From NCBI RefSeq assembly GCF_002563895.1, contig NZ_PDJB01000001.1, positions 2,835,501 through 2,899,500 of the forward strand: 64,000 nt of DNA, given 5' to 3'. A program made the position numbers and the translations under genes. Each line of letters starts with the position of its first letter. Position 1 is the first letter of the stretch. Source of the stretch: Pseudomonas lurida. Lineage in GTDB: Bacteria > Pseudomonadota > Gammaproteobacteria > Pseudomonadales > Pseudomonadaceae. Below are positions 1 to 64,000 of the stretch, piece after piece. The notes under the pieces were generated by a model. The model was not told where the DNA came from. It made no database searches and saw only the letters and a program-made list of their open reading frames with translations.

Positions 1-8
1 ATGCTGCA

Positions 9-54
9 CACTATGTAGTGGTCTGTTCTGTTTGTGGGCACACTATATGGTGTG
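9..54. promoter_or_regulatory. Two operator-like palindromes upstream of the fae-like operon
   Basis: Two imperfect palindromes lie close together: CACTATGTAGTG at 9-20 and CACACTATATGGTGTG at 39-54. Each reads the same on both strands apart from one mismatched base pair. They lie about 155-200 bases before the first gene of the fae-like operon, so they could be binding sites of a dimeric repressor or activator. No regulator can be assigned. The target could also be a gene left of the window. Confidence 0.35.
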
Positions 55-209
55 TAGTAACGATGGTCAACGACACAAGCCGGCATCGATCGTCGCAGGG
101 GTATGAGCAAAACTCACAGCCCCATGACTTTTAATGGTTACGGCCACTTTCACCGCCAGTGCTAAAAAATCGCCAACCAGCTCCCATAACAACAATGAGC
201 GTTTGCGCA

Positions 210-722
210 ATGAAAACACTGGATCTCTACATCGGCGAAGGTTTCGAAGGCCCGGGTGTCAACGCGGCCCACATCAACATCCTGATCGGCCCCCGCAACG
301 GCCCGGCCGGCCAGGCATTTGCCAACAGCCTGGCCTCCCCAAGCCAGGGACACTGCCCCTTCATGGTGATTGCCCAGCCGAATATCCCGGTCAAGCCCAT
401 GACCCTGTACGTCAACAAGGCCGAAATCAGCAGCGACCTACACGGCAACGCCACCTGGGGTGCCTCCCAGGCCGGCATCGCCAAGGCGGTGCTCGAAGCC
501 TTGCTCGACGGCACCTTGCCACCCGAAGCCGAAGACGAATGGGCCATCGTCACCGCCAACTGGGTCAACCCGGCCTGCGATGACCTGGATGCGGTCTACC
601 TGAACAACTATAACGCCTGCCGCACGGCGATCCGTGCCGCCTTGACCGGGACGCCGTACACCGCGCAGTTGGCTGACGTGGTCAACCACATCAGCAACCC
701 TTTCTACACGCCAAAGGCTTGA
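210..722 (+). CDS. Formaldehyde-activating enzyme (Fae) family protein
   Basis: A 170-residue protein, the usual length of Fae, which condenses formaldehyde with tetrahydromethanopterin in the cytoplasm of methylotrophs. The N-terminal half carries the family pattern GEGFEGPG, then AAHINILIGPRNGPAG with the conserved His (residue 21), then VIAQPNIPVKPMTL. The C-terminal half has NYNACRTAIRAAL. I chose the ATG at 210 because the sequence from there matches the Fae start; ATGs at 159 and 195 are possible and no start has a clear Shine-Dalgarno site. The stop overlaps the ribosome site of the aldo/keto reductase gene, so the two should be co-transcribed. No H4MPT biosynthesis or mtd/mch gene is visible. 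The protein may therefore use another cofactor, act as a formaldehyde or aldehyde sensor or scavenger, or have a new substrate. Family call firm, reaction unknown. Confidence 0.82.
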   Translation: MKTLDLYIGEGFEGPGVNAAHINILIGPRNGPAGQAFANSLASPSQGHCPFMVIAQPNIPVKPMTLYVNKAEISSDLHGNATWGASQAGIAKAVLEALLDGTLPPEAEDEWAIVTANWVNPACDDLDAVYLNNYNACRTAIRAALTGTPYTAQLADVVNHISNPFYTPKA

Positions 723-732
723 GGAGACTCCC

Positions 733-1767
733 ATGCAATACATCCGTTTGGGCAACTCCGGCCTGCAAGTCTCGCGCCTATGCCTGGGCACCATGAACAT
801 GGGCACCCCGGACTGGAAACCATGGATCTTCGACGAAAAGCAAAGCGAGCCCATCGTCGCCCACGCCTTGGACAATGGCGTCAACTTCATCGACCTGGCT
901 GACTTCTACTCCGCTGGCGTCGGCGAGGAAGTAGTGGGGCGCATCCTCAAGCGCGTGGCGCGGCGCGAGGACATCGTGGTCACCACCAAAGTCGGCTACG
1001 GCACCCGCAGTGGCATCAACGCCAGCGGTCACTCGCGCAAGCACATCATGGACAGCATCGACGCCTCCCTAAGTCGCCTGGGCATGGATTACGTCGACGT
1101 GTTCATGCTGCATTACTTCGACGTGAACACCCCGGTGGAAGAAACCATGAACGCGCTGAACGACATCGTGCGTGCCGGCAAGGCGCGCTACATCGGCGTA
1201 TCCACCATGCTCACCGGCCAACTGGCGAAGATCCTCATGGCCTGCGAGCGTAATGGCTGGGTCAAGCCGATTAACATGCAACTGCAACTGAACTGCGCCT
1301 ACCGCGAGGAAGAGCGCGAGATGATTCCGTTCTGCCGCGACCAGGGACTGGGCGTCTCGGTGTTCAGCCCGCTGGCCCGTGGCCTGCTCACCGGTGAGGT
1401 GCAATCGACGCGCAACCAGACCGATTTCTTCACCCAGCAGATGTACAGCGACCAAGCGTCGTTCGACATCGCCCATTCGGTACAACGTGTGGCCCGCGCC
1501 CGTGGTGTGTCCAACGCACAGATCGCCCAGGCCTGGGTCGCCCACCATCCAGGCGTCGATGTGATGCTGGTCGGCGCCGACACCACCGAGCAATTCGACA
1601 GCGCACTGGCAGCCCTCGATACCCAGCTGGATGCCGAGGAACTCCACGAGCTCGAACGCAACTACACCCCGTGCGATGTGATCAACGACTACACCGCCGG
1701 CAAGCGCATCCTGCGTGCGGCCCGTCCGGGCCTGGACCGTTTCAACCTGATCGAGGCCGTGGCATGA
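733..1767 (+). CDS. Aldo/keto reductase
   Basis: A 344-residue NADP-type aldo/keto reductase with a TIM-barrel fold. The catalytic tetrad is readable as Asp54, Tyr59 (IDLADFYS), Lys86 (TTKVG) and His127 (FMLHYFD). The N-terminus MQYIRLGNSGLQVSRLCLGT is typical of the YajO/Tas/AKR11-like branch. GAGGAG at 721-726, which overlaps the stop of the Fae-like gene, places the ATG at 733. The stop overlaps the start of the following aldehyde dehydrogenase gene by four bases (ATGA), which implies translational coupling. Together with the dehydrogenase it probably interconverts an aldehyde or ketone with its alcohol during catabolism. The substrate is not evident. Confidence 0.9.
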   Translation: MQYIRLGNSGLQVSRLCLGTMNMGTPDWKPWIFDEKQSEPIVAHALDNGVNFIDLADFYSAGVGEEVVGRILKRVARREDIVVTTKVGYGTRSGINASGHSRKHIMDSIDASLSRLGMDYVDVFMLHYFDVNTPVEETMNALNDIVRAGKARYIGVSTMLTGQLAKILMACERNGWVKPINMQLQLNCAYREEEREMIPFCRDQGLGVSVFSPLARGLLTGEVQSTRNQTDFFTQQMYSDQASFDIAHSVQRVARARGVSNAQIAQAWVAHHPGVDVMLVGADTTEQFDSALAALDTQLDAEELHELERNYTPCDVINDYTAGKRILRAARPGLDRFNLIEAVA

Positions 1768-3197
1768 ACCCGCTGATCCGTACCGGCAACTACATCGACG
1801 GCCAATGGTCCAGTGGCGGCCCGACCTACCCGGTAGTCAACCCGGCCAATGGCGCGCTGATTACTGATGTACAGCGCGCCGCTGCCGAAGAAACGAACCT
1901 GGCTATCGACGCCGCCGAACGTGCGCTGCCTGCCTGGCGCAAGCTGACTGCCAAGGAACGCAGCCAGCGCCTCAAGCGCTGGAGCGAACTGATGCTCAGC
2001 AACCAGCAGGACCTGGCCCGTTTGCTGAGCCTGGAACAGGGCAAGCCCCTGGCCGAAGCCATGGGCGAAGTGGTCTACGCCGCGAGCTTCCTGGAGTGGT
2101 TCGGCGAAGAAGCCAAGCGCGCCTATGGTGATGTGATCCCGAGCCACAAGGCGGATGCGCGCATCATCGTGGTCAAGGAGGCTATCGGTGTAGTCGCGGC
2201 GATCACGCCGTGGAACTTCCCCCTGGCCATGGTCACTCGCAAGGTCGGCCCGGCGCTGGCGGCGGGGTGCACCATGATCCTCAAGCCATCGGAGGAGACG
2301 CCCTTGTCGGCATTTGCCCTGGCGGTATTGGCCGAGCAGGCGGGGATTCCGGCCGGCGTGTTCAACATCGTCTCCGGCGATGCCGTGGCGATTGGCGGTG
2401 CGCTGCAAGCTTCCAGCGTGGTGCGCAAGCTGTCGTTCACCGGCTCCACGCGCACCGGCAAACTGCTGATGCGCCAGGCGGCGGATACGCTTAAAAAGGT
2501 CTCGCTGGAACTGGGCGGCAACGCGCCGTTTATCGTGTTTGACGACGCCGACCTCGACGCCGCCGTCAAAGGTGCCATGGCTTCCAAGTTCCGCAACACC
2601 GGGCAGACCTGCGTGTGCGTCAACCGCTTCTTTATCCAGGACGGCGTGTACGACGCCTTCACCCGCAAGCTGGCCGAGGCCGTCAGCGCCATGCGTGTCG
2701 GCAGCGCGCTGGACGGCGAAACCGAACAAGGCCCACTGATCAACGCTGCCGCCCTGGCCAAGGTCGAAGCCCATGTGGGTGACGCATTGGAGAAGGGCGC
2801 CAGGCTGCTGTGCGGGGGCCGTCGCCATGCCTTGGGCGGCACTTTCTTCGAGCCGACCATCCTCACCGAAGCCCACGGCGATATGCTTATCGCCCAGGAA
2901 GAAACCTTCGGTCCCGTAGCTGCGTGCTTGCGTTTCAACGATGAGGCCGAAGTGCTGCAACGCGCCAACGACACGCCGTTCGGTTTGTCCGCGTACTTCT
3001 ACAGCCGTGACATCGGCCGCGTGTGGCGCATGGCCGAAGGCCTGGAAGCCGGCATGGTCGGCATCAATGAAGGGATTATTTCTACGGAAGTCGCGCCATT
3101 CGGCGGCATCAAGGAATCAGGTCTGGGCCGTGAAGGCTCCAAGTACGGCCTGGATGACTACCTGGAGATCAAATACCTGTTGATGGGCGGTCTCTGA
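1764..3197 (+). CDS. NAD(P)-dependent aldehyde dehydrogenase (succinate-semialdehyde dehydrogenase-like)
   Basis: A 477-residue aldehyde dehydrogenase that oxidises an aldehyde to a carboxylate. It has the coenzyme-site PWNFPLAM near residue 149, KPSEETP near 174, the general base Glu249 in LELGGNAP, and the nucleophile Cys283 in NTGQTCVCVN. The sequence is closest in style to the GabD/SSADH branch, with an EQGKPLAEA helix and an APFGGIKESGLGREG end. The ATG at 1764 overlaps the aldo/keto reductase stop, and an upstream in-frame start at 1671 would only extend into that gene. As third gene of the operon it probably finishes oxidation of the product of the first two. The real aldehyde could be a semialdehyde or formaldehyde-derived compound; that is inference. 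Confidence 0.88.
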   Translation: MNPLIRTGNYIDGQWSSGGPTYPVVNPANGALITDVQRAAAEETNLAIDAAERALPAWRKLTAKERSQRLKRWSELMLSNQQDLARLLSLEQGKPLAEAMGEVVYAASFLEWFGEEAKRAYGDVIPSHKADARIIVVKEAIGVVAAITPWNFPLAMVTRKVGPALAAGCTMILKPSEETPLSAFALAVLAEQAGIPAGVFNIVSGDAVAIGGALQASSVVRKLSFTGSTRTGKLLMRQAADTLKKVSLELGGNAPFIVFDDADLDAAVKGAMASKFRNTGQTCVCVNRFFIQDGVYDAFTRKLAEAVSAMRVGSALDGETEQGPLINAAALAKVEAHVGDALEKGARLLCGGRRHALGGTFFEPTILTEAHGDMLIAQEETFGPVAACLRFNDEAEVLQRANDTPFGLSAYFYSRDIGRVWRMAEGLEAGMVGINEGIISTEVAPFGGIKESGLGREGSKYGLDDYLEIKYLLMGGL

Positions 3198-3211
3198 ACC
3201 ACCGCCGATTC

Positions 3212-3306
3212 CCTGTAGGCGCTGGCTTGCCGGCGATGAGGGTGGGTCAGCTTGCCTATGGGCTACTGATACACCGCAATCGCCGGTAAGCCAGCGCGTA
3301 CAAGGG
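3212..3306. repeat. REP-type inverted repeat pair
   Basis: The intergenic segment holds GTAGGCGCTGGCTTGCCGGCG near 3215 and its inverted copy CGCCGGTAAGCCAGCGCGTAC near 3281. This is the palindromic pair seen many times in this window. It lies between the aldehyde dehydrogenase and the MFS gene and may fold into an mRNA hairpin that lowers readthrough or stabilises the upstream transcript. Confidence 0.75.
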
Positions 3307-3350
3307 CTTCCCGTCGTTACTCCGTCAAGAACAACAATAGGGAGAACACC

Positions 3351-4727
3351 ATGACTGCTCAATCCGTCAAAATCGACGATCTGCCAATCGGCCGCTTTCA
3401 CCTGAAAATTGCCGGCCTGACCTTCGGCGCGCATTTTACCGACGGCTATATCCTCGGCCTGATCGGCATTGCCTTCACCCTGCTTAGCCCACAAATGCAA
3501 CTGGATGCCTTCTGGCAAGGCCTGATCGGTGCTTCGGCCCTGATCGGTCTGTTTCTGGGCAGCCTGTTTTTCGGCTGGATATCCGACACCCTCGGCCGGC
3601 AGAAAATTTTCCTGGTCAGCTTTGTGCTGATCACCGTGGCCTCGGTGATGCAGTTCTATGCCGAGACGGCCATGGGGCTGTTGCTGTGCCGGATCCTGAT
3701 TGGCATAGGCCTGGGCGGCGACTTCAGTGTCGGGCACGCCATGCTCGCCGAGTTTTCACCGAAGAAACATCGCGGCGTATTGCTCGGGTCGTTCAGCGTG
3801 ATCTGGACCTTCGGCTACGTGGCCGCGACCTTTGTCGGCACCGCGATGCTCAGCCTGGGCGACGATGCCTGGCGCTGGATGCTGGCATCGTCGGCGATTC
3901 CCGCCGGCTTGATCCTGATCGCGCGCATTGGCACCCCGGAATCGCCACGCTGGCTGGTCAACCGTGGACGCATTGCCGAAGCCCGCGCCATCGTCAAGAA
4001 ACACCTGGGCGAGCACGTGGTGCTGGACGAAGAACCGTCCGCGCAGACCCGCTCTGGCTACGGGGTGCTGTTCAGCCGTGAATACCGCAAGCGCACAGCG
4101 TTCAATTGCCTGTTCTTTGTGTGCATCGTGATGCCGTATTTCGCGATCTATACCTTCCTGCCGTCGATCCTGCAGAAGATGGGCCTGTCCCAAGGCTTTG
4201 GCACCGAGCTGCTGCTTAACCTGCTGCTGATTGTCGGCGCCCTGATCGGAATAGGGTGCACAGTGAAGTTTTCGCGCCGGGGATTTTTGATCAATTCGTT
4301 CATCATCCTCGCGGCGGCGCTGTTTCTCTTGGCGGTGTTGCCGGGAAGCATGGCGTGGTTGATGGTGCTGACCTTCGGCGTATTCACCTTGGTACTGTCA
4401 GCGGTGAGCAACCTGGTGGGTGTGTTCCCCGCAGAAAGCTTCCCCACCGAAGTGCGCGCCAGCGGTATCGGCCTGGCCACAGCGGTCAGCCGTCTGGGGT
4501 CGGCGATCAGTACCTTCCTGTTGCCGGTGAGCGTGGCCGGAATCGGCTTGAGCCCGACCATGGGCATTCTCGCGGCGATCCTGGTGTTTGGTGCAATCAT
4601 CTCCTGGGCCTGGGCCCCGGAAACCAAGGCGTTGACCTTGAGCCAAGCGTGCAAGGCCGAGGCGCCGCCGGTGTCAGGGGTTGCTGACTTGCCCCAGCCA
4701 CTGCGTAAACAACCGAACCTTGGATAA
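3351..4727 (+). CDS. MFS transporter, metabolite:H+ symporter type
   Basis: A 458-residue inner-membrane transporter with twelve predicted helices. The loop motif GWISDTLGRQK after helix 2 and PESPRWLVNRGR at the end of the first half are diagnostic of the sugar porter / metabolite-proton symporter branch of the major facilitator superfamily. A GGGAG site at 3340-3344 precedes the ATG at 3351. It sits 153 bases after the aldehyde dehydrogenase, across a REP pair, and probably imports the substrate of the Fae/AKR/ALDH operon. Its last 54 bases overlap the 3' end of the opposite-strand LysR gene. The substrate cannot be read from the sequence; organic acids and aromatic acids are common for this branch. 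Confidence 0.88.
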   Translation: MTAQSVKIDDLPIGRFHLKIAGLTFGAHFTDGYILGLIGIAFTLLSPQMQLDAFWQGLIGASALIGLFLGSLFFGWISDTLGRQKIFLVSFVLITVASVMQFYAETAMGLLLCRILIGIGLGGDFSVGHAMLAEFSPKKHRGVLLGSFSVIWTFGYVAATFVGTAMLSLGDDAWRWMLASSAIPAGLILIARIGTPESPRWLVNRGRIAEARAIVKKHLGEHVVLDEEPSAQTRSGYGVLFSREYRKRTAFNCLFFVCIVMPYFAIYTFLPSILQKMGLSQGFGTELLLNLLLIVGALIGIGCTVKFSRRGFLINSFIILAAALFLLAVLPGSMAWLMVLTFGVFTLVLSAVSNLVGVFPAESFPTEVRASGIGLATAVSRLGSAISTFLLPVSVAGIGLSPTMGILAAILVFGAIISWAWAPETKALTLSQACKAEAPPVSGVADLPQPLRKQPNLG

Positions 4728-5549
4728 ACCCTGTTTTTCCGTCGCCACATCCAGCCAATAGCCATAAGGACCGATCACTTCCACGGGGGTGATCGGCAAC
4801 AGGCTGCCGTTGGCCAGTTCACGTTCGATCATCTGCCGATCGATCACCGCTAAGCCACCGCCTGCCAGGGCGGTATGGATCACTTGGTCGAGGGTGCTGA
4901 ATTCCAGGCCCTGGTCCGCATCAATATCGTCTCGGCCCATGGCCGCCAGCCAGTTCTCCCAGACTCTCAAGCGTTTGCCGTCGTGCAGGATATGCAGCAG
5001 TGGGTAGCGCCGCAGGTCTGGCGGCTGGCCGTTGCTGAACAACTCGGGGCTGGCCACGGCGATGTGACGTTCCATCACCAACAGTTCGCTGCTGCAATGG
5101 GCCGCCGGATCCAGGCCGAAGCGGATCTGGCAGTCGATTTCCGCCAGGCTGTCGTGGGTCGCCTGGTGCGTGACACTGAGGTTGATATCCGGGTAGCGCT
5201 CGCAGAAACGCCGCAAATGCGCGGACAACCAACGCGTCGCCCAGGTCGGCGGCGCGACAATGCGCAGGCGCTGGCGCAGGTTGGGCACGCGCACGGCTTG
5301 CAGGGCGCGCTCGATATGGTCGAAGGCGTCGCTCAGGTGCGGGGACAGGGCGAAGCCGACTTCGGTGAGTGACAGCCCCTGGGGAGTGCGGATGAAGAGG
5401 GCGACGCCGAGGTAGTCTTCCAGTTGCTTGATCTGGCGGCTCACCGCGCCTTGGGTCACGTTGAGGCCCACGGCAGCTTGGCTGAAGCTGCGGTGGCGGG
5501 CGACTTCTTCGAAGATGCGGAGCATGTTGAGGGAAGGCAGTTGGCGCAT
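4674..5549 (-). CDS. LysR-family transcriptional regulator (GcvA type)
   Basis: A 291-residue regulator. The winged helix-turn-helix occupies residues 1-60 (FSQAAVGLNVTQGAVSRQIKQL) and is followed by a GcvA-like effector domain starting with LRIVAPPTWATRWL. I chose the ATG at 5549, which has GTGGA upstream; a GTG at 5561 would add four residues. It is convergent with the MFS gene and overlaps its end by 54 bases, an arrangement that produces complementary 3' ends. It is the nearest candidate regulator of the fae-like operon, though no binding site could be tied to it. Confidence 0.88.
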   Translation of the reverse strand: MRQLPSLNMLRIFEEVARHRSFSQAAVGLNVTQGAVSRQIKQLEDYLGVALFIRTPQGLSLTEVGFALSPHLSDAFDHIERALQAVRVPNLRQRLRIVAPPTWATRWLSAHLRRFCERYPDINLSVTHQATHDSLAEIDCQIRFGLDPAAHCSSELLVMERHIAVASPELFSNGQPPDLRRYPLLHILHDGKRLRVWENWLAAMGRDDIDADQGLEFSTLDQVIHTALAGGGLAVIDRQMIERELANGSLLPITPVEVIGPYGYWLDVATEKQGLSKVRLFTQWLGQVSNP

Positions 5550-5589
5550 GGGGTATTCCACACATTGTTTTTAGAGTGTTTGTGCTGGC

Positions 5590-5669
5590 CTTATCGGGGG
5601 CAAGCCCCCTCCCACAGTTTGACCGCACCGCCGATCAAGTGTGGGAGCTGGCTTGCCTGCGATCGCGCC
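5590..5669. repeat. REP-type repeats between convergent flanks
   Basis: Two REP-like segments: GGGGGCAAGCCCCCTCCCACA near 5597 and GTGTGGGAGCTGGCTTGCC near 5639. They stand between the start of the LysR gene and the 3' end of the porin gene, where a hairpin may end porin transcription. Confidence 0.6.
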
Positions 5670-5686
5670 AGTACGGGCACTTTCTA

Positions 5687-6856
5687 TTAGAAGTAATACC
5701 CGATGTTCATGTACAGCTGGTTTTCCCATTGATTGCTACCCCCAGCGCCCAAGCTCTGGGTATAGCTGCTGCCCCCAATGTAAGGATCGTTCTTGCCAAT
5801 CAACCACTCGGTGGCGATCCACAACTTGCTGAACGAAAACGACGTGCCCAGGATCACCCGCTGCGACGTCTTGAACTCATCGGCGGATTTATCAAAGGCG
5901 CTGTAGTTGGCATACAGCTTCACACCGCTGACCTGATCCCACAGGTATTTGCCGCCTACGTCGTAGCTCAAGTCGGCCACATAAAGGTTGCCGCGACTGG
6001 CAACGTTGAAGGTGCCGTCATAGCCGCCCAGGGTTACCACTTCGTCAGTGCCGGCGTTGCGCGGTGACATCTGTTGGCGTGCCGCCTGCAATTGCAGGCC
6101 CCACGGGCCATTCTTGCCCAGGTAGTGAACGGCGACCGCGTTGCGGCGGCCATCGTTGCCGGTGTCTTTGTTTTCCAGGGTCGAGGTGAGGCCCGACAGG
6201 CCCACTTCGGACTTCCAGTCGCCCAGCTCCAGGGCCTTGGCCACGCGCAGCACAACGGTGTTGCGTTCCTGGTTGTCGCTGCCGTCGGCCACGTAGCTGT
6301 CGGCGCCGGAGACCACGCTGGAATAGGTCACGCCCTTGCTGGTGCCCTTGCCTTGCCACGCCGGTCGCAGGTAATAGCCGGCCTGGATGTTCCAGTCGCC
6401 GCTTTGTTGCACGTACTTGGCGCCGACCTGCTGCACATCTTCCAGCCCGATCACGTTGCCCAGGGTTTCGTAGAAGGTACTGCCAAAGTACGGCTGCAAG
6501 CCAAATGGCACGGTATTCAGGCCCACCTGCACTTGCTGCTCGGGGTTGAATTTGTAGCCGACCCAGGCGAACTTGGCGAACTGGATATCACCGTAGTTCT
6601 TGGTGTACTGGTAGGGGTACGAACGCCCGTAGAAGCGGTACTGCGCCTCGCCGATCCAACTGTCGGAGTTGTACTTGGCGCTGAGGAACACGGTGTCCAG
6701 GCCGAACTTCTGGATGTCGCGGTCCGGGTCGTAGTCCCAGCGCGCACGGATGGCGCCGCCGAGGTCGAGGTTGTCGGTGACCTGCACGGCCATGGCCGGG
6801 CTCGCCAAGGCGCCGAGCACGGGGATCAGGGTGAAGTAGCGCATTGTTGGTCGCAT
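5687..6856 (-). CDS. Outer-membrane porin
   Basis: A 389-residue beta-barrel protein. From the ATG at 6856 it begins with a signal peptide that ends ALASPAMA before VQVTDNLD. The mature part is rich in alternating aromatic and polar strands and ends in the C-terminal Phe (NIGYYF) used by the BAM complex. GAGAG 7 bases before the ATG at 6856 favours that start over an upstream one at 6889. It lies 84 bases after the ABC importer genes on the same strand, so it may be the outer-membrane port for the same substrate. I cannot place it in OprD, OprB or OprO with confidence. Confidence 0.8.
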   Translation of the reverse strand: MRPTMRYFTLIPVLGALASPAMAVQVTDNLDLGGAIRARWDYDPDRDIQKFGLDTVFLSAKYNSDSWIGEAQYRFYGRSYPYQYTKNYGDIQFAKFAWVGYKFNPEQQVQVGLNTVPFGLQPYFGSTFYETLGNVIGLEDVQQVGAKYVQQSGDWNIQAGYYLRPAWQGKGTSKGVTYSSVVSGADSYVADGSDNQERNTVVLRVAKALELGDWKSEVGLSGLTSTLENKDTGNDGRRNAVAVHYLGKNGPWGLQLQAARQQMSPRNAGTDEVVTLGGYDGTFNVASRGNLYVADLSYDVGGKYLWDQVSGVKLYANYSAFDKSADEFKTSQRVILGTSFSFSKLWIATEWLIGKNDPYIGGSSYTQSLGAGGSNQWENQLYMNIGYYF

Positions 6857-6940
6857 GGTTTTACTCTCGTTTTTAGTTTTTTTGGGCAACAGCAGCCCGT
6901 TGCCGCAGCGAACGCTGCGACGCGGGCGAAAGGGTTGAAC

Positions 6941-8581
6941 TCAGTGAGCGGCGGGGCGGATCAACCGCAATGGCGGCCCGGCAGCGGGCAGTTCGGACGC
7001 GCCCGGCGCAGCGGCCAGCAGTGCCTGGGTGTAGGCATTTTGCGGACGCAGCAGCACCTGCTCGGCAGTGCCGTACTCCACCACTTCGCCCTGGCGCATC
7101 ACCGCAATGTGATCGCTGATCTGCGCGGCCACGCGCAGGTCATGGGTGATGAACAGGATGCTCAGGTTCAGTTGCTTCTGCAGGCTGGCGAGCAACTCCA
7201 GCACTTGCTTCTGCACCGACACATCCAGCGCCGATACGCTCTCATCGGCAATCAGCACTTCCGGGCGCATCGCCAGCGCACGGGCAATACCGATGCGCTG
7301 GCGCTGGCCACCGGAAAACTGCCGGGGCTTGCGCTGCAAGGCGTCGCGCTTGAGGCCGACTTGCTCAAGCAAGTCGCCGGCCTCGGCCCAGGCGTCCTTG
7401 GCCGACAACCCACGCAGTTGTGCGGCGCGGGCAATGATGTCGCCGATGCGGTGGCGTGGGTTCAATGAACCGTACGGGTCCTGGAAGATCATCTGGATAC
7501 GCCGCCGATTGGCCGCCAACGCGGAACCGCTGAGGGCGAGGAAGTCGGTGTCGCCAACCCACACATGTCCGCTGTCGCTGTCCACCAGGCGGATCGCCGC
7601 CTTCACCAAGGTGCTCTTGCCCGAGCCGGACTCACCAACGATTGCCAGGGTCTTGCCCCGTGGCAGGTTCAGCGACACATTGCGCAACGCCGCTACCGAG
7701 CTGCCGCCGACGGTGTAGGTCTTGGTCAAGTGCTCGATGCGCAAGGCCATTTCGCCATCCACGCTTGGCGCATGCAGTTCCGGGTGCAGTGCTGGTACCG
7801 CGGCGATGAGTTTGCGGGTGTAGGCATGGGCCGGCGCATTCAACACCTGGTCACGCTCGCCGATCTCCACCAGGCGTCCGCCTTCCATCACTGCAATACG
7901 GTCGGCAATCTGGGCCACCACGCCAAAGTCGTGAGTGATGAAGAGGATGCCGTGCTGGCCGCGTCCGCGCAGGTCACGCACCAGCTTCAGCACCTGGGCC
8001 TGGGTGGTCACGTCGAGGGCGGTGGTGGGCTCGTCGGCAATCAGCAAGTCCGGGTTCATCGCCAAGGCCATGGCGATCACCACTCGTTGGCACTGGCCGC
8101 CGGACAGTTGATGGGGAAAGCTGTTGGCGATGCGTGGCGGGTCTGGCAGTTGGGTGGACTCCAGCAACGCGAGCATGCGTTCACGGCGTTCGGTAGCGGA
8201 CATCTGCGGGGCGTGGATGTCGAAGATTTCCTCGACTTGTTTGCCAATCCGAATTGCCGGGTTCAGCGCCGCCATGGGCTCCTGGAAGATCATCGCGATG
8301 CGGTTGCCACGCAGGGCGCGCAAGCGGGCGTCGTTCAGGGTGCAGATATCATCGCCAAGGAAGTCGATCACCCCCCCGGCATGCCGCAGGCCTTTGGCGT
8401 AGTCGCCCATGATCGCCGCCGACAGCACGGATTTGCCCGAGCCCGACTCGCCGATCACACACAGGATTTCACCCTTGCGCACGTCCAGGCTGATGCCCTG
8501 AACGGCGTGGCTGCGGTCGGCGCCCTTAGGCAGTTCGACCGAGAGGTTATCGACCCGTAATACCGTTTGATGGCTGCTCAT
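6941..8581 (-). CDS. Peptide-type ABC importer, fused dual ATP-binding protein
   Basis: A 546-residue protein with two complete ABC ATPase domains in one chain, as in YejF/GsiA and DppD-DppF fusions. Domain 1 has Walker A GESGSGKSVL, signature LSGGQCQR and Walker B LLIADEPTTALD. Domain 2 has GESGSGKSTL, FSGGQRQR and LIADESVSALD. The oligopeptide-type linker after domain 1 is PAHAYTRKLIAAVPAL. I chose the ATG at 8581, with AAGGAG at 8588-8593 upstream; a TTG at 8587 is weaker. It starts two bases after the permease gene. It energises import through the two permeases encoded just upstream. Confidence 0.93.
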   Translation of the reverse strand: MSSHQTVLRVDNLSVELPKGADRSHAVQGISLDVRKGEILCVIGESGSGKSVLSAAIMGDYAKGLRHAGGVIDFLGDDICTLNDARLRALRGNRIAMIFQEPMAALNPAIRIGKQVEEIFDIHAPQMSATERRERMLALLESTQLPDPPRIANSFPHQLSGGQCQRVVIAMALAMNPDLLIADEPTTALDVTTQAQVLKLVRDLRGRGQHGILFITHDFGVVAQIADRIAVMEGGRLVEIGERDQVLNAPAHAYTRKLIAAVPALHPELHAPSVDGEMALRIEHLTKTYTVGGSSVAALRNVSLNLPRGKTLAIVGESGSGKSTLVKAAIRLVDSDSGHVWVGDTDFLALSGSALAANRRRIQMIFQDPYGSLNPRHRIGDIIARAAQLRGLSAKDAWAEAGDLLEQVGLKRDALQRKPRQFSGGQRQRIGIARALAMRPEVLIADESVSALDVSVQKQVLELLASLQKQLNLSILFITHDLRVAAQISDHIAVMRQGEVVEYGTAEQVLLRPQNAYTQALLAAAPGASELPAAGPPLRLIRPAAH

Positions 8582-8583
8582 GC

Positions 8584-9420
8584 TCAACTCCTTGCGCCTT
8601 GCTGCGCGTGTTCATCCAGACCGTCCGCCAGCAGGCTCAAGCCCAGCATCAGGGTGGAGATGGCAATGCATGGGAAAATCACCAGGTGCGGGAAGGCGAT
8701 GGCCATGGCGCGGCCATCGTTGATCATGCCGCCCCAGTCCGGGGTGGGCGGTGGCAGGCCCAGGCCGAGGAAGCCCAGTGCACCGATCATGATCGCGGTG
8801 TAGCCGATACGCAGGCAGAAATCGACGATCAGCGGCCCGCCGCAGTTGGGCAGGATCTCCACCAGCATGATGCGTAGCGAGCCTTCGCCCTGGGTAATGG
8901 CGCTGAGCACGTAGTCGCGGGAGCGAATATCGATGGTCAACGCGCGCATGATGCGAAAGATCGCCGGGGCGCTGGTGAAGGTCACCGCGATCAGGATGTT
9001 CAGCGCCGACGCACCCAGGGCGATGATGATCACGATGTACAGCACCAGCACCGGGAACGACAGCACGGTGTCGGCTACATAGGACAGCACCGCATCGACC
9101 CAGCCGTTGAAGTATCCGGCGCACAGGCCCATGGCGATGCCTACTGCGAACGCGGTGAGGGTGGCGAGGATCGACCAGAACAGCACGGTGCGCGTGCCCC
9201 AGATCAGGCGCGAAAGGATGTCGCGGCCGATCATGTCGGTACCGAGCAGAAAGCTGGCGCCGTCATCGCCTGCGGTCATGGGCGACAGCAGCGGGGTGAA
9301 GCTTTCCAGCGGATCATGGGGCGCCAGCCAGGGCGCACAGAGGGCGACCAGCACCCAACCGCCGACCAGCAGCAAGCCAAGCAGGGCCAGGGGATGCTTG
9401 AAGGATGTGAGCAGGTTCAT
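8584..9420 (-). CDS. ABC transporter permease (DppC/OppC-like)
   Basis: A 278-residue inner-membrane permease. It starts with one N-terminal helix and APWLAPHDPLES, typical of OppC/DppC, and has GTDMIGRDILSRLIWGTR before the main helices. The EAA-like coupling region is near SAITQGEGSLRIMLVEILPN, and the end has GLPPPTPDWGGMINDGR. The ATG at 9420 overlaps the upstream permease stop by four bases. It forms the heterodimeric channel with the DppB-like permease. Confidence 0.92.
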   Translation of the reverse strand: MNLLTSFKHPLALLGLLLVGGWVLVALCAPWLAPHDPLESFTPLLSPMTAGDDGASFLLGTDMIGRDILSRLIWGTRTVLFWSILATLTAFAVGIAMGLCAGYFNGWVDAVLSYVADTVLSFPVLVLYIVIIIALGASALNILIAVTFTSAPAIFRIMRALTIDIRSRDYVLSAITQGEGSLRIMLVEILPNCGGPLIVDFCLRIGYTAIMIGALGFLGLGLPPPTPDWGGMINDGRAMAIAFPHLVIFPCIAISTLMLGLSLLADGLDEHAQQGARS

Positions 9421-10370
9421 TGGCGACCTCCGCCGAGACTGCGCAAGGTAATGCGCGGGTTGAGCCAGGTGTAGGCCAGGTCCGAGAAGATCTTGCTGAT
9501 GCCCACCACCACGCCGCTGATCATCGCGCACGCTTCGATCAGGTAGACGTCGTGGTTCAGTGACGCGGTGTAGAGCAGCGAGCCGAAGCCCTTGTAGGCG
9601 AAAAACACCTCCACCACGATCACGTTCGATAGCAGCCACGGGATGTACAGCATGATCACCGTGACCGGTGCGATCAGTACATTACGCAGCGCATGGCGCA
9701 ATACGATGCGCGTGGTCGAGGCCCCCTTGAGCCGTGCGGTGCGGATGTACGGGGCCTGCATCACTTCGACCATCGAGGCGCGGGTAATGCGCGCCAGGTA
9801 GCCGATGCCGAACAGGCACAGCACCATCAGCGGCAGCACCAGCTCCACAACGCTGAAACCGTCGCTCATGCTGCTGACACCAGGCAGCCAGTTAAGCCAG
9901 AACACAAAGATCGCCGAGACGAACACTGCACTGGCGAAGTCCGGAATCGAGGTGGTGACAATCGACAGGAACGACACCAGCCGGTCGATCGGCGAGCCCT
10001 GGCGAATCCCCGCGAGGACGCCCAGGGTCAGTGCTACCGGGACCATCACCAGCAAGGCCAGGCCGGCCAGGGTCAGGGTTTGCCACAGGTTGGGCAGCAA
10101 CAGGTTGAGCACCGGTTCACGGAAGTACACCGAGGTGCCCCAGTCGCCGGTCACAAAATCCTTGAGCCATACCAGGTAGCGCCACACGAACGGTTGGTTG
10201 TAGCCGTGTTCCAGCAGCCACGCCGCTCGCTGATCAGCGGCGGAGTAGGGGCCGAGGACGTTGATTGCCACGTCCTCGATGTTCAGTTCCAGGGCCAGGA
10301 ACACAATCAGCGACACCGACAGCAAGGTCGCCACCAGCATCAGCAGTTTTCGCAATAGAAAATGAGCCAT
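9417..10370 (-). CDS. ABC transporter permease (DppB/OppB-like)
   Basis: A 317-residue permease with the OppB/DppB layout: a first helix near residue 10, a long periplasmic segment (YNQPFVWRYLVWLKDFVTGD), then five more helices and the coupling stretch TARLKGASTTRIVLRHALRN. I prefer the ATG at 10370 (MAHFLLRKL) because the GGAG site lies almost on top of the ATG at 10379; the difference is three residues. The stop overlaps the next permease start. It is part of a four-gene importer operon. Confidence 0.9.
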   Translation of the reverse strand: MAHFLLRKLLMLVATLLSVSLIVFLALELNIEDVAINVLGPYSAADQRAAWLLEHGYNQPFVWRYLVWLKDFVTGDWGTSVYFREPVLNLLLPNLWQTLTLAGLALLVMVPVALTLGVLAGIRQGSPIDRLVSFLSIVTTSIPDFASAVFVSAIFVFWLNWLPGVSSMSDGFSVVELVLPLMVLCLFGIGYLARITRASMVEVMQAPYIRTARLKGASTTRIVLRHALRNVLIAPVTVIMLYIPWLLSNVIVVEVFFAYKGFGSLLYTASLNHDVYLIEACAMISGVVVGISKIFSDLAYTWLNPRITLRSLGGGRQ

Positions 10371-10427
10371 CAGGGGCATGCTCCGACAGGGAAAGGGTGT
10401 CGCGCTTCAGCGTCTTGATTCAGACGC

Positions 10428-12062
10428 TCAGGCGCTCAGCCAGACATTGCCCATGGGGTAGAAGTCGGAAGGGTGCACCTGGAAGCCCTGCACCTTTTTG
10501 CTCACGGCGGTGAACTTGTCGCCCCAGAACGGCTGCACGATCACGCACGCGTCCTGCAGGATCTGCTCGACGTTTTGCATGGCCACGGCGCGCTGCTTCG
10601 GATCGATGATGCCCATGGCCTTGTCCAGTGCGGCATCGAAGGCCGGGTCGCTGTAGTGGCTTTCGTTCCAGGCGCCGCCGCCGCGATAGGCCAGTTCCAA
10701 GGACATCACCCCGAGCGGGCGATGGGCCCAGTAGGTCAGGCTGAACGCGGCCTTGTCCCAGATCGGCCAGTATTGCGCGGCGGGGATGACTTTGAGGTTG
10801 ATACGGATGCCCGCTTCCAGGCAGTTTTGCTGCAGGATCTGCGCGCAGTCCTGCTCATAGCGCCCCTGTGTGTTGCCGACGATCAAGTCGATGTCCAGGC
10901 CGTTGGCAAAGCCGGCTTCGGCCAAGAGTTTTTTCGCTGTTGCCACATCGCGCCCGCGCTTGGGCAGCGGAAAGTATTCGGGGTGGGAGGGGGCCACGTG
11001 GTGGTCTTCACCCAGCGTGCCCATGCCACGATAGGCGACCTTGAGCATCTGTTCGTTGTCGGCGCAGAGCACCACGGCTTTGCGCACCCGCACATCGGTA
11101 AACGGCTTCTGGTCGCAGGCCATGCGCATCACCACGGTCTGCGCGGATTTGCAGGTGAGCAACTGTGCACCGGGCAGGCGTTTGGCCAGGTCCAGTTCGG
11201 CCACGGTCACGCGGTACAGCACGTCAACCTGTCCGGCTTGCAGGGCGGCGAGGTGGGTCGACACGTCGGTGCCCATGTCGATGTAGCGCAGTTCGTCGAG
11301 GTTGGCCGGTTTGCCCCAGTAATCGGCGCGCTTGGCGAACGTGGCCTGCTTGTTCACTGCAAACGACACCAGCTTGAACGGACCGGTGGCCAGCGGGTTC
11401 TTGGCCCAGTCATCCCCAGCCTTGAAGCTGCGGTGCACGATGGCGCAGGTGAAGGCGTTGAGCATCTCCGGGATCGCCAGGATCGGCCGCTTGAGGTGGA
11501 GGCGGAACTGGTGGTCGCTGACTTTCTCGAAGGCCTTGATGTCCTGGAAGGCGGTGCGGTTGACTGATTTCGAATCGGCGGCGATCCAACGCTGGATATT
11601 GTGCTGCACGTCGTCGACGTTGAAGCTGTCGCCGTTGCTCCACTTTACGTCCTGGCGCAGGTTGAAGGTCCAGGTGGTGAGGTCGTCGGACGGGCTCCAG
11701 CTTTCGGCGAGGTACGGGTGGGTGATGTTATCCGCGTCGACCCAAGTCAGGTATTCCAGCGAGTTGCGCAGCAGGTTCGAGGCTTCGATCCAGGTGATCA
11801 GCATCGGGTCCTGGATTTCCTGGATGGCGCAGGCGAAGCGCAGGCTGCCACCTTGGCGGGCAGGTGTGCCGTCGGCAGCCTGGGCGTCGCTGCCCAGCAA
11901 GGCTGAGCCAATAAAACTGCTGGCGCTGGCTGCGGTAATGCCCAGCAGGGCGGCGGTGCGCAGGAATTGGCGGCGGTTGATCTCGCCGCTGATAACGTGG
12001 GCACACAGGTCGTTTACGGCGGGATGCGGCTGGGCGCCGTCCAGGGTAGTCAACTCTTTCAT
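10428..12062 (-). CDS. Periplasmic substrate-binding protein of the peptide-type ABC importer
   Basis: A 544-residue family-5 extracellular solute-binding protein. The N-terminus carries a twin-arginine signal, INRRQFLRTAALLGI, followed by a hydrophobic stretch and AQAADG, so export by the Tat route is likely. GGAGAGG before the ATG at 12062 decides the start. Domain landmarks include YLAESWSPSDDLTTWTFNLR and the DVRVRKAV segment typical of DppA/OppA-like proteins. It is the first gene of the SBP-permease-permease-ATPase run. The ligand could be a di- or oligopeptide, opine or modified amino acid. The dioxygenase and M24 enzyme upstream suggest an amino-acid derivative, but that is inference. 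Confidence 0.92.
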   Translation of the reverse strand: MKELTTLDGAQPHPAVNDLCAHVISGEINRRQFLRTAALLGITAASASSFIGSALLGSDAQAADGTPARQGGSLRFACAIQEIQDPMLITWIEASNLLRNSLEYLTWVDADNITHPYLAESWSPSDDLTTWTFNLRQDVKWSNGDSFNVDDVQHNIQRWIAADSKSVNRTAFQDIKAFEKVSDHQFRLHLKRPILAIPEMLNAFTCAIVHRSFKAGDDWAKNPLATGPFKLVSFAVNKQATFAKRADYWGKPANLDELRYIDMGTDVSTHLAALQAGQVDVLYRVTVAELDLAKRLPGAQLLTCKSAQTVVMRMACDQKPFTDVRVRKAVVLCADNEQMLKVAYRGMGTLGEDHHVAPSHPEYFPLPKRGRDVATAKKLLAEAGFANGLDIDLIVGNTQGRYEQDCAQILQQNCLEAGIRINLKVIPAAQYWPIWDKAAFSLTYWAHRPLGVMSLELAYRGGGAWNESHYSDPAFDAALDKAMGIIDPKQRAVAMQNVEQILQDACVIVQPFWGDKFTAVSKKVQGFQVHPSDFYPMGNVWLSA

Positions 12063-12251
12063 AAGCCTCTCCGGTACTTGCGAATATGCGTTTTTGTTGA
12101 ACCGCAAAGGGTCAGTGGCAAGCGCCGGCAAGGCGCAGCACGGACCGCTGTGAAACCGGCAGACGAACAAGGCACAACGAAGTCAGGAGGCGGGCAATGG
12201 GATAGGACATAGGGCAGCTCTCATGTTGTTTTTATTAGAGATGCCCGCAGT

Positions 12252-12295
12252 TTTGTCATTTGCGCAAAGATCGACAAACGACAAATTTTGCGCAG
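12252..12295. promoter_or_regulatory. Repeated operator-like elements before the ABC importer operon
   Basis: The 294-base gap between the M24 gene and the binding-protein gene holds TTTGCGCAAA (12259-12268, palindromic) and TTTTGCGCAG (12286-12295). It also has TTTGTC at 12252-12257 facing two GACAAA copies at 12273-12278 and 12280-12285. The cluster lies about 200 bases before the start codon of the importer operon and looks like a regulator-binding region. No factor can be named. Confidence 0.35.
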
Positions 12296-12356
12296 TAACC
12301 TTCTATAAATGCATGTTACAGGTCGTTCCCAAGGCCGCCTTCGGTGTTAGACGCCT

Positions 12357-13583
12357 TCAGCGTGGCAACAGGCGTGGGTCGAAGGGGTAATCGGAGAGCA
12401 ACTCGATGCCGTGTTCGTGGATGTAGATCTGTTCTTCGAGCTTCACGCCTTCGCCGCCGTCGTCGTGGCCGATGTAGCTTTCCACGCAGATGGTCATGCC
12501 GGCCTCGAACACGCCGTCATAGCCCAGCGCGTCAATGTCTTCGCGGTGCACCACATAAGGGTATTCGCCGGTCATGCCAACGCCATGCACCAAAGCGAAG
12601 TAGCGGTTGTTTTTGTAATGTTCGGGAATCTTCCAGGCCATCTCGGCGTATTCCTTGAAGCTGCGCCCGGCCTTGAGCATTTGCACATTGGTCTGCACCT
12701 GCTCATAGGCAAGTTTGTACAGCTCTTGCTGCTTGGCGGTGGCGGCCTGGTCGCCGCACAGGAAGGTGCGCGAAAAGTCGGCGTAATAACCGAAGCGCCC
12801 GACCACATCCGTGTCCAGGGCCACCAGGTCGCCGGCCTCGATCGGCCGCGTGCTGCATTCCTGGAACCACGGGTTGGTGCGCGGGCCGGAGGAGAGCAGG
12901 CGGGTCTCGACGTAGTCGCCGTCGGTGGCGATCACATGCTGGTGCAGGTGCGACCACAATTGGTTTTCGGTAATGCCGGGGATGAGTTTGCTTTCCATCA
13001 GGCGCACCCCGGCCTCGGTGGCCCGCAGGCTGGCGCGGATCATCTTGAGCTCGTTGGGCACCTTGATGCAGCGCGCGCGCTCCAGCGGTTCCTGGGCATC
13101 GAATACCTGGTAGCCGAGCTTTTGCAATTCAAACGCTGCCGCCGAAGTGGCGCTCTCAATGGCGATACGTTTGCCCCCACCGCATTTGCGTACCAGTTCA
13201 TCGATCTCGGCAGCCCAGTCGGCGGTGACATTACCCAGGAAGCTTTCGCAGAAGTAATAGGAGATTGCTTTGGCCGGGCGCACTTCATCCACAGTGTTAA
13301 GGGGCTCGGCCAGGTGCAGGCAGCCGCCGAACTCGAAGATCACCACCGGGCCTTCTGCGGGGATAAAGGCGTACCGCGCCGGGTTGCGCGCTGAATACAC
13401 CTGCATATTGCGCGAGCCGGTGGCGTAGCGCATGTGGGTGGGGTCGAACAGCACACAGGCGGCGTAGTCGCGTTTCTTCAGCTCGTTGCGCACCCGTTGC
13501 AGACGGTCCAGCTGGATTTGCTGAATCTCGTCATCGGTGGGTTCGCAGTCGGCAGGATTTCGGTTCGGGCCGGACAGACTCAT
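12357..13583 (-). CDS. M24 'pita-bread' family enzyme with a DddP-like metal site
   Basis: A 408-residue protein related to creatinase/Xaa-Pro peptidase. The predicted ligands are Asp257 and Asp259 (ALDTDVVG), Asp269 (YYADFSRTF), His333 (LVHGVGM), Glu368 (TICVES) and Glu383 (VKLEEQ). As I recall the residue numbers of the DMSP lyase DddP (Asp295, 297, 307, His371, Glu406, Glu421), the spacing is identical, and Tyr328 matches its Tyr366. The reported DddP catalytic base Asp377 corresponds to Gly339 here, with Glu340 next to it. DMSP lyase activity is therefore doubtful. GAGGAA places the ATG at 13583; a TTG at 13604 is weaker. It follows the dioxygenase gene by 51 bases, so they likely work on one compound. 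Confidence 0.8.
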   Translation of the reverse strand: MSLSGPNRNPADCEPTDDEIQQIQLDRLQRVRNELKKRDYAACVLFDPTHMRYATGSRNMQVYSARNPARYAFIPAEGPVVIFEFGGCLHLAEPLNTVDEVRPAKAISYYFCESFLGNVTADWAAEIDELVRKCGGGKRIAIESATSAAAFELQKLGYQVFDAQEPLERARCIKVPNELKMIRASLRATEAGVRLMESKLIPGITENQLWSHLHQHVIATDGDYVETRLLSSGPRTNPWFQECSTRPIEAGDLVALDTDVVGRFGYYADFSRTFLCGDQAATAKQQELYKLAYEQVQTNVQMLKAGRSFKEYAEMAWKIPEHYKNNRYFALVHGVGMTGEYPYVVHREDIDALGYDGVFEAGMTICVESYIGHDDGGEGVKLEEQIYIHEHGIELLSDYPFDPRLLPR

Positions 13584-13634
13584 GGGGTGTTCCTCGCAGG
13601 GCAAATACGGTGTTTGAGAGTTGGGCGGTGTGAA

Positions 13635-14516
13635 TCAGTCGAGCAACTGGTCGCTGCGAACCAGGTTGCGCTCGGCTTGCAGATGGGCTTCGGACAGGCG
13701 CCCGTAAAGCTGCTTGGTGCGTTGCGCACGGCCGATGATTCCGGGCTTTTCCGAGTAGGCAAAGATGGCCGTGTTGCGCTCGGTAGCACCTTCCACGCGG
13801 GTGACCCGATGCACCGAGAAGCGGCCCTTGAAGATTTGCAGGTCACCGGGGTTGAGATCCAGTTCCTGCACCCGTGAGCGGTCTTCGCCGCGCACCACTT
13901 TGCCCACTGCGCCGAGGTTTTCCTGGTTGCGCGAGCGGATCATCGGTGCGTACTCGAACAGGCCGCCCGCTTCGGGCTTCTGGGTCATCATGCTGACGAT
14001 GAATTCGTTGGTGTCGAAGTGCCAAGGCTGCTCGGTGCCCGCGGGCATTACGTTGATCACCAGCCCGGCAAACGGGTCGGCGTATTCGAAAATCTCGGGT
14101 TCATCGAGGCAGGCGCCGATAAAGCGTTTCATCATCGGTGAGACGTATAGACGGTGGATGATTGCGTCGGGAGCGATCATGTCGCGGGTCACAAAGCCGC
14201 TGGTGCGCTCCATGAATGTGCGGCGCGGGTCATCCTGGGGCAGGCTGGCGTCGTCTTCGGTGAAATAGGCGTTGACCTTGCGCACCGAATAAAACGTCTT
14301 GCCCGACAACGCCTGGCCTTCCTGTCGCGCTTGTTCCAGTGCTGCCGGGCGCAGAAAGTTCTTCAACAGGCAGCAACCGTCCTCGGCCAGTTCGGCACGG
14401 GCATGTTCTATCAGTGCCTGTAATTGAACATGGCCCGAATCATGTATGGGGTACAGCTCGGTATTAATGATGTCGCTGATATCACCGGTTTCGGCATCGG
14501 CAAGTTTAAGACTCAT
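13635..14516 (-). CDS. Fe(II)/2-oxoglutarate-dependent dioxygenase
   Basis: A 293-residue cupin-fold oxygenase. The iron triad is readable as His166 and Asp168 (WHFDTNEF) and His236 (FSVHRVTRVEG), followed by Arg247, a candidate for binding 2-oxoglutarate. The stretch EAGGLFEYAPMIRS and PGDLQIFKGRFS resembles the family that includes the free-amino-acid halogenases of the BesD type. Those halogenases lack the Asp of HxD; here it is present, so hydroxylation or another oxidation is expected. AGGAG 7 bases before the ATG at 14516 fixes the start. It is the first gene of a probable transcript with the M24 enzyme and is divergent from a LysR gene. Confidence 0.85.
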   Translation of the reverse strand: MSLKLADAETGDISDIINTELYPIHDSGHVQLQALIEHARAELAEDGCCLLKNFLRPAALEQARQEGQALSGKTFYSVRKVNAYFTEDDASLPQDDPRRTFMERTSGFVTRDMIAPDAIIHRLYVSPMMKRFIGACLDEPEIFEYADPFAGLVINVMPAGTEQPWHFDTNEFIVSMMTQKPEAGGLFEYAPMIRSRNQENLGAVGKVVRGEDRSRVQELDLNPGDLQIFKGRFSVHRVTRVEGATERNTAIFAYSEKPGIIGRAQRTKQLYGRLSEAHLQAERNLVRSDQLLD

Positions 14517-14554
14517 ACACGGCTCCTGAAGTCGGTTGTGGTGTTGAATCGATA

Positions 14555-14569
14555 GTTGCGTAAAGCAAC
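14555..14569. promoter_or_regulatory. Inverted repeat between divergent LysR and dioxygenase genes
   Basis: GTTGC-GTAAA-GCAAC forms a perfect five-base inverted repeat in the 105-base divergent gap. The T-rich/A-rich dyad and its position fit a LysR binding site that could control the dioxygenase operon. Confidence 0.4.
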
Positions 14570-14621
14570 GTGAAGTGGAAATTACAAGTTGTGATCGAAT
14601 CCATCGGCAAGGGCGATAGTG

Positions 14622-15536
14622 ATGTCAGGCGAACTGGATGGCGGCTTACTTAAAGTGTTTGTGGCAATTATCGAGTGCCAGGGGTTTTCGGCCGCTGCCG
14701 AGCGCTTGCACAAAACCCAGTCCACCGTCAGCCAGAGTTTGCAGCGGCTTGAGGAGGTTGTTGGTACGCCACTGATTCACCGCACCAGCCGCTCCATTGG
14801 CTTGACCCCAAGTGGCGAGACCTTCCTGATTTATGCCCGGCAGATTCTCAAACTGCACCACGAGGCCGTCAGTGCCGCGCAACTGCCCAATGAGCAGGTG
14901 TGCATCCACGTGGGTATGCCCGAGGACTACGCCGACTACTGCCTGGGCGGGATACTCAAGGATTTCCAGGCGCAGTTTGCTCAGGTCCGCCCGGACATCT
15001 GCTGTGAGATGTCAACTGCGCTGGTCAGCCGTTTGCACCGCGGCGAGTTGGACCTTGTGCTGGGCGTAGAGCATGTCGGCCTGCAATCTGGGGAATACCT
15101 GTGTGACGAGCCGCTGGTGTGGGTGGCGGCGCCGAGTTGGAGTTGCGTGGGGCGCCAGTCGGTGCCGCTGGCGGTGTACGCCGAGGGCTGTGCATTCCGC
15201 GCCAATGCCGTGCAGGCGCTGGCCCAGGCCGGGCGCTCATGGCAGGTGGTGTACACCAGCCAGAGCCCGCGGGGAATCGCAGTGGCAATTGAGCAGGGCT
15301 TATCGGTCGGGGTGATGGCGCGACGCTTGGTGCCGGCCGGCTGGCAGATCCTGGATGAGCGCCAGGGTTTTCCACCGATTGCGCCAGCGCGCCTGATGTT
15401 TTGGCGATCCGCTGGTTGCCAGGTGCCGGAGGTCGAGGCACTGGTGGAGATTTTGCAGCGCCAGCTGGGGCGCTCAGGGTATTTGGACCGGCAACGCCTC
15501 CAAGGCGTGTCGACGAGCCATGCGCTTGAGCAGTAA
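14622..15536 (+). CDS. LysR-family transcriptional regulator
   Basis: A 304-residue regulator. The DNA-binding helix-turn-helix lies at about residues 20-45 (FSAAAERLHKTQSTVSQSLQRL), and a LysR substrate domain begins near CIHVGMPEDYADYC. AAGGG at 14609-14613 supports the ATG at 14622; an overlapping GTG at 14619 would add one residue. It is divergent from the dioxygenase/M24 genes and overlaps the end of the convergent MFS gene by 63 bases. Its position makes it the likely activator of the dioxygenase locus. Confidence 0.88.
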   Translation: MSGELDGGLLKVFVAIIECQGFSAAAERLHKTQSTVSQSLQRLEEVVGTPLIHRTSRSIGLTPSGETFLIYARQILKLHHEAVSAAQLPNEQVCIHVGMPEDYADYCLGGILKDFQAQFAQVRPDICCEMSTALVSRLHRGELDLVLGVEHVGLQSGEYLCDEPLVWVAAPSWSCVGRQSVPLAVYAEGCAFRANAVQALAQAGRSWQVVYTSQSPRGIAVAIEQGLSVGVMARRLVPAGWQILDERQGFPPIAPARLMFWRSAGCQVPEVEALVEILQRQLGRSGYLDRQRLQGVSTSHALEQ

Positions 15537-16706
15537 CAGACTGGCGAACACCCAGCCGGCGATCCAGGCATGCACCCCGGCAAATTCGCCGCTGACCTGC
15601 AGCAACCAGCCACACACCCCATTGGCCGTGGCGCTGGCCAGGCCATAGCTGACCATGCTCAGGCTCACCACTTGCAGGCTTGCCACCGCGCTGAGGCGTG
15701 CGCTGAGGTAGGCCGCCATCAAGCCCCACGACGGAAAATAGAACACCGCGAATAACCCGGCGGCCAGCCAGCTCAGGAGCAGGCTGGGGTGGGCCAGCAG
15801 GCCGAGCATGGCCAGTCCGAATGCGCCGATGCTCAGCGCCAGCACCCGCAGCGCGCCCCAGCGATCTGCCAGCGTGCCCAATAGCAGCCCGCCGATGGCG
15901 CCGCCAATGCCGATCAGTGTCCATATCGAGCCCGTCATCGCCACCCCGGCGTGCAGTCGATCGCTGACAAATGCCGACAAAAAGTTGAGAAAAGGCCCAC
16001 TGATCGCGCCGATAAAGCCGCTGAGCAAGACCATCTGCAACGCCACCGGTTGTTCCAGGCACAGGCGCAGCCATTGCCTCAATACCTGGTTGAATGTGGG
16101 CGGCTGGGTAGCGCGGGGCGTCTGCTCGGCGTGCGGGGCCAAGGCCCACAGGGTCAGCAGCGCGACCAGCAACGTCAGGCCTGCGCAGATCAACCAGAAC
16201 TGGCGCAACGACAAGCCCTGCAGCAACGCAATCAACAGCCCATTCAAGCAGATTGCAAAGGCGGCGCCCGATGAGGACAACCCCAACACGCGACTGCGGT
16301 GGCTGGGTGGGATGACCTCGCGCGCCAGTGCGGCAATCGCATTCCAGTTCGACACCGCGCATGCCGACACCAGTGCCAGGCACAGGGCAAACGGCATTAC
16401 CCAAGGGGTGGCAACGGCCAGCGCCAGCAGGGCCGGGCTCAAGACGATGGTCAAGCGCACCATGTTGCGTGGGCTGACCCATGCCGCAGCAATACCGCTC
16501 GCCATCGAGGCGCCCATATAAAACAGCTGCAGCAGCGCCGCAATCAGCGCTGCCTGGCTGTAACTGAGTTCAAACGCCTGGCGAATCTGCGGTAATAGCG
16601 CGGAATACAGGAACATACTGAAACCGTGAGTCGTGGCATTGCAGGCCGTAAAGACAAGTGCCAAAAGGCCAATATTTCGCCGCGATAAGACAGGTGTGTT
16701 CGACAT
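15474..16706 (-). CDS. MFS transporter (YbfB/CynX-like)
   Basis: A 410-residue inner-membrane protein with twelve hydrophobic segments. The first begins with ALVFTACNATTHGFSMFLYS, and the central loop after helix 6 is LAPHAEQTPRATQ. It resembles the YbfB/YjiJ type of small-molecule carriers. The 63-base tail-to-tail overlap with the LysR gene is real coding sequence in both. It may export or import the compound sensed by one of the two LysR regulators that flank it. The substrate is unknown. Confidence 0.85.
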   Translation of the reverse strand: MSNTPVLSRRNIGLLALVFTACNATTHGFSMFLYSALLPQIRQAFELSYSQAALIAALLQLFYMGASMASGIAAAWVSPRNMVRLTIVLSPALLALAVATPWVMPFALCLALVSACAVSNWNAIAALAREVIPPSHRSRVLGLSSSGAAFAICLNGLLIALLQGLSLRQFWLICAGLTLLVALLTLWALAPHAEQTPRATQPPTFNQVLRQWLRLCLEQPVALQMVLLSGFIGAISGPFLNFLSAFVSDRLHAGVAMTGSIWTLIGIGGAIGGLLLGTLADRWGALRVLALSIGAFGLAMLGLLAHPSLLLSWLAAGLFAVFYFPSWGLMAAYLSARLSAVASLQVVSLSMVSYGLASATANGVCGWLLQVSGEFAGVHAWIAGWVFASLLLLKRMARRHALEALPVQIP

Positions 16707-16810
16707 GGTTCTGGCCTAATTTAATTGCGGCGAAACGCAGGAGTTAGTTGTCGCGAAGACTAACTTTTGTGGGGCGCCAGCGACCAATGCTTAATTGTCT
16801 TAGTGTGCAT

Positions 16811-16821
16811 GCGTAATACGC
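16811..16821. promoter_or_regulatory. Palindrome in the MFS / LysR divergent gap
   Basis: GCGTAATACGC is a near-perfect palindrome in the 285-base gap between the divergent MFS gene (start 16706) and LysR gene (start 16992). It could be an operator for either gene. Nothing else in the gap looks like a gene. Confidence 0.3.
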
Positions 16822-16991
16822 GTGCTATTTATTCGTGAGCGACGCAACCCGGCAAAAAACGACGTGCCCAGCCACGGCGGTGTCTTGTGTTCCGTTGCAG
16901 AGGGCGCTACCCCTGGCCTAATACAAAAAGGTATGTTGATGGGGAAATTGGTTGCCTAATCTTCCTTCTCCGCCGCTGTCGAGTGCCCACC

Positions 16992-17921
16992 ATGAAACGC
17001 AAAATGCCCGGTCTCAATGCCCTCAAAGCCTTCGAAGTCGCCGGCAGCACCGGCAGCTTCACCCGGGCTGCGGAGCTTCTGAACGTGACCCAGAGTGCGG
17101 TCAGCCGCCAGGTCCGGCAGTTGGAAGAGCAACTGGGCGAGAACTTGCTGGAACGGCGCCACCACCATCTGGAACTGACCAGCGCCGGCCGCGTATTACT
17201 GCGTGCGCTGCACCAATCGTTCGACAAGATCGAGCTGACGGTGCGCAGCATCCAGCAGAAAACCCACTCCAACCGCCTGCACATCAATGCACCGCCGACC
17301 TTTACCAGCCGCTGGTTGATGCCGCGCCTGGGGCGCCTGCGCGAGGCTCATCCCGAACTGGAGCTGAGCATTACCACATGCTTGCAGGACAGCCTGGCGC
17401 AGACCAGTACGCTGGATTGCGCCATTCGGTTTGGCAATGGAGAGTGGGATGGGTTGGACAGTTCGCTGTTGATTCAGGAGCGGCACATTGCGGTATGTGC
17501 ACCGTCGCTGTATGCCCGCGAATGCAGTGATGGCGTGGACCTGAATCGCATGACCTTGCTGCATGTGTTGGCCAGTGAGGATCAGCGTTACCTCACGTGG
17601 AAGCATTGGCTGGATGCGGCGCGGATCCACGGTGTGGATACCCAGGGCGGGTATGAGTTCGACTTGCTGGACCTGGCGATCCGGGCAGCCACCGACGGAC
17701 TGGGGATTACCATTGCCGACTGGCATATGGTAGCCGCGGAGTTGGCCTCCGGGCAGTTGACCCAGGTGCTCAATGTGCACGTGGAGGGGCATCAGTCTTA
17801 TTGGCTGGTGACTCGACCGGAGCAGACGGATATGCCTCAGCTGCAGGTATTTGGGCGCTGGTTGCAGGAGGAGATCTGGTTGGCCCAGCGGCAGTTGGAG
17901 CCCTCGACTGCTGCGGGTTGA
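16992..17921 (+). CDS. LysR-family transcriptional regulator (GcvA type)
   Basis: A 309-residue regulator that starts MKRKMPGLNALKAFEVAG, a common opening of GcvA-like proteins. The helix-turn-helix is FTRAAELLNVTQSAVSRQVRQL, and the effector domain begins near LHINAPPTFTSRWLMPRLG. The ATG at 16992 matches the family start; upstream in-frame sequence back to 16887 does not resemble the family. It is divergent from the YbfB-like MFS gene and precedes the aldehyde dehydrogenase operon by about 200 bases, so either could be its target. Confidence 0.88.
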   Translation: MKRKMPGLNALKAFEVAGSTGSFTRAAELLNVTQSAVSRQVRQLEEQLGENLLERRHHHLELTSAGRVLLRALHQSFDKIELTVRSIQQKTHSNRLHINAPPTFTSRWLMPRLGRLREAHPELELSITTCLQDSLAQTSTLDCAIRFGNGEWDGLDSSLLIQERHIAVCAPSLYARECSDGVDLNRMTLLHVLASEDQRYLTWKHWLDAARIHGVDTQGGYEFDLLDLAIRAATDGLGITIADWHMVAAELASGQLTQVLNVHVEGHQSYWLVTRPEQTDMPQLQVFGRWLQEEIWLAQRQLEPSTAAG

Positions 17922-17944
17922 GTGGGGTTGTGATGGTGTGCATG

Positions 17945-17997
17945 TCCGTTATTTGAGTAATGGCCGCCTGGGGTTCCGCTATCCCCCAAATAACGGA
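17945..17997. repeat. Short inverted repeat, possible remnant of a dispersed element
   Basis: TCCGTTATTTG at 17945-17955 is perfectly repeated in inverse as CAAATAACGGA at 17987-17997. The 31-base spacer holds a TGGGGTTCCGC segment and a C run. The sequence resembles ends of intergenic repeats common in fluorescent pseudomonads, but this is from memory. As RNA it would form a strong hairpin after the LysR gene. Confidence 0.55.
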
Positions 17998-18131
17998 TGT
18001 GTCCCCACCCCCCCTAACACCACTAACCTGCATTTTTCTCACGTTAGCCCACCCAATAAGTCGTTTGCACACCCCCCAAGCAAATACAAAACTGCATGTC
18101 ACTCGCAAAACAACAACGTTGGGCAAACCAC

Positions 18132-19556
18132 ATGCAACTCGAGCGAAATTTCTACAACGGCCAATTCGTCGAACCCGCCAGCGACGCACTGATCGCCGTC
18201 TACAACCCTGCCACCGAAACCCTCGTCGGCCACGTCAGCGCTGCCACGGCCGACGAAGCCATCGCCGCCGTCGACGCTGCTGCCATCGCCCAGAAGACCT
18301 GGGGCAAACTCACCAGTATCGAACGCGCCGAACACCTGCGGGCTTTCGCCGATGCCCTGGACACTCAGGCCGAAGCCATCGGCGCCGCCCTGGCCAGCGA
18401 ATCTGGCAAGAGCCACAGCGACGCGAGCAACGAAGCGCGCTACGCCGCACAAATCACCCGCTACCACGCCGAATGGGCGAGGCGTATCGAAGGCGAAATT
18501 ATTCCCAGCGATACCCCGGACGAAAACCTGTTCCTGCAACGCGAGCCGATCGGTGTCGTGGCCTGCCTGATCCCGTTCAACTACCCGGTCTACACCCTCC
18601 TGCGCAAGATCGCCCCGGCGTTGATTGCCGGTAACACCGTGGTGGTGCGGCCGAGCAACAACACGCCGCTGTCGGCGTTTGAAATCGCCAAGGCCGTGGT
18701 CAAGGCCGGTATTCCGGCCGGTGTGATCAATATCCTCACCATGGACCACGCCACCGCCGCCAGCGTCTGTACCCACAAGGCCGTCGGCCTGATCACCCTC
18801 ACCGGTAGCGTGAACGCCGGGCGCATCGTGCTCGATTACTGCAAGGCCAATATCGCCAAGCCATCCCTGGAACTGGGTGGCAAGACCCCGGCGATCATCG
18901 AGGCCGATGCCGACCTGGAAAAAGCCGCCAGCGCCATTATTGCCTCCAAGACCACCCACTGCGGTCAGCTGTGCACGGCGGTGGAGCGTGTGTATGTGCA
19001 TGAAAGCGTCTACGAACAATTCCTCGCGCTGCTGAAAGCGAAGATCAGCGCGGTGAAATTCGGTGACCGGGCCAAAGACGAAAGCCTGATGGGCCCGCTG
19101 GTCAACGCCAGTTCGCAAAAGAATGTCCACGCCATGGTCGAGCGCGCCGTGGCCGCCGGTGCTGTACTGGAGACAGGCGGTGTGCTGCCCGAAGGCCCGG
19201 GCCATTTCTACCCGCCGACCCTGCTCAGCGGCTGCCGCCAGGACATGGAAATCATCCAGGAAGAAATCTTCGGCCCGGTGCTGCCGGTGCTCAAGTACCG
19301 CGACATCGATGATGCGCTGGCCATGGCCAACGACCACCAGTTCGGCCTGTCGTCGGTGCTCTACACCGAGAATTACCGCACGGCGATGAAGGTGGCGAAT
19401 GCCATCGAGGCCGGCGAGTTGTACGTCAATCGCACTCCGGCGGACCCTTACCAGGGTTTCCACGCGGGCTGGAAGCGCTCGGGGCTGGGCGGCGACGACG
19501 GTAAGCACGGGATGCTTGAGTTCACCCAGACCCGCCTGGTGGTCATGAAGTACTGA
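18132..19556 (+). CDS. Aldehyde dehydrogenase (AldA-like)
   Basis: A 474-residue NAD(P)-dependent aldehyde dehydrogenase. The general base is in LELGGKTPAI and the nucleophilic Cys in THCGQLCTAVERV. FNYPVYTLLRKIAPALIAGN and the ending GMLEFTQTRLVVMKY place it near lactaldehyde/glycolaldehyde dehydrogenase AldA. Neither the ATG at 18132 nor the one at 18096 has a good ribosome site; I chose 18132 because MQLERNFYNGQFV fits the family start. It is the first gene of a run with MFS, enolase-superfamily and GMC genes and may oxidise the aldehyde made by the GMC enzyme. Confidence 0.86.
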   Translation: MQLERNFYNGQFVEPASDALIAVYNPATETLVGHVSAATADEAIAAVDAAAIAQKTWGKLTSIERAEHLRAFADALDTQAEAIGAALASESGKSHSDASNEARYAAQITRYHAEWARRIEGEIIPSDTPDENLFLQREPIGVVACLIPFNYPVYTLLRKIAPALIAGNTVVVRPSNNTPLSAFEIAKAVVKAGIPAGVINILTMDHATAASVCTHKAVGLITLTGSVNAGRIVLDYCKANIAKPSLELGGKTPAIIEADADLEKAASAIIASKTTHCGQLCTAVERVYVHESVYEQFLALLKAKISAVKFGDRAKDESLMGPLVNASSQKNVHAMVERAVAAGAVLETGGVLPEGPGHFYPPTLLSGCRQDMEIIQEEIFGPVLPVLKYRDIDDALAMANDHQFGLSSVLYTENYRTAMKVANAIEAGELYVNRTPADPYQGFHAGWKRSGLGGDDGKHGMLEFTQTRLVVMKY

Positions 19557-19598
19557 TCCACGAATACCCGCAGCACCTTTAATAAAAACAATTATTGG

Positions 19599-19619
19599 GG
19601 CACCCACGCATCGGGTGCC
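19599..19619 (+). terminator. Hairpin between the aldehyde dehydrogenase and MFS genes
   Basis: GGCACCC-ACGCATC-GGGTGCC is a perfect seven-base stem just before the MFS ribosome site. There is no T tract after it, so it is more likely an RNA stability or attenuation element than a strong terminator. Confidence 0.4.
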
Positions 19620-19629
19620 TGAGGTTCGA

Positions 19630-20943
19630 ATGATGTCCAAGCCTGCCCCCGTTGCCCAGGTTTCCGTTGCCGTGCCCGCTGCCAACAGCGACACCGCCAG
19701 TCGCTACTTCCAATTGATGTTGCTGGTGCTCGCAGCAGGGGCGATCTATCCGATCCTCTACCTGCGCCAGGTCTACCAGACCACCATGCTCGAGGTGTTC
19801 CACATCAACCACAGCGAGTTGGGCTACCTGTACTCCATGCTGGGTACGGTCTTCCTGCTCAGTTACCTGCCCAGCGGTTGGCTGGCGGACCGTTTGCCTC
19901 CGCGTTTCCTGATCTTCTTTTCGCTGGTCGCCACCGGAGCGCTGGGCCTGTGGTATTCCACCGTACCGTCGATGACCGGCCTGATGATCATCTTCGGTTG
20001 CTGGGGCCTGACTACCGGCCTGACGTTCTGGGCTTCGGTGCTCAAGCGCGTGAAAATGATCGCTCACCACAGCGAGCAAGGCCGGTTCTTTGGCATCCTC
20101 GATGGCGGCCGCGGACTGGTCGAAGCCTTGCTGGCGACCGTCGCCCTGGGCCTGTTCGCCTATGCCACCGAGACACGCAGCCAATCGGCGGCCGAAGGCT
20201 TCAAGCACGTGGTGTACCTGTATTCTTTCGTGTGTATCGCCATTGGCTGCATCCTGGTGCTACTCAAGGATCCCAAATCCATGGCCGAGACTGCGGCGGT
20301 GGAGAAGGGCAAGTTCAACCTGATTGCCGACCTGACCACTCTGGTGAAAATCCCCGAGCTGTGGCTGGTGACCGCTATCGTGTTCTGCGGTTATCACATG
20401 TTCTGGGCCACCTACAGTTTCTCCGACTACTTGCAAGGCAGCGGCATGACCGCCGTGATGGCCGGCACCATCACCACCATCAAGCTGTGGATGCGCCCCA
20501 TCGGCGGCATCGGTGGCGGCTGGCTGGGGGACAAGTTCTCGAACATCTCGGTACTGATCGTTGCCCTGGCCCTGGTGACCCTGGCCATGGCCGGGCTGAT
20601 CGTGTTCCCGGCACTCAACAGCCTGGGCCTGCTGATCGGCACCGTGATCTTCATCGGCCTGATGACCTACGCGATCCGTGGCCTGTACTGGGCGATCCTC
20701 GACAGCTGTGACATTCCGCTGCGTATCACCGGCCTGGCCATCGGCATTGTCTCGGTGGTGGGGTACCTGCCCGACACCTTTATCCCGCTGATCAATGGCT
20801 ATCTGACCGAGACCTACCCAGGCAAGGCCGGCTACAACCTGTATTTCGGCTACATCGCCTTCATCGGCGTGCTCGGCACCCTTGCGGCCTTGACCCTGCG
20901 CGCCCGAATCAATCGTAAAAAATTCAACCAGACAGGTGCCTGA
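19630..20943 (+). CDS. MFS transporter
   Basis: A 437-residue inner-membrane carrier. Helix 1 includes FQLMLLVLAAGAIYPILYL, the loop 2-3 motif is PSGWLADRLPPR, and twelve helices are predictable. TGAGG at 19619-19623 supports the ATG at 19630; the ATG at 19633 is also possible. The style resembles sugar-acid or glycerol-phosphate-type carriers of the YihN group. The stop lies one base before the enolase-superfamily start, so the two are translationally coupled. It likely brings in the substrate of the linked enzymes. Confidence 0.85.
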   Translation: MMSKPAPVAQVSVAVPAANSDTASRYFQLMLLVLAAGAIYPILYLRQVYQTTMLEVFHINHSELGYLYSMLGTVFLLSYLPSGWLADRLPPRFLIFFSLVATGALGLWYSTVPSMTGLMIIFGCWGLTTGLTFWASVLKRVKMIAHHSEQGRFFGILDGGRGLVEALLATVALGLFAYATETRSQSAAEGFKHVVYLYSFVCIAIGCILVLLKDPKSMAETAAVEKGKFNLIADLTTLVKIPELWLVTAIVFCGYHMFWATYSFSDYLQGSGMTAVMAGTITTIKLWMRPIGGIGGGWLGDKFSNISVLIVALALVTLAMAGLIVFPALNSLGLLIGTVIFIGLMTYAIRGLYWAILDSCDIPLRITGLAIGIVSVVGYLPDTFIPLINGYLTETYPGKAGYNLYFGYIAFIGVLGTLAALTLRARINRKKFNQTGA

Positions 20944-20944
20944 G

Positions 20945-22162
20945 ATGAAAATCGTCGCCCTTGAAACCCATATCGTTGCCGTCCCGCCGCCGCACATCGG
21001 TGGCATGTACTGGCTGTTCGTCAAACTCAAGACCGACTGCGGCATCGAAGGCGTCGGCGAGATCTACGCGGCCACCTTTGGTCCCAAGGCCATGCTGCCG
21101 ATCATCGAGGACGTGTTCGAGCGCTACCTGCTCAACCATGACCCGCACCATATCGAGCGTTTCTTCCGCCAGGCGTATTCGAGCGGTTTCACCCAGCGCC
21201 CGGACCTGACCATGATGGGCGTGGTCAGTGGCCTGGAAATGGCCTGCTGGGACATCATTGGCAAGGCCGCCAACAAGCCGGTCTACGAGTTGCTGGGCGG
21301 CAAGGTCAACGAGCGCCTGCGCTCCTACACCTACCTGTACCCGGTCAATAGCAAAGGCGAGTACGACTACGACGACCCGGACCTGGCCGCCGAATGCGCC
21401 ATCGAGAACATGAACAAAGGCTTCACCGCCTTGAAGTTCGACCCGGCAGGCCCTTACACCGCGTACTCCGGCCACCAGATTTCGCTGGAAGTGTTGGAAC
21501 GCTGCGAGACGTTCTGCCGCAAGATCCGCGAAGCGGTGGGCGACAAGTGCGACCTGCTGTTCGGCACCCATGGGCAGATGGTGCCGTCATCGGCGATCCG
21601 CCTGGCCAAGCGCCTGGAGAAATACGATCCGCTGTGGTTCGAAGAGCCGGTGCCGCCCGGGCAGGAAGACGCCATGGCCCAGGTCGCAGCCAAGACCAGT
21701 ATTCCGATTGCCACCGGCGAGCGCCTGACCACCAAGTACGAATTCTTCAAACTGCTGCAGGCGGGTGCAGCGTCGATCCTGCAGATGAACGTGGCGCGCT
21801 GCGGCGGGCTGCTGGAGGCGAAGAAAATCGCGAGCATGGCCGAGGCCTACTACGCGCAAATTGCACCGCACCTCTACAACGGGCCGATTGGCGCAGCGGC
21901 CAGTTTCCAGTTGGCCACTTGCACACCGAACTTCCTGATCCAGGAAAGCATCATGACCTGGGGCGGTTTCCATGCCGAAGTGCTGACCAAGCCGCTGCAA
22001 TGGGAGGACGGCTACATCATCCCGTCCACCGAGCCGGGCCTGGGCGTGGAGCTGAACATGGACGTGGTGCGCAAGCACACGCCATACACCGGTGAGCGCC
22101 TGCACCTGCAGATGGCGCCGACCCCGGCCGACGTGAAAGACACTTCGCCCGCCAAGGGCTAA
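20945..22162 (+). CDS. Mandelate racemase/muconate lactonizing-like enzyme (enolase superfamily)
   Basis: A 405-residue enzyme with the N-terminal capping domain (residues 1-130) and the barrel. Expected functions are dehydration, racemisation or cycloisomerisation of an acid sugar or related acid. Readable barrel motifs are ALKFDPAGPY, LLFGTHGQM, WFEEPVPPG, IATGERL and IAPHLYNGP. Where most members have the first metal-binding Asp, this protein has Gly-Thr-His in LFGTHGQ, so it belongs to a variant subgroup. The ATG at 20945 follows the MFS stop by one base. GMC oxidoreductase follows 27 bases after the stop. The exact substrate is unknown; it is not RhmD, which is encoded elsewhere in the window. 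Confidence 0.85.
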   Translation: MKIVALETHIVAVPPPHIGGMYWLFVKLKTDCGIEGVGEIYAATFGPKAMLPIIEDVFERYLLNHDPHHIERFFRQAYSSGFTQRPDLTMMGVVSGLEMACWDIIGKAANKPVYELLGGKVNERLRSYTYLYPVNSKGEYDYDDPDLAAECAIENMNKGFTALKFDPAGPYTAYSGHQISLEVLERCETFCRKIREAVGDKCDLLFGTHGQMVPSSAIRLAKRLEKYDPLWFEEPVPPGQEDAMAQVAAKTSIPIATGERLTTKYEFFKLLQAGAASILQMNVARCGGLLEAKKIASMAEAYYAQIAPHLYNGPIGAAASFQLATCTPNFLIQESIMTWGGFHAEVLTKPLQWEDGYIIPSTEPGLGVELNMDVVRKHTPYTGERLHLQMAPTPADVKDTSPAKG

Positions 22163-22189
22163 AAAAAACGACTGATGCGGTAACCGTGA

Positions 22190-23803
22190 ATGACATATGA
22201 CTACATCATCGCCGGCGCTGGCGCCGCAGGTTGCATCCTCGCCAACCGGTTGTCCGCCTCGGGCGAACACTCCGTGTTGCTGTTGGAAGCCGGTGGCAAG
22301 GACAGTTCCTGGTGGTTCAAGATCCCGGTCGGTTTCGCCAAGATGTATTACAACCCGACCTTCAACTGGATGTACTACAGCCAGCCGCAAAAGCAACTGG
22401 CTGGCCGTGAAATCTACGCGCCACGCGGCAAAGTGCAGGGCGGCTCGGGCTCGATCAACGCGATGATCTACGTGCGTGGCCAGGCCCATGACTTCAATGA
22501 CTGGGCCGCCAACGGCAACGACGGCTGGGGATTCAAGGACGTGCTGCCGTACTTCCGCAAGCTGGAAAACCACCCGCTGGGCGACACCGAGTACCACGGC
22601 GGCAGCGGCCCCATCAGCATCACGCCGATGAAGGGCCAGACCCACCCGATCTGCGACGTGTTCCTCAAGGGCTGCGAACAGTTGGGCTATGCCCACAGCG
22701 ACGACTTCAACGGACCGAACTTCGAGGGAGCGGGGCTGTATGACGTCAACACTCGCAATGGCGAACGCTGTTCCAGCAGCTTTGCGCACCTGCACCCGGC
22801 ACTGGGGCGCCCGAACCTGACCGTGGAGCTGCATGCCCTGGTGGACCGCGTGCTGTTTGACGACCAGCAGCGCGCTACCGGTATCGCCGTTACCCAGCAC
22901 GGCGTGGCGCGCACCTTCAGCGCGCGCAAGGAAGTGATCCTGTGCGCCGGCGCGGTGGACACGCCGAAGATCCTGCAACTGTCCGGGGTGGCCGACCAGG
23001 GACTCTTGGCAGAGCACAATATCCCGCTGGTCAAGCACCTGCCGGCCGTGGGTGAAAACCTCCAGGACCACCTGTGCGCCAGTTACTACTACAAGGCCAA
23101 TATCCCGACGCTGAACGATGAGCTCAGTTCGCTGTTCGGCCAATTGAAACTCGGCCTCAAGTACCTGTTGACCCGCAAGGGCGCACTGGCGATGAGCGTC
23201 AACCAGGCCGGTGGTTTCTTTCGCGGCAGCGATGAACAGAAGGACCCGAACCTGCAGTTGTACTTCAACCCGCTGTCGTACCAGATCCCGAAAAACAACA
23301 AGGCCAGCCTAAAGCCCGAGCCGTATTCCGGTTTCTTGCTGTGCTTCAACCCGTGCCGGCCGACCAGCCGCGGCACCATCCGTATCGCCTCGAAAAACCC
23401 ACGGGACGCGGCCTTAATCGACCCCAACTACTTGAGCACCCAGAAGGACATCGACGAGGTGATCCAGGGCAGCCGGTTGATGCGCAAGATCATGCAGGCA
23501 CCGGCGCTCAAGAGCATCACGGTCGATGAGGTGTTGCCCGGCAAGGCGGTGCAAACCGATGAGCAGATGCTGCAATATTTCCGCGAAAACAGCGGCTCGA
23601 TCTACCACCTGTGCGGCTCCTGCGCTATGGGCTCGGACCCGCAGGTCTCGGTGGTGGATAAGCGCCTGAAGGTGCATGGGCTGGAGGGGTTGCGCATCGT
23701 CGATGCGTCGATCTTCCCGAACGTGACCTCCGGCAATACCCACGCGGCGGTGTTGATGGTGGCGGAGAAGGGCGCCGACTTGATCCTCGAAGACGCCTGC
23801 TGA
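22190..23803 (+). CDS. GMC-family FAD oxidoreductase (choline dehydrogenase-like)
   Basis: A 537-residue flavoprotein that oxidises an alcohol to an aldehyde or ketone. The N-terminal FAD-binding motif is IIAGAGAAGCILANRL, and the GMC signature region is PRGKVQGGSGSINAMIY. The C-terminal catalytic segment is IYHLCGSCAMG, with a second His/Asn region NVTSGNTHAAV. It ends the four-gene run that starts with aldehyde dehydrogenase, a pairing that suggests two-step oxidation of an alcohol. No signal peptide is seen, so it acts in the cytoplasm or at the inner face of the membrane. Substrate not known. Confidence 0.88.
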   Translation: MTYDYIIAGAGAAGCILANRLSASGEHSVLLLEAGGKDSSWWFKIPVGFAKMYYNPTFNWMYYSQPQKQLAGREIYAPRGKVQGGSGSINAMIYVRGQAHDFNDWAANGNDGWGFKDVLPYFRKLENHPLGDTEYHGGSGPISITPMKGQTHPICDVFLKGCEQLGYAHSDDFNGPNFEGAGLYDVNTRNGERCSSSFAHLHPALGRPNLTVELHALVDRVLFDDQQRATGIAVTQHGVARTFSARKEVILCAGAVDTPKILQLSGVADQGLLAEHNIPLVKHLPAVGENLQDHLCASYYYKANIPTLNDELSSLFGQLKLGLKYLLTRKGALAMSVNQAGGFFRGSDEQKDPNLQLYFNPLSYQIPKNNKASLKPEPYSGFLLCFNPCRPTSRGTIRIASKNPRDAALIDPNYLSTQKDIDEVIQGSRLMRKIMQAPALKSITVDEVLPGKAVQTDEQMLQYFRENSGSIYHLCGSCAMGSDPQVSVVDKRLKVHGLEGLRIVDASIFPNVTSGNTHAAVLMVAEKGADLILEDAC

Positions 23804-23807
23804 ACCT

Positions 23808-23921
23808 GTAGGTGCGCGGCTGGCCGGCGAAAAACTCAAGGCCGCCGCGTTTGTCCTCGTTTGTCCTGGTTCCCGCGTCATTGTTGGCGACCATCGCCGG
23901 CAAGCCGGGGTCCTACCGGTG
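23808..23921. repeat. REP-type repeat region at convergent gene ends
   Basis: CTGTAGGTGCGCGGCTGGCCGG near 23807 and CATCGCCGGCAAGCCGGGGTC near 23891 form an inverted pair between the convergent GMC and D-serine-dehydratase-like genes. It may serve both as a transcription end. Confidence 0.55.
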
Positions 23922-23923
23922 CG

Positions 23924-25027
23924 TTACCAGCCGCGCAGGCGCCCCCATACCTGTAGCTCGCCATTCTCCAGTACAGCGTTATAACTGCCGAATTGGGTTC
24001 CGGTGGCGCAGGCGTGGTTCGGCAGGATGCGCAGCCGAGTACCCAAGGGGAATTGCGCGACCACATCCACATCCACGCCCTGGACGTGCACCACGCCATG
24101 CTCCTGATTAGCGGCGCTCAACAGCAACCCGTCGATCGGCGTACCGCGCTCATCACAGACCTGGCCGTAGCCAAAGTCCTTTTTCTGCGATTGCGTGCCG
24201 CGATCCCGGCTCATGGCCATCCAGCCGGCATCCGTGATGATCCAGCCTTTTTCCGCCTGATGGCCGATCACCGTGGTCAGTACGCTCAAGGCCAGTTCAT
24301 CGGTGCGGCATACGCCGATGTTGTGCATCACCAGGTCGAAGAACGCGTAGACCCCGGCGCGCAGTTCGGTCACACCCTCCAGGTTGACGGCCGAGAGTGC
24401 GGTCGGGGTAGACCCGACGCTGACCTGGGCACAGGGCAGGCCGGCGGCACGAATCCGCGCGGCCGCCTCGACGCAACGGGCGCGTTCCTGTTCGGCGATG
24501 GCTTGCAGGGCTTCAGGCGTATCCAGGCCGTAGCTTTCACCCGCGTGGGTTAGCACGCCGGTGAGGGTGTCGCCGAGCAGTCGGGCGATGTCCAGCAGCA
24601 AAGGGTCGTGCGGCTTGACCCCTGAGCGGTGGCCGTCGCAATCGATCTCGATCATCACTGCAAAGGTTTCGTCGTGCTGGTGGCCAAAATCGATAATCGC
24701 CTGGGCACCGGCCAAGCTGTCGGTGATCAACGTCAAGCCGCAGCCCCGGCGACGCAGCGTCAGGGCCTGGGGCAGTTTGTGCGGGGCCATGGCCACCGCG
24801 TAGAGGATGTCGTGGATGCCCAGTGCGAAAAAATACTCGGCCTCTTTCAACGTCGACACCGTGATGCCGCTGGCGCCCGCTGCGATTTGTGCGGCCACCA
24901 CTTCGGCGCACTTGTGGGTTTTGACATGGGGGCGCAACTGCACGCCCAGGGCGTTGGCGCGTTGCTGCATGCGCTGGATATTGCGCTGCATTTTCACGCT
25001 GTCGATCAAGGCGGCAGGGGTCTCCAT
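23924..25027 (-). CDS. D-serine dehydratase-like (DSD1/alanine racemase-fold) PLP enzyme
   Basis: A 367-residue fold-type III PLP enzyme. The PLP lysine is Lys36 in RPHVKTHK. The metal pair near the C-terminus is His338 and Cys340 (LPNHACAT), as in D-serine dehydratase and D-threo-3-hydroxyaspartate dehydratase; D-threonine aldolases have Asp at the second place. Expected reaction: zinc-assisted loss of water and ammonia from a D-beta-hydroxy amino acid. GGAG before the ATG at 25027 (METPAALID) fixes the start. It is divergent, by 58 bases, from a YheO/DauR-type regulator that probably controls it. Confidence 0.85.
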   Translation of the reverse strand: METPAALIDSVKMQRNIQRMQQRANALGVQLRPHVKTHKCAEVVAAQIAAGASGITVSTLKEAEYFFALGIHDILYAVAMAPHKLPQALTLRRRGCGLTLITDSLAGAQAIIDFGHQHDETFAVMIEIDCDGHRSGVKPHDPLLLDIARLLGDTLTGVLTHAGESYGLDTPEALQAIAEQERARCVEAAARIRAAGLPCAQVSVGSTPTALSAVNLEGVTELRAGVYAFFDLVMHNIGVCRTDELALSVLTTVIGHQAEKGWIITDAGWMAMSRDRGTQSQKKDFGYGQVCDERGTPIDGLLLSAANQEHGVVHVQGVDVDVVAQFPLGTRLRILPNHACATGTQFGSYNAVLENGELQVWGRLRGW

Positions 25028-25085
25028 GGTGCGGGCTCCACAATGAGGGGCAGGGTGTAAATTGACGCCCTGTCCAGGACTGGAT

Positions 25086-25724
25086 ATGTTGTCTTGCATG
25101 AAAAACATCTCTCCCAATGACACTCACCTGATCAGCCAGCTCGAACAGATCGCCGAAGGCTTGAGCAAGACCTTCAGCCCGTTCTGCGAAGTGGTGCTGC
25201 ACGACTTGCGCGACCCGCAGCACTCGATCCTGGCGATCCATAACAACCTGTCCGGACGCGCGCCGGGCGACCCGACCACCGAGCTGGGCCTTGCGCGCAT
25301 TGCCGACCCCGAGTACCCGCAAGTCATCGCCAATTACCAGAACCAGTTCAGCGACGGCCGCCAGGTCAAGAGTACGTCGATCGGCATCAAGGGCGCCGGC
25401 GGCGAGTACGTTGCGGCGTTGTGCATGAATGTCGATCTCTCGTTGTTCCGTGGCTTGCAGGGCATGCTCGAGCAATTCGGCTCGGTCAGTGGCGACAAGC
25501 TCATCGAGTCCCTGGACCCGTCGGGCGCCGACGTCATCCGCGCGCGTATCGACCAGTTCGCTGCACGCCTGGCGACGACCCCGCGCGCACTGAAAGCCGC
25601 GGACCGGCGTGTGCTCATGCAGGAGTTGAAAGACTCCGGCTGCCTGGATATTCGCCGGGCCATGGAAACCGTGGCCTCGCACCTGGGTGTCTCGCGCGCG
25701 GCGGTCTACACCTACGCCAAGTAA
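25086..25724 (+). CDS. YheO/DauR-type PAS and helix-turn-helix regulator
   Basis: A 212-residue cytoplasmic regulator. The N-terminal YheO-like PAS domain spans about residues 10-120 (SPFCEVVLHDLRDPQHSI, IKGAGGEYVAALCMNVD). The C-terminal helix-turn-helix is RRAMETVASHLGVSRAAVYTY. DauR of this family represses D-arginine use. The ATG at 25086 has AGGA upstream; the one at 25098 is an alternative. It is divergent from the D-serine-dehydratase-like gene, which suggests D-amino-acid sensing. The last 13 bases overlap the end of the opposite-strand ridA-like gene. Confidence 0.86.
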   Translation: MLSCMKNISPNDTHLISQLEQIAEGLSKTFSPFCEVVLHDLRDPQHSILAIHNNLSGRAPGDPTTELGLARIADPEYPQVIANYQNQFSDGRQVKSTSIGIKGAGGEYVAALCMNVDLSLFRGLQGMLEQFGSVSGDKLIESLDPSGADVIRARIDQFAARLATTPRALKAADRRVLMQELKDSGCLDIRRAMETVASHLGVSRAAVYTYAK

Positions 25725-26092
25725 CGCGCTATCGCTTCAATCTCGACGAGATAGCCGTGATGCAATTCGGGCACCGGCACCACTGCGCGGGCGGGGCGGT
25801 GCTCACCCAGTGCGGCGGCATAGACCCTGTCGAATGCGGGCCAGTGCTCAACGCCGGCCACATACACGGTGACCTTCACCAGATCCGCCGGCGTTCCACC
25901 GGCGGCGTTCAGGATTTCCAATAGATTGTTCAAGGCGATCCGAGCCTGCTCGGCAAATGTCGCCGACAGGTTATGCCGACCCTCCGGGCTGACCGGCAAT
26001 TGCCCGGAGATATACAGCGTGTCGCCGTGGGCGATAGCCTGGGCGTAATGCCCGGCAGGCGGGGAAGCCGTGGAAGTGTGGATGCTGTTCAT
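25712..26092 (-). CDS. RidA family (YjgF/YER057c/UK114) deaminase
   Basis: A 126-residue protein, the full family size, probably a trimer. Arg102 in PARAVVPVPEL matches the key Arg of E. coli RidA, followed by the acidic VEIEAIA end. RidA proteins hydrolyse the enamine/imine intermediates released by PLP dehydratases. The start overlaps the stop of the upstream PLP dehydratase by four bases, so the two are translationally coupled. This supports a helper role for that dehydratase and perhaps for the D-serine-type enzyme nearby. Confidence 0.9.
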   Translation of the reverse strand: MNSIHTSTASPPAGHYAQAIAHGDTLYISGQLPVSPEGRHNLSATFAEQARIALNNLLEILNAAGGTPADLVKVTVYVAGVEHWPAFDRVYAAALGEHRPARAVVPVPELHHGYLVEIEAIARYLA

Positions 26093-27054
26093 GAGGCCTC
26101 ACTGAGCAGGGCCGCGTACGTCTCGATATCGACATTGCCGCCGGTGACGATAAGGCCTACCCGCTGGCCCTTGAAACGGCCTGCGTCGTTGAGCAAGGCC
26201 GCCAGGCCCAGGCAGCCAGTGGGCTCGACCACCATTTTCATGCGCTGCATGAAGAACTTCATCGCCCGTACCAACTCGGCATCCGACACGGTGAGGATGT
26301 CGTTGACGTTGTCACGGATGATGGGAAAGGTGTAATTGCCCAGGTGCTGGGTCTGGGCGCCGTCGGCAATGGTCTTCGGCGTGTCGATATGCACGATGCT
26401 GCCGCTGCGAAACGAGCGCTGGCCGTCATTGCCGGCTTCCGGTTCCACGCCATACAGCAGGCAATCTGGCGACAAGGCACGAGTCGACAGTGCTGTACCC
26501 GAGAGCATGCCACCGCCGCCAAGGCCAACGAACAAGGCGTCCAGCGGCCCCGTGGACTCCAGCAGTTCCTTGGCAGCCGTGCCTTGCCCGGCGAGGATGT
26601 GCGGATGGTCGTAGGGCGGGATCAGGGTCAGGCCGTGTTCAGTGGCCAGGTTGCGGCCGATCTGCTCGCGGTCTTCAGTGAAGCGGTCGTACAGCACTAC
26701 GCTGGCGCCATATTCACGGGTGGCGGCGACCTTGGCGGCCGGTGCATCGGTGGGCATCACGATGGTCGCCGGGATGCCCAGCAGTTGCGCCGCCAGGGCA
26801 ATGCCCTGGGCGTGGTTGCCGGATGAAAACGCCACCACGCCGGCTTTGCGCTGCCGTGGGTCAAACTGCGACAGGGCATTGAACGCGCCGCGAAACTTGA
26901 ACGAGCCGGTGCGTTGCAGGTGTTCACACTTGATGAATACCTGCGCACCGGTCAGCGCGTCGAGGGTGCGCGAGGTGAACACCGGCGTCGCGTGCGCAAC
27001 GCCTTCCAGGCGTTGCGCGGCGTCGATGACGTCTTGGTAAGTGGGCGATGGCAT
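26089..27054 (-). CDS. PLP-dependent threonine/serine-type dehydratase
   Basis: A 321-residue fold-type II PLP enzyme. The PLP Lys53 is in GSFKFRGAFNA, the phosphate/Asn loop is FSSGNHAQGIAL, and a Gly-rich PLP phosphate cup is GLGGGGMLSG. No C-terminal ACT domain is present, so it is the short catabolic type, as in serine racemase, TdcB-like enzymes and threo-3-hydroxyaspartate ammonia-lyase. GAGG before the ATG at 27054 fixes the start. Coupled to RidA. With a D-type dehydratase and a D-amino-acid regulator close by, a hydroxyaspartate or serine/threonine isomer is a plausible substrate, but this is inference. Confidence 0.86.
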   Translation of the reverse strand: MPSPTYQDVIDAAQRLEGVAHATPVFTSRTLDALTGAQVFIKCEHLQRTGSFKFRGAFNALSQFDPRQRKAGVVAFSSGNHAQGIALAAQLLGIPATIVMPTDAPAAKVAATREYGASVVLYDRFTEDREQIGRNLATEHGLTLIPPYDHPHILAGQGTAAKELLESTGPLDALFVGLGGGGMLSGTALSTRALSPDCLLYGVEPEAGNDGQRSFRSGSIVHIDTPKTIADGAQTQHLGNYTFPIIRDNVNDILTVSDAELVRAMKFFMQRMKMVVEPTGCLGLAALLNDAGRFKGQRVGLIVTGGNVDIETYAALLSEAS

Positions 27055-27167
27055 GGGTGGACCTCGTTGTCTTGTTCTGGATAAAATATCCATAAAAAGA
27101 CAAATAGTAAAGTTTCGTGTGTCCATGCTAGCGTTTCGAACTTCTCCGACCGTTAGAGGATTCGACG

Positions 27168-27782
27168 TTGATTCGACTCACCGACTACATCGCCCAGTTC
27201 TCCCGATCCACCCTTGCGCCTTGGGCAGACCTTACACCCTGGGCACTGGCAACCCAGGCGCCTGCGGTCGTTCGCCAGTTGTTGGCCAGACTCCCGGCCG
27301 ACGAGTACATCATCCAGGATGAAATCGCCATCCACCGTACCGCCATCGTCGAGGCTGGCGCTTTGCTCAAGCCGCCCGTGATCATCGGCGCCCACTGCTT
27401 TATCGCCAGTGGTTCACTGCTACGTGGCGGGTGCTGGCTGGATGAGCATTGCATCATCGGCCCCGGTGCCGAGTTGAAGACCTCGTTCATGTTCAGTGGC
27501 AGCAAGCTGGCGCACTTCAATTTTGTCGGCGATTCGGTATTGGGGCATGGGGTTAACCTGGAGGCGGGGAGCATCGTTGCCAACTACCGCAACGAGCGCG
27601 ATGACAAGGACGTGCTGGTGCGGGTTGACGGGACCTTGCAGCGCACGGGTTGCGACAAGTTTGGCGCGTTGCTCGGTGACCAGTGCCGCATCGGCGCCAA
27701 TGCGGTATTGGCGCCGGGTGCAGTGCTCAAGCCTGCCAGCGTGGTGGGACGCGGGCAGGTATTGGATGACGAGCAAGACTAG
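27168..27782 (+). CDS. Left-handed beta-helix (hexapeptide repeat) acyltransferase-like protein
   Basis: A 204-residue cytoplasmic protein with hexapeptide repeats in the middle and end (AIVEAGALLKPPVIIGAHC, CIIGPGAELKTS, CRIGANAVLAPGAVLKP). These repeats form trimeric LpxA/GlmU-type acyl- or acetyltransferases. The start is a TTG at 27168 with AGAGGA at 27155-27160; no ATG fits better. The first 50 residues are not repeat-like. It is divergent from the PLP dehydratase gene. Its stop overlaps the convergent OprB gene stop by three bases. A sugar-nucleotide acetyltransferase role is likely; substrate not known. Confidence 0.75.
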   Translation: MIRLTDYIAQFSRSTLAPWADLTPWALATQAPAVVRQLLARLPADEYIIQDEIAIHRTAIVEAGALLKPPVIIGAHCFIASGSLLRGGCWLDEHCIIGPGAELKTSFMFSGSKLAHFNFVGDSVLGHGVNLEAGSIVANYRNERDDKDVLVRVDGTLQRTGCDKFGALLGDQCRIGANAVLAPGAVLKPASVVGRGQVLDDEQD

Positions 27783-29101
27783 AAGTCGGCAATGAACTGC
27801 ACGCCGCCGACCACCGCGCCGTTGGTTTGCGTGAGCCCACCGGGGTATTTCACATATTGCAGGTTGGGCCGCACCATCAGCCACTTCGTGGCTTGCACGC
27901 CGTAGTTGATCTCGTAACTGTATTCGCGACGCTGCTCGGGCACGTACAGCGGGTCGTCGATTGCACTCACGCCATTGGCCGTGTTGAGCAGTTGCGTATT
28001 GCGGGTGTAGCGGTCACTGACCTGCAGTTTCGACGCGCCGATGCCAAAGGTGTCATCCGGGCGTGAATCGAACGGGCCACGGTAGATCAGGCCAACCTGG
28101 ATCAGGTTTTTGATCACGCTCTTGTCCGGGTCATTCATCGTCAGGTTGGCGAATACAGTGAGGCCACGCTTGCTGTTGCCATCGACGGTAGTCAATTGCT
28201 GTTGGCCCGACAGCCACCAGCCGTCGTTGCTGGAGTACATCCGATACGGCTTTTGCGAGCTGGCGGCATAGTTGCCGTCGGCGTCCTTGAGCATGTCCTT
28301 GGTATCGGCGTTGGTGTAGTAGTACCCGGCGTGGTACTCGGCATTCAGCCCGGCAACCTGGCTCTTCCAAATGGCCTCGATGGGGAAGCTGGTGCCTTGG
28401 GAGCCACTGATAAACGGTTTGAAACCATTGCTGGCCTCGGCGTTGCCGGGGTTCTTGTCGTAGGCACCGACCTGCACCGCGAGCTCTTCGGTGAACTGGT
28501 ACTTGGCGCGCACCGCCCACTGGCTGATGGGGAAGCTGTTCCACACGCCGTTCCAGTTGCCTTCCTGGGAGCCACACAGGGTCACGTTCTGGAATTCGCA
28601 GGGGAACTGGTCGAAGTCTTCGCCGTGGCCGAAGCGGCCGAGTTTGAGTGCGAATTTGCGTTCGAAGAATTTTTGCTCGTACCAGAACTGCGAAAGTCGC
28701 CAGGCATTGCCGCCGCCGAACACTTCCATGGTGGAGGTCAGGCCGGTGGCGTCAGGCTGGTGTACGCGGTCGTTGGTGATGTCCTTGCCATGACGCTCGC
28801 CGATACCGATGCGAAAGGTCGCGTCCTGCCAACCCATAAGCTTTTGCAGGTCCATGTTCACGCCGAGGATCAACTGATCGCTCCAGCGCGCGGTAGTGTG
28901 CGAGTCGTAGCCACCGCCGAGGTTGGAGCCGACTTCGCCGACATATTTGAGCGTGAAGTCATACCCTTGCTCGGCAAGTTGCGGGCGCAGGCCGTTCCAA
29001 TCGCCGAGCATGGCAGGTGAGGCAGGGTCGAGCAGGCCGGCGCTGAGGGCGCAGGTGGACATGGCGCTGCAGAACAGGGCCAGGGGGAGGGTAGTGCGCA
29101 T
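27779..29101 (-). CDS. Carbohydrate porin OprB
   Basis: A 440-residue outer-membrane protein of the OprB family. The N-terminal signal peptide runs to about residue 20 (ALFCSAMSTCALSAG). Family landmarks are MLGDWNGLRPQLAEQGYDFTL, FLKYVGE-type strands and SQFWYEQKFFERKFALKLGR. The C-terminus VGGVQFIADF ends in Phe. AAGGAA supports the ATG at 29101. OprB porins admit glucose and other sugars, and this one sits just downstream of the rhamnose operon on the same strand, 187 bases away across a REP hairpin. It may serve that pathway, though sugar choice is not visible. Confidence 0.88.
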   Translation of the reverse strand: MRTTLPLALFCSAMSTCALSAGLLDPASPAMLGDWNGLRPQLAEQGYDFTLKYVGEVGSNLGGGYDSHTTARWSDQLILGVNMDLQKLMGWQDATFRIGIGERHGKDITNDRVHQPDATGLTSTMEVFGGGNAWRLSQFWYEQKFFERKFALKLGRFGHGEDFDQFPCEFQNVTLCGSQEGNWNGVWNSFPISQWAVRAKYQFTEELAVQVGAYDKNPGNAEASNGFKPFISGSQGTSFPIEAIWKSQVAGLNAEYHAGYYYTNADTKDMLKDADGNYAASSQKPYRMYSSNDGWWLSGQQQLTTVDGNSKRGLTVFANLTMNDPDKSVIKNLIQVGLIYRGPFDSRPDDTFGIGASKLQVSDRYTRNTQLLNTANGVSAIDDPLYVPEQRREYSYEINYGVQATKWLMVRPNLQYVKYPGGLTQTNGAVVGGVQFIADF

Positions 29102-29161
29102 GGGAGGTTCCTTGGATTGTTGTTTTTATGGGGTGCAGCGCAAAACTCAGGCACACAGGAG

Positions 29162-29258
29162 CCCCCTGTGGGAGCGGGCTTGCTCGCGAACGCGGTGGTT
29201 CAGGCATGAGTCGGTTGACTGACGCCCTGCATTCGCGAGCAGGCCCGCTCCCACGTTG
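29162..29258. repeat. Long REP inverted repeat
   Basis: GTGGGAGCGGGCTTGCTCGCG near 29168 and its inverse CGCGAGCAGGCCCGCTCCCAC near 29236 can form a long hairpin of about 20 base pairs. It separates the rhamnose operon from oprB and probably acts as the 3' end of the operon transcript. Confidence 0.75.
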
Positions 29259-29288
29259 GCACTGTGGTGTTTGTGTGGGCGGGGGTTG

Positions 29289-30059
29289 TTACTGCAGGTT
29301 AACGAACAACCCGCCATCCACCAGCAACGACGCGCCGGTGACATAACGCGCCATGTCCGAGGCGAGGAATACGATTGGCCCGGCCACATCGTCCGGTTCG
29401 CCCAGGCGCCCCAGCGGCGTGCGCGAGGTCATGTAGGCGAGCTTTTCCTCGTCGGCCAGGTCGTCCTTGTTGATGTCGGTGGCGATGGTGCCCGGCAGTA
29501 CCGAGTTGCAACGAATGCCGTAAGGCCCCAGGGCAATGGCGCAGGATTGCATCAACGAATGCAGCCCGGCCTTGGTCGGCGTGTAGTGGGTTTGCATGCC
29601 GCCGCCCACCAGCGCACTGATGGAGCTGACGGCGATGATCGCGCCGCCACGCCCCTGGTTCTTCATCTGGTTGGCGGCCGCCTGTACGGCGAAGTAGGCG
29701 CCGTTCAGGTTGGTGTTGACGGTTTTCAGGTAGACCTCGCGAGGCATGTCGAGGAACGAGTGGAACGGGCAGATGCCGGCATTATTGACGAACACATCCA
29801 CGCTGCCGAAGGCCTTCACGGCTCCCGCCACCAGTTTGTCGCCCGTGTCCGGGTCGGCCGCGTCGCCACCGACTTCAATGGCCTGGCCGCCGAAGGCCTT
29901 GATCTCTTCGATCAACGAGTACGCGGCCTCGGTACCCTGGCCGCTGCCACTGTGGCCGATCACCACGCGGGCGCCCTGGCGCGCGCATTCACGAGCGGCG
30001 GCGCGGCCGATGCCACGGGAGGCACCGGTGATGATCACGGTTTTGTCTGCAAGCAACAT
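29289..30059 (-). CDS. L-rhamnose 1-dehydrogenase (SDR family)
   Basis: A 256-residue short-chain dehydrogenase. The cofactor motif TGASRGIG is at residue 11. The catalytic set is Ser146, Tyr159 and Lys163 (HYTPTKAG), and NNAG is at 92-95. AAGGAGAG precedes the ATG. As last gene of an operon that encodes a rhamnonate dehydratase, aldolase, lactonase-like protein, mutarotase and RhaT, it most likely oxidises L-rhamnose to L-rhamnono-1,4-lactone with NAD(P)+, the first step of the non-phosphorylative route. A broader aldose dehydrogenase is possible. Confidence 0.82.
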   Translation of the reverse strand: MLLADKTVIITGASRGIGRAAARECARQGARVVIGHSGSGQGTEAAYSLIEEIKAFGGQAIEVGGDAADPDTGDKLVAGAVKAFGSVDVFVNNAGICPFHSFLDMPREVYLKTVNTNLNGAYFAVQAAANQMKNQGRGGAIIAVSSISALVGGGMQTHYTPTKAGLHSLMQSCAIALGPYGIRCNSVLPGTIATDINKDDLADEEKLAYMTSRTPLGRLGEPDDVAGPIVFLASDMARYVTGASLLVDGGLFVNLQ

Positions 30060-30088
30060 AAAGACTCTCCTTCAGAAAATAAGCGGCA

Positions 30089-31147
30089 TCAGCCGAGGTA
30101 ATTGCCGTAGCCGACCATGGCGATCGCGCCGAGGATCACAGCGATACCGGCTACCAGCACGCCTTTATTGGCGGCGCTGGTGCCGTGCCATTCGCGGAAG
30201 TACAGGCCCCAGCAGTTGGACACGATGATGATGAAAGACATGTGCAGCACCCAGGAACTGGCGTCGTTCTGCAGGCGGCTTTCGCCCATGCCGTAGAAGA
30301 AAAATTGCAGGAACCACAGGGTGCCAGCGATGGCCACCAGCAAGTAGTTACCCAGCAGCGGGGTGCTGCGGTCGGTGTAGTTATGGAAGGTGCGGTTGCG
30401 CCAGTTCAGCCACAGGCACCAGATGCCATTGGTGGTCAGGCCGCCCCACATGATCACCATGAAGGTCACGTTGTTCTGGAACAGGCTGTTCGCGCCATGC
30501 TCCACAGCCGCTGCAGCCAGTGGCCGACCTGCGGAAATGCCGTAGCTGAAACAAGCGCTCAGCACCCCGGAGATCACCGCCACCAGCATGCCCTTGGCCA
30601 GGGAGAACTCGCTGACACTGGCGAACTTCACCGCCTGGGAGACTTCGCGTTCCTTGATCAGCCCGGCCTTGCCGCACACCGCGATGCCGATCAGCGACAC
30701 GGCCACGCCCCACAGCACCCAATGCCCACCTTGAGAGGCCAGCATCGAGGTCAGCGTGCCTTCGGTTTGCGTGGTAAACAGGTCGCGGTACAGCGCCGGC
30801 ATCAAGGCGCCAAGGGCTGAGGTAAGGCCCATGATCAGCGACATGCCCAGGGACAAGCCAAGGTAGCGCATGGTCAGCCCGAACGTCAGCCCGCCGATAC
30901 CCCACAACACGCCGAACAGGTAAGTCCAGAGCAGGGTGCTGGTGTCGGCATTGCGCAGGATCTGCGCCCAGCCGGGCACCGTCAGCTGCGCGGCGATGAG
31001 CGGCACGATCAACCAGGACACCAGGCCGCCAGTGATCCAGTAGCTTTCCCAGGCCCAGCCGCGGACTTTTTTGTAGGGGATGTAGAAACTGCCGGAAGCG
31101 AAGCCGCCGATAAAGTGCAGAATCACACCAAGGAGAATGATTTCCAC
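30089..31147 (-). CDS. rhaT: L-rhamnose/proton symporter RhaT
   Basis: A 352-residue inner-membrane protein with ten hydrophobic segments. The opening HFIGGFASGSFYIPYKKVRG and the conserved GGLTFGLTMRYLGLSLGMS are strongly RhaT-like. The start codon is a GTG at 31147 with AAAAGGA upstream. It lies 29 bases upstream of the rhamnose dehydrogenase gene and 40 bases after rhaM. It imports L-rhamnose with a proton. The operon also encodes a second carrier of the ACS type. Confidence 0.93.
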   Translation of the reverse strand: MEIILLGVILHFIGGFASGSFYIPYKKVRGWAWESYWITGGLVSWLIVPLIAAQLTVPGWAQILRNADTSTLLWTYLFGVLWGIGGLTFGLTMRYLGLSLGMSLIMGLTSALGALMPALYRDLFTTQTEGTLTSMLASQGGHWVLWGVAVSLIGIAVCGKAGLIKEREVSQAVKFASVSEFSLAKGMLVAVISGVLSACFSYGISAGRPLAAAAVEHGANSLFQNNVTFMVIMWGGLTTNGIWCLWLNWRNRTFHNYTDRSTPLLGNYLLVAIAGTLWFLQFFFYGMGESRLQNDASSWVLHMSFIIIVSNCWGLYFREWHGTSAANKGVLVAGIAVILGAIAMVGYGNYLG

Positions 31148-31187
31148 GTAGTCGAATCCTTTTTATTGTTGTTGTGCGTCGGTTGGA

Positions 31188-31508
31188 TCAGGGGCGTGTC
31201 AGTTGGAACATCGGCAGCAAGTCGACACTGACCGGCGAGGCGTCCGCATGGCTGGGCATGATGTCCTGCATGTACGTCCACCAGCGCTGCATCAGCGCCG
31301 TGCCGGGCAGTTCATCCAGGCCGTGGACGTCCTCGTGGGTCAGCACGGCGAACAGCGCGTTGGTGGGTTCGTCGAGGAAAATCCGGTAATCCACCACGCC
31401 CGCTTCCAGCAGTGCCTGGGCCAGTTCCGGCCAGAGGTCGTCGTGACGTCGCTGGTACTCGATGGCCTGCCCCGGGTTGAGGTTCATGCGAAAGGCACGG
31501 GTTTGCAT
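31188..31508 (-). CDS. rhaM: L-rhamnose mutarotase RhaM
   Basis: A 106-residue dimeric enzyme that interconverts the anomers of L-rhamnose. The opening RAFRMNLNPGQAIEYQRRHDD has the family His, with LWPELAQALLEAGVVDYRIFLD and the WWTYMQDIM end. It helps supply the anomer used by the dehydrogenase. The ATG overlaps the lactonase-like gene stop by one base (TGATG), indicating coupling. Confidence 0.94.
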   Translation of the reverse strand: MQTRAFRMNLNPGQAIEYQRRHDDLWPELAQALLEAGVVDYRIFLDEPTNALFAVLTHEDVHGLDELPGTALMQRWWTYMQDIMPSHADASPVSVDLLPMFQLTRP

Positions 31509-32389
31509 CAGTGGTCTCCATGGGGTGGCGTCGGCGTGTAGATGCGCACTGCGTTGTGCAGGAAGAACTTGGCTTGCTTCGCCTCGGGCTTGCCGGCCAT
31601 GCAGCGCTTGACCAGCCCCAATGTGGTGGCGAAATCCGCCAGGTGATCGCTATTGGGCCAGTCGCTGCCGAAGAAGCAGCGGTCTTCACCAAAGGCTTCC
31701 CACAGCACGGCCAGGCGGTCGTTGTAGAACGCCGTGTCGGTGATCAAGCCCTGGGGGCCGAGCTGCGGGATTTCCGCGAGCTTGGCGAATACATTCGGGC
31801 GCTCGGCGAGGCGCAGCAGGTCGGCGTTAAACGCAGCTTCTTGAGCCGCAGGGACTTGGGCGTTGGGCAGGTGGTCGACGATAATGCGCAGCTCTGGCAG
31901 CGCATCGCTCAGGTGCAGCAGGCCCTTGATCAGTCGCGGGTCCGGGTTGGCGCTGTCCAGGCTTCGCCCTGTGGCGGCGAGCTGGCGCAGGCCGTCGAGA
32001 AACCCAGGGCGGGTCTGGTCCAACAGCAGGTCACGGTCCCACAGGTTGCCGTAGCGCAGGCCAAGGAACAGTGGCTCGCCTGCCAGGGCATCAAGGTCGT
32101 TGGCAAAGCTTGCGTGCAGGGGGTCGAGGTTGCCGACGAAGCCCAGCATGCGCGGGTCGCTGCGCAGGGCGTCGAGCAGCCAGCGGTTGTCGTCGCGCCA
32201 CGGGCTGGCTTCAACGGCGATAGCCCCGACCACGTTGTGTTGGCCCGCCACGGCCCAGTAATCTGCCGGCAGGTGCGCGGCGTACAGTCGATTACCCGGC
32301 TCGGGCCATGGAATGCCCTGGGGGCGGTGCGGGTCGAACAGGTGCAAATGACTGTCGATGATCGGGCCGCTATAGGGAGTCAGGGGCAT
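31508..32389 (-). CDS. Amidohydrolase, probable L-rhamnono-1,4-lactonase
   Basis: A 293-residue TIM-barrel hydrolase of the COG3618 type. The metal-binding His14-x-His16 is in IIDSHLHLFD, a further motif is IIVDHLPNA, and the terminal Asp lies in FFGSDWPNSDH. Members of this family open sugar lactones. In this operon the expected reaction is hydrolysis of L-rhamnono-1,4-lactone to L-rhamnonate. The gene overlaps rhaM by one base. A 70-base gap to the upstream aldehyde dehydrogenase gene shows no gene. Confidence 0.85.
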   Translation of the reverse strand: MPLTPYSGPIIDSHLHLFDPHRPQGIPWPEPGNRLYAAHLPADYWAVAGQHNVVGAIAVEASPWRDDNRWLLDALRSDPRMLGFVGNLDPLHASFANDLDALAGEPLFLGLRYGNLWDRDLLLDQTRPGFLDGLRQLAATGRSLDSANPDPRLIKGLLHLSDALPELRIIVDHLPNAQVPAAQEAAFNADLLRLAERPNVFAKLAEIPQLGPQGLITDTAFYNDRLAVLWEAFGEDRCFFGSDWPNSDHLADFATTLGLVKRCMAGKPEAKQAKFFLHNAVRIYTPTPPHGDH

Positions 32390-32459
32390 GACGCCGTCCT
32401 TATCAAAAGCAAATTCGGAAGGGCCGGCACGCTAGCGTGCCCAGCCCCGTTTAACCCGC

Positions 32460-33893
32460 TCAGCTTTGCATGTACACCACATGTGTGTGGGTGTACTCGT
32501 ACAGGCCGTGCTTGCCGTCGGCGCCGCCGATGCCGGATTTGCGCACACCCGCATGGAAGCCTTGCATGGCCTCGAAGTTTTCTCGGTTCACGTAGGTTTC
32601 GCCGAAGTCGATCTCGCGCACCGCGTGCATGGCCTTGCCCAGGTCACGGGTGTAGATCGACGATGTCAGGCCGTATTCGCAGTCATTGGCCAGGGCGATG
32701 GCTTCTTCGAGGTCGTCGACAATCTGGATCGGCAGCACCGGGCCGAAGATCTCTTCGCGCATGATCTCCATGTCGGCGCGGCAGCCGGCCAATACCGTCG
32801 GCTGGAAGTGGAAGCCGGTGCCCAGGTCGGCAATTTGCCCGCCGCTGATCAGACTCGCGCCCTGGCTCAGGGCCTTGCGGACCTTGCGGTTGACGCTGTC
32901 CAGGCCCTGGCGATTGATCAGCGGGCCCATTTCCACGTCGGCCTGGGCGATGGGGTCGCCGTAGCGGGTGGCGGACATGGCTGCGCTGATGCGCTCAATG
33001 AATGAGTCGGCGACCTTGCGCTCCACGTACACCCTCTCGGCGCAGTTGCACACCTGGCCGGTGTTGATGATGCGCGAGTCGCGGATGGCCTTGACCGCCA
33101 GCTCCAGGTCGGCATCCGCCAGCACGATGGCCGGTGCCTTGCCGCCCAATTCGAGGTTGAGCTTGGTGATGTTCGGTGCGGCGGCCGCCATGATCCGCGA
33201 ACCGGTGGCGACGCTGCCGGTGAAGCTGATCATGTCTACGCCCTTGTGCGCCGTCAGCGCGCCGCCGACCTGGCCGTCACCGCACACAACGTTGAACACG
33301 CCGGCCGGCAGGTCGGTCTCGGCGACGAGCTTGGCAAACTCAAAACAGTTGTTCGGGGTTTCTTCGCTGGGCTTGATCACGATGGTGTTGCCGGTGAGCA
33401 ACGCCGGGGCCATTTTGCGCGCGATCAGGAAGAACGGGAAATTCCACGGCAGGATGCCCGCCACCACGCCCAAGGGCTTGCGGAACAGGAAGATATTTTC
33501 GTTGGCGCGGTCGCTGGTAATGATCTCGCCTTCGATGCGCCGGGCCCACTCGGCCATATAGTCGAGGTAGTCGGCGGTGAAGTTCACTTCCACCTCCGCC
33601 AAGCCGCTGACTTTGCCTTGTTCGAGGGTAATGGTACGCGCCAGGTGCGCGACGTTCTCGCGCAGCTTGGCGGCGATGCGGCGCAGGTGCCCGGCACGCT
33701 CGATGGCGGGTTTGCGCGCCCAGGCCTTGTGCGCCTGGCGCGCGGCGGCAAGGGCCTGGTCGACCTCGGCGGCGCTGGACGCCGGCACCTTGGACAGCAG
33801 CGCGCCAGTCGCCGGGTTGAGCACGTCGATGTGCGCTTCGCTTGGGGTGAAGCGGCCATTGATGAAATTTTGGTAAACGGGAACGGATGACAT
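32460..33893 (-). CDS. L-lactaldehyde dehydrogenase (AldA-like)
   Basis: A 477-residue NAD(P)-dependent aldehyde dehydrogenase. It has PWNFPFFLIARKMAPALLTG, the general base in LELGGKAPAIV and the nucleophilic Cys in INTGQVCNCAERV. GAGGAA before the ATG at 33893 fixes the start. It resembles E. coli AldA and should turn L-lactaldehyde, made by the adjacent aldolase, into L-lactate. Spacing to the aldolase gene is 11 bases. Confidence 0.9.
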   Translation of the reverse strand: MSSVPVYQNFINGRFTPSEAHIDVLNPATGALLSKVPASSAAEVDQALAAARQAHKAWARKPAIERAGHLRRIAAKLRENVAHLARTITLEQGKVSGLAEVEVNFTADYLDYMAEWARRIEGEIITSDRANENIFLFRKPLGVVAGILPWNFPFFLIARKMAPALLTGNTIVIKPSEETPNNCFEFAKLVAETDLPAGVFNVVCGDGQVGGALTAHKGVDMISFTGSVATGSRIMAAAAPNITKLNLELGGKAPAIVLADADLELAVKAIRDSRIINTGQVCNCAERVYVERKVADSFIERISAAMSATRYGDPIAQADVEMGPLINRQGLDSVNRKVRKALSQGASLISGGQIADLGTGFHFQPTVLAGCRADMEIMREEIFGPVLPIQIVDDLEEAIALANDCEYGLTSSIYTRDLGKAMHAVREIDFGETYVNRENFEAMQGFHAGVRKSGIGGADGKHGLYEYTHTHVVYMQS

Positions 33894-33904
33894 GGGCAGG
33901 TTCC

Positions 33905-34705
33905 TCAGTAAGTGCGCGAAGGCGCTTGGGTGTCGGCAGCCGGTCGATAGCGGGCGAGGGTGGCCAGGGCGCTCTGGCGCAGCAGGCTGATGTCGATGGC
34001 CACCGCGATGAAGCGGCACCCCCAGGCCTGGTAGCGGCGTGCGTCGTCTTCGTTGGGCGCCAGGATGCCGCTGACCTTGCCGGCGGCCAGTGTGGCGTCG
34101 ACCGCGTGCTTGATGCGTTCCTGCACGTCGGGATGGCCGGGATTGCCAGCATGCCCGAGGCCGATGGAGAGGTCGGCGGGGCCGATGAACACGGCGTCGA
34201 CACCTTCCACGGCGGCAATCGCAGCGACGTTTTCGACGCCAAGGCGCGATTCCACCTGCACGATCAGGCACAGCTGCTCATGGGCGGTGTTCAGGTAGTC
34301 GTGCACACCGTCCCAGCGTGTGGCGCGGGTCAAACCGCCGCCGACCCCTCGGATGCCATGGGGTGGATAACGCATGGCGCGCACCAGGGCCTGGGCTTGC
34401 TCGGCGGTTTCCACCATGGGGATCATCAAGGTCTGGGCACCGACATCGAGCAGCTGCTTGATCAGGCTGGCGTCACCGTTGACCGCGCGCACCACCGGCG
34501 CGGTGGTGTAGGGCGCTACCGCCTGCAATTGGTTGAGCACGCTGGGCACGGTATTGGGCGCGTGTTCGCCGTCTATCAGCATCCAGTCATAGCCGAAGCT
34601 GGCAACGATCTCGGCGGCGTAGCCGGTGGCGAAACCGGCCCAGATACCATAGTGGGTGGCGTCCTTGGCGAGGGCCGCCTTGAAGCCATTGCGGGGCATG
34701 TTCAT
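33905..34705 (-). CDS. 2-keto-3-deoxy-L-rhamnonate aldolase (HpcH/HpaI family)
   Basis: A 266-residue class II aldolase of the HpaI/GarL/RhmA type. Landmarks are GIWAGFATGYAAEIVASFGYD, IDGEHAPN with the catalytic acid/base His, the metal Glu in VQVESRLGVENV and IGPADLSIGLG with the metal Asp. It should cleave 2-keto-3-deoxy-L-rhamnonate to pyruvate and L-lactaldehyde. It lies between the dehydratase and aldehyde dehydrogenase genes with 10-11-base gaps. Confidence 0.9.
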   Translation of the reverse strand: MNMPRNGFKAALAKDATHYGIWAGFATGYAAEIVASFGYDWMLIDGEHAPNTVPSVLNQLQAVAPYTTAPVVRAVNGDASLIKQLLDVGAQTLMIPMVETAEQAQALVRAMRYPPHGIRGVGGGLTRATRWDGVHDYLNTAHEQLCLIVQVESRLGVENVAAIAAVEGVDAVFIGPADLSIGLGHAGNPGHPDVQERIKHAVDATLAAGKVSGILAPNEDDARRYQAWGCRFIAVAIDISLLRQSALATLARYRPAADTQAPSRTY

Positions 34706-34715
34706 GGCGGTTTCC

Positions 34716-35900
34716 TCAGCGGTTGTACGGGCGGTGCAGCTGGCAGTCGGGGTTCAGGTCTACGCCGAAGCCGGGTTTATCCAACGCCGACAAACGCATG
34801 CGGCCATTGACTGGCACCGGCTCGCCCAGCAGCTGCGGGTGGAACATTGGCACCACTTCATCCGCCTTGGGCGCCATCATCAGGAACTCGGCGAACGGGC
34901 TGTTGTGGCGGGTGGCGACAAAATGGTAGCTGTACACCGACGAACCGTGGGGGACCACCAGCGCGTTATGGGCGTCGGCCAGTGCCGAGATTTTCACCAG
35001 TTCGGTAAGGCCGCCGCACCAGCCGACATCGGGCTGGATGATGTCGCAGCAGCCCATTTCCAGCAGCATGCGAAAGCCCCAGCGGGTGGCTTCGTGTTCG
35101 CCGGTGGTGACCAGCATGCCCTTGGGCACGTTGTCGCGCAGTGCGGCATAGCCCCAGTAGTCGTCCGGTGACAGCGCTTCCTCGATCCACTTCAACCCGT
35201 GCTCATGGGCGCCGATCGCCAGTTTGGTGGCGTAGTTCAGGTCCAGGCTCATCCAGCAATCGAGCATCAGCCAGAAGTCCGGCCCGACGCGTTCGCGCAT
35301 GGTTGCCAACTGTTCGAGGTTCTTGCGCAGGCCTTCCTCACCCTCACTGGGACCGTGATGCAGGGGCATTTTGCCGCCGATGAAACCCATTTTCTGCGCG
35401 AGGTCCGGACGGGCGCCGGTGGCATAGAACTGCAACTCGTCACGCACCGCGCCGCCCAGCAGTTGGTGCACAGGCTCCTGGCGGACTTTGCCGAGCAGGT
35501 CCCACAGCGCCAGGTCGACACCGGAAATCGTGTTGATCACCAGGCCCTTGCGCCCGTAATAGAGGGTGGACTGGTACATCTGGTCCCAGATTTTTTCGAG
35601 GTCGGTGACGCGGGCACCTTCGATAAAACGTGCCAGGTGCTTCTCGACGATGTAGGCGGCCGGTTCGCCGCCGGTGGTCACGGCGAAACCAACGGTGCCG
35701 TCGCTGGCCTCGATCTCCACCACCAGGGTGCCAAGCACGTTGATACCGAAGCTACGACGGCTCTGACGGTACTCGGGGTACTTGCTCATGGGCGTGGCGA
35801 TATGGTCGTCGATCCAATGGCCATCGGCCTGGTCGTGGTAATCGGCGCCGCCGCCTCGCAGTACAAAGGCGCGGACATGTTTGATGGTGAGATGACCCAT
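34716..35900 (-). CDS. rhmD: L-rhamnonate dehydratase RhmD
   Basis: A 394-residue enolase-superfamily dehydratase. Barrel motifs are [10 protein letters not shown] (metal Asp), [11 protein letters not shown] (Glu), [11 protein letters not shown] (Glu) and [12 protein letters not shown] (His). The N-terminal [18 protein letters not shown] carries the capping-domain His pattern of RhmD. AGGAGT six bases before the ATG at 35900 fixes the start. It removes water from L-rhamnonate to give 2-keto-3-deoxy-L-rhamnonate. Sixteen bases separate it from the MFS gene upstream. Confidence 0.92.
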
Positions 35901-35916
35901 GGTATGACTCCTGGCG

Positions 35917-37212
35917 TTAAACAGCGGCCGGCGTTTTTGACACGCTGCGACCGGGTGAATGGATGCCCAGCACCAGCAACGCAGCCAGTACCGTGGTGGC
36001 GGACAGCAGGTACAGGCCGGCTGCCGGGGAATCGAAGGCGCCTTCGGCCCAGTGCTTGATGACCGGGGCGATAAAGCCACCGAGTGCACCGAAGGAGTTG
36101 ATCAGCGCAATACCCGCTGCGGCGGCGCTGCCCGCCAGGTAGCTGGACGGGAAGGTCCAGAACACCGGTTGCACGGCGATAAAGCCTGAGGCGGCGAAAC
36201 ACAGGGCGAGCATGCCCAGCAGCGGGTTGGCGAAGGTCACCGAGCAGGCAATGCCGGCGGCGGCCATCAACAGGGTCAGGCAGGCGGTCTGGCGACGCAG
36301 GCCGGTGCGGTCGGAATAGGCGGGGATCCACCAAGCGGCGAACAACGCGCAGAGCCAGGGGATGGCCGAGACCAGCCCGACCAGCAACCCGACCTTGGTG
36401 CCGAGCAGGTCACCCACCTGGGTCGGCAGGTAAAACACCACACCGTATACGCTGGCCTGGATCAGCAGGTACACCAGGCACAGGTACAACACCGAGGGTT
36501 GGCACAGCACAGTGAGCAGGCTGCGGCCGTGGGAGGTTTTGTGCTGGTCTTCTTGATCCAGCAGGCGCTGCACCTGCTCGCGCTCTGCCGCGGTCAGCCA
36601 CCTGGCGTCGGCGGGGCGGTTGTCCAGGTACCAATAGGCCCAGATGCCCACCGCCGTTGCCATCAGGCCTTCCACCGCGAACAGCCATTGCCAGCCGTGT
36701 ATGCCGCCGAAGCCATCCAGCTCCAACAGCAACCCGGACAACGGGCTGCCGAAGATGAACGCCAGGGGCGCGCCAAAGTAGAAGAAGCCCATGGCCTTGC
36801 CGCGTACGGCCTGGGGGAACCAATAGGTGAGGTAGAGGATGACGCCGGGGAAGAACCCGGCTTCGGCAACGCCGAGTAAAAAGCGCAGGACATAGAAGCT
36901 GGTTTCGTTATGGGCAAATACCATGGCGGCAGAAATCAGGCCCCAACTGACCATGATGCGACACATCCACAGGCGGGCACCGACGCGGTGCAGGATCAGG
37001 TTGCTGGGCACTTCCAGCAGCGCGTAACCCACAAAGAACACGCCTGCGCCGAACGCGAAGGCGGCGTCGCTCAAACCGGTATCGGCCTGGAAGGCTTGCT
37101 TGGCGAACCCGACGTTGGCGCGGTCGAGAAAGGCCATGATGTACATCAACAGCAGGAAGGGCAGGAGCCGCCAGGAAATCTTGGCGAGCAGGGGCGCGGG
37201 CAGGGTGTTCAT
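35917..37212 (-). CDS. MFS transporter, anion:cation symporter (ACS) family
   Basis: A 431-residue twelve-helix carrier that begins with the ACS pattern [18 protein letters not shown] and has [20 protein letters not shown] in the middle. Such proteins take up organic acids such as tartrate, hexuronate or phthalate. It is the first gene of the rhamnose operon, before rhmD. It may import L-rhamnonate or a related acid rather than the free sugar, which RhaT would handle. Confidence 0.86.
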
Positions 37213-37295
37213 AGTGGCGTCCGTTGTTTTGTTCTTATGGGACGGACTGTACGGCGGCCGAGCAATGCGCTACAAATCGAATCTCGCTTACAAGT

Positions 37296-37312
37296 GATAA
37301 CCTCAGGGTATC
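37296..37312. promoter_or_regulatory. Candidate LysR operator in the rhamnose operon divergent gap
   Basis: GATAACCTCAGGGTATC is an imperfect palindrome 17 bases before the LysR gene start and 84 bases from the MFS start. Its location in the 116-base gap fits a site for the divergent regulator. Confidence 0.35.
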
Positions 37313-37328
37313 GGTTTCGAGGAAAAAA

Positions 37329-38270
37329 ATGCGTAGTCCCGCGATCTCTCCCAGCCTGTTCAACCGCCTGCGCTACAAGCATCTGCACATGCTCGTAGCG
37401 CTGAGTTCCAGCCAGAACCTGCACCGCGCGTCCCAGGCGCTGAACATGTCGCAACCAGCGGCTACGCGCATGCTGCGCGAGATCGAGGACATGTTCGCCT
37501 GCGACCTCTTCGAACGTTTGCCGAGGGGCATGCGCCCTACGGCCCTTGGCCAGGAATTGATCCGCTTCGCCGAATCGGCCTTGAGTGGCCTGGACCGTTG
37601 CGCCGAAGACTTGGTGGCGCGCCAGCAGGGCGGTTACGGCTACCTGTCGATCGGCACCATCATGGGCGCCGCGCCGGACTTGGTGATGGACTGCATCGCG
37701 CAGATCAAGTCGCTGAACCCGCAATTGCGTATCCGCATCATGGGCGATACCAGCGACCAGGTGATTCAGTTGCTTGAGCAGGGACGCATCGACCTGGCGA
37801 TCTCGCGGCGCAACGCGGCCACCGATAGCGAGCACTACAGCTTCGAACCCCTGGGCAACGAACGCTTGCTGGTGGTCGTGCATGCAGGCCATCCGCTGGC
37901 CCAGCGTGAGCACTTGCCGCTGGATGAACTGGTGCGTGACTGGCCGTGGATCCTGCAACCGCAAACCAGCCCGGCACGCATCGGTTTCGACCAGGCCCTG
38001 CAGGATCTCGCGCTGCCGAGCCCGGCCGACATCATCGAATGCAGCTCGGTGTATTCCATGCAGCAGTTGATCCAGCTCACCGATGCCGTGATGGTGCTGT
38101 CGGAAAGTGCCCTGCGCGACTACCTGAAAATGGGTCTGGTGGTGGCGCTGCCGGTGGCCCTGGAGGTGCGGCTGGCACCGTTTGGCATCTTGTTGCGCAA
38201 AGGCGAAGGGGTCAGCCGCGAGTTGGGGTTGTTTATCGACTTGCTGCGACAGAAGGCGGCGATGCTGTGA
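37329..38270 (+). CDS. LysR-family transcriptional regulator of the rhamnose operon
   Basis: A 313-residue regulator. The helix-turn-helix is NLHRASQALNMSQPAATRMLREIE, and the effector domain starts near YLSIGTIMGAAPDLVMD. The end has the GvaR/GbpR-like LLRKGEGVSRELGLF. GAGGAA directly before the ATG at 37329 fixes the start. It is divergent from the MFS-rhmD operon, so it is the likely regulator in place of the AraC-type RhaR/RhaS of enteric bacteria. Confidence 0.86.
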   Translation: MRSPAISPSLFNRLRYKHLHMLVALSSSQNLHRASQALNMSQPAATRMLREIEDMFACDLFERLPRGMRPTALGQELIRFAESALSGLDRCAEDLVARQQGGYGYLSIGTIMGAAPDLVMDCIAQIKSLNPQLRIRIMGDTSDQVIQLLEQGRIDLAISRRNAATDSEHYSFEPLGNERLLVVVHAGHPLAQREHLPLDELVRDWPWILQPQTSPARIGFDQALQDLALPSPADIIECSSVYSMQQLIQLTDAVMVLSESALRDYLKMGLVVALPVALEVRLAPFGILLRKGEGVSRELGLFIDLLRQKAAML

Positions 38271-38312
38271 ACGAGATGTGTAAAGGGCATGGTGTGTCGA
38301 CGCGATATTAAA

Positions 38313-38331
38313 TAGAATGAATCTCATTTGA
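38313..38331. promoter_or_regulatory. Fur-box-like site before fecI
   Basis: The 19 bases contain the perfect inverted repeat AATGA-ATC-TCATT and match the classical Fur consensus at 11 of 19 positions. It lies about 30 bases before the FecI-type sigma factor start, which is the usual place for iron control of such genes. Confidence 0.5.
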
Positions 38332-38361
38332 GACTCACTCGCGCCGCGCAGGTCGCTAGCC

Positions 38362-38880
38362 ATGAATGATGCTGTTGTTCCGACCCACGCCCCCGAACTG
38401 ACCTTGTCGAACCTGTACCGCGACCACCGCAGTTGGCTGGAAAGCTGGCTGCGTCGGCGCCTGGGCAATGCCTGGGATGCAGCGGACCTGAGCCAGGATA
38501 CGTTCTTGCGCGTACTCGCCAGCGCTCAGCCGATCGCGCAGATGCAGGAGCCTCGGGCCTATCTGGTGACGGTCGGCAAGCGGCTACTGGTGAATTTCCA
38601 TCAGCGTCGCAGTCTTGAACAGGCTTATCTGAATGCCTTGGCCAGCCTGCCGGAAGCCTGCGTGCCGTCACCCGAACAACGCTGGCTGGTGCTGGAAACC
38701 CTGCAAGCCCTGGATGAGTTGCTCGATGGCTTGCCGGTGCTGGTGCGTCGCGCGTTTCTATGGAGCCAGTTGGAGGGCCTGGGTTATCGGGAAATCGCCG
38801 AGCGCCTCGACGTCTGCGAGCGCACCGTCAAACGATACATGGCCCAGGCCTACGAACACTGCTTGCTGGTGGACCTGTGA
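38362..38880 (+). CDS. FecI-type ECF sigma factor
   Basis: A 172-residue sigma-70 family ECF factor. Region 2 contains DAADLSQDTFLRVLAS, and region 4 is GLGYREIAERLDVCERTVKRYMAQA. Such factors direct RNA polymerase to TonB-receptor genes under iron limitation. A Fur-box-like site lies upstream. The stop overlaps the GTG start of the FecR gene. No TonB-dependent receptor gene follows, so its target is elsewhere. Confidence 0.9.
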   Translation: MNDAVVPTHAPELTLSNLYRDHRSWLESWLRRRLGNAWDAADLSQDTFLRVLASAQPIAQMQEPRAYLVTVGKRLLVNFHQRRSLEQAYLNALASLPEACVPSPEQRWLVLETLQALDELLDGLPVLVRRAFLWSQLEGLGYREIAERLDVCERTVKRYMAQAYEHCLLVDL

Positions 38881-39803
38881 GTCGCGACGTTGCCCGTGCG
38901 GCCGCGCAGTGGCTGGCGCTGCTGGAGTCCGGCGCGGCCACCGAGCGTGATCACGCCGCGTTGCAGCACTGGCGTGACAGCCATCCCCAGCATGAACAGA
39001 CCTGGCAAAAGGCCCAGGCCCTGCGCCAGCGTTTCAGCGACTTGCCCCACGCCCTGGCAATGGCCAGCCTCGACCGCCCGCAACCTGGGCGCCGCGCCGT
39101 GCTCAAGCGCGCCCTTGGAATTGCAGCATTGGTACCGACCGCCTGGCTGGTCAGCCGTCAACTGCCCATCGAGGCTTGGCGTGCCGACCTGCACACCGCC
39201 ACCGGCGAGCGCAAGCGCATGCCGTTGGCCGACGGCGGTAGCTTGCAGCTCAATACCGCGACGGCGGTCGACGTGGACCTGGCGCAGCGACGCATCACGT
39301 TGGTGGACGGCGAGTTGGCGTTGAATGTACCCGGCGCAGCGGCGATGACCGTCCGTACGCGTTACGGCGAGTTGAGCGTCAGCCAGGCCGACGTGTGCGT
39401 ACGGCAGCAGGCCAGCGGTTGTCTGGTGTCGGTGCTCAAGGGCTCAGTCCCGGTGCGGGACCTGAGCGGCCAAATGACGACCCTGCAGGGGGGGCAGCAA
39501 GCGTCGCTCAAAGCCAGCGGGCTGGGGGCCTGGGGCCCGTTCGATGTATTGCAGCTGGGCTGGCGCGACGGTGTGCTGACGGCGCAGAACCAGGCGCTGG
39601 GCGACTTCCTGCGGGACCTCGAGCGTTATCGGCCAGGCGTGTTGCGTTGGGAGCCGAGCCTGGAAACGTTGCGGGTTACCGGCAGTTTTCGCCTGGACGA
39701 CACCGACCGCATCCTCAACCTGCTGGCCTCGACGTTGGGGCTGGAGCTGCACGCACGCACGCGGTATTGGGTCACCCTCACACCGCGCAAATCCCTGACC
39801 TGA
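38877..39803 (+). CDS. FecR-type anti-sigma / signal-transducing regulator
   Basis: A 308-residue inner-membrane protein. The N-terminal cytoplasmic part (QWLALLESGAATERDHAALQ) binds the sigma factor. A single membrane segment is near residues 80-100 (ALGIAALVPTAWLVSR). The periplasmic part has the FecR pattern LADGGSLQLNTATAVDVD and ends in a STN-like segment. The GTG start at 38877 overlaps the FecI stop (GTGA). It should relay a TonB-receptor signal, but no receptor gene is adjacent. Confidence 0.88.
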   Translation: MSRDVARAAAQWLALLESGAATERDHAALQHWRDSHPQHEQTWQKAQALRQRFSDLPHALAMASLDRPQPGRRAVLKRALGIAALVPTAWLVSRQLPIEAWRADLHTATGERKRMPLADGGSLQLNTATAVDVDLAQRRITLVDGELALNVPGAAAMTVRTRYGELSVSQADVCVRQQASGCLVSVLKGSVPVRDLSGQMTTLQGGQQASLKASGLGAWGPFDVLQLGWRDGVLTAQNQALGDFLRDLERYRPGVLRWEPSLETLRVTGSFRLDDTDRILNLLASTLGLELHARTRYWVTLTPRKSLT

Positions 39804-39836
39804 CACCTCCCTTCAAGGGGGGCAAAAAAGGCGATA

Positions 39837-40553
39837 TCAGATAACGTGGGCGCGTTGCAGTTCGGTCAAGGACAGTGCCTTGAGTTGCGCCAGTACCGGA
39901 TCACGCCGGTCCCTGGGGTGCGGCAAGTCCACGGCGAGTTCCTGGCGAATGCTGCTCGGACGATTGTCCATCACCAGCACACGGTCACTCAGGTACAGCG
40001 CCTCGTCCACATCATGGGTCACCAGCAGCAAGGCGATTTCGTGGTGTTTGGCCAGTTGCAACAGCAGGTCCTGCAGCTTCATGCGGGTGAATGCATCCAC
40101 CGCACTGAAGGGTTCGTCCAGCAGCAACACCTGCGGGCGTGAGTACAGGCCTCGTGCAATCGCCACCCGTTGCGCCATGCCACCGGACAATGCCTTGGGC
40201 AACGCCTGGGCAAATCCCTTGAGGCCGACTTCTTCGATCAGTTGCGTGACCCAGGCCTTGTCGTAGTGCTTGTCATCACTGAAACCGATGTTCTGTTCCA
40301 CCGTGAGCCAGGGCATCAGCCGGGGTTCCTGGAACACAAAGGCGACTTCGCCATCGGGGCTGCGCAGTTCGCCCTGGAAGTTCTTTTCCAGGCCGGCAAC
40401 GATTCGCAGCAGGGTGCTTTTGCCACAACCGCTGGGGCCCAGCAGGCTCACGGCCTCCCGAGGTTGCAGGGCCAGGCGCACGTCTTTGAGCACGGTGGTG
40501 CTGGCGAAGCTTTTACGCGCTACGTGAATGTCCAACAGTGGCTGCACGCTCAT
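39837..40553 (-). CDS. ABC transporter ATP-binding protein (SsuB/TauB-like)
   Basis: A 238-residue ATPase with Walker A LLGPSGCGKSTL, signature LSGGMAQRVAIARGL and Walker B VLLLDEPFSAVD. It belongs to the nitrate/taurine/sulfonate branch, with FVFQEPRLMPWLTV. The ATG at 40553 overlaps the permease stop by four bases. It powers uptake of an aliphatic sulfonate or sulfate ester under sulfur limitation. No ssuD or ssuE is beside it. Confidence 0.9.
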   Translation of the reverse strand: MSVQPLLDIHVARKSFASTTVLKDVRLALQPREAVSLLGPSGCGKSTLLRIVAGLEKNFQGELRSPDGEVAFVFQEPRLMPWLTVEQNIGFSDDKHYDKAWVTQLIEEVGLKGFAQALPKALSGGMAQRVAIARGLYSRPQVLLLDEPFSAVDAFTRMKLQDLLLQLAKHHEIALLLVTHDVDEALYLSDRVLVMDNRPSSIRQELAVDLPHPRDRRDPVLAQLKALSLTELQRAHVI

Positions 40554-41371
40554 TGTTCTGCTCCCTGGAACGTATCGCGCCAGGCCAGGCAGCGCTTTTC
40601 CAGCGCGGCGAGCAGGCCATCGCTGACCTTGCCCAGCAACGCCAACACGATGATTGCCGCCAACACGATATCCGGCCGCGAGGTCTCGCGCCCGTCGCTG
40701 AGCAAGTAACCCAGGCCCTTGGTGGCCGCGATCAGTTCGGCCGCCACCAGAAACATCCATGCCAGGCTCAAACCACTGCGCAACCCGGTGAACAGGCCGG
40801 GCAGGGCGGCCGGCAACAGGATGCGACGCACCAGGCGCCACCGACCGAAGCCGTACATTTGCCCGACTTCTACCAGCTTGCGATCGATGTCGCGGATGGC
40901 GGCGACACCATTGAGGTACACCGGGAAGAACGCGCCGATGGCGATCAGCACGATCTTCGAGGTCTCGTCGATGCCCAGCCAAAGCAGCAACAGCGGCACC
41001 CAGGCCAGGCTCGGGATCGAGCGCAGCCCGGCGAAAGTCGGTTCCAGGTAGGCTTCGGCCTCACGGCTCAAGCCCACCCAGGCGGCAAACACCAGTGCCA
41101 GGCTGGCGCCGATGGCAAAGCCCAGCAGCACCCGGCCGAGGCTGGCACTGATGTGTTTCCACAGTGAGCCTTCGGCGAGGTCCGTGAGGGTCACGGCGAT
41201 CTCGCTGGGCGCCGGCATCTGGTACGACGGCAACCAACCCACTCGAACCACCACCTCCAGCACCAGCAGGATCAGCACCGGCAACACCAGGCCCTTGAGT
41301 CGCCTCGGCCAGGCACTGCGATTGATCGCCACCGGCTCGACCAGGGGCAATGCTTGGGTTTTGCTGGTCAT
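40550..41371 (-). CDS. ABC transporter permease (SsuC/TauC-like)
   Basis: A 273-residue inner-membrane permease with six helices. It has LPSYQMPAPSEIAVTLTDLA after helix 1 and the family-typical FPVYLNGVAAIRDIDRKLVE loop, a mark of the SsuC/TauC group. The ATG at 41371 has AAGGAG at the right distance; a GTG at 41374 would add one residue. It is coupled to the ATPase gene and follows the binding-protein gene by 10 bases. Confidence 0.9.
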   Translation of the reverse strand: MTSKTQALPLVEPVAINRSAWPRRLKGLVLPVLILLVLEVVVRVGWLPSYQMPAPSEIAVTLTDLAEGSLWKHISASLGRVLLGFAIGASLALVFAAWVGLSREAEAYLEPTFAGLRSIPSLAWVPLLLLWLGIDETSKIVLIAIGAFFPVYLNGVAAIRDIDRKLVEVGQMYGFGRWRLVRRILLPAALPGLFTGLRSGLSLAWMFLVAAELIAATKGLGYLLSDGRETSRPDIVLAAIIVLALLGKVSDGLLAALEKRCLAWRDTFQGAEQ

Positions 41372-41381
41372 CACGCGCTCC

Positions 41382-42338
41382 TTAGTGGCCGAACGAGGTG
41401 TCGATCAACTGGTCGATCACCTGGTCCACGTTCACGCCTTTGCGCACCAACTCTTCAGACACCAGGATCGGTGCCGCCGCCTTTGACGACACCACGTCCT
41501 TGCTGCTCAGGAACGGTGTGCTCAGGTCGGTACGCGACAGTTGCAGCTTGGCCACTTCCAACGGCAGGCCGGACTCGTCGGCGAGCAGCTTGGCGAATTC
41601 ATCCGGGTGCTTCACCGCCCAATCGCGGGCCTTTTCATACGCGCCGAGTACTTTGGTGATGGTCTGCGGATGCGCCTTGGCGAACTGCTCGGTGACGCTG
41701 ACCACGCCATAGCTGTTGAAGTCCTTGTTGCGGTACAGCAGGCGCGAACCGGCCTGGATTTCACTGGCGGCCATGTGCGGGTCGAGGCCGGCCCAGGCGT
41801 CCACGTCACCTTTTTCCAGGGCGGTACGACCGTCCGGGTGTTGCAGGTGCACCAGTTCCACATCGTCCTTTTTCAGCCCGGCCTTTTGCAGGCTGCGCAG
41901 GGTGAACAGGTACGGGTCGGTGCCCTTGGTGGCGGCGATTTTCTTGCCTTTCAGGTCGGTGACGCTCTTGAACGGCGAATCCTTGCGGACCACCAGGGCG
42001 GTCCATTCGGCGCGGCTATAGACGTACACCGACTTGATCGGGCTGCCATTGGCGCGACTGAGCACGGCAGACAGGCTGGCGGAGGAGGCGAAATCCACGC
42101 CGCCACTGTTGAGGTATTCCAGCGAACGGTTGCTGCCCTGGCTCAATACCCAGCCCACCTTGGCGTGCGGCAAGGCCTGTTCCAGCCAACCGAAATGCTT
42201 GAGCACCAGGCTGACGGGCGAGTAATAGGCGTAGTCGAGATTGACTTCGGCGGGGTCGGTTTCAGCGGCATGGACCAGTGGTTGCAGGCACAGGGCGAGG
42301 GCGCATGCGCCGAGTAAGCGTTGGGTGAAGGGTTTCAT
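41382..42338 (-). CDS. Periplasmic sulfonate/sulfate-ester binding protein (SsuA/AtsR-like)
   Basis: A 318-residue binding protein of the NMT1/SsuA type. The signal peptide ends LCLQPLVHA before AETDPAEV. Landmarks are LDYAYYSPVSLVLKHFGWLE, SSASLSAVLSRANG, DLKGKKIAATKGTDPYLF and DAWAGLDPHMA. GGAG before the ATG at 42338 fixes the start. It is first in the importer operon. Aliphatic sulfonates, taurine or sulfate esters are the expected ligands; the choice between SsuA and AtsR type is not certain. Confidence 0.86.
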   Translation of the reverse strand: MKPFTQRLLGACALALCLQPLVHAAETDPAEVNLDYAYYSPVSLVLKHFGWLEQALPHAKVGWVLSQGSNRSLEYLNSGGVDFASSASLSAVLSRANGSPIKSVYVYSRAEWTALVVRKDSPFKSVTDLKGKKIAATKGTDPYLFTLRSLQKAGLKKDDVELVHLQHPDGRTALEKGDVDAWAGLDPHMAASEIQAGSRLLYRNKDFNSYGVVSVTEQFAKAHPQTITKVLGAYEKARDWAVKHPDEFAKLLADESGLPLEVAKLQLSRTDLSTPFLSSKDVVSSKAAAPILVSEELVRKGVNVDQVIDQLIDTSFGH

Positions 42339-42655
42339 GGAACAGCTCCGGCAAGGCATTGAGAGAAGGCTTTTCTTATATTCAGAAAATTAAATGGCAT
42401 GTTCCGTCATGCTTTTCAGGAATATGCAGTCTCTGTGCCATCTGGCTCGGGCGTGTGTTTTCGGGGGTTTAGGCAAATAAAGCTGTAGCAGGAGAGGGCA
42501 AACTGTTGATCAGCTGTCGGTGGTGCAACAGCTTGCATATATCTATAAAGAATAAATAAAGAGTTATATATTCCTTTTAATGTCTTTGTGGATGGCGCAT
42601 TTTGGGGGCCTGCGCATTCGTGCGGATTGACCCAACAGCCAAAAGGAAAGCCGAC
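42339..42655. promoter_or_regulatory. Divergent promoter region, sulfonate importer / Mop protein
   Basis: A 317-base gap with an unusual AT-rich core at 42530-42580 (CATATATCTATAAAGAATAAAT) in otherwise GC-rich DNA. It should carry promoters for the binding-protein gene on one strand and the Mop-domain gene on the other. I see no gene in it. Confidence 0.45.
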
Positions 42656-42871
42656 ATGACCATTAAAGCGATCAACGTGCGCAACCAGTTCAAGGGCGTG
42701 ATCAAGGAGATTCTGCTAGGGGAAGTGGTGTCGGAAATCGATGTGCAGACCGCGTCTGGCATCGTCACTTCGGTGATCACCACCCGTTCGGTGCGCGATC
42801 TGGAATTGAAAGTGGGCAGTGAAGTGATTGCCTTCGTGAAATCGACGGAAGTGTCCATCGCCAAGTTGTGA
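42656..42871 (+). CDS. Molybdopterin-binding (TOBE/Mop) domain protein, SsuF-like
   Basis: A 71-residue protein that is a single Mop/TOBE domain: INVRNQFKGVIKEILLGEVV, then VTSVITTRSVRDLELKVGSE and VIAFVKSTEVSIAKL. Proteins of this size bind molybdate or oxyanions and include SsuF of the Pseudomonas ssuEADCBF operon. AAGGAAAG precedes the ATG. Here it is divergent from the importer genes rather than at the end of their operon. The oxyanion-binding role is inferred from the family. Confidence 0.88.
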   Translation: MTIKAINVRNQFKGVIKEILLGEVVSEIDVQTASGIVTSVITTRSVRDLELKVGSEVIAFVKSTEVSIAKL

Positions 42872-43024
42872 GCACACCTTGATAGGCGCAAGCCTTGGAC
42901 TTTTTCCGACCTGAGCCCCCGGGTGGGTGAAGGCTCGGGTGTGTCCTGCAGCCAGGCCGCCGCCGGCCAGGTGTCGGATTTCTGTGCGGCCGTGCTCGGC
43001 GCCCCCGGGTCGCACATTGGCGCG

Positions 43025-43070
43025 CCTGCTGTTGCTGGTTATGGCGATCAGCAAGAACAGTAACAGCAGG
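43025..43070. terminator. Hairpin between the Mop and MalY-like genes
   Basis: CCTGCTGTTGCTG at 43025-43037 pairs with CAGTAACAGCAGG at 43058-43070 with one mismatch, a 13-base stem between two converging genes. No T run follows, so termination is only possible, not shown. The rest of the 229-base gap holds no recognisable gene. Confidence 0.4.
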
Positions 43071-43100
43071 GTTTCGGCACTCGTTGCGAGACGTAGTGAG

Positions 43101-44252
43101 TCAGGCCTGGCGGTTGCGCAGGGCGCGTTCCATGCGTTGCAGGCCTTCTTCCAGCATCGACCGTGGGCAGCCGAAGTTCAGGCGCACGAACTGCTGGCTG
43201 TCATCACCGAACTCGATACCGGCGCTCAACCCGACCTTGGCCTGTTCCAGGAAAAACTGCTGCGGATCGTCCAGGCCCAGGGCGCTGCAATCCAGCCAGG
43301 CCAGGTAAGTGCCTTGTGGCGCATGCATGACGACACCGGGCAGGCGGGTCTGCACGGCATCGAGCAGGTAGTCACGGTTGTCTTGCAGGTACTGCACCAG
43401 CGCATCGAGCCATTCGCCGCACTGGCTGTAGGCGGCGCGGGTGGCTTCCAGGCCCAGGGGGCTGACGCTGTCCACCATGCCGCAACGCGCATGGTTGAAG
43501 CGTTCGCGGATCTCGGCGTTCTGTACCACGGCGAAGCAGGTCTTCAGGCCGGCCACGTTATAGGCCTTGCTCGCCGACATCAGGGTGATGGTGCGTTGGG
43601 CGATCTCGGGGCTGAGGCTGGCGGTGGGGATATGGCGGCGGCCGTCGAAGCACAGTTCGGCGTGGATTTCGTCGGAGATGATCAGCGTGCCGTTTTCCAG
43701 GCAGGCATTGGCCACGGCCAGCAGTTCTTCCCGGGGGAAGACTTTGCCCACGGGGTTGTGCGGGTTGCTCAGCAGCAGCGCGCCGGCGCCGCTGAGTGCC
43801 TGGCGCATGGCCGGCATGGGCGTGAGGTATTCACCGTCGACCCGATCGAAGGGGACCTCGATGCGCGGCAGGTTCCAGTGCCCGGGCGCCAGGCGAATCG
43901 GCCGGTAGTTGGGGGTTTGCAGCACCACCGCCTGACCCGGCTGCACAAACGCATGCAGCGCCATGTTGAAACCCGGCTCGACGCCAGGCAGGAACAGCAA
44001 TTCATCCGGCTGCACGCGCCAGGCGTACTTGTTCCACAGATCGGCAATGATCGCCTCGCGTACATCCGGGCCGGCGACGCTGTAGCCCAGCACCTGCTGG
44101 TCCAGGCGTGCATGCAAGGCCTGCAGCACGGCGGGTGGGGCGGCGATGTCCATGTCGGCGATCCACATCGGCAACACGTCGCGAGGGTAACGGTTCCACT
44201 TGGTGCTGCCGGTGCCGAGGCGTGGGTGGATCGTGTCGAAATCAAAGCTCAT
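43101..44252 (-). CDS. MalY/PatB-type PLP aminotransferase or cystathionine beta-lyase
   Basis: A 383-residue fold-type I PLP enzyme. The opening FDTIHPRLGTGSTKWNRYP is characteristic of MalY/PatB C-S lyases. The PLP Lys is in SASKAYNVAGLK, the phosphate and ring contacts are in LLSNPHNPVGKV and SDEIHAEL, and the C-terminal Arg is in VRLNFGCPRS. It could cleave cystathionine or cysteine conjugates, giving sulfide or thiols. The sulfur-importer genes close by fit that, though they are on the other side of a convergent gap. Confidence 0.88.
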   Translation of the reverse strand: MSFDFDTIHPRLGTGSTKWNRYPRDVLPMWIADMDIAAPPAVLQALHARLDQQVLGYSVAGPDVREAIIADLWNKYAWRVQPDELLFLPGVEPGFNMALHAFVQPGQAVVLQTPNYRPIRLAPGHWNLPRIEVPFDRVDGEYLTPMPAMRQALSGAGALLLSNPHNPVGKVFPREELLAVANACLENGTLIISDEIHAELCFDGRRHIPTASLSPEIAQRTITLMSASKAYNVAGLKTCFAVVQNAEIRERFNHARCGMVDSVSPLGLEATRAAYSQCGEWLDALVQYLQDNRDYLLDAVQTRLPGVVMHAPQGTYLAWLDCSALGLDDPQQFFLEQAKVGLSAGIEFGDDSQQFVRLNFGCPRSMLEEGLQRMERALRNRQA

Positions 44253-44489
44253 GGGGGGCTCGTATCAGGGTGTCAGACGCAGGAATGGCGCTGATTCTAG
44301 CGCTATTATTTTTATAGGCCAGAGCTGATTGAGGCCGACAGTTGCCGAGGCGCCTGAGATCAACAGCACAAGCGGATCAAAAGCAGCTTCGTCTGATGGA
44401 TAGAGAACCCACTGTGGGAGATTGACAGTAAGAAACCGGTCAGCTCCAAGGCCACCGTGCTTGGTGGAGAGATCAATCACCTGCCTGCT

Positions 44490-44581
44490 TTTCTGTGGGA
44501 GCTGGCTTGCCTGCGATGCAGGCGACTCGGTCCATCAGGTACACCGGGTTGATGCTATCGCAGGCAAGCCAGCTCCCACCT
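44490..44581. repeat. REP inverted repeat pair
   Basis: GTGGGAGCTGGCTTGCCTGCG near 44495 and its inverse TCGCAGGCAAGCCAGCTCCCA near 44559 form a long palindrome, part of the 627-base gap between the MalY-like and nucleoside hydrolase genes. Confidence 0.8.
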
Positions 44582-44599
44582 TTGAACCGAGATCGATGC

Positions 44600-44850
44600 T
44601 AAGAAATCGGTCGGCACTGAGGCCGCCGTGCTTTTGATTTTGATCTCAGCCGCCGTGCGCCATGGATGGCGGGCGGCGGCGGCTCCACAAATCACTGTCG
44701 GATTATGGGCACACCGAGCCTGAAGCGAGGTGCCGAGTGTTGTGGCAAGAGCGTGTTGGTTACTTTTTGCGCTGTTCAAAAGTGACCCGTCGTAAGGGCG
44801 GAACCAACCCCATTCTCCACACTCATCCAACCCCACAAGCAATAGGCCAT
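44600..44850. repeat. Likely dispersed intergenic element
   Basis: On the minus strand this stretch reads GGTTCCGCCCTTACGACGGG near 44800, then GTCACTTTTGAACAGCGC, an inverted set of GGCGGC-rich hairpins and CAAAATCAAAAGCACGGCGG. I recognise this as similar to long dispersed intergenic repeats of fluorescent pseudomonads. A related segment, AGAAACCGGTCAGCTCCAAG, lies at about 44430. An open frame on the minus strand does not look like a protein. No gene is called between 44253 and 44879. Confidence 0.45.
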
Positions 44851-44879
44851 CTATTCAGGCGCTGGTAGCGCTCCGCCGG

Positions 44880-45956
44880 TCAGCGCTTGACCGGCGTCGG
44901 CAGGGTCACGAGGTTGACGTAGCCATCCCAGAATTTCTTCTGGTCCACGCCGAACACCACCTTGGCCTTCTGCGTGCCTACCGGCGCGCCTTTCTGGTAG
45001 CCCAGTGCGCGGCCGTAGTCGGCGCCAAACGTGGCGTCTACATCCACCCACAAATCGCGGGATTGCGTGACGATCTGCGGGTCGACCAGGTACAGCGCCG
45101 GCAAGCTGTCCCAGGTGAAGCTGTGGTAGCTCGGGTCCTTGTCGAACAAGGGCCCGAATTCATGCGTGTACAGGTCGGCAATCGCGCCTTTCTGGGCGAT
45201 CACGCGCTGGTACACCGACTTGTCGAAGGTGACTTTCTCGCACACATCATTGGGGAAGATCACGTGTTCGATGGGTGAGCGCAACACGATCTTCGCTGCC
45301 TCCGGGTCGAACCACCAGTTGAACTCCGCCGCTGGGGTGGTGTTGCCCGGAATCTCCAAGGCGCCCCCCATGTACACGATGCGCTTGATCAACGGCACGA
45401 TGTCCGGCGCCGAGCGTATCGCCAGGGCGACGTTGGTCAGCGGGCCGACGGCGAGGATCGTCACCTGGTGCGGGTTGGCGCGCACGCTGTCGACAATGAA
45501 CTGCGCGGCGGTCTCCTTGCGCAGTTTCGTGTGTGTGGCAAGGCCGTCCGGTGGCGCGACCAATTGTGAGGCTGATGTGGGGCGGGGGTTTTTGAACGCC
45601 CCCGGCCAGCCGGAGCCGAACAGGGCTTTTTCTGCCTCGTAGGTGGCGTAGTCATGCAGCAGTGGGTAGGCGGCGCCGGAGTAGACGCCCACCTCTTTCT
45701 CCACGCCCATGCGTTCCACGGCCTTGAGGGCGTCGACCTGTTCCTGGTCGACCCAGGCGTTGCCGCTGACCAGGGTCATGCCCAGCAGTTCGATGCGTTT
45801 TTGCGCATGCAACTGGGCGAGCATGATGAAGGCCTGGCCGTCATCGTTGAGCACATTGAAGTCGGTATCGAAGATGACCTTTTCCGCCGCCTGCGCGGTG
45901 CCGGCACACAGGCCGACCGCGACAAGCAACGCACAGCGTTTCAAGAAGCCTTGCAT
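44880..45956 (-). CDS. Periplasmic nucleoside hydrolase
   Basis: A 358-residue protein with a clear signal peptide (ALLVAVGLCAGTAQAA), so it acts in the periplasm. The calcium-binding motif of nucleoside hydrolases is present as FDTDFNVLNDDGQA; the loop between the second Asp and the DD pair is two residues longer than in the common DTDPGxDD form. Other landmarks are TILAVGPLTNVALAI and EFNWWFDPEAAKIVL. It cleaves a ribonucleoside to base and ribose. It follows nicT by 28 bases on the same strand, where KT2440 has the porin gene nicP. It could release nicotinate or nicotinamide from ribosides for the nic pathway. Confidence 0.85.
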   Translation of the reverse strand: MQGFLKRCALLVAVGLCAGTAQAAEKVIFDTDFNVLNDDGQAFIMLAQLHAQKRIELLGMTLVSGNAWVDQEQVDALKAVERMGVEKEVGVYSGAAYPLLHDYATYEAEKALFGSGWPGAFKNPRPTSASQLVAPPDGLATHTKLRKETAAQFIVDSVRANPHQVTILAVGPLTNVALAIRSAPDIVPLIKRIVYMGGALEIPGNTTPAAEFNWWFDPEAAKIVLRSPIEHVIFPNDVCEKVTFDKSVYQRVIAQKGAIADLYTHEFGPLFDKDPSYHSFTWDSLPALYLVDPQIVTQSRDLWVDVDATFGADYGRALGYQKGAPVGTQKAKVVFGVDQKKFWDGYVNLVTLPTPVKR

Positions 45957-45984
45957 GGTGATTCATCCGAATAAATTGTTGTTA

Positions 45985-47295
45985 TCAACGGTTCACCAGT
46001 TTCGCCGGCAAGGCGATGACCAGGAAGCTGCTGAGAATCAGGCAGCCAGCAAAAAACCACAAGGCGCCAGCGCTGCTACCTGTGACGTCGATCGCAACGC
46101 CCATCAACGAGTTGCTCACCAGCCCGGCGATATTCGCCAGCGAGCAGGCCAGGGCAAAGCCGGTGGCCGCCGCGGTGCCTTTTAGGAAGGTCGCCGGCAG
46201 GCTGAAGAACACGGGCACCGCGCCGATGATTGCCGCCGAGGCAATCGCGAACAGCGCCACGGTGGCCGCCACGTTGTGGGTAAAGAAAGTGCTGGTGGCC
46301 ATGGCTGCCGCGCCGATGAAGAACGGCACGATGATGTGCCAGCGGCGCTCGCGGTGTTTGTCGGAGCTGGCGCCGATCAGCAGCATGCCAAGCAGTGCGG
46401 CGACACTGGGCAGCGCGGTGAGCACGCCGATGTGGAAGGTGTCGGTCACTCCGGCATTGCGGATGAAAGTCGGCATCCAGAAGCCCATGGCGTAGGCGCT
46501 GAGCAGGATCGAAAAGTCGATACCGCCGAGCATCCAGACCTTGAGGTTGAAGAAACCGTCGCGAAAGCTGTGCTTGCTGCCGGTGCCGTCGGCGTCATCC
46601 TTGCGCAATTCGTTTTCCAGCAGGGCCTTTTCCTCGTCCGAGAGCCACTTGGCTTGCTGGTAGGTGTTGGGCAGTGCCCAGAAGGTCAGCACGCCCAGTA
46701 ACACGCTGGGCACCGCTTCGATCAGGAACAGCCATTGCCAGCCGCGCAGCCCACCCATGTGGTCGAAGTGCCCCATGATCCAGCCGGACAGCGGGCCACC
46801 GATCACACTGGACAGCGGCAGGCCGATCATGAACAGCGCGATGATGCGCCCGCGTCGGTGAGTGGGGAACCAGGTGGTCAGGTAATACAGGACACCCGGC
46901 AGAAAGCCTGCCTCAGCCGCGCCGAGCAGAAAACGCAGGATGTAGAACTGGGTGGTGGAGGTGACCAGCATGGTGCAGGCCGAAAGCAGGCCCCAGGTGA
47001 TCATGATGCGCGCGATCCAGATCTTTGCGCCGACCCGTTCCAACACCAGGTTGCTGGGGACTTCGAAGAGGATGTAGCCGACAAAGAACAGGCCGGCACC
47101 CAGGCCGAACGCGGTTTCGCTGAACTGCAATTGGTCGAGCATCTGCAGTTTGGCGAAGCCGATGTTGATGCGGTCGAGGTAGGCGGCCAGGTAGCAGAAG
47201 CACAGGAACGGAATCAGCTTCCAGGTAATCTTGTGGTAGAGCGTGTTGACCGGGTCGGCGACGGTGGTCGCGGGCGCTGCATTCGCAATGGGCAT
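45985..47295 (-). CDS. nicT: Nicotinate MFS transporter NicT
   Basis: A 436-residue ACS-type carrier with the opening LCFCYLAAYLDRINIGFAKLQ and helix-4 RFLLGAAEAGFLPGVLYYL. By position among nicF, nicE, nicD and nicC it is the likely nicotinate importer NicT of P. putida. A 319-base gap with a REP pair separates it from nicF, so it may have its own promoter. It is probably co-transcribed with the downstream nucleoside hydrolase. Confidence 0.86.
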   Translation of the reverse strand: MPIANAAPATTVADPVNTLYHKITWKLIPFLCFCYLAAYLDRINIGFAKLQMLDQLQFSETAFGLGAGLFFVGYILFEVPSNLVLERVGAKIWIARIMITWGLLSACTMLVTSTTQFYILRFLLGAAEAGFLPGVLYYLTTWFPTHRRGRIIALFMIGLPLSSVIGGPLSGWIMGHFDHMGGLRGWQWLFLIEAVPSVLLGVLTFWALPNTYQQAKWLSDEEKALLENELRKDDADGTGSKHSFRDGFFNLKVWMLGGIDFSILLSAYAMGFWMPTFIRNAGVTDTFHIGVLTALPSVAALLGMLLIGASSDKHRERRWHIIVPFFIGAAAMATSTFFTHNVAATVALFAIASAAIIGAVPVFFSLPATFLKGTAAATGFALACSLANIAGLVSNSLMGVAIDVTGSSAGALWFFAGCLILSSFLVIALPAKLVNR

Positions 47296-47438
47296 TGGGT
47301 GTCTCCTGGCGGTGACTTATGGTTTTTATACAGCCGCTGTGTTCCAGCACTTCGGAGTGCTGTAGAAGCGACTTCCAAAGGCAGTGTCAGAAGACTGAGG
47401 GCGGCGGTTGGACACGGTCCATGTGGACACCGGGTTTA

Positions 47439-47527
47439 TGTGGGAGCTGGCTTGCCTGCGATAACATCAGCGCGGTGTCACTGTTACATCGCAGCGTCTG
47501 CATCGCGGGCAAGCCCGGCTCCCACAG
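47439..47527. repeat. REP inverted repeat pair between nicF and nicT
   Basis: TGTGGGAGCTGGCTTGCCTG at 47439 and its inverse GGGCAAGCCCGGCTCCCACA near 47507 lie in the 319-base gap. The stem-loop could attenuate transcription from nicF into nicT. The rest of the gap shows nothing recognisable. Confidence 0.75.
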
Positions 47528-47614
47528 GGATCGGTTCCCACAGTGGAATGTGTTCCAAGGCCGGGCCTCAGTTTGTTCAAGACCGCGCTCTATGGCGCGG
47601 TTCTCAGTCGCGTC

Positions 47615-48247
47615 TTATTGCTCCCTGAATTTGCGCATCGCCTCCTGCTTGCTCACCACGTCGCCATACTTGCTGTCGATATCGAACAAGTTGGCTTCAT
47701 GGGGGGCCGGGTGCCGGTCGCCGACGCATTCGCGCACGACGATGGTGCGAAACCCGTGTTGCACCGCATCCACCGCCGTGGCGCGGATGCAGCCGCTGGT
47801 GGAACAACCGGCCAGTACCACGGTGTCGATGCCCTGTGCATGCAGCATCGGCGCCAGGCTGCTACCAAAGAATGCGCTGGCGTATTGTTTGGTGATCACC
47901 ACTTCATCGACCTGGGGCAACATTTCGGCACAGAACGCGGCCAGTGGATTGCCTTCGACCATGTCTTTCATCACCGGGGCCTTTTTCACCCAGATCCCAC
48001 CATCCGCGAAGTGGCCGGGATGGTAGCGGATATTGGTGTGGACGACCGCAATCCCGTGCTTGCGGGCAGTGGCCAGCAGCTCCACGCTTTCAGCCACGGC
48101 CGTGACCACGCCCGGCGCGAACAGCGGCGCGCCTTTGGTGGTGTAGCCCTGCATGAAGTCGATCATCAGCAGCGCGGCCTTCTTGCCAAAGCCGATGCGG
48201 TTGCCCCATACGCCCTGGTAGTTGGCGTCGGCGGATTGTTCGCTCAT
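47615..48247 (-). CDS. nicF: Maleamate amidohydrolase NicF
   Basis: A 210-residue isochorismatase-fold hydrolase. The Asp-Lys-Cys triad is readable as Asp30 (LLMIDFMQG), Lys120 (VVITKQYAS) and Cys153 (TSGCIRATAVD). It converts maleamate to maleate and ammonia. It is the fourth gene of the nicC-D-E-F run, 13 bases after nicE. Confidence 0.92.
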   Translation of the reverse strand: MSEQSADANYQGVWGNRIGFGKKAALLMIDFMQGYTTKGAPLFAPGVVTAVAESVELLATARKHGIAVVHTNIRYHPGHFADGGIWVKKAPVMKDMVEGNPLAAFCAEMLPQVDEVVITKQYASAFFGSSLAPMLHAQGIDTVVLAGCSTSGCIRATAVDAVQHGFRTIVVRECVGDRHPAPHEANLFDIDSKYGDVVSKQEAMRKFREQ

Positions 48248-48260
48248 CGTCTCACTCCCC

Positions 48261-49013
48261 TCAGTAGGCGCCGGAAAGCAGGGCGCCAGCGCCCGGAACG
48301 ATGGGTTCCAGGTCCAGGGCCTTGAGCATGGCGTAGGTGGTGGCGATGGCGGCGGTGAGCACCGGTTTGCCGGTTTGCGCCTCGACCTTGGCTACCACGG
48401 GCAGCGACTGCATCTGCACGCAGGCGGACAGCACGATCACATCGACGCCCTCCAGGTTCATCCCGGCGACGATGGCCGGCAGGTTGGCCGGGTCGTGACG
48501 GGCCACCTCGAGGTTGTCGGGGATCTCGAGGGCGCGCCAGTCCACCACCTCGAAGCCCTCTTCGCGGATGTAGTTCACCACCAGTTCGGTCAGCGGTTTC
48601 ATGTACGGCGCGACAATCGCGATGCGCTTGGCGCCCATGACGTTCAGGCCTTCGATCAAGGCGCCCGCACTGGTGATCACCGGGGCGTTGGCATCGTTGT
48701 CGGCGGTGGCTTTGCGCAAGCGTTGTTCGGAGTTGCGGTGATAACCCAGCCCCATGGCCATGATCGCCACCAGGCACGCATAGCCCAGTACATCGACCTT
48801 GGCGTCGGACAGTTCGACGGCGCAACGGTCGGACTCGCCGTCCATGGCCGCCAGTTCTTCCTTGCGCACCTGCTTCATGCGCATGCGGCTGGAGTGAAAG
48901 GTAAAGCGCTCGGGGCGGATCGACTGGCGTGCGGTGAGCATCGCCGGGATCTCGGTTTCCATGGTGGTGTTGGAACTCGGCACGATCTGGCCGATACGGT
49001 AGGGCTTCTGCAT
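48261..49013 (-). CDS. nicE: Maleate cis-trans isomerase NicE
   Basis: A 250-residue Asp/Glu racemase-fold enzyme that turns maleate into fumarate, the last step of nicotinate breakdown. The two catalytic Cys are in LGYACLVAIMAMG and VLSACVQMQSLP. The N-terminal IGQIVPSSNTTMETEIPAML is typical. I chose the ATG at 49013 because GGAG lies six bases upstream and gives the P. putida length; the ATG at 49025 is a weaker alternative. Confidence 0.92.
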   Translation of the reverse strand: MQKPYRIGQIVPSSNTTMETEIPAMLTARQSIRPERFTFHSSRMRMKQVRKEELAAMDGESDRCAVELSDAKVDVLGYACLVAIMAMGLGYHRNSEQRLRKATADNDANAPVITSAGALIEGLNVMGAKRIAIVAPYMKPLTELVVNYIREEGFEVVDWRALEIPDNLEVARHDPANLPAIVAGMNLEGVDVIVLSACVQMQSLPVVAKVEAQTGKPVLTAAIATTYAMLKALDLEPIVPGAGALLSGAY

Positions 49014-49027
49014 GGTGGTCTCCATGA

Positions 49028-51075
<2,048 letters not shown>

Positions 51076-51187
51076 TTATCCCGTGTAACGTGATGTAGCC
51101 AATAAATACGAGGTTTGTTTCGATAGGTAACGTTTTGGCGCGCCGCTTGCAGTCTGCCTGCAATTCGGGTCTTATCATTATTAAATG

Positions 51188-51197
51188 GCGTATACGC
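51188..51197. promoter_or_regulatory. Candidate NicR operator at the nicX promoter
   Basis: GCGTATACGC is a perfect palindrome with the same GTATAC core as the nicC-side site, about 66 bases before the nicX start. The rest of the 307-base divergent gap (50956-51262) is AT-rich promoter DNA without a gene. Confidence 0.55.
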
Positions 51198-51262
51198 TAT
51201 AAAAATGCACTAGAGTGAAGCGCAGTGCTTGAACTTGGTGCAGGCCCACAGGAGACAGGAAA

Positions 51263-52315
51263 ATGCCGGTAAGCGATTGCGAACTGACCCAGATGTTTGA
51301 ACACGTGTTGACGCTGTCCAAGGTCGACCCGACCCAGAGCGTTGCCGTGCTCAAGAGCCATTACTCCGACCCACGCACCGTGCGGGCCGCGATGGATGCC
51401 GCACAGCGCCTGGGGGCCAAGGTGTATGCGGTGGAGTTGCCGTCGTTTAACCATCCGCGGGCGATGGGCAATGACATGACCGCCTACTGCGGCGACACTG
51501 CGCTGACCGGCAACATCGCGGCCCAGCGCGCCCTGGAGGCCGCCGACCTGATCGTCGACACCATGATGCTGCTGCACTCCCCGGAGCAGGAGCAGATCCT
51601 CAAGACCGGCACGCGCATCCTGCTGGCCGTCGAGCCACCGGAAGTGCTGGCGCGCATGCTGCCCACCGAAGAAGACAAGGTGCGCGTGCTGGCGGCAGAA
51701 CAGTTATTGAAAAAAGCGCGCTCGATCCATGTGAAGTCCCGTGCCGGCAGCGACTTCCGTGCCGCGCTAGGGCAATACCCGTCGGTGACCGAGTACGGGT
51801 TTGCCGATGAACCGGGGCGCTGGGACCATTGGCCGAGTGGTTTCCTGTTCTCCTGGCCTAACGAAGAAACCGCCGAAGGCGTGCTGGTGTTGGACATCGG
51901 CGACATCCTGCTGCCGTTCAAGACCTACACCCGGGAGAAGATCACCCTGGAGATTGAGAAGGGCTTTATCACCAGCATCCATGGCGGTTTCGAGGCCGAG
52001 TACCTGCGTGACTACATGAAGTACTTCAACGACTCCGAGGTGTACGGCATCTCTCATATCGGCTGGGGCCTGCAGCCACGGGCGCAATGGACCGCCATGG
52101 GCCTGCACGACAAGAACGATGGCATGTGCATGGACGCGCGGGCGTTCTATGGCAACTTCCTGTTCTCCACCGGGCCGAATACCGAAGTGGGCGGGACGCG
52201 CAAGACGCCGTGCCACATGGACATTCCGCTGCGTAATTGCGATGTGTACCTGGATGATGAAGCGGTGGTCATTGCTGGCGATGTGGTCGCCCCAGCGGCG
52301 TCCCGGGCACGCTGA
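51263..52315 (+). CDS. nicX: 2,5-dihydroxypyridine 5,6-dioxygenase NicX
   Basis: A 350-residue Fe(II) ring-cleaving dioxygenase of the leucyl-aminopeptidase-like NicX family. The metal ligands His265 (YGISHIGWG), His318 and Asp320 (TPCHMDIPL) fall exactly at the positions I recall for P. putida NicX. It opens 2,5-dihydroxypyridine to N-formylmaleamate. GGAGACAGG precedes the ATG. It is divergent from nicC and followed by a REP pair and nicR. Confidence 0.95.
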   Translation: MPVSDCELTQMFEHVLTLSKVDPTQSVAVLKSHYSDPRTVRAAMDAAQRLGAKVYAVELPSFNHPRAMGNDMTAYCGDTALTGNIAAQRALEAADLIVDTMMLLHSPEQEQILKTGTRILLAVEPPEVLARMLPTEEDKVRVLAAEQLLKKARSIHVKSRAGSDFRAALGQYPSVTEYGFADEPGRWDHWPSGFLFSWPNEETAEGVLVLDIGDILLPFKTYTREKITLEIEKGFITSIHGGFEAEYLRDYMKYFNDSEVYGISHIGWGLQPRAQWTAMGLHDKNDGMCMDARAFYGNFLFSTGPNTEVGGTRKTPCHMDIPLRNCDVYLDDEAVVIAGDVVAPAASRAR

Positions 52316-52320
52316 ATAAC

Positions 52321-52413
52321 CCCGGTGGGCGCTGGCTTGCCTGCGATGAGGGCGTATCAGCCAGAGCAGTGGTTGCTGATATACCGCTATCGCAGGCAAA
52401 CCAGCACCCACCG
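52321..52413. repeat. REP inverted repeat pair after nicX
   Basis: GGTGGGCGCTGGCTTGCCTG near 52325 and its inverse CAGGCAAACCAGCACCCACC near 52393 fold into a hairpin just after the nicX stop, a probable transcript end before nicR. Confidence 0.75.
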
Positions 52414-52504
52414 ATTGACCGTGCTTTTTCAGTGAGAAACTTGAGTCCGTTCCCTAAGCCCGCCATCATGCTTCCCCATCGCTAGCCACCCACCGAGCTT
52501 CGCC

Positions 52505-52939
52505 GTGCCTGATTCCTACGTCTTTTCTGAACAAGTTGGCCACCTGCTGCGCAAGGCGTACCAGCGCCACCTGGCGATCTTTCAGCAGAATGTCGGCGAC
52601 TCCCAGCTCACCGCCGTGCAGTTCGTGACCCTGTGTGCGCTGCGCGATCACGGTGCAAGTTCGCTGACTGAGCTGGTCAAGGCGACGGCGGTGGACCAGG
52701 CGACCATTCGCGGGATTGTCGAGCGGCTCAAGGCCAAGGAGCTGATCAGCCTCGAACCGGACCCGCAGGACAAGCGCAAAGTGGTGGTGGACCTGTCCCC
52801 CGAAGGTGCCGAGCTGGTTGCCCAGACCGCGCCGCGCGCCGCGCAGATCAGCGAATTGACCATGAGCAACCTCAACCCCGCCGAACGGGTCGCGGTGCTG
52901 TTCCTGTTGCGCAAGATGATCGACGATCCGCAGGAATAA
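52505..52939 (+). CDS. nicR: MarR-family repressor NicR
   Basis: A 144-residue MarR-type dimeric regulator. The winged helix is SLTELVKATAVDQATIRGIVERL and the wing is LEPDPQDKRKVVVDLSPEG. The start is a GTG at 52505. By position next to nicX it is NicR, which in P. putida represses nicC and nicX promoters and responds to 6-hydroxynicotinate. Confidence 0.9.
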   Translation: MPDSYVFSEQVGHLLRKAYQRHLAIFQQNVGDSQLTAVQFVTLCALRDHGASSLTELVKATAVDQATIRGIVERLKAKELISLEPDPQDKRKVVVDLSPEGAELVAQTAPRAAQISELTMSNLNPAERVAVLFLLRKMIDDPQE

Positions 52940-52968
52940 GCGCGACTGGCACCGATTTTGCTCTGATT

Positions 52969-52989
52969 TGATGTAGTAGGCACTTCACT
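52969..52989. promoter_or_regulatory. Candidate NicS operator, copy 1
   Basis: TGATGTAGTAGGCACTTCAC is nearly repeated 72 bases further on. Both lie in the 142-base gap before nicA, where NicS binding would be expected. Confidence 0.5.
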
Positions 52990-53040
52990 CGTCAAGTGTG
53001 TCGTGAGACCCCAGGTCCGCGACGCTTTTTTTTGACTGTT

Positions 53041-53061
53041 TCATGTAGTGTCCACTTCACC
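53041..53061. promoter_or_regulatory. Candidate NicS operator, copy 2
   Basis: TCATGTAGTGTCCACTTCAC shares ATGTAGT and CACTTCAC with copy 1 in the same orientation. It ends 21 bases before the nicA start, so a bound repressor would block transcription or initiation. Confidence 0.5.
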
Positions 53062-53081
53062 AACTGTTACGGGCGAAGCGA

Positions 53082-53564
53082 ATGATCAGCCAGCACATCA
53101 CGGTAGCGCTTGAAGTCAACGGGCATGTCAGCGACGTCAGCGCCATGGCGGACACGCCGCTGCTGCTGGTGCTGCGCAATGACCTGCAACTCAATGGCCC
53201 CAAGTACGGCTGCGGCCTGGGGGAGTGCGGTGCGTGCACCGTGATCATCGATGGGGTGGCTGCACGCTCCTGTGTCTTTCCACTGTCGGGTGCGGTGGGA
53301 CGCGAAATCGTCACGCTCGAAGGCCTGGGTACGCGACAAGCGCCGCATCCCGTGCAACAAGCCTTTATCGATGAGCAGGCTGCGCAATGCGGCTATTGCC
53401 TCAACGGCATGATCATGACCACCAAGGCCTTGCTCGACCGTAACCCCAACCCCAGCGAAGCCGAGGTGCGCAACGAGCTGTCGGGCAACCTCTGCCGTTG
53501 CGGCACCCATATCGAAATCCTGCGCGCCGTGCTGCGTGCCGCCCGCCTGATGACCGTGGATTGA
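53082..53564 (+). CDS. nicA: Nicotinate dehydrogenase small subunit NicA
   Basis: A 160-residue iron-sulfur subunit with two [2Fe-2S] clusters: YGCGLGECGACTV with a following SC for the plant-type cluster, and CGYCLNGMIM plus LCRCGTHIEI for the second. With NicB it hydroxylates nicotinate to 6-hydroxynicotinate. The stop overlaps the nicB start (TGATG). Confidence 0.94.
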   Translation: MISQHITVALEVNGHVSDVSAMADTPLLLVLRNDLQLNGPKYGCGLGECGACTVIIDGVAARSCVFPLSGAVGREIVTLEGLGTRQAPHPVQQAFIDEQAAQCGYCLNGMIMTTKALLDRNPNPSEAEVRNELSGNLCRCGTHIEILRAVLRAARLMTVD

Positions 53565-56500
53565 TGACCATGACAGACACACCGCTTTCTCGTGATCAGT
53601 GGCTGGCCAAGGCCGGCGTCCTGTTGATCGTCGATGACGTGCTGCCGCCTTCGGGGCCGGTGGCCAAGGGCGGTACGCCCACTGTAAAACCCAAGGAACT
53701 GGGGCTGTTCATTGCGGTGAATGATGACGGGCTGGTGTATGCGTTCAACGGCCATGTGGACCTGGGCACCGGCATTCGTACCGCGTTGGCGCAAATCGTG
53801 GCCGAAGAGCTGGACCTGGCGATGGATCAGGTGAAGATGGTGCTCGGCGACACCGAGCGCGTGCCGAACCAGGGCGCGACTATCGCCAGCGCCACGTTGC
53901 AGATTTCCGCGGTGCCCCTGCGCAATGCGGCAGCCGAGGCGCGGCGGTTTCTACTGGCGCGGGCAGCGGGGCGCTGGGGTGTGAGCACCGCCAGTCTGAC
54001 GGTGGATGCCGGTGTGATTCAGGCGGCGGACGGGCGCACCACCACCTACTGTGAGCTGGTCAGCGGCCAGCACGACCAATTGCGCATCAGCGGTGACGCG
54101 CCGTTGAAGGCCGTCGAGGACTATCGCCTGGTGGGCAAGGGCGCAGCACGGGTGGACATCCCCGGCAAAGCCACCGGTGAGCTGACCTATGTGCATGACA
54201 TGCGCGTGCCGGGCATGCTCCATGGTCGGGTGATTCGCCCACCCTATGCCGGGCTCGATTGCGGGGATTTTGTCGGTAATAGCCTGCTGAGCGTGGACGA
54301 ATCCTCTATCGCGCACATCCCCGGCGTGGTCGCGGTGGTGGTGATCCGTGACTTCGTGGGCGTGGTGGCGTTGCGTGAGGAGCAGGCAATCAAGGCCGCA
54401 CAAGCCTTGCAGGTGCACTGGAAGCCCTGGAATAACGCCTTGCCGGACATGAGCGATGTCGAGCAAGCCATCCGCGACAACCCCCGTGTGCGCCGCACCG
54501 TTCTCGATCAGGGCACTGTCGATGAGGCCCTGGCCAATGCCAGCCAGCGCATGCCACGCAGTTACCTGTGGCCGTACCAGATGCATGGCTCGATCGGCCC
54601 TTCCTGTGGCGTGGCGGAGTACTCGCCGGCCGGCAGCCGGGTGTGGTCGGGCAGCCAGAACCCGCACCTGCTGCGCGCCGACCTGGCGTGGCTGCTGGAG
54701 TGCGAAGAAGGCCAGATCGATGTGATCCGCATGGAGGCTGCTGGCTGTTACGGGCGCAATTGCGCCGACGATGTGTGCGCCGATGCCTTGCTGTTGTCCC
54801 GTGCGGTCGGCAAGCCGGTGCGCGTGCAACTGACCCGCGAGCAGGAACACCTGTGGGAACCCAAGGGCACCGCGCAATTGATGGAGGTGGACGGCGGCCT
54901 CAACGCCGATGGCAGCATTGCCGCCTACGACTTTGAAACCAGCTACCCCTCCAACGGCGCGCCGACCCTGGCGCTGTTGCTCACCGGGCGCGTCGAGCCG
55001 GTGGCGGCGATGTTCGAGATGGGCGACCGCACCTCGATCCCGCCCTACGACATCGACAATATGCGCGTGACCATCAACGACATGGCGCCCATTGTGCGCG
55101 CCTCGTGGATGCGCGGCGTATCGGCCTTGCCCAACACCTTTGCCCACGAGTCCTATATCGACGAACTGGCCTTCGCTGCCGGCGTCGACCCGGTGGAATA
55201 CCGCCTGCGCTACCTCAAGGACCCGCGGGCCATCGACCTGGTGAAGTCCACCGCCGAACGCGCCAACTGGGCACCGCGCACCGCGCCGATGCAAACCGCC
55301 AACGAAGGCCCGCTGCTGCGTGGCCGCGGCTTTGCCTACGCGCGTTATATCCACAGCAAGTTCCCCGGTTTCGGCGCGGCTTGGGCGGCCTGGGTGGCGG
55401 ACGTGGCCATCGACAGGCAGACCGGCGATGTGTCGGTAACGCGCGTGGTGATCGGCCATGATTCGGGAATGATGATCAACCCGACCGGGGTGCAGCACCA
55501 GATCCACGGCAATGTGATCCAGTCCACCAGCCGTGTGCTGAAGGAGCGGGTAACGTTTGAAGAGTCGACGGTGGCGAGCAAGGAGTGGGGCGGCTATCCG
55601 ATCCTGACCTTCCCCGAAGTACCGAAGATCGACGTGATGATGATGCCGCGCCAGGACCAACCGCCCATGGGCGCCGGCGAGTCGGCCTCAGTACCCAGCG
55701 CGGCGGCGATCGCCAATGCGATCTATGACGCCACCGGCATTCGTTTTCGCGAGTTGCCGATTACCCCGGAGCGGGTGCTGGCGGCGCTGAATGCCGCGAC
55801 GCTGGGTGAGCCTGCCAAGTCGCCGCAAAAGCGCCGCAAGTGGTGGTTCGGCGCGCTGTTCGCCACCTTGGGCGCGGTGCTGGCGACGGCCTGGCCGTTT
55901 CACAATGAGATCGCACCCATTGCACCGCCCAGCGCCGGCACCTGGTCCAAGGCCACCCTGGAACGCGGGCGTTTGCTCGCAGCGGTGGGGGATTGCGCGG
56001 TATGCCACACCGCGCCCGGTGGCGCGACCAATGCCGGTGGGTTGGCCATGGAAACGCCGTTCGGCACGCTGTACAGCAGCAATATTACCCCGGACGTGAA
56101 GACCGGGATCGGCGCCTGGTCGTACCCAGCCTTCGAGCGGGCGATGCGCGACGGTATTGGCCGTGACGGGCGCAACCTGTACCCGGCGTTTCCCTACACG
56201 GCGTTTCGCAATATCAATGAGGCGGATATGCAGGCGCTGTATGCCTACCTGATGTCCCAGGCGCCAGTGAGCCAAGCGCCGACGCCGAATGCCATGCGTT
56301 TTCCGTTCTCTATCCGGCCGTTGATGGCGGGGTGGAATGCGCTGAATTTGCGCCGCGGTGAAATTACGCTGCAGCCTGAGCGCGGCGAGCAGTGGAACCG
56401 TGGCAATTATCTGGTCAACGGCCTGGGCCACTGCGCTGCGTGCCATTCACCGCGCAACTTGATGGGGGCGGAGAAGGGTGGAACGTCTTTCCTGGCGGGC

Positions 56501-57097
56501 GGGACAGTCGATGGCTGGGAGGCGCCGGCGCTGACTGGATTGTCCAAGGCGCCGACGCCGTGGACCGAAGACCAGTTGTTCACCTACCTAAGCACCGGCT
56601 ATTCCGACGCCCACGGCGTGGCCGCAGGTCCGATGGGGCCGGTGGTCAGCGAGTTGTCGAAGCTGGCCAAGGCAGACATCCGCGCCATGGCGGTGTACCT
56701 GGCCTCGTTGAAGGGCGATGCGGCGGCCGAGGCCCAGGTGGCCGCCGCCGTTAGCGTGCCGAACCCCAATGGCCGGCGGGTGTTCGAAGGGGCGTGCAAG
56801 GCCTGCCATGCCGACGGCCTGGGGCCGAAGTTGTTGGGTGTGAGCCCGTCGTTGGCGACCAATACCAACGTGCACAGCGATCAGCCGGATAATTTGATCA
56901 AGGTGATTCTGCAGGGCATCAATACGCCGGCGACCAAGGATCTTGGGTATATGCCAGGGTTCAGGGACAGTTTGTCGAATAGCCAGGTGGCGGATCTGGT
57001 TGCGTATCTACGCGGGCAATTTGCGCCGAATGCGCCGCAGTGGAACGGCTTGGAACAGAAGGTCGCCCACCTGCGCGCCAACCCCGGCACGCACTGA
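53564..57097 (+). CDS. nicB: Nicotinate dehydrogenase large subunit NicB, molybdopterin plus cytochrome c
   Basis: A 1177-residue fusion. Residues 1-750 form the xanthine-dehydrogenase-like molybdenum domain, with the catalytic Glu in PPMGAGESASVPS. A membrane segment follows near residue 760 (WWFGALFATLGAVLATAWPF). The C-terminal third has three c-type haem sites: CAVCH near 811, CAACH near 957 and CKACH near 1078. Electrons thus pass to a cytochrome oxidase rather than to NAD. No FAD domain is present, as in P. putida NicB. The ATG at 53564 overlaps the nicA stop; the ATG at 53570 is an alternative. Confidence 0.94.
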   Translation: MTMTDTPLSRDQWLAKAGVLLIVDDVLPPSGPVAKGGTPTVKPKELGLFIAVNDDGLVYAFNGHVDLGTGIRTALAQIVAEELDLAMDQVKMVLGDTERVPNQGATIASATLQISAVPLRNAAAEARRFLLARAAGRWGVSTASLTVDAGVIQAADGRTTTYCELVSGQHDQLRISGDAPLKAVEDYRLVGKGAARVDIPGKATGELTYVHDMRVPGMLHGRVIRPPYAGLDCGDFVGNSLLSVDESSIAHIPGVVAVVVIRDFVGVVALREEQAIKAAQALQVHWKPWNNALPDMSDVEQAIRDNPRVRRTVLDQGTVDEALANASQRMPRSYLWPYQMHGSIGPSCGVAEYSPAGSRVWSGSQNPHLLRADLAWLLECEEGQIDVIRMEAAGCYGRNCADDVCADALLLSRAVGKPVRVQLTREQEHLWEPKGTAQLMEVDGGLNADGSIAAYDFETSYPSNGAPTLALLLTGRVEPVAAMFEMGDRTSIPPYDIDNMRVTINDMAPIVRASWMRGVSALPNTFAHESYIDELAFAAGVDPVEYRLRYLKDPRAIDLVKSTAERANWAPRTAPMQTANEGPLLRGRGFAYARYIHSKFPGFGAAWAAWVADVAIDRQTGDVSVTRVVIGHDSGMMINPTGVQHQIHGNVIQSTSRVLKERVTFEESTVASKEWGGYPILTFPEVPKIDVMMMPRQDQPPMGAGESASVPSAAAIANAIYDATGIRFRELPITPERVLAALNAATLGEPAKSPQKRRKWWFGALFATLGAVLATAWPFHNEIAPIAPPSAGTWSKATLERGRLLAAVGDCAVCHTAPGGATNAGGLAMETPFGTLYSSNITPDVKTGIGAWSYPAFERAMRDGIGRDGRNLYPAFPYTAFRNINEADMQALYAYLMSQAPVSQAPTPNAMRFPFSIRPLMAGWNALNLRRGEITLQPERGEQWNRGNYLVNGLGHCAACHSPRNLMGAEKGGTSFLAGGTVDGWEAPALTGLSKAPTPWTEDQLFTYLSTGYSDAHGVAAGPMGPVVSELSKLAKADIRAMAVYLASLKGDAAAEAQVAAAVSVPNPNGRRVFEGACKACHADGLGPKLLGVSPSLATNTNVHSDQPDNLIKVILQGINTPATKDLGYMPGFRDSLSNSQVADLVAYLRGQFAPNAPQWNGLEQKVAHLRANPGTH

Positions 57098-57122
57098 TCG
57101 TTCAAGGCCTATGAGGACCAGA

Positions 57123-57150
57123 TGTGGGAGCTGGCAAGCCAGCTCCCACA
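57123..57150. repeat. Compact REP palindrome between nicB and nicS
   Basis: A near-perfect palindrome, TGTGGGAGCTGGC facing GCCAGCTCCCACA, with almost no loop. It stands between the convergent nicB and nicS genes and may end both transcripts. Confidence 0.75.
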
Positions 57151-57164
57151 ATGTGATCCGGTTT

Positions 57165-57812
57165 CTATAGTGGGATCGGTGTTACACCCCGCACCACCAA
57201 ATCACTGATAAACCCCAGCCAATCCTGCTGCTGACCCTTGCCCGCCAGGTCTTCACCGAGGAACGAGCTGAGGGTGTGGCGGTTGGAGTTATAGAAGTAG
57301 CACAGCGAGGCAATCATCAAGTACACATGCTTGAGGTCCACATCCAGGCGGAAAATCCCCTGGGCCTGGCCGGCTTCGATGATCGGCTTCAGCACGCCCA
57401 CCGCTTCTCCCGACAACCTGCGCATCTCGCCGGATTGTTGCGCGTGCTTGCCCTGGTGCAGGTTCTCGATGCTCAAGATCGCCACGAACTCCGGGTGCTT
57501 GACGTAGTAATTCCAGATGAACGCGACAAGGTCGCGCAAGGCCTGCTCCGGAGCTTCCAGGTTCAGCTTTAGCGTGCTTTCGGCTTTATTGAATTGCTCG
57601 TAGGTGTGTTCCAGCACGCAGACGAACAGGTGTTCCTTGCTGCCGAAATAGTAATAGAGCATGCGGTCGTTGGAGTCGGCTTCCTTGGAGATGGCGTCGA
57701 CGCGCCCGCCGGAATAGCCGTCGCGGGTGAACACCTTGACGGCGGCCTGGAGGATGCGCGCTCGGGTCTGGTCGGCCTGTTGGGCGCGGATGCCGGTCTT
57801 CTTGATCGCCAT
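57165..57812 (-). CDS. nicS: TetR-family regulator NicS
   Basis: A 215-residue TetR-type regulator. The helix-turn-helix is KVFTRDGYSGGRVDAISKEA, then SNDRMLYYYFGSKEHLF. The ATG at 57812 (MAIKKTGIRAQQ) is the family-like start. By position after nicAB it is NicS, the repressor that controls nicAB in response to nicotinate in P. putida. It is divergent from the gamma-glutamyltransferase gene. Confidence 0.9.
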   Translation of the reverse strand: MAIKKTGIRAQQADQTRARILQAAVKVFTRDGYSGGRVDAISKEADSNDRMLYYYFGSKEHLFVCVLEHTYEQFNKAESTLKLNLEAPEQALRDLVAFIWNYYVKHPEFVAILSIENLHQGKHAQQSGEMRRLSGEAVGVLKPIIEAGQAQGIFRLDVDLKHVYLMIASLCYFYNSNRHTLSSFLGEDLAGKGQQQDWLGFISDLVVRGVTPIPL

Positions 57813-57972
57813 ATCAAAGTGCCTTGCAGGACAGTCAGGGCGCGAAATATAGCATGGGCTTTTTTCGGGCCGTTCTGTGACCGACAAGTTCTGTAACAAA
57901 AACGCCATCGCGCTGGGGATTGATTCCGTGACGGGCTATTTTGGTGCGTCTCAATAACTAGAGTAGCCATGG

Positions 57973-59697
57973 ATGAAATACCAACCCTTCAGCCGTACCT
58001 TGATTGCCACAGCCCTGGTGTTGATGGTCAGTGGTGTGCAAGCCGCTTCCCAGGCCCCGGTGGCCGGTGAAAATGGCATGGTGGTGACGGCCCAGCATTT
58101 GGCAACTCATGTGGGTGTGGATGTGCTCAAGGCCGGTGGCAATGCGGTCGATGCGGCCGTAGCCGTGGGCTATGCGCTGGCGGTGGTGTATCCGGCTGCG
58201 GGCAACCTGGGCGGCGGCGGATTCATGACCGTGCAACTGGCGGACGGTCGCAAGACCTTCCTCGACTTCCGCGAAAAAGCCCCGCTGGCGGCCACCGCCA
58301 ATATGTACCTGGATAAAGAGGGCAACGTCATCGAAGGCTTGAGCGCCAAGGGGCACCTGGCCGTCGGCGTACCTGGCACAGTGTCGGGGATGGAACTGGC
58401 CCTGAGCAAATACGGCACCCTCAAGCGCGCCCAGGTGATTGCCCCGGCGATCAAGCTGGCGGAAAACGGCTTTGCCCTGGAGCAGGGCGATATCGACCTG
58501 CTGCACACCGCCACCGGCGAGTTTGAAAAAGACAAGGACATGCGCGGGATCTTCCTGCACAACGGCCAGCCCATGCAGGTGGGCCAGAAGCTGGTGCAGA
58601 AAGACCTGGCCAAGACCCTCAAGGAAATCTCGGCCAAGGGCAGCGACGGCTTCTATAAAGGTTGGGTCGCCAAGGCCCTGGTGGACTCCAGCCAGGCTGG
58701 CAAAGGCATCATCACCCAGGCTGACCTCGACAAGTACAAGACCCGCGAGCTGGCGCCCATCGAGTGCGACTACCGTGGCTACCACGTGGTCTCGGCACCG
58801 CCTCCGAGCTCCGGCGGCGTGGTGATCTGCCAGATCATGAACATCCTCGAAGGCTACCCGATGGCCGACCTCGGCTACCATTCGGCCCAGGGCCTGCACT
58901 ACCAGATCGAGGCCATGCGCCACGCCTACGTGGACCGCAACAGCTACCTCGGCGACCCGGATTTCGTGAAGAACCCGATCGAGCACCTGCTGGATAAAAA
59001 CTACGCGGCGAAATTGCGTGACGCGATCGAGCCGCAGAAGGCCGGCGATTCCCAGGCGATCAAGCCGGGCGTGTCGCCCCATGAAGGCAACAACACCACC
59101 CACTACTCCATCGTCGACAAGTGGGGCAACGCGGTATCGGTCACCTACACCCTCAACGACTGGTTTGGTGCGGGCGTGATGGCGAGCAAGACCGGGGTGA
59201 TCCTCAACGATGAAATGGACGACTTCACCGTCAAGGTCGGCGTGCCGAACATGTACGGCCTGGTCCAGGGTGAAGCCAACGCCATTGCGCCGGGCAAGGC
59301 GCCGCTGTCGTCGATGAGCCCGACCATCGTGACCAAGGACGGCAAGGCCGTGATGGTGGTGGGGACACCGGGTGGCAGCCGTATCATCACCGCCACCTTG
59401 CTGACGATCCTGAATGTCATCGACTACAAGATGAACATCCAGGAGGCTGTGGACGCGCCGCGCTTCCACCAGCAGTGGATGCCGGAAACCACTAACCTTG
59501 AGACCTTCGCGGTCAGCCCGGACACCCAGAAGATCCTCGAAAGCTGGGGCCACAAGTTTGCAGGCCCGCAAGATGCCAACCACTTGGCGGCGATCCTGGT
59601 TGGCGCGCCGTCCCTGGGCGGCAAGCCGGTGGGTAACAACCGCTTCTATGGCGCGAATGACCCGCGTCGCAACACGGGGCTGTCATTGGGCTACTGA
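57973..59697 (+). CDS. ggt: Gamma-glutamyltransferase
   Basis: A 574-residue periplasmic N-terminal nucleophile hydrolase. The signal peptide ends MVSGVQAAS. The autocleavage site and nucleophile Thr375 start the small subunit (TTHYSIVDKWGNAVS). Other landmarks are GGNAVDAAVAVGYALAVVYP and PGGSRIITATLLTILNV. It hydrolyses or transfers gamma-glutamyl groups from glutathione and similar peptides. Confidence 0.94.
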   Translation: MKYQPFSRTLIATALVLMVSGVQAASQAPVAGENGMVVTAQHLATHVGVDVLKAGGNAVDAAVAVGYALAVVYPAAGNLGGGGFMTVQLADGRKTFLDFREKAPLAATANMYLDKEGNVIEGLSAKGHLAVGVPGTVSGMELALSKYGTLKRAQVIAPAIKLAENGFALEQGDIDLLHTATGEFEKDKDMRGIFLHNGQPMQVGQKLVQKDLAKTLKEISAKGSDGFYKGWVAKALVDSSQAGKGIITQADLDKYKTRELAPIECDYRGYHVVSAPPPSSGGVVICQIMNILEGYPMADLGYHSAQGLHYQIEAMRHAYVDRNSYLGDPDFVKNPIEHLLDKNYAAKLRDAIEPQKAGDSQAIKPGVSPHEGNNTTHYSIVDKWGNAVSVTYTLNDWFGAGVMASKTGVILNDEMDDFTVKVGVPNMYGLVQGEANAIAPGKAPLSSMSPTIVTKDGKAVMVVGTPGGSRIITATLLTILNVIDYKMNIQEAVDAPRFHQQWMPETTNLETFAVSPDTQKILESWGHKFAGPQDANHLAAILVGAPSLGGKPVGNNRFYGANDPRRNTGLSLGY

Positions 59698-59720
59698 GGC
59701 CTGATGCGCTACAAAATGCC

Positions 59721-59740
59721 GGCGCGGGCAAGTCCGCGCC
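59721..59740 (+). terminator. Hairpin after ggt
   Basis: GGCGCGG-GCAAGT-CCGCGCC is a perfect seven-base GC stem 24 bases after the ggt stop. There is no T tract, so it may be a weak terminator or an RNA 3' stabiliser. Confidence 0.4.
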
Positions 59741-59818
59741 CGCATCTGGAGGTGTGTGGGATTGAACATCCGCGCCTCTCCAAGGCTCTACCCCAAGAGC
59801 CCCGGCAGGACACCGCCC

Positions 59819-60613
59819 ATGAAAGCGCTGAAAATCGCCACCTTCAACATCAACGGCATTCGTGCCCGGTTGCCGAACCTGCTGGAATGGCTGGCGCGGG
59901 AACAACCCGACGTGGTGTGTCTGCAGGAGCTCAAGGCCCCGGAAAGCCTGTTCCCCTACGCCGATCTCGACACGGCCGGTTATGGCGCGATCTGCCTGGG
60001 GCAAGCGTCGTGGAACGGGGTGGCGATCCTGGCCCGGGATGCCCAGCCACTGGAGAGCCGGCGCGGTTTGCCCGGCGATGACGGCGACACGCAAAGCCGC
60101 TATATCGAAGCCGCCGTGCATGGCGTATTGGTCGGCTGCCTGTATTTGCCCAATGGCAACCCGCAGCCCGGGCCGAAGTTCGCGTACAAACTGGCCTGGT
60201 TCGAGCGGCTGATCGCCTATGCGAAGGCGCTGCAAGCCAGTGAACATCCGGTGTTGCTGGCCGGGGACTTCAACGTGGTGCCCACTGACCAGGATATCTA
60301 CAACCCACGCTCCTGGCTCAAGGATGCATTGCTGCAACCGCAAGGCCGCGAGGCCTACCAGCGCCTGCTTGACCAGGGCTGGACCGACGCCGTGCGCCAT
60401 TTGTACCCCGATGAGCGCGTCTATACCTTCTGGGATTACTGGCGCCAGCATTGGCAGAAAAATGCCGGCCTGCGCATCGATCACCTGTTGCTCAACCCGG
60501 CGCTCGCGCCTTACTTGAAAGAGGCGGGCGTGGATGCCTGGGTGCGCAACGAGCCTCACCCCAGCGACCATGCGCCGACGTGGATTCAACTGGGGACGCG
60601 CAAAACGCGTTAA
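59819..60613 (+). CDS. xthA: Exodeoxyribonuclease III
   Basis: A 264-residue AP endonuclease/3'-5' exonuclease. Conserved motifs are IATFNINGIRARLPNLLEWL, VCLQELKAPE (metal Glu), LLAGDFNVVPTDQDI and LRIDHLLLNP, ending with the catalytic His in HPSDHAPTW. The ATG at 59819 is the family start. The stop overlaps the convergent Rieske-FAD reductase gene by four bases. Acts in base excision repair. Confidence 0.9.
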   Translation: MKALKIATFNINGIRARLPNLLEWLAREQPDVVCLQELKAPESLFPYADLDTAGYGAICLGQASWNGVAILARDAQPLESRRGLPGDDGDTQSRYIEAAVHGVLVGCLYLPNGNPQPGPKFAYKLAWFERLIAYAKALQASEHPVLLAGDFNVVPTDQDIYNPRSWLKDALLQPQGREAYQRLLDQGWTDAVRHLYPDERVYTFWDYWRQHWQKNAGLRIDHLLLNPALAPYLKEAGVDAWVRNEPHPSDHAPTWIQLGTRKTR

Positions 60614-62115
60614 CGGCTGCGGATCAGTTCAAGGGCTTTGGCCTTATCCAACGGGTGTTGCATACGTTGTGACAGGCGCGCCACCGCTTGTTGATGCTCG
60701 CAGGCGATCACTGCTTCGACCTGATCGCCATGGCAGAGCAGGGCGATGAAATCATGCTGTTGCAGGTCGCCTTCCAGGTGCAACCGGTTCCAGTGCTGCG
60801 GGTGGCCGAGGACTTCGAAAGTCTTGTCGAAGTGGTAGGTCCAGAAGAACGGCACGTCGGCGTACGCCAGGGCTTCACCCAGCATGTTGCGCGCCGCCAG
60901 CACGCCGAGCTGCTGGGCCACGCGCCAGTGTTCGATGCGCGTGGGCTGGTGTTGCCATGGGAACGTCACGTTGTCGCCGGCGGCCCACAGTCCCGGTGCT
61001 GCCAGCAGGCAATCATCGACGACCAGCGAGTGATCCTCGGCTTTCGTGACGCCTTCGACAAAGGCGGTGGCGGGTGTGACGCCGACGCCCACCAGCACCA
61101 GGTCGGCTGCCAGGCGATTGCCATTTTTTAACAGTACGGTACTGACGGCGCCATGCCCGTCCAGGCGCTCCGGCTCGGTGTTGCTGTGGAATATGACCCC
61201 GTTGGCCTCGTGCAATTGGCGCAAGGCGGCACCGATGCGCTTGCCCAGTTGCGCCGCCAGCGGGATGGCGTGGCGGCTGACCACTTGCACCACCAGGCCA
61301 CGTTGACGCAAGGCCGACGCCGCTTCCAGGCCGATGAAACTGTCACCGATGATCACCGCGCAGGTGGCCGATTCTGCGCTGGCGCTGATGCGCGCGGCGT
61401 CTTCGCGGCTGCGCAATACGAACACGTTGTTCAGTGCGGCGCCGGGAATATCCAGGGGCTGGGCTTGGCCACCGGTGGCGACCAGCGCGGCGTCGTAGTG
61501 GTAATGGCGACCGTCAGCCAACTCGATGCGTTTGGCGACGCCGTCCAGGCGTTGCACTTGGCCGTGAACATTCACCGCTTCGTCCAGCAGTGACGGGGTG
61601 TCATCGGCCGCCATTTCGCCGGCAATCACGAATTTGCTCAGGGCGGTGCGGTCGTAGGCCGGCCGCTGTTCGCGGTCGATCCACAGCAAGCGCCCGGCAA
61701 ACCCGTGGCGCTTCAAGGCAGCCACGGCGGCGGCACCCGCGGCACCGGCGCCGATCACGGCAAAACAGCGACCGTCTGCAGGGGGGGTTACTGACTCGGC
61801 AGTGAGGGGTTCGTCGCCGACGCTCACCACGCCATCGTGAACGTGCACCGGGTATTGCTTGAGCCCGACCAGTGCCAGTGGTTCGCGCACGGCCCCGCTG
61901 TCCACGGCAAACGCTGCCTTATGCCAGGGGCACACGATGTGACCTTTACAGATGACGCCTTCTTCCAGCGGCGCACCCGCGTGCGGGCAGTCCGCCTGGA
62001 AAGCCCGTACCTGGTCGCCGACGCGTACCAGCAGCAGGGGATGCGCTGCGGTCTGGACGCGAACACCCCGGTTTTCAGGCAAATTGATCAGGCGAGCAAC
62101 GATGCGCACATTCAT
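60610..62115 (-). CDS. Rieske-domain FAD-dependent reductase (AIFM3-like)
   Basis: A 501-residue flavoprotein with an N-terminal Rieske [2Fe-2S] domain (CPHAGAPLEEG and CPWHKAAF, residues 43-70), then FAD and NAD-binding halves (FAVIGAGAAGAAAVAALKRHG near 120 and CAVIIGDSFIGLEAASALRQ near 252). The C-terminal FAD contact is LWAAGDNVTF. The layout matches AIF-like/ferredoxin reductase family proteins that carry their own Rieske centre. Electron partner unknown. AAGGAGA supports the ATG at 62115. Confidence 0.9.
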   Translation of the reverse strand: MNVRIVARLINLPENRGVRVQTAAHPLLLVRVGDQVRAFQADCPHAGAPLEEGVICKGHIVCPWHKAAFAVDSGAVREPLALVGLKQYPVHVHDGVVSVGDEPLTAESVTPPADGRCFAVIGAGAAGAAAVAALKRHGFAGRLLWIDREQRPAYDRTALSKFVIAGEMAADDTPSLLDEAVNVHGQVQRLDGVAKRIELADGRHYHYDAALVATGGQAQPLDIPGAALNNVFVLRSREDAARISASAESATCAVIIGDSFIGLEAASALRQRGLVVQVVSRHAIPLAAQLGKRIGAALRQLHEANGVIFHSNTEPERLDGHGAVSTVLLKNGNRLAADLVLVGVGVTPATAFVEGVTKAEDHSLVVDDCLLAAPGLWAAGDNVTFPWQHQPTRIEHWRVAQQLGVLAARNMLGEALAYADVPFFWTYHFDKTFEVLGHPQHWNRLHLEGDLQQHDFIALLCHGDQVEAVIACEHQQAVARLSQRMQHPLDKAKALELIRSR

Positions 62116-62184
62116 GGGCCAGTCTCCTTTAGAAGGTTGACTGGCGAGCAGGGCGATGGACTGCGTTGGCCCGATGGTCGGTCG

Positions 62185-62706
62185 CTAGGCGAGCAACCTC
62201 GCAACGGCGGCGAAGGCCGTGGCGCGGCGCTGTGCCCAATCCCCGCCTATCACCACCAGCGGTTGCCGGTGCTGCTGCATCCAGTCCAGGCTGGCCTGGA
62301 AAAACGCCTGGCGATCCGCCAGTTCCGGTTGGCAGCGCTGGCCGTCGGCGGTCCACTCCACATCATCCGGCGACAGCAGCAGGTGCAGGTCGTAGTGGCG
62401 TGCCAGCAGTTCACTGTCGAGCCAGGCCGGGTAGTCGCCGAACAGGGTCTGACTCCAGAGTTTGTTGGTCAGCAGGTGTGTGTCGAGGATCAACAGCCGT
62501 GGCTGTCTGGCGCGGGCGGCGTCTTCCCAGGCCAGTTGGCCATGGGCGATGTCCGGGATGTCCGCCAGGCGGGTGTCGCGTTGATGGTGATCGATGAAAT
62601 AGCGCACATATTCACCCACCATCAACCCGCCGAAATGCGTTTGCAGTTCTGCCGCCAGCCAGCTTTTGCCGCTGGATTCGGGGCCGGCCAGTACCACCAC
62701 CTTCAT
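62185..62706 (-). CDS. Ribosylnicotinamide kinase-like P-loop protein (NadR C-terminal type)
   Basis: A 173-residue P-loop ATPase. Walker A is VVLAGPESSGKSWLA, followed by a VGEYVRYF segment and LLILDTHLLTNKLW, the pattern of the NadR kinase domain. It lacks the NadR adenylyltransferase and helix-turn-helix parts. The ATG at 62706 overlaps the pnuC stop by four bases, so the two work together: PnuC brings in nicotinamide riboside and this protein would phosphorylate it to NMN. Confidence 0.85.
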   Translation of the reverse strand: MKVVVLAGPESSGKSWLAAELQTHFGGLMVGEYVRYFIDHHQRDTRLADIPDIAHGQLAWEDAARARQPRLLILDTHLLTNKLWSQTLFGDYPAWLDSELLARHYDLHLLLSPDDVEWTADGQRCQPELADRQAFFQASLDWMQQHRQPLVVIGGDWAQRRATAFAAVARLLA

Positions 62707-63266
62707 GCGTGCAACGCCGGGTCGGCACGCCATTCACGCCAGCCCTGCACGGCGATCACGGTGAACAGCGCGTAAAGCGCAGCGGTGAGGTAGAGGCCTT
62801 TGTAGAGGAACAGCCCGACGAAGATCACATCCACGGCAATCCACAGGGGCCAGCATTGCACGCGCTTTTGCGCCATCCACATTTGTGCCACCAGGCTGAA
62901 CCCGGTCAGGGCGGCATCCAGCCAGGGCTGGGCGGCGTCGGTCCAGTGCGCCATGGCGGCGCCGAGCAGCAGGCTGCCGATTGCGCCCACCGCCAGGCTG
63001 GCAATGATGGCTGGCACGCCCAGGCTGGTCACCTGCCGACCCTGCTTGACCTCGCCGGCACGGGTCCACTGCCACCACCCGTAGACTTGCAGGGCGGCGT
63101 AGACCACCTGCAAGAGCATGTCGGAATAGAGCTTCACGTCGAAGAACACCCAGGTGTAGAGCAACACCATCACCAACCCGATGGGCCAGCACCAGGGGTT
63201 CTGCTTGACCGTCAGCCACACGGCGATCACCCCCAGGGCGGCAGCGAACAGTTCAAGCCCGGACAT
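62703..63266 (-). CDS. pnuC: Nicotinamide riboside transporter PnuC
   Basis: A 187-residue inner-membrane protein with seven helices. The conserved WLTVKQNPWCWPIGLV and QVYGWWQW are PnuC signatures, and KRVQCWPLWIAVDVIFVGLF holds the second WPxW-like ring motif. The ATG at 63266 (MSGLELFAAALGV) matches the family start. Coupled to the NadR-like kinase gene, whose phosphorylation step traps the riboside in the cell. Confidence 0.93.
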   Translation of the reverse strand: MSGLELFAAALGVIAVWLTVKQNPWCWPIGLVMVLLYTWVFFDVKLYSDMLLQVVYAALQVYGWWQWTRAGEVKQGRQVTSLGVPAIIASLAVGAIGSLLLGAAMAHWTDAAQPWLDAALTGFSLVAQMWMAQKRVQCWPLWIAVDVIFVGLFLYKGLYLTAALYALFTVIAVQGWREWRADPALHA

Positions 63267-63320
63267 GGTGGTTCCTTGGGAGAGTGGAAGAGGGCGGGGA
63301 TTGTAACCAAAGATGATCCT

Positions 63321-63402
63321 TTGTAGGAGCTGGCTTGCCGGCGATGGCGGCCTTGAGTGTTGCGCCGCTCTCAAGGGCTTCATCGCCGGCAAGCCGGCTG
63401 CT
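63321..63402. repeat. REP inverted repeat pair
   Basis: TTGTAGGAGCTGGCTTGCCG near 63321 and its inverse CGCCGGCAAGCCGGCTGCTA near 63384 lie between pnuC and the chemoreceptor gene, likely the 3' end of the latter's transcript. Confidence 0.75.
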
Positions 63403-63412
63403 AAGGGGGGTA

Positions 63413-64000
63413 TCAGACTTTGAATGGGCGGAGGAGCTCATCAAGTTGTTCGCTCAGGCCGCGCAAATGCGCACTGGCTACGCTCGACTGCTCCGCCGCT
63501 AGCGCGGTGCTGTGTGACAGGCCCGCGGCCTGGGTGACGTTCTGGTTGATGTCTTCGACCACATGGGCCTGTTGCAGGGTGGCGCTGGCAATCGAGGCGT
63601 TCAGGCCGTTGAGGTTGCGCAGGGCCTGGCCGATGGCAGTCAGGCTGGCGCCGGCCTGGCCCGCCTGTTCAATGGTCAGTTGCGACGCACTGTGGCTGTC
63701 GCTGATCACCTTGACCGCTGCTTCCGAGTGGCCTTGCAGGCGCTCGATCATGCCCTGGATCTCGGCGGTGGATTTTTGTGTACGCTGGGCCAGCAACCGT
63801 ACTTCGTCGGCCACCACGGCAAAGCCACGGCCTTGCTCACCCGCACGCGCCGCTTCAATCGCGGCGTTGAGGGCCAGCAGGTTGGTCTGGTCGGCGATGG
63901 AGCGGATCACTTCGAGCACGCTGCCGATCTGGGTGCTTTCAGCCGACAGGGTGCGGATCACCTCCACCGCCTGGCTGATGGTGCCGGAGAGCTGGTCAAT
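63413..64000 (-). CDS. Methyl-accepting chemotaxis protein, C-terminal part
   Basis: The gene enters from beyond the right edge; about 195 C-terminal residues are inside. The signalling hairpin tip is readable as [20 protein letters not shown] followed by [15 protein letters not shown], the most conserved chemoreceptor sequence. No CheR-docking pentapeptide is at the C-terminus ([10 protein letters not shown]). The ligand-binding domain lies outside the window, so the ligand is unknown. It could belong to nicotinate or nucleoside sensing only by position, which is weak evidence. Confidence 0.93.

Follow-up and report, generated by a model that had tools for sequence, protein, structure and literature searches.

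A Fae homologue of a separate, very probably H4MPT-independent clade in a putative catabolic gene set of Pseudomonas lurida

In a 64,000-nucleotide stretch of Pseudomonas lurida DNA (contig NZ_PDJB01000001.1, positions 2,835,501 to 2,899,500 of the forward strand), called the window below, a gene homologous to that of formaldehyde-activating enzyme (Fae) is coupled to genes for an aldo/keto reductase (AKR) and an aldehyde dehydrogenase (ALDH) of succinate-semialdehyde dehydrogenase (SSADH) type (Table 1). The conserved non-coding element upstream of fae is probably an operator or promoter region; of the 81 upstream stretches compared, those of 80 Pseudomonas-type loci plus that of the window, 64 contain the 12-mer GTAACCATTAAA, as read on the reverse strand. 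Downstream lie a gene for an MFS transporter, which would work in the import direction and whose orthologue adjoins fae in 7/7 enteric loci, and a gene for a LysR regulator, best matched in NCBIfam by PRK11139 GcvA (229 bits, below the cut-off of 288), with LysR genes of 39–50% identity also lying close to the module in enteric bacteria and Burkholderiaceae. The porin-like gene adjoins the module in many Pseudomonas loci. As for the dipeptide-type ABC importer, the Ensifer orthologue of permease B is an ORF matching Opp/Nik-type permease models, and the substrate-binding protein has Opp5A_nikA as its best match (153.9 bits, below the cut-off of 600). A linked set, module B, is absent from the enteric modules; its enolase-superfamily (MR/MLE) enzyme is very near 4e4u (823.1 bits), an entry whose title gives no function.

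Table 1. Features of the window around the fae-like gene
Feature	Position	Strand	Basis
Conserved non-coding element upstream of fae	122..183	+	TTTTAATGGTTAC at 129-141, TAAAAAATCGC at 163-173
fae-like gene, 170 aa, clade very probably H4MPT-independent	210..722	+	Profiles, alignment, tree
Aldo/keto reductase	733..1767	+	Pfam Aldo_ket_red 230.4 bits
SSADH-type aldehyde dehydrogenase	1764..3197	+	TIGR01780, 3jz4, conserved residues
MFS importer of the module (putative direction)	3351..4727	+	Pfam Sugar_tr 193 bits, MFS_1 132.7 bits
GcvA-like LysR regulator	4674..5561	-	Pfam LysR domains; PRK11139 GcvA
Porin-like protein	5687..6889	-	Named from sequence reading; no Pfam/NCBIfam match
Dipeptide-type ABC importer, ATPase	6941..8587	-	Profiles; Ensifer orthologue near fae, 60%
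Dipeptide-type ABC importer, permease C	8584..9639	-	Profiles; Ensifer orthologue 68%
Dipeptide-type ABC importer, permease B	9417..10379	-	Ensifer orthologue only, 64%
Dipeptide/nickel-type substrate-binding protein	10428..12170	-	Opp5A_nikA; Ensifer orthologue 58%
GcvA-like LysR, linked module B	16887..17921	+	PRK11139 269.6 bits, below cut-off 288; linkage
Aldehyde dehydrogenase, module B	18096..19556	+	PRK10090 526.6 bits, cut-off 500; linkage
MFS transporter, module B	19615..20943	+	Profile, linkage
Enolase-superfamily (MR/MLE) enzyme, module B	20936..22162	+	Profiles, linkage
GMC oxidoreductase, choline-dehydrogenase-like, module B	22190..23803	+	PRK02106 576.3 bits, below cut-off 605; linkage

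Pfam and NCBIfam profile searches identify the product of the first gene as a full-length Fae-fold protein, with Fae as its sole Pfam match at an E-value threshold of 0.001 and a score passing the NCBIfam equivalog-domain cut-off. These searches and the alignment bear out the sequence-only reading, which had named the gene a Fae homologue with the conserved His, coupled to an AKR and an ALDH and followed by an importer; no loss of similarity to the Fae fold was seen. A Fae-Hps fusion is ruled out, as the protein has 170 residues and no HPS domain and matches NF009833 only in the Fae part (104.1 bits versus a cut-off of 274); the Fae domain is common to both, whereas the hexulose-6-phosphate synthase part is absent here. 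Glutathione-dependent Gfa, which belongs to another protein family, is alike in name and in the idea of formaldehyde on a carrier, whereas the window protein matches only Fae in Pfam. The matching passages of PMC9069715 and PMC5209427 deal with this Gfa. A literature search found no paper on the present Fae clade or its operon, and A2 had no confirmed relative in a viral-contig scan, which says little on mobility.

Phylogenetic analysis relied on two thinned subsets of 99 and 84 rows. In the first tree the bootstrap was unsettled and a Streptomyces-like group was unresolved; in the second, which includes 20 extra methylotroph Fae copies, the window protein falls in a clade of its own, outside canonical Fae, with a support of 97/98. 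Members come from gamma-, beta- and alphaproteobacteria and from actinobacteria, with Pseudomonas, Serratia, Burkholderia, Streptomyces and uncultured actinobacteria among the carriers. Sixteen divergent methylotroph paralogues, in which the catalytic His is replaced by Glu or Met, form a clade of their own; since these sampled copies lack the His and lie on another branch, the window protein is not one of them. They are presumably of the Fae2/Fae3 type, which likewise comprises Fae-fold proteins and occurs beside canonical Fae. In Methyloversatilis universalis, deletions of fae2 and fae3 gave no growth defect on C1 compounds (PMC5023235).

Compared with the Fae of Methylobacterium extorquens (1y5y/1y60), the window protein shows ~30% identity, neither MCH nor beta-RFAP synthase is matched in its host, and its operon contains an AKR and an SSADH-type dehydrogenase. 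The clade also differs in its pocket, the positions of which, like the ligand contacts and the role of the His, follow the general description of Fae rather than coordinates. The sample comprised 183 clade rows, namely the window protein itself with 120 of its 236 relatives, and every fourth of the 120 relatives listed in each of two further searches, one with a Streptomyces query (4472 relatives in all) and one with an Ensifer query (709 in all), together with both queries. All 183 keep the catalytic His, a pocket Lys and a pocket Gln, and in all of them the pocket Asp is changed to Asn, whereas Asp is found in 30/30 canonical rows. The pocket Thr, also present in 30/30 canonical rows, is retained in just five of the 183, the window protein not among them. 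Including Asp to Asn, eleven alignment columns are switched between the clade and canonical Fae. The canonical alignment holds 27 rows (26 of 29 canonical loci and the M. extorquens chain); the remaining three loci, placed in the 84-row tree set, agree on Asp. Pocket changes are found within the canonical clade too, since an extra Fae copy there (L207) has Glu at both the Thr and the Gln sites. The 16 paralogues without His suggest that other uses of the Fae fold probably exist, and this, with the lack of a known substrate, would suit a non-enzymatic role as an aldehyde-binding or regulatory protein of the operon; such a role is quite unlikely given the invariant His, Lys and Gln of the sampled clade, unlike the His-lacking paralogues.

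The sequence-only reading had allowed for a usual Fae with H4MPT genes elsewhere in the genome. The complete host genome holds a single Fae copy, and searches of it matched neither MCH nor beta-RFAP synthase; on the lack of a match for these two, the genes that the search covers, a canonical Fae with H4MPT genes elsewhere is rejected. MCH is absent from the 58 Pseudomonadaceae carriers tested (G121, with a 56-residue match, left out and G829 added) and from eight enteric carriers, its count over both groups being 0/66. For comparison, among 48 genomes of the class whose Fae is of canonical type, scoring far under the level of the clade, 47 have MCH, the single miss being a genome 75% complete. 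Clade and H4MPT can coexist in one cell, since 19 of 47 Burkholderiaceae-type carriers (five of the 47 being partial or split matches) have MCH. This coexistence and the NCBIfam equivalog-domain cut-off passed by the window protein are what an ordinary Fae, surviving by chance or served by H4MPT or a similar cofactor obtained from elsewhere, has in its favour; that explanation is very improbable in view of the complete genome, the 66 carriers, the switched columns and the separate clade. The same absences, clade and fixed pocket change support the H4MPT-free use of the Fae fold offered in the sequence-only reading. Its other suggestion, a formaldehyde-releasing catabolic route, is a mere candidate: no demethylase, formaldehyde dehydrogenase or folate C1 gene was seen to recur in the module among the neighbours annotated, and the dehydrogenase points to a C4 semialdehyde.

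Clade carriers make up 58 of 298 Pseudomonas genomes. The order fae-AKR-ALDH was found in 80/80 named Pseudomonas-type loci, in 7/7 enteric loci (seven of the eight carriers being covered) and in 14/15 Burkholderiaceae loci, with fae-AKR in all 15, two of which (L176 and L177) belong to one genome. The partner enzyme is somewhat variable. In Ensifer the order is AKR-fae-ALDH and the AKR is just 47% identical to that of the window. The Streptomyces clavuligerus locus, from one of 16 plasmids, comprises betaine-type ABC genes, fae, a beta-hydroxyacid dehydrogenase replacing the AKR 820 bases downstream of fae, and an SSADH-type dehydrogenase (527.4 bits, below the SSADH cut-off of 646.35). The nearest solved relative of the beta-hydroxyacid dehydrogenase is 3cky, 2-hydroxymethylglutarate dehydrogenase (169.3 bits), a relationship that hints at a hydroxymethyl acid as substrate and is not decisive. 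In most loci examined, an importer could be identified and a LysR regulator is present. The importer may be of MFS, dipeptide-type ABC or betaine-type ABC type, the last in some Burkholderiaceae loci (4/15 with betaine/choline-type ABC genes adjoining fae) and in Streptomyces. Because the types vary, three of the 15 Burkholderiaceae loci lack any importer type looked for, and neither the permease nor the binding protein of betaine type reaches its model's cut-off, a substrate class shared by the modules is a guess.

Betaine-type importers could bring in methylated substrates, and the retention of His, Lys and Gln with an altered pterin-pocket Asp and Thr is what a pterin swap might need. Both would fit a folate-using Fae that passes formaldehyde from a demethylated substrate, with tetrahydrofolate, into C1 metabolism. 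This explanation is unlikely, as neither a folate C1 gene nor a demethylase was found to recur in the module (some neighbours are unannotated), the common set of the seven enteric loci is importer, fae, AKR, ALDH and LysR, and the ALDH is of SSADH type.

The motifs DLADFY, TTK and MLHYFD of the AKR are taken by us to form the catalytic tetrad; its closest solved relative, DepB, gives no hint to the substrate. More can be said of the dehydrogenase, which scores 700.8 bits against the SSADH model TIGR01780 (cut-off 646.35), has a succinate-semialdehyde dehydrogenase (3jz4, 683 bits) as best solved relative and conserves Arg159, Arg277, Cys283 and Glu249. Both Arg, presumably of carboxylate-binding type, are present in 107/108 aligned dehydrogenase rows, and one is shared with the other aldehyde dehydrogenase of the window. 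The score above the subfamily cut-off and the conserved residues are common to GabD-type SSADH, whereas here the gene accompanies a Fae-like protein and an AKR, with no GABA transaminase identified in the module. The sequence of the enzyme thus points to a C4 semialdehyde, not formaldehyde. Formaldehyde detoxification, with Fae loading formaldehyde onto a thiol or amine carrier and AKR and ALDH oxidising the adduct, is an improbable alternative: the gene order resembles carrier-linked formaldehyde oxidation and the acid catalyst is retained, but the ALDH retains residues suited to a semialdehyde that bears a carboxylate, most of the modules examined come with importers and LysR regulators, and the carriers are a minority of Pseudomonas, which is odd for basic detoxification.

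This soil-type bacterium thus has a relative of a formaldehyde-handling enzyme of methane- and methanol-using microbes, with no sign of the usual cofactor pathway. Lying in a widely shared, breakdown-like gene set, the enzyme has probably taken on another reaction. The best explanation overall, and a reasonably likely one on these comparisons, is a distinct H4MPT-free Fae subfamily with a catabolic role in aldehyde-amine chemistry. A separate, H4MPT-independent function of the clade is its firmest part and very probable; that the gene set is a catabolic module is likely; the specific aldehyde-amine/C4-semialdehyde chemistry is tentative. The module would serve the inducible breakdown of a small zwitterion, akin to a betaine or an amino acid, that the cell imports. 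As for its substrate and reaction, the acid catalyst of the Fae-like enzyme may form or cleave a carbinolamine, aminal or iminium linkage that joins aldehyde and amine, acting on the catabolite itself much as Fae acts on formaldehyde and H4MPT. The AKR (in Streptomyces the beta-hydroxyacid dehydrogenase) would interconvert the semialdehyde and its corresponding hydroxy acid, while oxidation to the acid, of succinate semialdehyde or something closely similar, would fall to the SSADH-type enzyme. As to the substrate, routes for trigonelline, vitamin B6, ectoine, carnitine and sugar acids were weighed, and none is claimed. A still narrower and doubtful proposal is that of an unrecognised family of pterin-free Fae-fold carbinolamine/aminal lyases or condensing enzymes, acting on a betaine-like zwitterion after its import to yield a C4 semialdehyde; if true, a catabolic pathway spanning gamma-, beta- and alphaproteobacteria and actinobacteria is today mis-annotated as formaldehyde activation.

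The fae gene serves as a marker for methylotrophy and H4MPT-linked formaldehyde oxidation. Since the clade passes the NCBIfam equivalog-domain cut-off in a genome where neither MCH nor beta-RFAP synthase is matched, surveys of genomes and metagenomes can misread ordinary heterotrophs (Pseudomonas, Serratia, Burkholderia, Streptomyces and uncultured actinobacteria) as formaldehyde oxidisers, and the database label 'formaldehyde-activating enzyme' is probably misleading for these proteins. The clade would also be a clean example of a catalytic scaffold turned to a new substrate by altering the pocket around unchanged catalytic residues, and its three-enzyme gene set might uncover an undescribed catabolic route.

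Canonical formaldehyde-activating enzyme (Fae) joins formaldehyde to two H4MPT amine nitrogens by His acid catalysis. The complete genome of the P. lurida host, a single contig, carries one Fae copy, and neither of the two H4MPT genes searched in it, those for methenyl-H4MPT cyclohydrolase (MCH) and beta-RFAP synthase, was matched; for MCH, this extends to the whole genome the absence that the sequence-only reading had noticed in the window. As a control, 48 further genomes of the class have a Fae match (at most 119 bits, vs 334 for the window protein); MCH is present in 47 of them, the single exception being an assembly that is 75% complete. For 29 of the 48 the best Fae copy was aligned, and these copies are canonical Fae.

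The Fae subfamily containing the window protein (the clade) occurs in 58 of 298 genomes of the genus Pseudomonas and, with family labels taken from named relatives of the window protein, in 8/217 of an Enterobacteriaceae-type and 47/220 of a Burkholderiaceae-type family, where 5 carriers show partial or split matches. An even draw over the order gives 2 carriers in 293 genomes, the host itself and genome G829. MCH was found in 0/58 Pseudomonadaceae carriers (57 of the 58 in Pseudomonas plus G829, the omitted carrier having a 56-residue match), 0/8 Enterobacteriaceae-type and 19/47 Burkholderiaceae-type carriers; the clade thus does not depend on MCH, yet both may share one genome. Among the relatives listed (120 of 236), with 66-98% identity, are proteins of Pseudomonas, Serratia, Cedecea, Erwinia, Acinetobacter, Halomonas, Dyella, Paraburkholderia and Burkholderia, and plasmid-borne members in Ensifer (52%) and Streptomyces clavuligerus (45%) extend the range to alphaproteobacteria and actinobacteria. 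The Streptomyces protein is matched by 4472 proteins at E 0.001, some share of them canonical. Public databases name clade proteins formaldehyde-activating enzyme; the window protein passes the TIGR03126 cut-off although its host genome has no MCH match, so annotation pipelines apply that label.

The sequence-only reading had proposed a Fae phylogeny, and the trees built here place the window protein in a clade of its own, apart from canonical Fae. A branch separates the clade from all other rows, with support 100/100 in a 99-row tree, whose bootstrap had not settled, and 97/98 in an 84-row tree taking in 20 additional Fae copies from methylotroph genomes (both midpoint-rooted, for drawing only). 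Four of these copies join canonical Fae, and the other 16 form another clade in which Glu or Met replaces the catalytic His, a residue that the window-protein clade, in contrast, keeps.

In the pocket, meaning the residues taken to touch the ligand, His, Lys and Gln are invariant in 183/183 clade rows. The pocket Asp, kept in 27/27 canonical rows and three recovered later, is Asn in all 183 clade rows, and Thr stands in 30/30 canonical vs 5/183 clade rows. Eleven columns are near-fixed in both groups (>95% and >90%) for different residues; among them, a canonical Gln is His78 in the clade and two canonical Phe are Trp83 and Trp118 (numbering of the window protein, identical in this stretch to that of the compared PDB chain). 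Fixed catalytic residues with a switched pocket form the pattern expected of an enzyme that remains active but acts on another substrate. The clade is not alone in having a changed pocket: one extra copy inside canonical Fae (L207) carries Glu in place of both the Thr and the Gln.

Features of the window and of compared loci
Sequence	Coordinates	Strand	Feature
Window	122-183		Non-coding element upstream of fae, conserved in Pseudomonas
Window	210-722	+	Fae-like protein, 170 aa
Window	733-1767		Aldo/keto reductase (AKR)
Window	1764-3197		SSADH-type aldehyde dehydrogenase (ALDH)
Window	12357-14516		Beside ABC importer: M24 creatinase-type hydrolase, DMSP lyase DddP relative (323.1 bits, cut-off 600); HalD/PhyH-like Fe(II)/2-oxoglutarate oxygenase
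Window	16887-23803		Module B: LysR, ALDH, MFS, MR/MLE enzyme, GMC oxidoreductase
L138	1-13778		S. clavuligerus plasmid stretch, on which a large NRPS/PKS gene also ends
L176	18223-19797		MocR-type regulator close to ectoine regulator EhuR (475.6 bits, cut-off 480), as at L178 and L175

The trio fae-AKR-ALDH is found together at 80/80 named Pseudomonas-type loci, 7/7 enteric loci and 14/15 Burkholderiaceae loci (the contig ends in the 15th; fae-AKR, 15/15). The non-coding element before fae is probably a promoter or operator. The MFS orthologue comes first in the set at the seven enteric loci, with LysR divergent; at the 15 Burkholderiaceae loci, eight have the MFS orthologue, four betaine/choline-type ABC genes beside fae (ATPase above the proV subfamily cut-off, permease and binding protein under those of their models) and three neither. 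One Burkholderiaceae-type genome (L176 and L177) has two modules, one with each importer type, and the three Burkholderiaceae loci with the EhuR-like regulator also have a second MR/MLE enzyme. The Ensifer order is AKR-fae-ALDH; a LysR gene comes next, with an ABC importer that is the orthologue of the window's own (58-68% identity). S. clavuligerus has a betaine-type ABC set upstream, its binding-protein gene overlapping fae, and, 820 bases downstream of fae, a beta-hydroxyacid dehydrogenase in the AKR's place with an SSADH-type dehydrogenase. The betaine-type and dipeptide-type importers suggest that the imported substrate is a zwitterion.

Against the SSADH subfamily cut-off of 646.35, the window ALDH (700.8) and the Ensifer ALDH (681.4) score above and the Streptomyces ALDH (527.4) below; the best solved relative of the window ALDH is succinate-semialdehyde dehydrogenase 3jz4 (683 bits). 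Cys283 and Glu249 are kept in 108/108 aligned rows and Arg159 and Arg277 in 107/108, the lone exception being an off-operon ALDH on L174, a locus where the contig stops short of the operon ALDH. The other ALDH of the window likewise has Arg at the position of Arg159, which is therefore not specific.

Module B adjoins the fae module in 10/12 further Pseudomonas genomes examined, at least three of its genes occur at 5/15 Burkholderiaceae loci, and it is found at 0/7 enteric loci (weak MFS matches only, in two); it is therefore linked but dispensable. Its MR/MLE enzyme very closely resembles PDB 4e4u, an entry with no function named in its title. The genes beside the ABC importer are perhaps a further pathway.

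Kept machinery, changed pocket and lost cofactor, together with the adjoining semialdehyde dehydrogenase, hydroxy-acid/aldehyde reductase, importers and LysR, are best explained by aldehyde-amine chemistry: the Fae-like enzyme would have retained the catalytic machinery of Fae, altered its pocket, lost H4MPT and come to act on the catabolite itself. Every step beyond gene order and residues is one that we infer. That the enzyme instead uses folate seems unlikely, and we give similarly little credence to formaldehyde detoxification with another small carrier, a thiol or amine; no gene identified among the annotated neighbours favours either. In the part of the literature covered by our search, no paper on the clade or its operon was found. 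The comparisons point to a Fae subfamily whose member in the P. lurida host does not function as an H4MPT enzyme; the sequences themselves are already public, and the function of the clade may prove new.
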